Source: a virus
Virus record (IMG/VR): IMGVR_UViG_3300047550_000886
Coordinates: 1-22,761 of that record
Strand: one strand, 5' to 3'
DNA: 22,761 nt
In this document: positions 1 to 22,761 of the stretch, piece after piece
How the letters are laid out: every line of letters begins with the position of its first letter
Position numbering within the stretch: position 1 is the first letter of the stretch
Translations under genes and position numbers: made by a program
The notes under the pieces: generated by a model
The model's database searches: none
The model's input: the letters and a program-made list of their open reading frames with translations, nothing else
What the model was told of the DNA's origin: nothing

Positions 1-1
1 A

Positions 2-1069
2 GCCAACCCGATAGGCAAGATGTTGGTACATGTAGCAAGACGTCCTGGTATTGATGATGAGGCTCGCGGACAGTTTGATGACGTAATCTATGTACAACTA
101 GCCCGTTCTCGTTTTGCTAACTTGGCTATGGAGGCTGCTGAGAAATCTATTCAGGCTCCTCTCGTTGTTCCTCAAGATGTCAATGATATGCCTATGGGTC
201 CAGATGCGATTATCCGCACTGCTACACCACAAGGCGTAGGTCGAGTAAGACTCGATGTACCAGCCGCTGCATTCCAAGAACAAGCAGCGTTACAATCAGA
301 ATTGCGTTTAGGTTCGCGCTACCCAGAAGGTAGAACTGGAACTATAGATGCAAGCATCATCACCGGTCAGGGTGTGCAAGCGTTGCTTGGTGCATTCGAC
401 TCACAAATCAAAGCAGGTCAAACAATTCTTGCTGAGACTTTTGAAGATGTGATGAAACTATGTTTCGAAATGGATCAAATCCTTTTCGATAAAGAAAAGA
501 GCGTCAAGGGTGTCGCGCAAGGTACTCCGTACGAGTTAAAGTACAAACCATCTAAAGACATCAAAGGTGATACCTCGATTGAGGTACGTTACGGTTTGAT
601 GGCAGGACTTGACCCATCGCGCGCCTTGATTTTCTCTCTTCAAGCACTTGGAGCAGATTTAGTTTCCAAGGACTTTATTCGCCGCGAACTTCCGTGGAGC
701 GTTAACGTTTCACTAGAAGAACAACGCATCGAAATTGAAAAGATGCGTGACAATTTATCGGCGGCTATTACCGCAACTGCGCAGGCAATACCAGCAATGG
801 CAGCACAGGGTCAAGACCCTTCGCCATTAATTCAAAAGATTGCTGATGTTATAGACCGGCGTAAGAAGGGGGACAGCATAGAGGCTGCTGCGTTATCAGT
901 GTTTCAACCTGAACCAACGCAGGCAGAGATGACTCCACCAGGTCAACAGGCTCCAGTTGAGCCGACTACCCCGTCCCCGGTCGCTCCTGGATTACCTGCT
1001 GGTGGGGTCCCTCAACAAGGTCAAGCGGCACCAGACTTAGCAACAATTCTGGCTGGTTTAGGCGGATAA
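2..1069 (+). CDS. Portal protein, C-terminal part (5'-truncated by window edge)
   Basis: The reading frame is open from base 2 through the first ATG at 20, so the gene starts upstream of the window and only about 356 C-terminal residues are seen. The role would be the ring at the capsid vertex through which DNA is packaged and ejected. Support: an alpha/beta portal-like body up to about residue 290 of the visible part (for example RYPEGRTGTIDAS, then VMKLCFEMDQILFDK), a helical stretch (LEEQRIEIEKMRDNLSAAI), and a flexible Pro/Gln/Ala/Thr-rich tail ending DLATILAGLGG. Actinophage portals, as I recall them, often end in such a low-complexity tail. Position directly before a candidate maturation protease, scaffold and capsid genes supports the call. 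The N-terminal portion, which would be decisive, is missing. An alternative is another large head-vertex protein. Confidence 0.7.
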   Translation, partial: ANPIGKMLVHVARRPGIDDEARGQFDDVIYVQLARSRFANLAMEAAEKSIQAPLVVPQDVNDMPMGPDAIIRTATPQGVGRVRLDVPAAAFQEQAALQSELRLGSRYPEGRTGTIDASIITGQGVQALLGAFDSQIKAGQTILAETFEDVMKLCFEMDQILFDKEKSVKGVAQGTPYELKYKPSKDIKGDTSIEVRYGLMAGLDPSRALIFSLQALGADLVSKDFIRRELPWSVNVSLEEQRIEIEKMRDNLSAAITATAQAIPAMAAQGQDPSPLIQKIADVIDRRKKGDSIEAAALSVFQPEPTQAEMTPPGQQAPVEPTTPSPVAPGLPAGGVPQQGQAAPDLATILAGLGG

Positions 1070-1087
1070 TAAAATTTCGGGGGGACG

Positions 1088-1660
1088 ATGACAGCGATTA
1101 TCGGAATTCAAGGAAAGGGTTGGGCTGTTCTAGCAGCAGACTCTGTAACTACCTATAGCGATAGACCATATGTTGCTAAAGGTTATGAAAAAATATCTAG
1201 AGTTGGTGATTACTTACTAGCAGTTGCCGGAGATGCAACGGCTGGAGATATCCTTAATCATCTATGGCAACCACCTAAACCGGTTAAGACTCAAGACCCG
1301 GATAGGTTCGTGATAGTTAAAGTTCTTCCATCTATAAGGCAAATTCTTACAGAGCATGGGTATGACCCAAATCCAACAAATAAAAAAGATGATGATGACA
1401 ATGGTTGGGATGCCTTAATTTGCTTTAATGGAAAGATATACCAGTTAACTGATGACTACGGATTTATGCGAGACGAAAAAGGTCTCTATGGTATTGGTAG
1501 TGGTGGCGCTCTTGCATTAGGTGCTATTGCTGCAATGGAAAGTGATTTAAAGACTCACACTAAAGCAGCCAGCGCTGCTAAGAGAGCAGTCAACATTGCT
1601 ATTCAGTATAACGTGTGGTGTAGTGGTCCTGTCAATGTCAAGACTCAATTTACCAAGTAG
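1088..1660 (+). CDS. Proteasome beta/HslV-like Ntn-hydrolase, candidate capsid-maturation protease
   Basis: 190 residues, about the length of HslV or a proteasome beta subunit core. After removal of the initiator Met the first residue is Thr (T2 of the ORF), the expected nucleophile. Asp follows at mature position 17 (motif LAADS, D18) and Lys at mature position 34 (YEKIS, K35), matching the Thr1-Asp17-Lys33 layout with one extra residue. The AVAGD strand and the GIGSGG loop (residues 135-140) also fit the fold. Fold and active-site layout are read from sequence; protease activity is inferred. No HslU/ClpX-like ATPase is in the window. A position between portal and scaffold is where phages usually place the head-maturation protease, so it may cleave scaffold, portal or capsid protein. 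A G-run ribosome-binding site (1079-1084) precedes ATG 1088. The second catalytic-region Asp (position 166 in proteasomes) is not obvious. Confidence 0.8.
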   Translation: MTAIIGIQGKGWAVLAADSVTTYSDRPYVAKGYEKISRVGDYLLAVAGDATAGDILNHLWQPPKPVKTQDPDRFVIVKVLPSIRQILTEHGYDPNPTNKKDDDDNGWDALICFNGKIYQLTDDYGFMRDEKGLYGIGSGGALALGAIAAMESDLKTHTKAASAAKRAVNIAIQYNVWCSGPVNVKTQFTK

Positions 1661-1668
1661 GAGATAAA

Positions 1669-2100
1669 ATGAAGCAAGGGATGCGAGTATCAGGAGTTGG
1701 AGAAGGTGCCAAGCGTACTGATTTGGACCGCGCTAGAAAAATTCAAAGAGAAGCAAAGATTCAGAACGCTACCGGTGGTGCTTACAGAGAACGTACTGAA
1801 CTAACAGAACTTGCGCAAGGCGCTTCAACCGATGTACCACCTGTTAATATTCCTGCACCTGCTGCAGTAAACCCATTAGCAAATCTTGGAAGCACAGATA
1901 TCTTTGCACCGACTGCTAGACCAGAAGAGCCAGTATCTGCTGGTGCTGCCGGAAACTCAGACGGTGCTGGTCCTGATGTATTACCAACCCCAGTAACTGC
2001 CCCTGATCAATTAGCAGTGCTTGCTAGAGCAATGTTTGCTGCTGATCCAACCCCACAGAATCGTAGATTACTAGAAGCCTTCATGCAAGAAGGACGTTAA
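1669..2100 (+). CDS. Unrecognised Pro/Ala-rich small structural protein
   Basis: 143 residues that I do not recognise. The first 50 residues are charged and probably helical (basic, with DLDRARKIQREAKIQ). Residues 55-115 are low-complexity Pro/Ala/Thr/Gly, and the last 30 form a short predicted helix (DQLAVLARAMFAADPTPQN...LLEAFMQEG). There is no signal peptide or membrane segment. The start ATG 1669 has an AGGAG ribosome-binding site at 1659-1663 that overlaps the stop of the protease gene. The stop overlaps the start of the giant gene (TAATG), so the two are probably translationally coupled. Location suggests a head or internal-virion accessory protein, possibly a protease substrate or adaptor for the giant protein; both are guesses from context. 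Confidence 0.75.
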   Translation: MKQGMRVSGVGEGAKRTDLDRARKIQREAKIQNATGGAYRERTELTELAQGASTDVPPVNIPAPAAVNPLANLGSTDIFAPTARPEEPVSAGAAGNSDGAGPDVLPTPVTAPDQLAVLARAMFAADPTPQNRRLLEAFMQEGR

Positions 2101-5100
2101 TGGCTCAACTAGGCGCGGATTGGAACAAGTATAAATACACGAGTCTTTTTGATAAGACAAATAACAATCGTTTACTTGCCGATGCCGTAAAAAACCAAGT
2201 ACAAGGTTTAGATCCAAAAGTAACACAGAACTTTAATTCGCTTATAAATAGATTTCCTAACCAAAGCAAAGACTTTTTGCTTAGTGCTGCTAAGATGGGA
2301 CTCAATGCGCAGAGCGAAGGTATTGAAAAACTAGCATCTGTTGATGGGTTAGCACAACTAAAACAAGATTTAACTAACGTAGATAAACTAAAGTCTGTTG
2401 CTTCAGAGAATAAAGGCTTTGTAAATACGGTAAAAGACGCAGTATACGGTGGACTTAAGGGTGCGTCACGAGTTCTTTTTGCTACATTGCAAGCACCATA
2501 TCAAATTCTTAGTGCTTCTGCCCGTAATGCTTACGGATTAGCACAAGGACAAAAAGATTTTAACTTACTTGAGTCAACTAATCTTGGTCAGTTGGCTATG
2601 GCTGCTGGAAGAAGTCTCAAAGAAGGCACGCCAATTGATACAGGTTCTGGATTTTTTATTGGACATGACTCTCAAGTTGCTAAGGCACAGGCTAAAGCCA
2701 TGCAAGCATATGGCAGAATCAATGACCAATCCTTTACAATTGGTAGATTAGCCGTAAATAGCATTGGTGTTAATCCAAATAGTACGCCATATCGCGTCAT
2801 GTCTGGTATTGTTGACGCAGTTTTGTCAATTGGAACTGATCCTTCTGTCTGGGTAGGCCCTGGTAGCGTCACTAAAATTATCAAAGGTGGAAAAGACCTA
2901 CGACTTGCTAAAGAAGCAGCCCAAAGAACTCTAACTGCTAAAGAGGCAAAGCAAATTGAGGCTATCAAAGCAGAAACTGCGCTCGAAGATGCGCGTATGG
3001 CTGAGTTCCATGGTCAAAAGAAAGATGTTATCAGAAAAGTAGATAACAATTATCTTAAAGCCGAAAAGAATCTTAAGAAAACTAAGCAGTCACAAGAACG
3101 TGCTCGCGTAAGAAACACTGGCAAACAGGTAACTTATGGCTTAGAGCGTAAAACTTATGGTAATGCTAAACTTGAAGATCAACTAACTACCGATTCGGTA
3201 GGTAGATTTGTACTAGATACAGTAGAGTCAGGACAAAACCAGCAAGTTATAAATCAGTTGGCTCAAGCCTCTGCTGACTCCTTTAATACTAAAGGTGCAT
3301 TCGTAGGTATGCACTTTGAAGATGTGCCAGAAGCAGGCAAGTTGCATTACTCTGCTTTTGAAGATTCTGAATTTATTGTTGCTATTTCTGATGAGAAGCC
3401 ACTTGATATCTACGATATCACAACTACTTATGAAAATGCTACTGCAACAGAACGTGCTGCAGAGTTAGAGCGCCGTACAGCATTTTTTGAAGAACTGTAC
3501 CGCATTGTAGATGACGAAACTCTACCAGAAGTAACTCGTAATGCTGTAGATGAATTTATCGGGGCAACTACCCCAGGTAATACCCTACAAAAGATGGCTG
3601 TTGATGATATTATCTTCGGTGAGGGTTCTGAATCTGTAGCACAATTGATTAGACGAGCAATCGACGTAGATAACAAAGACTTGCTTGAAATAGTTATGGA
3701 TTCTATCCAAAAGGCATGGAAAGTAGACGGATTCTCTAACATTCGCGCTGTTCATGGTGGCACTGGTGGAGTTGCTGTTACAAACTACAAGATGTTCACT
3801 ACTCGTCTTGCTGGAATTAGCGATACTTTAAGTGAATCACTAGAAGGACGTATTCCACCCGAGTCATTAGGACGTATGTTTGCTAGCCTACGTGATAGTG
3901 ATCAGCAGTTAGCAGAGGCTCAAAAGAACTTTGAGAATGCTCAGACTGCTTATAGCGCTGTTAATCGTGACCTTAAAGAAATTGAAGTACTTCAAGAGTT
4001 CGTATCTAAAGATCCAGAACTACTTGCTCAGATTATTAACGACCCTGAGAATATCGGCATTGCCAAACTTATGGGTCTTGCAGATAACATTAAATCTGGC
4101 GAATACAAGAAAGAATTCTTACGCTCTGAGGTTGGATTACTAGACTCCTTTGGTGGCTCTCTTAAGGGAGATTTAAAGAAGGCCGCTGGATATGTACTTG
4201 GAAAGCGATTTGCTCAAGTAGCAGATATCGTAGCCCGTGAAACCGACTTTAATCGTATGCATCGTTTCTTTGGTCGTAAATTAGATATTGCTATGGTAAA
4301 GGAGTTGGTTGATGCGACAACGCCTGAGCAAGTTATTAGCATATTCCTTCGCCATCTGGCTGCTCCTACAAGTGATCCATCGGTGTATCGTTCAATGGCA
4401 CTTAGGGGAGAAGCCGCTCTTAACTCGCATAATCCGCTTTATAAAATGGTTGCCCCAGTTGCTCGTAAGGCTCTTCCAATTGTCGAAAAAACTGAGCGCA
4501 ATTTTGGTAGATACTTTTCGCGTTCGGTAGTATTACCTCTTGATGACTTAGACCGTCTAATTAACGGTATCGAAGATTGGATGTCATCTGCTGGTATTCC
4601 AAATAACATTATCGAAGATGTAGTAAATCGACTAGCAAAAGCAGATAGCACAGAGATTCGCTCTGGTATTGTATTCCAGGAGATCGAGCGTGCTCAAGTA
4701 ACGATTGCTAGACAGATTGCTCCTGGGGATACTGCAGTAGAAGAGGCCATCAAGAAAACTTTCCGTGCAACTGGTAGACAAAATGCTTTAATTAAACAAT
4801 ATGTTGCTGAAAGACTTCCTACTAACGAAGTACCACAGGTAGCCATGATTAATGGCGAAATGTTTAAGTTTAACCCTGATCAGGCTATATTTGAATATCA
4901 ATTCCTAGACGACGTTGTTCGTTTGCCTGATACTCGTGATATTAAGAGACTTGTTACTAGATATACCAAAAATAAGGCTAGATTTGGTGCGGAACGCGCT
5001 AGAGATGTATTTAATGACACCTTTGGTGACACCTGGAGAACTGCTCAGTTAGCATTCCGTGCTGCTTATATCATCCGTAACATCGGTGAAATGCAGTTCC

Positions 5101-7856
5101 GTCAGTACTTCTCAGGACATGACACCCTATTGAATCACCCGCTTTCATATCTTGCTATGATTGCTGCAGATTCTGAGGGTGGTGCTTTTAGAAAGTTCCT
5201 TGCTAGAAACGCTAGATATTCTAAAGATGTGCTAGGCAATAGCCTATTGGCTAAAGATGTAAAGGCTCAAAAAGCCTTCTCAAAGGGTATTGAGGCTGTT
5301 TTAAACCAAATTGGTAGACAGCATAACTCAAATGATCCACGTTTTGCTTTCATAGGTCGCATATACGAAGCAGTAACATCTGACCAAAAAGGATATTCTT
5401 TAGCCTTAGCAAACACTATTATGAAGGCTCACTCCGATAGCCTTATTCCTTTAGTTGCTGGAGTACGTACAGTAGAAGTACAAGATGATTTCATACGAGC
5501 ACTTATTGCCGGAGAAGGCAAGTATAAGGGGATTCTAAAAACTCTTATAGAGGGTGGTCGAAATGGTGTCGAGCCACAAGAATTTGCTAGGTTGTTCCTA
5601 AAGGATTCGGTTCCAGTAAATGGTGTATACAATCTTGCTCCAGAAAATTTTATAGTCGAAAACGTAAAGAACTTTATATTTGATGTTAACTCTACTGGCT
5701 CGGTAGAAAGATATATTCAAAATGTTACAGGAACCGGTGCAGGTTCCGTGTATATTCGTGACTTACTTGCTTATGGTAAAACTTCGGTAGATGGTGAAGA
5801 TTTACTGGTGCCTAGTTATGGTGCGATAAAAGAAAACATTAATGAAATTACAGATGTAGATACAGCATTTAAAAAGTCTATAGCCAGAATCTTTACAACT
5901 GAAAAGATGCCAAACGCTACGGCAATCGGTCTTCGTGACCAAGCATTTGGTGCTGAAGATATCAAGTACCTTGATGCTGCTGTTAACTGGTTCTTTTCCG
6001 GCGCTACCAAGGCTGAGAACATTGTCAACTTTGCTCCTGAAGCACAGATGGCCTACTGGGACCATGCTGCTAGATATATTAGCATGTTAAATGATAAAGA
6101 TTTATATGACTTATTGCCTATCGCTAAAGAGGCTTTAGAAGGATTTACCATAGGTGGAAAGCCTATGCGTAGACCTATAGCACTGAAGGTTCTTAATGCT
6201 GAGGTTAAAAGACGTAAAAAAGGTAAGTCTGTGACCGATGGAATTACCCGTGAGGAACTTGATTCTATGGCTGGAAAGAAGGCTATAGAATATACCAAGA
6301 ATCTATTCTATGATGCTGCTAGACAGCGCCAATATGCTAACGCATGGAGAGCGGTATTCCCGTTCGCTCAGGCTCAGTTTAACACGCTTTACAAGTGGAC
6401 TCAGTTGATGAAGGATAACCCAATCCAGTTCTATAAACTAGGTCGCGCTTACAATGCCTTAACAAAAGAAGGCTCTAGCGCAATCTATGATGTTACTGGT
6501 GTTGAGTATGATGATAATCAAGGATTCTTCTATCAAGATGAATTTGGTGAGACTAGATTCCGTTATCCACTTGCTGGAAGCATTATAGGAGCGCTTGCGG
6601 GTAAGAACATAGACTCTGCTCAAGCATTACAATTAACAGCCCCTGTACAGGCTCTTAACCTTGCTTTCGGAGCAGTAAATCCAGCGGTGCCAGGAATTGG
6701 ACCTGCTGGTCAGATTCTATACGCTGCTAGTGGTAAGTCAGCCGCATTTGGTCCTGAATGGAACTTTATGCGTCAGATTATCTTCCCATTTGGTGAACCT
6801 CAAGGTATCCAGGATCTAATATTCCCAGCATGGTTGAAAAAGAGTTTCTTGAACTTCATTAACAATGATGCTCAAGTAGAACGTGGTATTAAAGACTGGG
6901 CTTCTTACTTAGCATCAACAGGTGACTATGGTGATAATCCATTAGCAGATGATACTGCTCGTACCGAGTTGTTTAATGATGCTCGTGGTCTTTCTAGATG
7001 GGCAGGATTCTTTACTGCTTTATTCCAGAATATAGCACCTGCTACACCTTCTCAAGAGGTATTTGCTAAAGATAAAGACGGAATGTTCCGTACTCAAGCA
7101 ATGATTTACAATGCTTGGGATCAAGTTATTAAGAAACATCCAGGTGATTATTTTAAAGCAGTAGCAGAATTCTCTGATACTTTTGGTATCAAGAACCTTT
7201 TGATTATCCTAGGTGGTTCTACAAGAGCAGTTCGTGGTACGCAAGATGCCTGGGCATTCTTGAATAACAATCCAGAGGCTGCTGAAAAGTATGCTACTTC
7301 AGAAGCGGATATCGTTCCATACTTCTTCCCTGGTGGGGAAGCGGCTACCGCTTACTATAACTGGCAGAGACAGGCTGGAAGACGCCGTGTTCTTAGCCCA
7401 GAAGAGTTAGAAGAGCAGGCTCAGAACATTGTCTACCAGATGGCTAAGTCTCAGATATCTGAAGAACAAGCCGAGAATGGTTATTCCAATGTTTGGTATA
7501 CAGAAAAAATGATTAAACTCAACGAGCGCTTTGAAGGTGTCCCTACCGTAAGCGTTCGTATTGGTCAAGCAGAAGCAAGAGCCGAGTTAATTGGTAAGGC
7601 TTTACAAGACCCAGCGTTTAAAGATTCGCCTATCTATGAAGAAACTAAAACCTTCTACGATGCCTATCTACAGACAAAGAAATACTTACAAGAGGTTAGA
7701 ACAACTGCTCAACCAGATTTGTCTAGTACATTCTGGTATACGCAAGAAAAATCAAGAGAACTACAAAGCCTTGCTATGCAGTTGATGATAAAGAATCCAG
7801 CATTCTCGCGCATGTATTACGGTGTATTTTCAGGACTGATTGAGACAAAGGAATAA
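2100..7856 (+). CDS. Giant (1918 aa) virion-associated protein, candidate internal/ejection protein
   Basis: A single uninterrupted frame of 1918 codons, about a quarter of the window. It starts at ATG 2100 inside TAATG, with AAGAAGGA at 2087-2094 as ribosome-binding site. Visible parts: a Gly/Ala-rich amphipathic segment near residues 108-150; a charged, probably coiled-coil region about 270-345; a helical motif RAAYIIRNIGEMQFRQY (987-1003); a second aromatic/helical motif AVFPFAQAQFNTLYKW (about 1418-1433), followed by a Gly/Ala hydrophobic stretch near 1487-1500; and a charged C-terminus. The two motifs remind me of very large polyvalent or internal-virion proteins of podovirus-like phages, but I cannot name a family. 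No lysozyme or peptidase catalytic motif was recognised. Size would suit a tape-measure protein, but the location before scaffold and capsid does not. Structural or ejected internal protein is the best inference. Confidence 0.65.
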   Translation: MAQLGADWNKYKYTSLFDKTNNNRLLADAVKNQVQGLDPKVTQNFNSLINRFPNQSKDFLLSAAKMGLNAQSEGIEKLASVDGLAQLKQDLTNVDKLKSVASENKGFVNTVKDAVYGGLKGASRVLFATLQAPYQILSASARNAYGLAQGQKDFNLLESTNLGQLAMAAGRSLKEGTPIDTGSGFFIGHDSQVAKAQAKAMQAYGRINDQSFTIGRLAVNSIGVNPNSTPYRVMSGIVDAVLSIGTDPSVWVGPGSVTKIIKGGKDLRLAKEAAQRTLTAKEAKQIEAIKAETALEDARMAEFHGQKKDVIRKVDNNYLKAEKNLKKTKQSQERARVRNTGKQVTYGLERKTYGNAKLEDQLTTDSVGRFVLDTVESGQNQQVINQLAQASADSFNTKGAFVGMHFEDVPEAGKLHYSAFEDSEFIVAISDEKPLDIYDITTTYENATATERAAELERRTAFFEELYRIVDDETLPEVTRNAVDEFIGATTPGNTLQKMAVDDIIFGEGSESVAQLIRRAIDVDNKDLLEIVMDSIQKAWKVDGFSNIRAVHGGTGGVAVTNYKMFTTRLAGISDTLSESLEGRIPPESLGRMFASLRDSDQQLAEAQKNFENAQTAYSAVNRDLKEIEVLQEFVSKDPELLAQIINDPENIGIAKLMGLADNIKSGEYKKEFLRSEVGLLDSFGGSLKGDLKKAAGYVLGKRFAQVADIVARETDFNRMHRFFGRKLDIAMVKELVDATTPEQVISIFLRHLAAPTSDPSVYRSMALRGEAALNSHNPLYKMVAPVARKALPIVEKTERNFGRYFSRSVVLPLDDLDRLINGIEDWMSSAGIPNNIIEDVVNRLAKADSTEIRSGIVFQEIERAQVTIARQIAPGDTAVEEAIKKTFRATGRQNALIKQYVAERLPTNEVPQVAMINGEMFKFNPDQAIFEYQFLDDVVRLPDTRDIKRLVTRYTKNKARFGAERARDVFNDTFGDTWRTAQLAFRAAYIIRNIGEMQFRQYFSGHDTLLNHPLSYLAMIAADSEGGAFRKFLARNARYSKDVLGNSLLAKDVKAQKAFSKGIEAVLNQIGRQHNSNDPRFAFIGRIYEAVTSDQKGYSLALANTIMKAHSDSLIPLVAGVRTVEVQDDFIRALIAGEGKYKGILKTLIEGGRNGVEPQEFARLFLKDSVPVNGVYNLAPENFIVENVKNFIFDVNSTGSVERYIQNVTGTGAGSVYIRDLLAYGKTSVDGEDLLVPSYGAIKENINEITDVDTAFKKSIARIFTTEKMPNATAIGLRDQAFGAEDIKYLDAAVNWFFSGATKAENIVNFAPEAQMAYWDHAARYISMLNDKDLYDLLPIAKEALEGFTIGGKPMRRPIALKVLNAEVKRRKKGKSVTDGITREELDSMAGKKAIEYTKNLFYDAARQRQYANAWRAVFPFAQAQFNTLYKWTQLMKDNPIQFYKLGRAYNALTKEGSSAIYDVTGVEYDDNQGFFYQDEFGETRFRYPLAGSIIGALAGKNIDSAQALQLTAPVQALNLAFGAVNPAVPGIGPAGQILYAASGKSAAFGPEWNFMRQIIFPFGEPQGIQDLIFPAWLKKSFLNFINNDAQVERGIKDWASYLASTGDYGDNPLADDTARTELFNDARGLSRWAGFFTALFQNIAPATPSQEVFAKDKDGMFRTQAMIYNAWDQVIKKHPGDYFKAVAEFSDTFGIKNLLIILGGSTRAVRGTQDAWAFLNNNPEAAEKYATSEADIVPYFFPGGEAATAYYNWQRQAGRRRVLSPEELEEQAQNIVYQMAKSQISEEQAENGYSNVWYTEKMIKLNERFEGVPTVSVRIGQAEARAELIGKALQDPAFKDSPIYEETKTFYDAYLQTKKYLQEVRTTAQPDLSSTFWYTQEKSRELQSLAMQLMIKNPAFSRMYYGVFSGLIETKE

Positions 7857-7857
7857 G

Positions 7858-9156
7858 ATGGCAGTAGAGACTACTCGGAAATCGGCTCCAGGTCCTAGTG
7901 ACGTGGCGGCTTATGAATCCAGAAAAACAGCCTTTCAGCAGGGTTCTACTTTTCTCAGTCCTGGATACTATGACCCAACCGCAGAAGGTACTTTTGAACT
8001 ACAGTCCAAACTGTATAGCGATCCTGCTGCTTACGCTCGTTATATCAATACCTGGGTAAGTGGATGGCGTAATAATACTGCAGGAGTTCCTAATTCTAAC
8101 TTCAAAAATGAATTAGATTATATCCAGTTCTTAGTTCGTGGTAGTGGCTTATCCAGTGAAAAGGGTGGCGTATCTAGAGGTATCTTAACCGAAAAAGATA
8201 TCAATGGTATTAAGACTGCTTCTAACATTGCATTAGCAAACGGTATCGGTTTCAAAGATGTTATGCTCTCTATCTACCAGAGCAAACAGGCTGCTGGTGA
8301 GGCTGGTCCTAAATACAGCAAGCAAATTGCTACATCTTTACGTTTAATTGACTTAGGTGACGCACAAAGCAAACTATCTACTGCTTACTATAACATGTTT
8401 GGATTCTATCCAAGCGAGGCTAATATCAAAGCCTTCAAGCAGTATTGGAATGCCGAAACCCGTAAACAAGAGGCAACTACTGAGACATCTCAGGTAACTA
8501 TGGGTGGTCAACCTGTTGCCGTAGGTAAGAAAAAAGGTAAAGGCAAAGTTACTGAAACTAAAACAGTAACTAAAGGTCTTGGATTTACCGAAGAAGAACA
8601 GAAACAGGCTACGGCTACATTCCTTGGTCAACAGTTTGGCGCAGTTAAAGAAGGCGCACTTGGTGGAGCGGTAAAGCAAGTATATGACGGTATTGTTACG
8701 CTTTACAAGAACAACTTCTTACCAACCCCTACTTATTCCTCTGTGGCAAACATTGTAAAAGATTTATTGACTACAACAGATGAAACAGAATACGCTACTA
8801 AATTACAATCATATAGCCAAGGCATTAGAGACAGGGCTGCTAAATTCTTCCCCGCTTTAGCAGATGACTTGAAGGCTGGAAGGAATGTAATGGATACCGC
8901 TAATACTTATTATGATCATTTGGCAGGCAAGTGGGGTACTTCTGCAGATATGTTAAAGCGTGATAAAGAGGCTAATGATTTAGTACAGCAGGCTTTGAAC
9001 TCTAAAGATGAAAAGGGTAATGTATCTTTGATGGGATTAAACATCTTTAACTCGCTTGCTCAAAAGAGCAATAGATGGTTGAATGGACCAGAAGGTCTGT
9101 CTACCTTTGGTAACTTCGGAGACAGGGTAATAGCAGCGATGGGCGGTGGTCGATAG
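7858..9156 (+). CDS. Unrecognised 432-aa structural-type protein
   Basis: Start chosen at ATG 7858, which lies one base after the giant gene's stop and has AAAGGA at 7847-7852; a TTG six codons upstream in the same frame is less likely. The protein is soluble-looking with no membrane segment. It has an aromatic N-terminal third (YDPTAEGTFELQSKLYSDP, then WVSGWRN), a helix pair around AYYNMFGFYPSEANIKAFKQYW (about residues 180-200), a basic Lys/Gly hinge (KKKGKGKVTETKTVTKG, about 220-240) and a helical C-terminal half. The NMFGFYPSEA-type segment resembles minor structural proteins of actinophages as I remember them. With the 1918-aa and 527-aa neighbours it forms a three-gene coupled unit, so all three are probably needed in related amounts. 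Function unknown; virion-internal or minor head protein is inferred from context. Confidence 0.65.
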   Translation: MAVETTRKSAPGPSDVAAYESRKTAFQQGSTFLSPGYYDPTAEGTFELQSKLYSDPAAYARYINTWVSGWRNNTAGVPNSNFKNELDYIQFLVRGSGLSSEKGGVSRGILTEKDINGIKTASNIALANGIGFKDVMLSIYQSKQAAGEAGPKYSKQIATSLRLIDLGDAQSKLSTAYYNMFGFYPSEANIKAFKQYWNAETRKQEATTETSQVTMGGQPVAVGKKKGKGKVTETKTVTKGLGFTEEEQKQATATFLGQQFGAVKEGALGGAVKQVYDGIVTLYKNNFLPTPTYSSVANIVKDLLTTTDETEYATKLQSYSQGIRDRAAKFFPALADDLKAGRNVMDTANTYYDHLAGKWGTSADMLKRDKEANDLVQQALNSKDEKGNVSLMGLNIFNSLAQKSNRWLNGPEGLSTFGNFGDRVIAAMGGGR

Positions 9157-10739
9157 TGGCTACAGGTAAGGGCAAGTCTACAAAACAAGAGAAGCAAACA
9201 TTTCAAACTAATGTTGCTAGCGCTGTAAAGAGTTTTGAAAAATCTCTTGCCGAAGCACAGAAGACAGTTACCATGGCAGAAAAGACAGGTACTGCCAAAC
9301 AACAAGCAAAGGCTCAAGACCTTTTAAAACAACTTACAGATCTTCAACCTATAATTGATAAGTTAAAGCAGGCTAAGTCACCTACTGGTACATATCAAGG
9401 TCCAATTACTCAATCTCTTGCTGATACGATAAATACTGCTAGAGCACAAGGTACATACGGTGGTGCTGGCTATCAACCTGAAATCGTATATGCTAGAGAA
9501 GCCGATGTTGCTGGATTTGAAGGTTTTTCATCAGATTCATATTTTACTACCAATAGTGCTACTGGAACATCTAATACCGGTAAATACTACTACAAAGGTA
9601 AGGCAGTACCAAGTAGAGAAGAATGGGTAAATTTAATTACCCAGGAAGCAGTTGATGGAGACATAAAAGGTGCAATTGATAGCGCCGGTGGTGGAGATGT
9701 AGGTCTATACGGTGGTGCAGGTTTTTACGGAAGCAGTGGACTATCTGGTGCCATGGGTGGCGCAACAGGTGGAACAGGAATCTCATCTATGGGCCTTGGT
9801 GGCTCAGCAGGTGGAGATACTTGGTGGAATATCTTGCGTTCTAAATTGCTTATAGCAGGCATCCCACAGGCCACTGTAGATAAGTCTAAGAACTATTTCC
9901 AAACTTTGATTACTGACCTTGGTGGCATGGACAATGCATCTATTGACACCGCTGTAGATTACTTCTTCTACTCTAAAGAGTACAAGAGCCTATCAGGTCA
10001 GACTCTTGAATCGCCATATTATACTGACTTTGGTTTCTATAATCAGAAACTAGATAGACCTTTACTTCCTAAAGACCTAGTTCCTACAGTTACTGGGTAT
10101 AAAGACATAAGCAAACAGTATGGAATATCTACTCAATACACAACTAGCGAGTCTATCCAGAAGTATTTAATTAACCAGGTATCAGTTGCCGAGTTTGCCG
10201 ATAGGGTAAATACTGCATCTCTTAAGTCTATTACTGCTGACCCTAACTATGTTAAGTCATTGAAGGCTCTTGGTTACATTACAAATGATACCCAACTAAC
10301 TGACTTCTTTTTGAATGCAGATATTGGAACTACTGAGATGAAGAATCGTCAGAGAAGCGCCGCATTTGTTGCTGAGGCTGTTCGCAGATCCACACCTGAG
10401 ATACCTTTGGTAGATACTGAATTTGCTAAACAGCAGGCTGCTAGATATGCTGATATGGGATATACAGAGGCACAGATTTCAACCCTTGCTGCAACCGGTT
10501 TTGAAAACATAAAAGAACAACTACCTACAGCGGTTAAGTTGGCTCAGATATATGAAACACCAAGAGGAACTACAGCATCTACAACCCTTGGTGCTTCTAT
10601 CCAATCCGAAATGCAACAAGAAGAATTTATGAATGTAGCATCCTCACGCTTGAGGAAACTAGCACAGATGGAACGTGCTAGATATGGTGGAAGTTCAGGC
10701 GTAGGAATACTAGGCTCCAAAGTAACAGGAGCATTTTAG
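9156..10739 (+). CDS. Unrecognised 527-aa protein with N-terminal coiled coil and Gly-rich linker
   Basis: GTG start at 9156 overlaps the previous stop by one base (TAGTG), as in several other junctions here. Residues 1-75 are Lys/Gln/Ala-rich and probably coiled coil. Residues about 170-215 are a Gly-dominated linker (repeats such as GGAGFYGSSGLSGAMGG). The remainder is helical, and includes WWNILRSKLLIAGI, then short repeated motifs of the form Y..MGYTEAQI and LKALGYITNDTQL that suggest tandem helical hairpins, ending in a basic C-terminus. Parts of the design (helical hairpins, a YxxLGY-like motif) recall the 432-aa neighbour. No enzyme motif was recognised. The last gene before the 118-base gap, so it may end a translational unit. 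Best guess is a virion-internal or minor structural protein. Confidence 0.65.
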   Translation: MATGKGKSTKQEKQTFQTNVASAVKSFEKSLAEAQKTVTMAEKTGTAKQQAKAQDLLKQLTDLQPIIDKLKQAKSPTGTYQGPITQSLADTINTARAQGTYGGAGYQPEIVYAREADVAGFEGFSSDSYFTTNSATGTSNTGKYYYKGKAVPSREEWVNLITQEAVDGDIKGAIDSAGGGDVGLYGGAGFYGSSGLSGAMGGATGGTGISSMGLGGSAGGDTWWNILRSKLLIAGIPQATVDKSKNYFQTLITDLGGMDNASIDTAVDYFFYSKEYKSLSGQTLESPYYTDFGFYNQKLDRPLLPKDLVPTVTGYKDISKQYGISTQYTTSESIQKYLINQVSVAEFADRVNTASLKSITADPNYVKSLKALGYITNDTQLTDFFLNADIGTTEMKNRQRSAAFVAEAVRRSTPEIPLVDTEFAKQQAARYADMGYTEAQISTLAATGFENIKEQLPTAVKLAQIYETPRGTTASTTLGASIQSEMQQEEFMNVASSRLRKLAQMERARYGGSSGVGILGSKVTGAF

Positions 10740-10857
10740 AATCCCGACACGGACCAACCAGCCCCGTGCGGTGTACAAGACTGGCAGTACGAGCCAATAT
10801 AGACCCCCCGATTTATATTGAGGCGTGCGACAACTACTAATGATGGGAGAGGTTGCT
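10740..10857. promoter_or_regulatory. Structured non-coding gap ahead of the scaffold and capsid genes
   Basis: This 118-base gap is far longer than any other in the window, where most junctions overlap or are under 70 bases. It can fold into two hairpins: CACGG (10748-10752) with CCGTG (10764-10768), and a 9-bp stem of 10795-10803 with 10812-10820 (one G-T pair) whose 8-base loop holds six consecutive C. The scaffold ribosome-binding site GGGAGAGG (10845-10852) is the only G-rich stretch nearby and could pair briefly with the C-rich loop. A promoter, a processing site or a translational control element would all fit. I see no clear sigma-70 promoter pair and no T-tract. All three frames are locally open, so short coding use cannot be excluded. 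Confidence 0.45.
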
Positions 10858-11346
10858 ATGAGCAACAATCGCGATAACTACTGGGATGATGAAGATGAGG
10901 ATGACGATACTGGTTCCGACCAGTACATTCCAACTTCAGATACAGACCTTGTGAAGAAACTTCGTAAGGCACTTAAGGCTGAACAAAGAAAAGCAAAGGA
11001 ACTGGAGTCCTCTCTTGGAGAGTTGACTAAAGCCCAGCGAGAACGCGTACTAAAGGATGTTCTTACATCCAAGGGCGTGAACATGAAGGTAGCAAAATTC
11101 ATACCTACAGACTTGGAGGCTTCGGAAGAAGCAATCAATTCCTGGTTAGACCAGAATGGTGATGTATTCGGCTTTACTGTCGAACAAAAGCCAGCAGTGG
11201 CTGACCGTGATATTGCAAGTCTAAGGCAGATGGATTCTGTTACTCAAGGTGCTCTTGCGCCCGAACGAGCAGATGAATTAAACATGAAGATCGACAACGC
11301 AGAAAGCGCTGACGAACTTCTTGCATTTCTCCGCTCGCAACAGTAA
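10858..11346 (+). CDS. Scaffolding protein
   Basis: 162 residues. Start chosen at ATG 10858 because of GGGAGAGG at 10845-10852; in-frame GTG/ATG codons at 10825, 10840 and 10843 lie upstream or inside that site. The protein is acidic at the N-terminus (run of D/E at residues 10-17), has a charged coiled-coil region (LVKKLRKALKAEQRKAKELESSLGEL, about 30-60), a middle block with KDVLTSKGVN then AKFIPTDLEASEEAI, and a helical C-terminus rich in Ala/Glu. This arrangement, small size and position one gene before the capsid gene match phage scaffolding proteins, which guide capsid assembly and leave the head. The VLTSKGVN...FIPTD block is one I recall from actinophage scaffolds. It is a plausible substrate for the Ntn-hydrolase at 1088; that link is inference. 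Confidence 0.8.
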   Translation: MSNNRDNYWDDEDEDDDTGSDQYIPTSDTDLVKKLRKALKAEQRKAKELESSLGELTKAQRERVLKDVLTSKGVNMKVAKFIPTDLEASEEAINSWLDQNGDVFGFTVEQKPAVADRDIASLRQMDSVTQGALAPERADELNMKIDNAESADELLAFLRSQQ

Positions 11347-11376
11347 ATTCGTTCATAGTCTAAGGAGACTAATTAA

Positions 11377-12327
11377 ATGGCAAACGTCTATTCAAGTACT
11401 ACCGCCCCTGGTGGTACCGCTGGTGGCGCAGGTCTAGTCCAGAAGGCGTACGATCGTCTTCTTGAGTTCGCTCTCCGCTCAGAACCTCTAATCCGTTCTG
11501 TCGCAGATAAGCGTCCTGCTCGCCAAGCAATTCCAGGTTCAACCGTTGTTCTACAACGCTATGTTGACCTAACAGCAGCAACAACTGCACTCACTGAAGA
11601 TACTGACCCAGATTCAGTCGGAATTTCAACTCCGACATCTGTGACCATTACTCTTGCTGAGTACGGTAATGCTGTTCTCGTAACTCGTGCGTTGGAACTC
11701 TTCAGCCTTGCTGATGTAGACCCAGCGATTGCGAACATCATTGCATACAACCTTGCTGATTCTATCGATAAGGTTGCCATGGCAACTCTACGTGCTGGAA
11801 CCAACGTAATCTACGCAGGTTCTACTGCTACCTCAACAGCAACAATTACTGCTGCTGCAACTCTCGCTTCTTCCAACATCCGTCGTGCTGTTGCTAAGTT
11901 GCGTGCAAACAACGCTAAGGGACGTAAGGGCAACCTATACTGGGTCGGTATTCACCCAGAAGTTTCCCATGACCTCCGTGCTGAGACAGGTTCAGCAGGA
12001 TGGCTCATCCCTCACCAATACGGTGCTAACCAGAATGAAATCTGGGCAGGCGAAATTGGTACCTACGAAGGTGCTTACTTCGTTGAGACCAACCGCATGT
12101 ACAACGCGACTGACGGAGCATCCTCTGCTCGCGTATACCGTACAATTGTTTGCGGTCAGCAAGCACTTGCAGAAGCAGTGGCAGAAGAGCCACATGTAGT
12201 CGTCGGACCAGTAGTCGACAAGTTGATGCGTCACCGCCCAATGGGCTGGTACGGCGTACTCGGCTTCGCTCGCTACCGCGAAGAGGCTTTGTACCGCATT
12301 GAAAGCGGTTCATCAATCGCTTCCTAG
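11377..12327 (+). CDS. Major capsid protein (HK97 fold, N4-gp56-like)
   Basis: 316 residues, ATG 11377 with AAGGAG at 11362-11367. Features fitting an HK97-fold capsid subunit: an N-terminal arm (VQKAYDRLLEFALRSEPLI), an extended-loop segment with ALTEDTDPDSVGISTPTSV, a helix-rich P-domain (ANIIAYNLADSIDKVAMATL, then IRRAVAKLRANN) and an A-domain with LYWVGIHPEVSHDLR. The C-terminus is a beta-rich GWYGVLGFARYREEALYRIES. The TALTED...SVTITLAEYGNAVLVT segment is the type seen in the N4-gp56-like capsid family. Codon choice shifts toward C-ending codons relative to neighbours, as expected for the most abundant virion protein. Preceded by the scaffold gene and followed by a strong inverted repeat. 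It would assemble the icosahedral shell. Confidence 0.9.
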   Translation: MANVYSSTTAPGGTAGGAGLVQKAYDRLLEFALRSEPLIRSVADKRPARQAIPGSTVVLQRYVDLTAATTALTEDTDPDSVGISTPTSVTITLAEYGNAVLVTRALELFSLADVDPAIANIIAYNLADSIDKVAMATLRAGTNVIYAGSTATSTATITAAATLASSNIRRAVAKLRANNAKGRKGNLYWVGIHPEVSHDLRAETGSAGWLIPHQYGANQNEIWAGEIGTYEGAYFVETNRMYNATDGASSARVYRTIVCGQQALAEAVAEEPHVVVGPVVDKLMRHRPMGWYGVLGFARYREEALYRIESGSSIAS

Positions 12328-12337
12328 TTGATTGATT

Positions 12338-12374
12338 CTGAAGGGTAGGCATATTAGAAAAGTCTACCCTTCGG
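12338..12374 (+). terminator. Strong inverted repeat after the capsid gene (candidate partial terminator or mRNA 3' stabiliser)
   Basis: Bases 12338-12350 pair with 12362-12374: core GAAGGGTAG/CTACCCTTC plus flanking pairs, about 13 bp with two G-T wobbles, and an 11-base A/T-rich loop. It lies 10 bases after the capsid stop and just upstream of the next gene's ribosome-binding site. No T-run follows on either strand, so it is not a textbook Rho-independent terminator. A role in lowering read-through or protecting the capsid message from 3' decay is inferred. Confidence 0.6.
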
Positions 12375-12396
12375 GATGAGTCCATAAGGAGGACTA

Positions 12397-12666
12397 ATGA
12401 CGGAATATATCTTCAAAACACCAACGGTGGAAGAAGGTCCTGCGGGTGGGCACAGATTGTTTTATTTCTATAAACTTGACAAAGGTGTGACGATAGTCAA
12501 GTCTGGGTCTACATACTCACAAATACGCTACCCTCTCGACGAAGACCTAGCAAACTATGATATGGTATACTTGGGTGGCAGAGACCATGTCGTAAATGAT
12601 ACGGTCAAAGCAGAACTCATTGCCGGTGGCGTAGGAGTAACAGAAAGTAATTTTACTGCAATATGA
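12397..12666 (+). CDS. Small conserved-type phage protein after capsid gene
   Basis: 89 residues, ATG 12397 with a near-perfect AAGGAGG at 12386-12392. The sequence has an aromatic strand region (HRLFYFYKLDKGVTIV), then SGSTYSQIRYPLDEDLANYDMVYLGG and a short C-terminal helix. I recall very similar short proteins directly after the capsid gene in actinophages, with unknown function; a head-decoration or head-completion role is possible from position. No cysteine cluster or signal peptide. Overlaps the next gene by ATGA, so the two are translationally coupled. Confidence 0.75.
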   Translation: MTEYIFKTPTVEEGPAGGHRLFYFYKLDKGVTIVKSGSTYSQIRYPLDEDLANYDMVYLGGRDHVVNDTVKAELIAGGVGVTESNFTAI

Positions 12667-12968
12667 AACATTGGGAACATCATCCAGAGCCAGTTATTGG
12701 CTGTTTTGGATGTAAAGCCCTGACTCTTGAAATGAATGCAGGGGACGCGAAGCGAGACATTTCTGATAAGAAGTGGAACGCAGAACTTCAAGCCTACAGA
12801 GATGCTAGAGCACAGGGGATACAGCCCAACAGCACTAACATGAGAGATATTGTTGCAGCACATAAAGCATCAGAGGTTATGGGCAAAGCCTATGATGGTG
12901 ACACAATGCCTAAAGCACATAAGATAAACAGAGGCGTAGCCGAAGTTATGAAAGAAATAGGAGCATAA
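12663..12968 (+). CDS. Small CxxC protein, possible metal binder
   Basis: 101 residues, start overlapping the previous stop by four bases (ATGA). The N-terminus holds three histidines (H3, H6, H7) and a CFGC motif (C14, C17), a possible zinc-binding cluster of His and Cys. The rest is charged and helical, with motifs such as NAGDAKRDISDKKWN and GVAEVMKEIGA. Proteins with a short His/Cys start followed by CK and a helical body are common next to actinophage capsid genes in my memory; function unassigned. Ends immediately before the next start (TAAATG). Confidence 0.75.
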   Translation: MKHWEHHPEPVIGCFGCKALTLEMNAGDAKRDISDKKWNAELQAYRDARAQGIQPNSTNMRDIVAAHKASEVMGKAYDGDTMPKAHKINRGVAEVMKEIGA

Positions 12969-13127
12969 ATGCCAAAGGTCGGAAACAAGAAGTTCCCTTA
13001 TACAGCCAAGGGCAAGAAAGCAGCCAAGGCTTATGCAGCGGCTGAGAAGATGGAATCCAGGGCTGAAAAGAAAATGGAAATGAAAAAGGGCATGAAGAAG
13101 ATTGCCAAGAAACGAAAGAGCAAGTAA
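12969..13127 (+). CDS. Tiny Lys-rich basic protein
   Basis: 52 residues, MPKVGNKKFPYTAKGKK at the start, then a Lys/Met/Glu-rich helix and a basic end (KKIAKKRKSK). The start ATG directly abuts the preceding stop, and the stop overlaps the next ATG (TAATG), which argues that this is a real coupled gene rather than a chance ORF. More than a third of residues are Lys or Arg. Nucleic-acid binding or a minor packaged head protein is inferred from charge alone. Confidence 0.6.
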   Translation: MPKVGNKKFPYTAKGKKAAKAYAAAEKMESRAEKKMEMKKGMKKIAKKRKSK

Positions 13128-13297
13128 TGGCTGTAAAAAAGACTCCCATTAAAAAGTCTAATAAAGCCATTAAATCTGATGGCAAAATGACCACTAAAGA
13201 AATTACAAAGATTTACAATAAAGCCAAGAACAAGAAGGGTAAGTATGACCCAACAAAAATTCCAGGCTTTGATTTTGGGAAAGGTACAGGCAGATGA
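13127..13297 (+). CDS. Tiny Lys-rich basic protein
   Basis: 56 residues. Begins MAVKKTPIKKSNKAIKS, contains MTTKEITKIYNKAKNKKG, and ends in a less charged PGFDFGKGTGR tail. It shares one base with the previous gene (TAATG) and four with the next (ATGA). I do not recognise a named family. Composition and the chain of overlapping starts suggest a member of the same cluster of small basic virion or DNA-associated proteins. Confidence 0.6.
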   Translation: MAVKKTPIKKSNKAIKSDGKMTTKEITKIYNKAKNKKGKYDPTKIPGFDFGKGTGR

Positions 13298-13476
13298 GGA
13301 AGTCAAAGAAACATCCAGGATTCAAAGCAGTACAAAAGAAAATCGCACAACGTCAAGGTGTGTCGATGGAACGTGCTGGTGCAATCCTCGCATCTGGAGC
13401 CCGCAAAGCAAGCAAGTCAGCAGTCAAAGCGAATCCTCGTCTTAAGAGAGTTCGCGGAGTTCAGCGGGGTATGTAG
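13294..13476 (+). CDS. Small basic protein with HPGFKAVQKKIA..GVS.ERAGAILAS motif
   Basis: 60 residues. The segment HPGFKAVQKKIAQRQGVS followed by MERAGAILASGARKASKSA and NPRLKRVRG is a type I recall from many unrelated tailed phages, either free-standing or as a C-terminal tail of another protein. Helix-turn-helix-like spacing (KAVQKKIAQRQGVSMERAGAIL) makes DNA contact possible, but no function is established to my knowledge. Starts inside ATGA of the preceding gene and its stop overlaps a GTG start (TAGTG). Confidence 0.7.
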   Translation: MRKSKKHPGFKAVQKKIAQRQGVSMERAGAILASGARKASKSAVKANPRLKRVRGVQRGM

Positions 13477-13619
13477 TGTCATCTGGACAGTATAAGCCAC
13501 ATCGTGGTTTTAACTCCGTCCAGATTAGGGACGGAAAAGTTATTCGCTTAAATAAGAACGGCACCGTAAGGGCAGTACTTGGAAAGTATGGTGAGTATGG
13601 CAAACAAAAGGGATCCTAG
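13476..13619 (+). CDS. Tiny 47-aa protein, GTG start
   Basis: GTG 13476 overlaps the previous stop by one base, the same TAGTG junction used at 9156 and 14682. The product reads MSSGQYKPHRGFNSVQIRDG, then KVIRLNKNGTVRAVLGKYG and a basic end. A beta-hairpin-like middle (VQIRDGKVIRLNKNGTVRAVL) suggests a small folded domain. No family recognised. Its end overlaps the next gene's start by 23 bases in another frame. Junction style is the main support for calling it real. Confidence 0.5.
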   Translation: MSSGQYKPHRGFNSVQIRDGKVIRLNKNGTVRAVLGKYGEYGKQKGS

Positions 13620-13887
13620 GTTAGCAAGAGCCGGAGTCTCTGGCTTTAATAAGCCAAAACGTACTCCTGATCATCCTAAGAAATCACATATCGTGGTTGC
13701 TAAGGAAGGTAGCCAAGTTAAAACGATTAGGTTTGGCGAACAAGGTGCAAGCACCGCTGGTAAGCCAAAGGCTGGAGAGTCCCAGCGGATGAAGATGAAA
13801 CGCAAGTCCTTTAAGGCTCGTCATCGTCGAAACATTGCAAAAGGAAAAATGAGTGCCGCATATTGGGCAGATAAGGTAAAATGGTAA
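13597..13887 (+). CDS. Small phage protein, RFG...RKSFKARH...AAYWADKVKW type
   Basis: 96 residues from ATG 13597; ATG 13588 or a TTG at 13579 in frame are alternatives. The ribosome-binding site is unclear (GGAAAG at 13581-13586 is 10 bases upstream). The body contains PDHPKKSHIVVAKEGSQVKTIRFGEQG and the strongly basic C-terminus RKSFKARHRRNIAKGKMSAAYW. This RFG plus K-SF-ARH plus AAYWA.KVKW pattern occurs in small phage and viral proteins of unknown function as I remember them. It probably binds nucleic acid or another virion protein; that is inference. Ends at TAA 13885-13887, shared with the next ATG. Confidence 0.7.
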   Translation: MANKRDPRLARAGVSGFNKPKRTPDHPKKSHIVVAKEGSQVKTIRFGEQGASTAGKPKAGESQRMKMKRKSFKARHRRNIAKGKMSAAYWADKVKW

Positions 13888-14285
13888 TGGCAAAGAAATC
13901 AATAAAAGTTTCTCAAAACACTATCGATAAAATTAAAAAAATGGGAATGACTGCGGCTCTCAAAAAAGCCGGGACATCTAAGAATGCAGAGTACATTGAA
14001 GGCATCCGCCGTATGTACGGAGAGCGCCGTTTGAGTGCTGCTAGACCTGCTGCTAAGTCGGCAGATGCTGCTCGCGCAGCAGCGGCTAAAAAACCTGCTG
14101 CTAGAAAAGTAGCAAAGTCTGCTGACGAAGCACGTGCTTCTTACGCAAGTTCAAGACCTGCTGCTAAGCCAGCAGCCACAAAGAAGGCTACAGGCAAAGG
14201 CTTGTTCCCAGGAGTTCTATCCGGTAACTACCAGGGTAAGAAGATTACTCGAGGTAAGGTTGTTGGTAAAGGATTCTTTAAGTAA
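13887..14285 (+). CDS. Histone H1-like Lys/Ala-rich repeat protein
   Basis: 132 residues, start at ATG 13887 inside TAATG; an in-frame ATG two codons upstream (13881) is possible. Residues 1-50 form a compact basic helical region (IKVSQNTIDKIKKMGMTAALKKA...IEGIRRMYGERRL). Residues 50-105 are a low-complexity Ala/Lys/Pro tail with a degenerate repeat (ARPAAKSADAARAA, then ARKVAKSADEARASYASS, then RPAAKPAATKK), like histone H1 tails. A short Gly/Lys C-terminus follows (KITRGKVVGKGFFK). Likely role is DNA condensation or charge neutralisation in the head, or a structural tail; inferred from composition. Confidence 0.65.
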   Translation: MAKKSIKVSQNTIDKIKKMGMTAALKKAGTSKNAEYIEGIRRMYGERRLSAARPAAKSADAARAAAAKKPAARKVAKSADEARASYASSRPAAKPAATKKATGKGLFPGVLSGNYQGKKITRGKVVGKGFFK

Positions 14286-14286
14286 A

Positions 14287-14682
14287 ATGTCATACACTAA
14301 ACCAGGTCTACGTGAATCTATTAAGAACCGCATTCTTGCTGGCTCTAAAGGTGGTAGACCTGGTCAGTGGTCTGCTCGTAAAGCACAACTCGTAGCACAG
14401 GCATATAAGAAAGCCGGTGGTGGTTATACCGGTAGCAAGACAAGTAAACAAAAATCTTTATCTAAATGGACTAAAGAGGATTGGGGCACCAAGTCTGGTA
14501 AACCAAGTACTCAAGGCTCTAAAGCAACTGGCGAAAGATACCTACCCAAGAAGGCTCGTCAGTCATTAACTAAAAAAGAATATGCAGCCACCTCCGCTAA
14601 AAAGCGTCGAGATACTAAGGCTGGAAAACAATTTTCAAAGCAACCAAAGTCAATTGCAAAAAAGACTGCGAGGTATAGATAG
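14287..14682 (+). CDS. Small basic phage protein, DUF5872-like
   Basis: 131 residues from ATG 14287, two bases after the previous stop. The frame extends 51 codons upstream, but that part overlaps the preceding gene in another frame and lacks a start context. Contains GGRPGQWSARKAQLVAQAYKKAGGGY (about residues 22-47), KWTKEDWGTKSGKPS (60-74), GERYLPKKA and the C-terminal KQPKSIAKKTARYR. I associate the KWT.E.W.TKSGK...GERYLPKKA pattern with DUF5872; the domain number is from memory. Function unknown; the basic charge suggests nucleic-acid contact. Confidence 0.75.
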   Translation: MSYTKPGLRESIKNRILAGSKGGRPGQWSARKAQLVAQAYKKAGGGYTGSKTSKQKSLSKWTKEDWGTKSGKPSTQGSKATGERYLPKKARQSLTKKEYAATSAKKRRDTKAGKQFSKQPKSIAKKTARYR

Positions 14683-14954
14683 TGGCAGGTATAGCAGGAA
14701 GCACACTCTGTGCTGAATTAAACCGTTTGGCTAATGGCGGAACTTATCCTCTAATGACAGCATTTCTAGATGAACAAGGTGCGGCTAATGCTTGGGCGGG
14801 AACTTCCGGTCTAGGGATTATCGGTGCTCTAAATATCAAAGCGGACGCTTCTCGTCAGCCAGATGACTATAAAGATATTAATGGAATTTGCAACGAACTT
14901 GCCGGTACAACAAATAAATCTGCGGTAGACGCATTAAGGACTATGGCATCGTGA
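14682..14954 (+). CDS. Small protein with N.LAGT-type internal repeats
   Basis: 90 residues, GTG start at 14682 overlapping the previous stop (TAGTG). Four degenerate repeats centred on Asn are visible: LNRLANGG (N14), ANAWAGTSG (N36), LNIKADAS (N51) and CNELAGTTN (N71). The protein is neutral and unlike its basic upstream neighbours, so it marks the switch to neck and tail genes. I recall similar short N.LAGT proteins before the adaptor gene of actinophages; function unknown. It shares GTGA with the adaptor gene, implying coupled translation. Confidence 0.7.
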   Translation: MAGIAGSTLCAELNRLANGGTYPLMTAFLDEQGAANAWAGTSGLGIIGALNIKADASRQPDDYKDINGICNELAGTTNKSAVDALRTMAS

Positions 14955-15880
14955 CAACAACGCTATCAAGTTTAGTTAACGAAATATCTCTCAATATGGC
15001 TGGTTATACATATCAGCAAGATCGTGCTACTAGCCTTGCCTCTGCTATCTCTACTACTACCACTACAGTAATCTCTGTATCTTCTACAGCAGATATTGGT
15101 AAAGGTATTATTGAAGTTGGCGAAGAGTTGATGTGGGTTGAGAACTTTGACCGTGTGGCAAACACAGTAACTATTGCGCCCTGGGGTAGAGGATATCTTG
15201 GTACTACCGCTAGCACTGCTGCCACAAGTAGCAAGGTAACTATTAGCCCAACCTTCCCTAGACATGTAATCAAGCGTGCTATCAATGACACCATCTTGGC
15301 TATGGGTGCTTCAATGTTTGGTGTTAAACAATTAACATTTACCTACAATGCCGCAGTTACTACTTATGAATTGCTAGACGGAGCAAGCAATGTTTCGGCT
15401 GAAAATATATTGGCTATGCATTGGCAAGAGGTTGGTCCATCTAAAGAATGGATACCAGTAAAGCGTTGGTCATTTGAACCATATGCCGATATCACAACTT
15501 GGGGTGGCAGTGCAGCAAGCCCAGCACAAACTGTTAGCGTATATGACTACATTACCCCAGGCAGAACTGTAAAAGTCTTATATGCCACCTCACCTGACCC
15601 ATTATCCTCAGATTCCGATGTCTTCACAACTGTAACCGGCTTACCTTTGTCCTGTAAGGATGTAGTGGTACTTGGAGCCACTTACCGCCTACTAACCTTC
15701 CTAGACCCTGCTAGAGCGGCTCAGGTTAGCCCTCAGGCGGACGAAATTGACTCCAGAAGGCCTTATGACGGCGCCAGTAGGACATTACGTCAGATTCAGG
15801 CTTTGTACGCTCAACGCCTCTCTGAAGAGATTTCAGCACAGCAACAGCAATACCCTCCCCGAGTCCACTTCACCCGATAG
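14951..15880 (+). CDS. Head-to-tail adaptor / tail-tubular-like protein
   Basis: 309 residues, GTG start within GTGA of the previous gene. N-terminal helix (LSSLVNEISLNMAGYT), then a beta-rich domain with GIIEVGEELMWVENFD and APWGRGYLGTTAS (about residues 50-85), then FPRHVIKRAINDTILAM, a central beta region (WEQ-type strands with EWIPVKRWSFEPY) and a helical C-terminus with RLLTFLDPARAAQ and a Gln-rich end. This order resembles head-to-tail connector or tail-tubular A proteins of small actinophages as I recall them, which bind under the portal. The repeat-rich fibre gene follows immediately. An alternative is a baseplate or minor tail protein. Confidence 0.55.
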   Translation: MTTTLSSLVNEISLNMAGYTYQQDRATSLASAISTTTTTVISVSSTADIGKGIIEVGEELMWVENFDRVANTVTIAPWGRGYLGTTASTAATSSKVTISPTFPRHVIKRAINDTILAMGASMFGVKQLTFTYNAAVTTYELLDGASNVSAENILAMHWQEVGPSKEWIPVKRWSFEPYADITTWGGSAASPAQTVSVYDYITPGRTVKVLYATSPDPLSSDSDVFTTVTGLPLSCKDVVVLGATYRLLTFLDPARAAQVSPQADEIDSRRPYDGASRTLRQIQALYAQRLSEEISAQQQQYPPRVHFTR

Positions 15881-15887
15881 GTAAACA

Positions 15888-17696
15888 ATGACAGTACGTA
15901 AATACTCCTCTCGCGCACAGCAGACCACTCTGGCTTCTGCCATTACAAGCACGGCTTCATCTATGACTGTTGTCAGCGGTGGCGGTGCTAAACTTATGGG
16001 TGGAAAGACCCTTACCGGGTCTGAGACCTATACGGTAGTTATCGATCCAGATACATCCCTTGAAGAAATTCTTGATGTAACGGTATACTCCTCTGGTGAT
16101 ACTTTAACCATTACTCGTGGTAGAGATGGTTCTGTAGGTCAGGCTCACTCAGCAGGTGCTGTTATTCGCCATATGGTTGTAGGTCGTGACCTTCAAGAGG
16201 CTAATGATCATTCTGAGGCTTCTACAAATGTTCACGGTATAACAGGAAGCGTTGTAGGAACTACAGATTCTCAAACTCTTAGTGGTAAAATTTTAACAAC
16301 TCCAACTATTAACGGAGCCACAATTACAGGCACTGTAACATCTAGTGCTACAATTACTGGCGGTACTGTTAACCCAACTACCCTCCAACAGGGCGGAGTT
16401 CAAGCAGTAACCACAACTGGTTCTCAAACTCTTTCAAATAAAATTCTAACAACTCCAACCATAACAGACTTCAGTAATGCTACTCATGACCACACTAACT
16501 CTGCTGGTGGCGGCGCTCTTAGCACTTCTGCTATCTCTGGCATCCAAGAATACATTGAGGATACAGTTGGAGCGATGGTGTCCAGCAATACCGAATCAGG
16601 TATAGCAGTAACTTATGATGACACAACTGGTAAGTTAAACTTTAATGTAGATGATCCAACAATAACTCTTGATGGAGATATTACTGGCTCTGCTACTATG
16701 ACTAACCTTGGTAATACCACAATTACCACGGCTATTAGTTCTGGTTCTATTGTAAACGCAGATATAAACACATCCGCTCAAATCGCTTATAGCAAGTTAA
16801 ATTTAACTAACTCGATTGTTAATGCTGATATCAATGCTTCTGCTGCTATTGAGTTGAGCAAACTCGCCACTGATCCATTGGCCCGTGCTAACCACACAGG
16901 TACCCAAACCGCTAGCACTATCTCAGACTTCAATACAGCGGTTCGTACAAATCGTCTTGACCAGATGGCAGCGCCTACCGCTTCCGTATCTCTAAATAGC
17001 CAAAAAATAACATCTTTGGCTACACCAACATCCGATACAGATGCTTCAACTAAGGCTTACGTAGATACCTCTATAGCCAACTTAATTGCTGGTGCTCCTG
17101 CAACTCTTGATACTCTTGATGAAATTGCTGCTGCTTTAGCAGATACTTCTAACTTCTCAGATACTGTAGTTCTTAAGTCTGGTAGCACAATGACTGGTAA
17201 CTTAGCAATGGGTACAAATAAAGTTACTGGACTTGGTAATCCTACAAGCAATCAAGATGCTGCTACTAAATACTATGTAGATAATACAGTAGTTGCACCT
17301 AGCAATCTAACTGGAGTAATTACCTCTGTTGGTAATGCGACTTCTACTGGTGCTCAAACCGGTACTGGTAATACTTTTGTTATGCAGACAAGCCCAACTC
17401 TTACAACTCCTAATATTGGGGTGGCTACTGCTACCAGCATTAACGGAACTACTATTCCAACCAGCAAAACCCTTGTGGCTACAGATTCAACTGCATATGT
17501 TGTTCCTAGCCAAACAGGTAACTCTGGTAAGTATCTAACCACAGATGGAACTACTTCATCTTGGGCAACTGTAGATGCTCTACCTAGCCAGACAGGAAAC
17601 TCAGGAAAATATTTAACCACAAATGGAACAACCGCTTCGTGGGCAGTAATTACAACAGACCCAACACCAACCGTGTTTATGCTCGGTGGAATGTAA
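15888..17696 (+). CDS. Tail fibre, repeat-rich
   Basis: 602 residues, ATG 15888. The N-terminus (about 1-110) may be the attachment domain (SSMTVVSGGGAKLMGG, then ILDVTVYSSGDTLTITRGRDG). The shaft contains paired fibre repeats: TLSGKILTTPTINGATI and TLSNKILTTPTITDFS; tandem 22-residue repeats from residue 287 (SIVNADINTSAQIAYSKL and SIVNADINASAAIELSKL); and two phage-fibre repeats at about 373-396 and 445-468 (SDTDASTKAYVDTS and SNQDAATKYYVDNT). The last part carries two 26-residue repeats (GNSGKYLTT.GTT.SWA). These are hallmarks of trimeric fibres. It lacks a recognisable C-terminal enzyme or chaperone domain. It probably connects the tail to the tip proteins encoded next. Confidence 0.85.
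   Translation: MTVRKYSSRAQQTTLASAITSTASSMTVVSGGGAKLMGGKTLTGSETYTVVIDPDTSLEEILDVTVYSSGDTLTITRGRDGSVGQAHSAGAVIRHMVVGRDLQEANDHSEASTNVHGITGSVVGTTDSQTLSGKILTTPTINGATITGTVTSSATITGGTVNPTTLQQGGVQAVTTTGSQTLSNKILTTPTITDFSNATHDHTNSAGGGALSTSAISGIQEYIEDTVGAMVSSNTESGIAVTYDDTTGKLNFNVDDPTITLDGDITGSATMTNLGNTTITTAISSGSIVNADINTSAQIAYSKLNLTNSIVNADINASAAIELSKLATDPLARANHTGTQTASTISDFNTAVRTNRLDQMAAPTASVSLNSQKITSLATPTSDTDASTKAYVDTSIANLIAGAPATLDTLDEIAAALADTSNFSDTVVLKSGSTMTGNLAMGTNKVTGLGNPTSNQDAATKYYVDNTVVAPSNLTGVITSVGNATSTGAQTGTGNTFVMQTSPTLTTPNIGVATATSINGTTIPTSKTLVATDSTAYVVPSQTGNSGKYLTTDGTTSSWATVDALPSQTGNSGKYLTTNGTTASWAVITTDPTPTVFMLGGM
16746..16877 (+). repeat. Tandem 66-base repeat in the fibre shaft
   Basis: Two adjacent in-frame units (16746-16811 and 16812-16877) encode SIVNADIN[TA]SA-type segments. 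DNA copies differ at many synonymous positions while the protein is kept, so this is an old coding repeat rather than a recent duplication. Confidence 0.75.
17505..17660 (+). repeat. Tandem 78-base repeat near the fibre C-terminus
   Basis: Two in-frame units (17505-17582 and 17583-17660) both beginning CCTAGCCA encode PSQTGNSGKYLTT[DN]GTT[SA]SWA. Codons differ between copies, but the protein is nearly identical. This motif is common in phage fibre tips and recurs in spirit in the downstream VLTADSST.TGLKW module. Confidence 0.75.
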
Positions 17697-17708
17697 CTAA
17701 GGAGAAAA

Positions 17709-18038
17709 ATGCCAACTACATATAAAGTCCTTGGGCAATCAAACCCATCGGCAACAACAGCAACAACCCTATACACGGTACCGTCAGCAACACAGGCAGT
17801 AGTGTCAACCGTTACAGTATGTAACCAAGCAGCAACTGCTGGCACATACCGAATTGCAGTACGAATTGCTGGTGCAACTCTGGCTGCGAGTCAGTATGTT
17901 GTTTATGATGCCAGCCTACCTGCTAATGCAACTGATACACTAACCCTTGGTTTAACTCTGGGAGCAACAGATGTAGTAACTGTCTATGCTTCTAGTGCTA
18001 ACTTCTCATTCGCAGCATTCGGAAGCGAGTTATCATAA
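17709..18038 (+). CDS. Small beta-rich tail-associated protein
   Basis: 109 residues, ATG 17709 with AAGGAGA about 10 bases upstream. The protein is almost entirely Thr/Ala/Val-rich beta strand: TYKVLGQSNPSATTATTLYTV, then STVTVCNQAATAGTYRIAV and LTLGLTLGATDVVTVYASS. It resembles short jelly-roll proteins I recall beside tail-fibre genes in aquatic phages, possibly a fibre-tip adhesin or cap. No signal peptide. It lies between the long fibre and the three tip proteins, so an accessory of host recognition is the best inference. Confidence 0.7.
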   Translation: MPTTYKVLGQSNPSATTATTLYTVPSATQAVVSTVTVCNQAATAGTYRIAVRIAGATLAASQYVVYDASLPANATDTLTLGLTLGATDVVTVYASSANFSFAAFGSELS

Positions 18039-18039
18039 T

Positions 18040-18714
18040 ATGACAATCGGACGTATACCTTCAGTTGAAGGTGGTATTCAGCCGACCATCTTCGACGCTA
18101 AAGCGGATATACTAACCGCTACCGCGGCTGACACTCCAGCAAGACTAGCAGTTGGTGCTAACGACACCGTTCTTACTGCTGACTCAAGTACTGCTACCGG
18201 ATTAAAGTGGGCTTCAGTATCTAGTGGAGGAATGACTTTACTTTCAACAACCACTTTATCAGGAGCAAGTACCACAGTATCAGGAATAAGCGCTTCTTAT
18301 ACACATTTGTTAATCTTTGTTTACGGTATAACAACCGCTGTAAACTCATATTGCACATTCGACCCAAATGCTTCTTTGGCAAATGCTTATTACCAAAGAG
18401 AAAGAAATACTAGTTCTAGTGCTTGGGAGTTAACTACTCAAGAAAATACTCCCGCCTATATTTGGGCACAAACAAACAATAAAGAAAATAATGCTAATCA
18501 AAGTTCAGTAGTTTGGCTTTACAATTATACTGGCGGAACTAGCATTCCAAAAGATTTTAACATTCAGACTGTTTATAGAGATTCTGGCAATACTTATTAC
18601 GCACAATATTTTAACCGAGGAACTTATTTTAATGAAGCGGCAGTATCTTCAATAAAATTCGCAACCGGTAGCACTTTCTCAACTGGAACTGTAAAAATTT
18701 ATGGGGTGAAATAA
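18040..18714 (+). CDS. Tail-tip/receptor-binding protein 1 (shared module plus jelly-roll-like domain)
   Basis: 224 residues from ATG 18040 (two bases after the previous stop); the frame extends upstream but only through the preceding gene. Residues 19-58 carry the module shared with the proteins at 18932 and 20069 (DAKADILTATAADTPARLAV, then VLTADSSTATGLKW). Residues 70-224 are a beta-rich aromatic domain (ASYTHLLIFVYGI, then CTFDPNASLANAYYQR, NYTGGTSIPKDFNI) ending in TFSTGTVKIYGVK, like the galactose-binding or collar-type domains on phage fibre tips. Role inferred: surface receptor recognition. It is followed with a 1-base overlap by a small helical protein. Confidence 0.7.
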   Translation: MTIGRIPSVEGGIQPTIFDAKADILTATAADTPARLAVGANDTVLTADSSTATGLKWASVSSGGMTLLSTTTLSGASTTVSGISASYTHLLIFVYGITTAVNSYCTFDPNASLANAYYQRERNTSSSAWELTTQENTPAYIWAQTNNKENNANQSSVVWLYNYTGGTSIPKDFNIQTVYRDSGNTYYAQYFNRGTYFNEAAVSSIKFATGSTFSTGTVKIYGVK

Positions 18715-18929
18715 TGAATAGACCAATAATTCGTATTCATAATCTTGAAACCGATGAAGTTATTGACAGAGAAATGACTGACGCGGAGTTTGCTCAGTAC
18801 GAAACAGACCAAGCAGCAGAACAGGCTCGTAAAGCCGAAGAAGCAGCCAAAGAAGCCGCTCGTCAGGCTCTACTAGACAAACTTGGAATCACCGCAGAAG
18901 AAGCACAACTACTCCTTGGAGGTAACTAA
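18714..18929 (+). CDS. Small helical protein of tail-tip cassette 1
   Basis: 71 residues, ATG inside TAATG of the tip-protein gene. A short N-terminal strand (RPIIRIHNLETDEVIDREMT) leads into a long Ala/Glu-rich helix (AAEQARKAEEAAKEAARQAL) and an end LDKLGITAEEAQLLLGGN. The end resembles that of the protein at 19788 (LKELGFTEEQITALLGGN). Such short proteins after fibre genes may be assembly chaperones or tip plugs; this is inferred from position. The last codons GGA GGT also form the ribosome-binding site of the next gene. Confidence 0.7.
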   Translation: MNRPIIRIHNLETDEVIDREMTDAEFAQYETDQAAEQARKAEEAAKEAARQALLDKLGITAEEAQLLLGGN

Positions 18930-18931
18930 TA

Positions 18932-19780
18932 ATGGCAACCGGAAGAATAGGGGTTACGCCTACATTCGGAGTTAGATGGTCTAAGGCTCCAGCAGGTGGC
19001 ACCACATCTCTAAGCGGTAATGATGACAACTCAGTCCCACTGGCTTACTCCGTTGGTTATGAGAATGTCTATCGCAATGGTGTGTTGTTATCCCGCGGTA
19101 ATGACTATACGGCAACTAACGGTTCAAGCATTACCCTGGTAGATGCAACCATTGCTGGTGACATCATAGAGGTGTTTGCCAATGTTGCTATACCTTTGAC
19201 TGATACTTACTCTCAGACAGCAGCCAATGCTAAGTTCATAAACAATACTTTGGTAGATGCCAAGGGAGATATAGTAACGGCTACTGCTGCAGATACTCCT
19301 GCCAGACTAGCGGTAGGTGCTAACGATACGGTACTAACTGCTGACTCTTCTACAAGTACTGGTTTGAAGTGGGCTGCGGTTGCTGCCATCCCCGCTAATA
19401 GTTCAGCAACCGTCGCAACAAATCAAACAACTACTTCAACAAGTTATACAGATTTAACGACATCAGGACCTGAAGTTACCGTAACAACAGGAACAAAAGC
19501 GTTAGTAATTGTCACTGCCTATATTGACCATGCTTATGCAGGGGCTGGAGGTTATATGTCTTATGCGGTTAGCGGCGCATCAACCGTTTCGGCTAGTGAT
19601 ACAGTTGCTTTATTTTATCCAATACATAGCCTTAATTACCCACAAGATTTGCGAGCATCTGTCGCAAGTGTTGTAACGTTAACAGCGGGTTCAAATACTT
19701 TTACGGCAAAGTATAGAGTTACCAATGTAGACTCCGTTGGTTTCAAAGACCGCAATATTTTCGTTATTAATTTAGCATAG
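18932..19780 (+). CDS. Tail-tip/receptor-binding protein 2 (attachment domain, shared module, C1q/jelly-roll-like tip)
   Basis: 282 residues, ATG 18932, ribosome-binding site GGAGG at 18918-18922. The N-terminal 95 residues contain VYRNGVLLSRGNDYTATNGS and DIIEVFANVAIP, a type of fibre attachment domain I recall from aquatic phages. The shared module is at residues 109-148 (DAKGDIVTATAADTPARLAV, then VLTADSSTSTGLKW). Residues 150-282 are a beta-rich domain with alternating strands (ATVATNQTTTSTSYTDLTTS, then ALVIVTAYIDHAY, TFTAKYRVTNVDS) suggestive of a C1q or jelly-roll tip. It differs from the tips of proteins 1 and 3, which points to exchangeable specificity. Confidence 0.7.
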   Translation: MATGRIGVTPTFGVRWSKAPAGGTTSLSGNDDNSVPLAYSVGYENVYRNGVLLSRGNDYTATNGSSITLVDATIAGDIIEVFANVAIPLTDTYSQTAANAKFINNTLVDAKGDIVTATAADTPARLAVGANDTVLTADSSTSTGLKWAAVAAIPANSSATVATNQTTTSTSYTDLTTSGPEVTVTTGTKALVIVTAYIDHAYAGAGGYMSYAVSGASTVSASDTVALFYPIHSLNYPQDLRASVASVVTLTAGSNTFTAKYRVTNVDSVGFKDRNIFVINLA

Positions 19781-19787
19781 GAGTGAA

Positions 19788-20066
19788 ATGGCTACAACAT
19801 CAAAAAAAATAAATCTTGCTCAATTAGACAAAGAACTTGGTTCCCAAGGATTGATTGCAGATTTTAATGACCCAAATAATAAAATTATTAAACCAGCGGA
19901 TGGTTCAGGTATAACAGAAGCCGAACTTGAGGCTGCTATTGAGGCTCACGTTGCTGGTCCAACTCAGGCAGAAATTATACAATTAAACCGAGAGCAAGGA
20001 ATTGCCAAGTTGAAAGAACTTGGTTTTACTGAAGAACAAATTACCGCATTGCTGGGAGGTAACTAA
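19788..20066 (+). CDS. Small helical protein of tail-tip cassette 2
   Basis: 92 residues, ATG 19788 with AGGAG at 19779-19783 overlapping the previous stop. The N-terminal half (LAQLDKELGSQGLIADFNDP) is unlike the protein at 18714, but the C-terminal half is an Ala/Glu helical segment followed by LKELGFTEEQITALLGGN, parallel to LDKLGITAEEAQLLLGGN of the first. The final GGA GGT codons again make the ribosome-binding site of the following tip gene. Function unknown, possibly a chaperone or tip accessory. Confidence 0.7.
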   Translation: MATTSKKINLAQLDKELGSQGLIADFNDPNNKIIKPADGSGITEAELEAAIEAHVAGPTQAEIIQLNREQGIAKLKELGFTEEQITALLGGN

Positions 20067-20068
20067 CA

Positions 20069-21148
20069 ATGCCAATAACTAAAGCAAGTGGCAATTCAGT
20101 AACGGCAGCAGCCAAGGGTGACTTGGTTGTAGGTAATGCCACTAATGACTCTGGCGTTCTATCCGTCGGTGCTAACAATACAGTCCTCACAGCCGATTCA
20201 TCAACTGCAACGGGATTGAAGTGGTCTGCTCCTGCATCTACTGGTTACACTTGGACAGGTCGAGCAATTTCCGCCAGCAATATTCTAAAAGTTGCTTACA
20301 ACGGTTCATTATTTGTCGCAGGTGGAAGTAGTGGAGTTCTGCTTACATCAACCAATGGCACAACTTGGACAAGCAGGACAAGTGGCTTTGGTTCTAATGG
20401 CGTTTTTGCAATTATTTACAATACTTCCGCCGCATTATGGATTATTGGCGGAGATAATGGAAGTCTCGCTACATCTCCTGACGGAGTAACTTGGACGCTC
20501 CGCACTTCTAATATGAGCACAAATCAAATAAACGATTTTGCGGATTCAGGAAGCACTATTGTCGGAGTTGGTCGCGGTGGTGGTAGCACTAATACTGGCG
20601 GCATAATTTATTCAACCAATGGCACAACTTGGACAAGAAAATCCCAAACCCCGACTATTGGAACAAGTTACAATTCAGTTGTCTATAATGGGACTAACTG
20701 GGTTGTTGGCGCTAATAACAGCACAAATAATTATCTTTATGCTTCCGACCCTTCCAGCACTTGGACAGCAGGTCAAACAGGTAACAACGGAACGGTAACT
20801 TTTATTGCTTGGGATGGGACAAGACACATTATTGTTGAATCCACTGAATACTATTATTCAACAAGCACTACAGTTGGAACGCCTGATTATATTTATAATT
20901 ATAGTAGCCAAACAATTGGCGGAGAAAGCGTAAAGAGAACTACCAGTTACTACAACGGTAGAATTTATCAGGGATATACTTATCTGACTGATACAAGCAC
21001 AACGCCAACTAGCACCAACTACTGGTTGAATCAAGGTCAAAAGAATATTCCGCCTAGTGGTTCTGGTTTAATCCAGCCAACAGCGTATTTTGTTTGTTCG
21101 GCAGGACAAGTTCTTTTTAGTAATTATATTTTATTTACTTCATTCTAA
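20069..21148 (+). CDS. Tail-tip/receptor-binding protein 3 with Asp-box beta-propeller domain
   Basis: 359 residues, ATG 20069, ribosome-binding site GGGAGG at 20054-20059. The shared module is at residues 14-53 (GDLVVGNATNDSGVLS, then NNTVLTADSSTATGLKW). From about 55 onward the repeated S.[DN]G..W boxes (STNGTTW, SPDGVTW, STNGTTW, DPSSTW) with following strands are typical of sialidase/BNR Asp-box beta-propellers. The last quarter is Tyr/Ser/Thr-rich (SYYNGRIYQGYTYL, FVCSAGQVLF). A sugar-binding or sugar-hydrolysing tip is possible; no sialidase catalytic residues were identified, so binding is the safer inference. Confidence 0.7.
   Translation: MPITKASGNSVTAAAKGDLVVGNATNDSGVLSVGANNTVLTADSSTATGLKWSAPASTGYTWTGRAISASNILKVAYNGSLFVAGGSSGVLLTSTNGTTWTSRTSGFGSNGVFAIIYNTSAALWIIGGDNGSLATSPDGVTWTLRTSNMSTNQINDFADSGSTIVGVGRGGGSTNTGGIIYSTNGTTWTRKSQTPTIGTSYNSVVYNGTNWVVGANNSTNNYLYASDPSSTWTAGQTGNNGTVTFIAWDGTRHIIVESTEYYYSTSTTVGTPDYIYNYSSQTIGGESVKRTTSYYNGRIYQGYTYLTDTSTTPTSTNYWLNQGQKNIPPSGSGLIQPTAYFVCSAGQVLFSNYILFTSF
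20348..20637 (+). repeat. Pair of exact 26-base direct repeats inside the propeller gene
   Basis: An identical 26-base stretch, beginning TCAACCAATGG and ending TTGGACAAG, occurs at 20348-20373 and again at 20612-20637 (spacing 264 bases, in the same frame). Both copies encode STNGTTWT, the Asp box. Unlike other repeats in the window, DNA identity is complete here, which fits recent duplication or ongoing recombination between blades. Confidence 0.85.
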
Positions 21149-21157
21149 GGAGAAATT

Positions 21158-21349
21158 ATGACATTTTCATACACAGTAACCGATGATTTCAAAGTCATCT
21201 TAAAATCAAATGGCAATAACATAGATGAAGTAGGTCCTTTCGATTCACAAGAAGGGGCTAACATCTGGGGAACGGCAGTATGCGAGAAATACAACGCGCC
21301 GGAATATGCCGAAGTCGAGTATCCAAACAGTTTACCAGAAGAAAACTAA
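21158..21349 (+). CDS. Small acidic-aromatic phage protein after tip protein 3
   Basis: 63 residues, ATG 21158 with AAGGAGA overlapping the stop of the propeller gene. Reads MTFSYTVTDDFKVILKSNG, then DEVGPFDSQEGANIWGTAVC and YNAPEYAEVEYP. A compact beta-hairpin plus helix fold is likely. I recall similar small proteins near phage tail-fibre genes, without function. It occupies the place of the small helical proteins after tips 1 and 2 but has no sequence likeness to them. Confidence 0.65.
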   Translation: MTFSYTVTDDFKVILKSNGNNIDEVGPFDSQEGANIWGTAVCEKYNAPEYAEVEYPNSLPEEN

Positions 21350-21365
21350 ATAGTTAGGGGACGAT

Positions 21366-22127
21366 ATGATAAAAGAAACTGAGACAGTAAGTATCGGCTG
21401 GTGCGATAACGGACTAGCCGATGGTAAGTTTGCAGAGGGATTGCTAGGTGTAACCTTGGCAGCCCCTAGCAATGGTATGAAGATTAGCCACAGTGTTCGT
21501 GTGGCTGGTAATCAGATCAGCCGTCAACGCCAAAGACTATTGGACCATTGGTATGACAAGAACTTATCTGACTGGTTACTTTGGATAGATAGCGATATAG
21601 TTCTAAACATAGATGCTTTGTATTTACTATGGCACGCAGCAGACTCTGAGACAGCACCAATAGTGAGCGGTGTTTATTTCATCTCTAAAGAGCCAGAGGG
21701 CACGACAATGCGCCCATTTCCTTGTGTATTCAAAGATTTAGGTAATCACGAGATTCAGTATCTACATCCACTTCCTGAGATGGAACTGGTTGATTGTGAC
21801 TTGGCTGGCTTCGGTATCTTGATGATGCACCGAAGTGTAGTTGAGAAAATGCGTGAGGCTTTGCCTAATGAAGGATTCTTTAATGAGCAAGTCGGCACAG
21901 GTAAAGATGACGAGTTTGTAGGCGAAGATATAATCTTCTTCCGTAAAATGAAGAAGGCAGGCATACAACTTAAGGCACACACTGGTGCTCTAGTCAAACA
22001 CATGAAACGATTTAGTCTTGATTTTGGATATTACGCTCTTTATTGGTCTATGGAGCACATTAAAGATCAGATGAGAGAGCAAGCAGAAAAGAAAAAGCCA
22101 GGGAAACTCTGGACTCCACCAAGATAA
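21366..22127 (+). CDS. GT-A-type glycosyltransferase
   Basis: 253 residues, ATG 21366 with GGGG at 21357-21360. A WIDSDI motif at residues 73-78 is the DxD that binds metal and nucleotide-sugar in GT-A enzymes. Upstream are IGWCDNGLADGKFAEG and GNQISRQRQRLLDHW, and downstream HPLPEMELVDCDLAGFGILM, VGEDIIFFRKMK (G186-E187-D188) and H205/H212 in the HTGALVKHMKRF segment, a His that could complete metal binding. No signal peptide or membrane anchor, so it acts in the host cytoplasm. Encoded among tail genes, it may glycosylate tail or capsid proteins or modify host sugars; substrate is unknown. I recall near relatives in several phage groups. Confidence 0.85.
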   Translation: MIKETETVSIGWCDNGLADGKFAEGLLGVTLAAPSNGMKISHSVRVAGNQISRQRQRLLDHWYDKNLSDWLLWIDSDIVLNIDALYLLWHAADSETAPIVSGVYFISKEPEGTTMRPFPCVFKDLGNHEIQYLHPLPEMELVDCDLAGFGILMMHRSVVEKMREALPNEGFFNEQVGTGKDDEFVGEDIIFFRKMKKAGIQLKAHTGALVKHMKRFSLDFGYYALYWSMEHIKDQMREQAEKKKPGKLWTPPR

Positions 22128-22140
22128 TTAAAGGAGCATA

Positions 22141-22761
22141 ATGGTAGGTCGTGATATTACCGAAGGTCGTGGCGAACGCGCGATTGCTGTAGATCTTGGT
22201 ATTGTTTCATCTTCTGCTGTCTGGGAAAATACAGGCACATCTTACGATACGGCTATTGGTGGCTTACCGTTTTTCTATGCTATAAGTGATGCACGTCCTT
22301 ATGTTAGACAGACCGCACCGTTCCGTAAAGAACAGTTCGATAACGGTAATGAACCAGGAGAGCAATCACTTACTGGTTGGTGGATAAGAAGCCAGTCTTC
22401 TTTTCATAACGGGGAAGGTATTAAATTCTATGACCCTTCTGCGGGAGAAACAGTTCAGTATAGATTTACTGATAGCAAAGGCGTAAATATTTGGACTAAA
22501 GGACAGGTAACGCTACTTAAAGATACCAGTGTAGGTCATATAACAACTGGTTTAGTTGAGTCTAGTGGCCGTTCATTCCAGCAACTACGTTCTATCAAAT
22601 GGGGTACTACAAATGGAGTGCTTCTTCATGATGGATACGATGTAGATAAAATCGATTCAAGTGGAACTGAAACGCACTTTATTGATTTTAATGCTGGATC
22701 TGATGACAAGGTATACGCTATCTGCGATGACGGTACTACTGCTTATTGGGTAACTAACGAC
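22141..22761 (+). CDS. Tail-surface (minor tail-like) protein, N-terminal part, cut by window edge
   Basis: ATG 22141 with AAGGAG at 22131-22136. The frame is open for 207 codons to the last base, so the C-terminus is missing. After an N-terminal arm (residues 1-40) comes a conserved-looking core: LPFFYAISDARPYVRQTAPF, then KEQFDNGNEPGEQSLTGWW and IRSQSSFHNGEGIKFYDP. Later strands such as VLLHDGYDVDK and KVYAICDDGTTAYWV resemble propeller blades. The YVRQTAP...EPGEQSL..WW.RSQ.S.H.G.GIKFY pattern is one I recall from minor tail proteins of actinophages. Probably a tail-tube or receptor-exposed structural protein. Confidence 0.6.
   Translation, partial: MVGRDITEGRGERAIAVDLGIVSSSAVWENTGTSYDTAIGGLPFFYAISDARPYVRQTAPFRKEQFDNGNEPGEQSLTGWWIRSQSSFHNGEGIKFYDPSAGETVQYRFTDSKGVNIWTKGQVTLLKDTSVGHITTGLVESSGRSFQQLRSIKWGTTNGVLLHDGYDVDKIDSSGTETHFIDFNAGSDDKVYAICDDGTTAYWVTND

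Follow-up and report, generated by a model that had tools for sequence, protein, structure and literature searches.

A proteasome-like peptidase gene that alternates with an unrelated small gene behind the portal gene of environmental phages

Introduction

Proteasome homologs carried by phages have been known since 2021, when two groups, PPH and AAH, were reported as phage-borne proteins without a known function (Fuchs, Alva and Lupas 2021, PMC8665760). Both are free of a propeptide and have spread between phages; PPH proteins are about 140 residues long and lack helix H2, and no Actinobacteria-specific phages with AAH were noted in that study. HslV-like, proteasome-like or BPH-like genes have also been mentioned in papers on single phages (PMC7823757, PMC7289586, PMC8953757), and PHROGs contains a family annotated as "peptidase HslV family" (PHROG_1040), which in phages such as DSL-LC01, XacN1, D'Alembert and AAS21 is encoded among early, regulatory or nucleotide-metabolism genes. 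Two further systems offer a comparison: HslV (ClpQ) of HslUV, and BPH, the beta-proteobacterial proteasome homolog (PDB 5ovs/5ovt/5ovu), which lacks a propeptide, has no known partner unfoldase and is described with a long acidic pore loop.

We examined positions 1-22,761 of IMG/VR record IMGVR_UViG_3300047550_000886 (22,761 nt, hereafter the window), where a proteasome-like gene directly follows the portal gene. Prohead proteases (S78/U35, S77/S80 and ClpP-type S14) are likewise encoded near the portal, although their fold and chemistry differ from those of proteasome-like enzymes. A preliminary description of this DNA proposed that the gene encodes an unusual, Thr-dependent head-maturation enzyme.

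Results

The open reading frame at 1088..1660 (+ strand, as are all window features below) encodes a protein of 190 aa that begins M-T, and the residues for which it was singled out are all present: Thr right after the initiator Met (codon 1091..1093), Asp at mature position 17 (1139..1141), and the GIGSGG motif of the Ser129 region (1493..1510; mature 134-139 or 135-140 depending on counting). The Lys that had been placed near position 33 is mature residue 34 (1190..1192), and aligns with proteasome Lys33. Across 122 non-redundant homologs, Thr1, this Lys and Gly47 are invariant (122/122 each) and Asp17 is retained in 121. The HMM search against proteasome families proposed in the preliminary description returned Pfam Proteasome PF00227 at 27.1 bits, above the cut-off of 22.4, and the same profile matched 52 of 63 aligned relatives; PHROG_1040 matched at E 8e-28. 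Family profiles, predicted fold and invariant residues therefore agree on a phage-encoded proteasome/HslV-like Ntn-hydrolase.

An AlphaFold2 (AF2) model built with 63 relatives (pLDDT 89.4, pTM 0.87) has the predicted four-layer alpha-beta-beta-alpha fold, and Foldseek assigned it a probability of 1.00 to BPH, HslV and 20S beta. The best PDB match was BPH 5ovs (E 4e-11, TM 0.75-0.77), followed by HslV and 20S beta; BPH was also the sequence-level PDB match (E 1.5e-6), and many phage proteins were among the Foldseek matches from BFVD. Comparison of the model with HslV, a check suggested at the outset, thus yielded a predicted Ntn-hydrolase fold, with a TM of about 0.67. An acidic loop of about 16-17 residues (1355..1408, including KKDDDDNGWD; net charge median -2 in homologs) follows helix H2, between helix 71-89 and strand 107-113 of the model, at the position of the BPH/HslV pore loop (PMC8665760).

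BPH is accordingly the closest solved structure, although identity is only 20-24%, the BPH gene is bacterial whereas the peptidase is phage-borne, and the ring of the phage enzyme is predicted from its fold. A further difference is that Asp166, the secondary triad or second proton-shuttle residue, is replaced by Asn in the clade of the window. The same replacement in yeast beta5 lowers activity by about 60% (PMC4792962), so the phage enzyme may be weak. HslV shares the fold and GIGSGG, but the score against the HslV equivalog model TIGR03692 is 23.7 where the cut-off is 157.75, and no HslU partner was found: AAA_2 (HslU/ClpX-type) unfoldases were absent from 16 relatives' contigs in searches with positive controls, which extends to these genomes the earlier remark that no HslU-like partner was in view. 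The low equivalog score together with the missing HslU indicates that the peptidase is not HslV. Nor is it PPH as defined, given its length and its helix H2 (71-89). AAH, compared here by its published description, differs in that window-type phages probably infect actinobacteria. PHROG_1040 phages keep Thr1/Asp17/Lys33, but their genes lie elsewhere, as outlined above, and XacN1, J2-1, D'Alembert and AAS21 have Ser in place of Gly47. If "unusual" was meant as unprecedented, the description went too far, since with the homologs of 2021 and an existing PHROGs family the peptidase joins an already described kind.

The protein evolves very slowly. Median dN/dS was 0.098 over 1205 pairs, and neither internal stops nor broken copies were found among 81 peptidase copies; sequence comparison thus indicates that the peptidase is under strong purifying selection and is maintained as a working protein. 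In most genome pairs with pS of 0.65-0.72, where synonymous sites are near saturation, peptidases are 74-85% identical in amino acid sequence, whereas MCP, portal and TerL of the same pairs are mostly about 45-60% identical (exceptions are the portals of the window and G001, at 82%, and the MCPs of the window and G004, at 77%).

The gene order around the peptidase resembles that of Streptomyces Beephvirinae phages. The C-terminal part of the portal (20..1069; phrog_104, E 2e-14), the gene of which runs off the left end of the window, is the protein 82% identical to the G001 portal over the aligned part. Downstream of the peptidase lie a 143-aa protein, the next gene of the late operon and conserved beside the giant protein (1669..2100; phrog_8200, synteny), and a giant protein of 1918 aa (2100..7856), weakly matching phrog_10618 and syntenic with the giant gp9 of Beephvirinae, which by its place and size is probably an internal virion or ejection protein. 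The scaffolding protein (10825..11346; phrog_648 head scaffolding, E 2e-5) is syntenic with the annotated scaffold of phage Dennebes. The location of the peptidase "between portal and scaffold" was therefore right as to the portal, but some 9.2 kb, with ORFs of 143, 1918, 438 and 527 aa, separate the peptidase gene from the downstream scaffold gene. The MCP (11377..12327; N4-gp56 family, TIGR04387, E 2e-39) is 52-54% identical to those of Beephvirinae phages, has no cleavable N-terminal domain when aligned with MCPs of these gene-less phages, and the order portal - small genes - giant protein - scaffold - MCP is common to both. A complete-looking related contig (G001; 41 kb, 127-bp terminal repeat) carries a WhiB regulator gene which, along with the capsid kinship to Streptomyces phages, makes actinobacterial hosts likely; window-type phages probably infect freshwater actinobacteria. 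Actinobacteria usually possess a proteasome of their own.

Several other genes of these phages merit a record. A run of small basic ORFs that are very rich in Lys, Ala and Arg 3' of the capsid gene (13294-14682) possibly encodes DNA-binding virion proteins. Three fibre-like ORFs (17986-18714, 18932-19780 and 20069-21148) have the segment AKGDxVTATAADTPARLAVGANDTVLTADSSTxTGLKW in common, a pattern that suggests domain shuffling among tail fibres. An ORF judged glycosyltransferase-like by eye only (21366-22127) precedes the large tail protein and is 95% identical in G049, a relative without the peptidase gene. In G001, a class-II glutamine amidotransferase-like gene adjoins an Amidoligase_2 gene (L092:1069-3467, - strand); the former is a second Ntn-type enzyme in the same phage, and the two are a possible peptide-tagging pair.

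At least 364 relatives of the 190-aa protein are present in IMG/VR, and their genes occupy three genomic sites. Among the 80 closest relatives, 50 are directly after the portal (site A) and 30 are in an early region, flanked by a divergent 76-aa gene on one side and a Cas4/RecB-like exonuclease gene on the other (site B); at a further 13 loci the gene is two small genes after the MCP (site C). The tree of peptidase proteins needs three location changes among A, B and C, with B having arisen twice. Relative to the window, ct2KA10 has an MCP that is 79% identical and a peptidase that is only 32% identical. Sites A and B are thus filled by quite different versions in different phages, which indicates that the gene has been replaced in place. 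Some site-C peptidases (L154, L171, L176, L180) have C-terminal extensions, up to 241 aa. The single bacterial contig found to carry the gene, which comes from a MAG and has a WhiB-like match close by, is probably phage, and a bacterial origin of the gene was rejected.

In the window, the peptidase gene starts 18 bp past the portal stop and is preceded by a G-rich Shine-Dalgarno-like stretch, a spacing and signal that make late expression plausible in site A and C phages; as both sites fall within the head operon, many members are likely to express the peptidase late, together with the head genes. In an alignment of site-B upstream regions from the closer group, inspection by eye showed a TGnTAtnAT-like element some 30 nt ahead of the gene, suggesting that the peptidase gene there may have its own promoter. 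General promoter scans gave counts at chance level. Site-B upstream regions (e.g., L055:4800-4990) also show the conserved motif GGCGTGTC with an extended -10-like element.

Whether a phage carries the peptidase was assessed by profile searches of assembled contigs, none of which is certified complete by CheckV. Contigs recruited by MCP held exactly one copy in 16 of 20 cases, including 8/8 of those of at least 39 kb, and on this basis the peptidase was taken for a core gene of the clade, a view that was dropped once recruitment by portal revealed an alternative occupant of the slot. G025, the MCP of which is 95% identical to that of the window, lacks the peptidase and has, immediately behind its portal gene, an 85-aa ORF that is unrelated to it. 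Similarly, G049 (36 kb) has no peptidase, while its MCP and tail protein are up to 94% and 90% identical, respectively, to those of the window; both contigs are short of some kilobases. A query with the 85-aa ORF of G025 retrieved 55 loci where this ORF adjoins the portal gene. Profile searches of whole contigs from 13 carriers of the 85-aa ORF detected no proteasome-like gene (0/13), and an MCP 60-91% identical to that of the window was found in 10 of them. Overall, no proteasome-like gene was detected in 22 contigs bearing the 85-aa ORF, near-complete relatives of 38-43 kb included, and no 85-aa ORF in 19 peptidase-carrying genomes.

Classification of 141 portal-recruited slots gave the same picture: 52 contain the peptidase, 73 the 85-aa ORF, 16 something else, and none both. 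Long portal-recruited contigs (n = 18) were evenly divided, with nine that carry the 85-aa ORF and no peptidase, and nine with exactly one peptidase. Slot content switched at least 10 times on the portal tree, and the nearest relative of the window portal, at 95% identity, bears the 85-aa ORF. The peptidase was also absent from both Beephvirinae genomes searched. The 85-aa protein (e.g., L271:9912-10166, - strand; L274-L353) is conserved, with a basic N-terminus, a helical middle and an acidic C-terminus. Searches of Pfam, PHROGs, PADLOC and cultured phages gave no significant match to it, its predicted fold was of low confidence (pLDDT 69), and no PDB match had an E below 0.001. PADLOC returned no defence-gene match for the peptidase either.

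Discussion

The reading we favor, at a probability of about 0.6, is that the gene encodes an accessory, exchangeable, stand-alone proteasome-like peptidase, structurally nearest to BPH, in phages that probably infect freshwater actinobacteria. A BPH-like ring that accepts unfolded chains is suggested by the fold, by the acidic loop where BPH has its pore loop and by the lack of an unfoldase in the 16 contigs; such a ring probably works without an unfoldase of its own. Host methionine aminopeptidase would remove the initiator Met and expose Thr1 as the nucleophile, and the subunits would then form a double ring of the HslV/BPH type that encloses the active sites. Unfolded polypeptides may get through the acidic pore loops with no phage unfoldase involved and be cut by Thr1 with the help of Lys33 and Asp17, an activity suggested by the conservation of these residues. 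In the lineage of the window, the portal operon probably supplies the peptidase, late in infection; in other lineages an early-region site probably does. Inside the infected cell its substrates would be host or phage polypeptides, whether unfolded or specific ones, and it would not be an obligatory head-maturing protease.

Head maturation was the most obvious role, and the one originally proposed: a protease that is packaged or acts on the procapsid and trims scaffold, portal, capsid or the giant internal protein. Sites A and C within the head operon favor it. A search for another clear capsid protease found neither S78 nor ClpP-type enzymes in 24 genomes, which also fits this role, but carriers and non-carriers are alike in this respect; the FlowerPower "peptidase" gp11, considered as a maturation protease, is NlpC/P60. 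As the default reading, however, head maturation was set aside owing to relatives with an empty slot. The peptidase is missing from relatives that share the head operon and have an MCP 91-95% identical to that of the window, so near-identical capsids imply that the same head is made without it, and dispensability in such close relatives also separates it from known prohead proteases. The two Streptomyces Beephvirinae genomes searched, of the same capsid family, lack it as well. Moreover, neither group has an MCP with a cleavable N-terminal domain: the MCP N-terminus is equally short with or without the peptidase, and in alignments the conserved core of the protein begins near residue 20 in carriers and in gene-less Beephvirinae. 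About one in three of the closest relatives have the gene outside the head module, at early site B. In other phages, homologs reside among nucleotide-metabolism genes, and one such phage, D'Alembert, encodes a head maturation protease besides its homolog. Non-carriers could have a protease that went undetected, yet on this evidence a role in head maturation is quite unlikely.

Other readings concern how the peptidase acts and what it is for. It might be coupled to a host unfoldase (e.g., actinobacterial Mpa/ARC, or ClpX/ClpC) and degrade chosen host or phage proteins, as would suit the absence of a phage unfoldase from the 16 contigs, the probable actinobacterial hosts (WhiB in G001, capsid kin in Streptomyces phages) and a very slow evolution that fits a conserved partner. 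No docking motif was identified, however, and the loop resembles that of BPH, for which no unfoldase is known (PMC8665760), leaving this coupling doubtful. The peptidase and the 85-aa protein may instead be alternative answers to one need, such as counter-defence or host takeover, with the small protein perhaps redirecting a protease of the host. That none of the slots and genomes searched has both despite the repeated switches speaks for this, and so does the finding, suggestive but not proof, that carriers with the peptidase at site B or C are also without the 85-aa gene. Recombinational exchange of the slot would by itself yield exclusion at site A, though, and the 85-aa protein has neither a known relative nor a confident fold; we consider a shared need unlikely. 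The functional diversity of family members (PMC8665760), with archaeal connectase, a ligase, as an example, and the Asp166 to Asn change would be compatible with a ligase-like or binding protein rather than a protease. This is very improbable, given that the AF2 model contains helices H1 and H2, which connectase lacks, and that Thr1, Asp17, Lys33 and Gly47 are all retained. A stand-alone, exchangeable peptidase therefore remains our preferred reading.

While phage proteasome homologs as such were known, the complementary distribution of the peptidase and the 85-aa protein is what is new here. Natural presence/absence pairs in near-identical capsid backgrounds remove head maturation as the most obvious role, and allow clean comparisons within this large environmental phage group in the search for the actual role of the peptidase, with the complementary 85-aa gene pointing to what it may be exchanged for. 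Proteasome-like enzymes are now also placed in phages with probable actinobacterial hosts. If true, interchangeable roles, by which a phage brings either a self-compartmentalised peptidase of its own or a small factor with the same job, would account for the two genes never having been found together, at whichever of the three sites the peptidase lies and despite some ten independent switches.

What the first reader, a model, noticed from the sequence alone, without database searches (positions are those of the whole stretch)
18040..21349. Triplicated tail-tip cassette: shared 40-residue module, three different tips
The proteins at 18040, 18932 and 20069 all carry a module ending VLTADSST.TGLKW (at 18094-18213, 19256-19375 and 20108-20227) joined to unlike C-terminal domains: beta sandwich-like, C1q/jelly-roll-like and Asp-box propeller. 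Each is followed by a small gene. This looks like an array for carrying or exchanging several receptor specificities within one tail.
Basis: partly seen in the sequence, partly recalled or inferred. Interest (0 to 1): 0.7.

Follow-up and report, generated by a model that had tools for sequence, protein, structure and literature searches.

The report
Three-slot array of swappable phage tips
A virus of freshwater actinobacteria carries three neighbouring genes for small tip proteins that share one short joint, and in its relatives the tips beyond that joint, each with a matching small partner gene, are swapped between slots and between viruses, which suggests a plug-in system for changing which bacterial surface the virus binds.

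Summary
Genes 18040-18714, 18932-19780 and 20069-21148 share a ~44-residue module and end in unlike domains: a ConA/galectin-like beta-sandwich, a TNF/C1q-like jelly roll and an Asp-box (propeller-type) domain. Each is followed by a small gene.

In 53 array proteins the nearest module lies in the same slot 50 times; the nearest tip does so only 20 times, which is chance. DNA homology stops near the module's end in 450 of 457 related pairs. One pair with 99.2% identical DNA downstream has different tips in slots 2 and 3. Against relative L085 the whole array is replaced between 18029 and 21355.

Its N-part is tip-specific, its C-tail common, and its last codons usually carry the Shine-Dalgarno site of the next slot. 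In some relatives this position holds a recognised tail-assembly chaperone (PF16778). The exchanged unit is tip plus cognate partner.

The locus matches the host-recognition island reported for cultured Planktophila phages. New variant of a known kind. Receptor binding and presence of all three tips in one virion are untested.

The parts
15888..17696 (+). Tail fibre (602 aa); its second half begins the variable region
   Evidence: PHROG tail fiber match, E 2e-26. Relative L098 is 97.7% identical in DNA up to 16802, then diverges.
17709..18038 (+). Conserved 109-aa gene before the array; role unknown
   Evidence: Weak PHROG tail fiber match; present before slot 1 in many relatives at 70-91% identity.
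18040..18714 (+). Slot 1 tip protein (224 aa), tip family T0, ConA/galectin-like beta-sandwich from residue 64
   Evidence: AlphaFold model, mean pLDDT 80.5; VIA-align Z up to 9.1.
18088..18219 (+). Shared module, slot 1 copy
   Evidence: Profile match; 79% DNA identity to the slot 2 copy over 108 nt.
18714..18929 (+). Small partner gene of slot 1 (71 aa); its last codons (GGA GGT AAC) carry the likely Shine-Dalgarno site of slot 2
   Evidence: Follows T0 tips in 107 of 110 cases; SD count; sequence.
18932..19780 (+). Slot 2 tip protein (282 aa): ~100-aa slot N-terminus, module, tip family T4, TNF/C1q-like
   Evidence: PHROG tail fiber and minor tail protein matches; model and fold matches, Z up to 8.7.
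19250..19381 (+). Shared module, slot 2 copy
   Evidence: Profile match.
19788..20066 (+). Small partner gene of slot 2 (92 aa); N-part specific to T4 tips, common C-tail ending LLGGN
   Evidence: Its N-part follows 52 of 111 T4-type tips and no T0 tip; two-part analysis.
20069..21148 (+). Slot 3 tip protein (359 aa), tip family T6 with three Asp-boxes
   Evidence: Three boxes, none of 5000 shuffles reaches three; relatives L146, L147, L149, L084.
20102..20233 (+). Shared module, slot 3 copy
   Evidence: Profile match.
21158..21349 (+). Small partner gene of slot 3 (63 aa)
   Evidence: The same small family follows the related propeller tips in L146 and L147 although these sit in another gene context.
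21366..22127 (+). Glycosyltransferase gene, conserved right flank of the variable region
   Evidence: PHROG match E 9e-92; 89-95% identical in L084 and L085, whose tips differ.

Best explanation
The locus is a receptor-binding array with fixed slots and exchangeable cassettes. Each slot is an address (its N-terminus plus the 5' half of the module) that stays with its place in the genome. The 3' half of the module, VLTADSSTATGLKW, is the joint. Beyond it come a separately folded tip domain and then a small gene whose N-part is specific to that tip and whose C-tail is common. I propose that the small protein is the tip's assembly chaperone or cap: its N-part recognises the tip and its tail does a job common to all; in the DNA the end of the small gene also carries the ribosome-binding site of the next slot. 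Recombination between co-infecting phages, with crossovers at the joint and in the 3' part of the small gene, replaces tip and matching partner together, so that a swapped tip still folds and the next gene is still translated. Shown here: slots, joint, tip exchange between slots and phages, coupling of tip to small gene, SD placement, predicted tip folds. Inferred: that the tips bind host surface structures, that the small proteins are chaperones, that all three tips sit on one virion, and that homologous recombination is the route.
For: Slots stable, tips mobile: nearest module in the same slot 50/53, nearest tip 20/53, chance 0.35. Breaks at the module end in 450/457 pairs, median +25 nt. 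L077/L156: 99.2% identical over 2.7 kb downstream, different tips in slots 2 and 3, slot 2 break 1 nt after the module, resumption 48 nt before the small-gene stop. Module 5' half slot-specific, 3' half common. Whole array replaced against L085 between 18029 and 21355. Small-gene N-part follows tip, C-tail is common; T0 partner after 107/110 T0 tips, no crossed combination of the tip-specific N-parts. Same position holds PF16778 Phage_tail_APC in some arrays, E 4e-17. SD-like site at the small-gene end in 34/36 when another module gene follows, 15/99 otherwise. Tip folds lectin-like or TNF/C1q-like. Position equals the reported host-recognition island of Planktophila phages.
Against: No binding, expression or virion data. 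Nearly all relatives are metagenome contigs. The window's own small genes match no chaperone family. Pairs in the counts are not independent, and tip families come from single-linkage clustering. The T4-type tips of many distant contigs lack the partner gene.
Confidence: 0.72

Rival explanations
1. The three proteins are parts of one fixed branched adhesion complex, each with its own structural role, and the shared module is an assembly domain rather than an exchange joint.
For: Slot order and slot N-termini are conserved, as expected if each slot has its own docking place; Ackermannviridae spikes form such a complex (PMC11414711).
Against: Tips are exchanged between slots at random, so no slot needs a particular tip. 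A branched complex with exchangeable tips is compatible with my explanation; only a fixed set is excluded.
Confidence: 0.12
2. The apparent swaps are assembly chimeras: the module is repeated within genomes, so metagenome assemblers may join wrong tips at it.
For: Relatives are metagenome contigs and the breaks coincide with a repeated stretch.
Against: The same three-slot arrangement recurs in contigs from several metagenomes (L010, L011, L012, L014; L024, L026, L027). A misjoin at the module would be followed by the wrong small gene or slot only by chance, yet tip and small gene stay coupled and the slot-specific 5' halves are kept. The two cultured relatives have a tip array at the same position.
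Confidence: 0.06
3. Tips stay in their slots and simply diverge very fast, without exchange.
For: Most T0 tips are under 50% identical to each other, so fast divergence certainly occurs.
Against: Tips of different families sit behind near-identical N-termini (98% N-terminus and module, 20% tip); nearest tips lie in other slots as often as chance predicts, and one cross-slot pair is 60% identical.
Confidence: 0.04
4. The proteins are head fibres or head decorations, not tail tips.
For: The upstream fibre gene also matches a head-decoration PHROG (phrog_2647).
Against: Slot 2 matches PHROGs annotated tail fiber and minor tail protein; the genes lie between the presumed connector and a large late gene; the slot 2 fold also matches a lactococcal phage receptor-binding head domain (Z 7.5).
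Confidence: 0.06

Closest known systems
Tail fibre plus assembly chaperone exchanged together (T4 gp37/gp38, Mu S/U, lambda Stf/Tfa from general knowledge; Alteromonas phages A5 and V22, PMC10579305)
   Same: A variable distal receptor-binding part followed by its own small helper gene, transferred together between distant phages.
   Different: Three tips in a row with a common joint, tips moving between slots, and helpers that are themselves two-part: tip-specific N-part and common C-tail.
Ackermannviridae branched tail-spike complex (TSP1-4, PMC11414711)
   Same: Several different receptor-binding proteins encoded together, conserved N-terminal parts, exchangeable distal parts.
   Different: Here the proteins are short (224-359 aa), no XD/gp10-like domain was recognised by Pfam, and each has a small partner gene.
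Variable host-recognition island of cultured Planktophila phages E7 and F5 (Kavagutti et al. 2023, PMC10202952)
   Same: Same position after the tail fibre; related capsid protein (77%); their beta-sandwich tips are homologous to the slot 1 tip (99.5%, E 3e-22).
   Different: Their tips lack the joint module and the slot architecture; the paper describes the island but not a slot, joint or partner-gene design.
Domain shuffling in phage receptor-binding proteins (Smug et al. 2023, PMC10684548)
   Same: Conserved N-terminal part, exchangeable C-terminal domain, recent recombination.
   Different: That survey concerns single proteins; here slot, joint, tip and partner gene form one repeated design.

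Membership tests
Tail fibre / assembly chaperone pair | Small gene directly downstream of the tip gene | tested here: met
   All three window genes and nearly all relatives.
Tail fibre / assembly chaperone pair | Helper is specific to and exchanged with the tip | tested here: met
Tail fibre / assembly chaperone pair | Sequence match of the window's small genes to a known chaperone family | tested here: not met
   No Pfam or PHROG match above noise for the three window genes; in some relatives the same position holds PF16778.
Tail fibre / assembly chaperone pair | Chaperone activity on the tip | not testable with these tools
   Needs expression experiments.
Branched multi-spike complex (Ackermannviridae type) | Several distinct receptor-binding genes in tandem | tested here: met
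Branched multi-spike complex (Ackermannviridae type) | gp10-like XD domains that link the spikes | tested here: inconclusive
   No Pfam match in the three proteins; the N-terminal parts were modelled with low confidence.
Diversity-generating retroelement | Reverse transcriptase in the genome | tested here: not met
   PF00078 absent in 13 records, some of them fragments.
Invertible tail-fibre segment (Mu/P1 type) | Serine invertase and inverted silent copies | tested here: not met
   PF00239 absent in 13 records; 221 of 221 module frames on one strand.
ConA/galectin-like beta-sandwich (slot 1 tip) | Two-sheet sandwich fold | tested here: met
   VIA-align Z up to 9.1, rmsd 3.0-3.9, 119 residues; all listed rows are this kind of sandwich or plausible relatives. 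Sugar binding not tested.
TNF/C1q-like domain (slot 2 tip) | Jelly-roll fold of the TNF/C1q type | tested here: met
   Z 8.7, rmsd 2.6, 105 residues with TNF-like lectin PLTL; most listed rows are TNF-like. Tip modelled at moderate confidence.
Asp-box beta-propeller (slot 3 tip) | Repeated S-x-D/N-G-x-T-W boxes in a propeller fold | tested here: inconclusive
   Three boxes; no Pfam match above cut-off; fold not predicted.

The most novel reading that the evidence does not exclude
Phages of the most abundant freshwater bacteria share a common plug-board: fixed slots and a standard joint, with a pool of tips, each carried with its own chaperone half, that is drawn on by phages of different genera. 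The small proteins would be a new two-part chaperone type with a swappable recognition half and a constant tail.
Probability: 0.35. Interest if true: 0.7.

Novelty: new variant of a known kind. Interest (0 to 1): 0.55.

Why it matters
Freshwater Nanopelagicales are thought to owe their microdiversity to phage predation, and their cultured phages were reported to have a variable host-recognition island of unknown make-up (PMC10202952). This gives such an island an anatomy (slots, joint, tip, partner gene) and shows that tip and partner are exchanged as a unit. It makes testable which tips set host range, whether the partner is a chaperone, and how often slots are re-equipped in lakes.

Tried and rejected
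Diversity-generating retroelement and invertible segment: no enzymes, no inverted copies. Common origin of the VLTADSS joint and the PSQTGNSGKYLTTNG repeats in the upstream fibre: profile comparison inconclusive. Sequence searches of the Protein Data Bank with the tip profiles gave nothing useful; the 'Pizza' propeller hits for the slot 2 profile are 15-residue repeats and judged artefacts. Pfam finds no domain above cut-off in the three tips or in the window's small genes. The slot 1 small protein has no match in named phages. Foldseek's top PDB rows for the slot 1 tip (large viral spikes, TM about 0.3) are not used; only the VIA-align second look is. A literature search for multiple modular tail spikes gave the Ackermannviridae paper but no description of this array.

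Full report
What is there. The window is a 22.8-kb virus record with structural genes of a tailed phage: portal, an HslV-like peptidase, scaffold, major capsid protein, a 309-aa gene of unknown PHROG that I take for the connector, a 602-aa tail fibre, a 109-aa gene, the array, a glycosyltransferase, and a further gene running off the end. Its capsid protein is 77% identical to that of the cultured Planktophila phages E7 and F5. Of 12 other records examined, 11 carry WhiB, an actinobacterial marker. So the host is most likely a freshwater actinobacterium.

The observation. Three genes share a module of about 44 residues that ends in VLTADSS-T-TGLKW and continue into unlike domains. Each is followed by a small gene.

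Folds. The slot 1 tip is modelled as a beta-sandwich beginning at residue 64, just after the module; the best structural matches are the C-terminal sandwich domains of GH32 enzymes (Z 9.1) and galectins (Z about 8). The slot 2 tip is a TNF/C1q-like jelly roll; the best matches are the TNF-like lectins PLTL and BC2L-C (Z 8.7 and 8.6), and a lactococcal phage receptor-binding head is also listed (Z 7.5). The slot 3 tip has three Asp-boxes 42-46 residues apart; none of 5000 shuffles reached three. Its fold was not predicted. These Z values are modest, and a shared fold does not show function.

Exchange. Relatives were collected from IMG/VR. A profile of the module found 149 distinct module-bearing proteins, and 58 loci with two or more, some of them overlapping copies of one contig. 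In the arrays the order is fixed: slot 1, slot 2 with its ~100-aa N-terminal domain, slot 3 with a short N-terminus. The tips are not fixed: families T0, T1 and T2 occur in more than one slot. For 53 array proteins the nearest module from another locus lies in the same slot 50 times, whereas the nearest tip does so 20 times, as expected by chance. Among slot 2 pairs with N-termini at least 75% identical, 80 of 100 have tips below 35% identity. At DNA level homology stops a median of 25 nt past the module in 450 of 457 pairs with similar upstream DNA (pairs are not independent).

Cleanest cases. L077 and L156 are 99.2% identical over 2.7 kb downstream of the array, yet slots 2 and 3 hold different tips; the slot 2 break is 1 nt after the module and similarity resumes 48 nt before the end of the small gene. 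Against L085 the window is homologous up to 18029 and again from 21355, so the whole array is replaced. L098 is 97.7% identical to the window over 7.9 kb and diverges inside the fibre gene at 16802, so the variable region starts there.

The joint. The 5' half of the module is slot-specific (72% DNA identity within slots, 50% between); the 3' half is common (75% and 70%); beyond the tryptophan the difference is gone (55% and 53%) (31 proteins). Crossovers therefore most likely fall in the 3' half or just after it.

The small genes. Their family follows the tip, not the slot. For small proteins of T0, T1, T2 and T4 tips the N-part is similar when the tip family is the same and the slot differs (normalised score 0.31) and unrelated when the slot is the same and the tip differs (0.015); the C-tail is similar in both cases (0.57 and 0.51). 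In a larger set the T0 partner follows 107 of 110 T0 tips, the N-part of the T4 partner follows 52 of 111 T4-type tips, and crossed combinations of the tip-specific N-parts are zero; the T4-type domains without it lie mostly in more distant contigs, often in tandem copies. In some arrays the same position holds PF16778, a tail assembly chaperone family, E 4e-17. When another module gene follows, 34 of 36 small genes have a Shine-Dalgarno-like site in their last 21 nt, against 15 of 99 otherwise; this fits the ..LGGN ending, coded by GGAGGTAAC in the window.

Mechanism. Shown: fixed slots, common joint, mobile tip-plus-partner cassettes, SD placement. Inferred: receptor binding, chaperone role, joint presence in one virion, homologous recombination as the route. 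No reverse transcriptase or serine recombinase was found in 13 records, and no module gene is inverted.

What is known. Kavagutti et al. [quoted passage not shown] That island lies at the same position, and its beta-sandwich tips, aligned with those of L084 and L085, are homologous to T0 (probability 99.5%, E 3e-22). Fibre-chaperone co-transfer is known (PMC10579305), as are multi-spike arrays with conserved N-termini (PMC11414711) and domain shuffling (PMC10684548). The slot-joint-tip-partner design with cross-slot exchange and two-part partners was not found described in these searches; hence a new variant of a known kind.

Limits. Almost all relatives are metagenome contigs; tip families were made by single linkage; slot labels rest on position and N-terminus; there are no functional data.

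Noticed in passing
window 1088-1660: Proteasome/HslV-like peptidase next to the portal gene (PHROG HslV family E 8e-28, Pfam Proteasome 4e-6); possibly the capsid maturation protease.
   Followed up: partly
window 2100-7856: A 1918-aa protein with almost no database match; no tape-measure gene was recognised, so this may be an internal virion protein of a short-tailed phage.
   Followed up: no
window 12969-14682: A run of small lysine/arginine-rich proteins of unknown role between capsid and connector genes.
   Followed up: no
window 15888-17696: A stretch of the fibre gene (about 109 nt) is 82% identical in DNA to Rhodococcus phages Francesca and Dorin and 71% to Gordonia phages.
   Followed up: no
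L084 6898-8520, L085 6998-9732, L264 6253-9579: Sister phages carry another kind of array at the same position: module-less beta-sandwich tips, Gly-rich tips and a propeller joined to a PSQTGNSGKYLTTNG repeat.
   Followed up: partly
window 17709-18038; L165, L171, L172: The 109-aa gene before the array is 84-91% identical in phages whose connector is only 39-59% identical, suggesting that the array region as a whole moves between lineages.
   Followed up: partly
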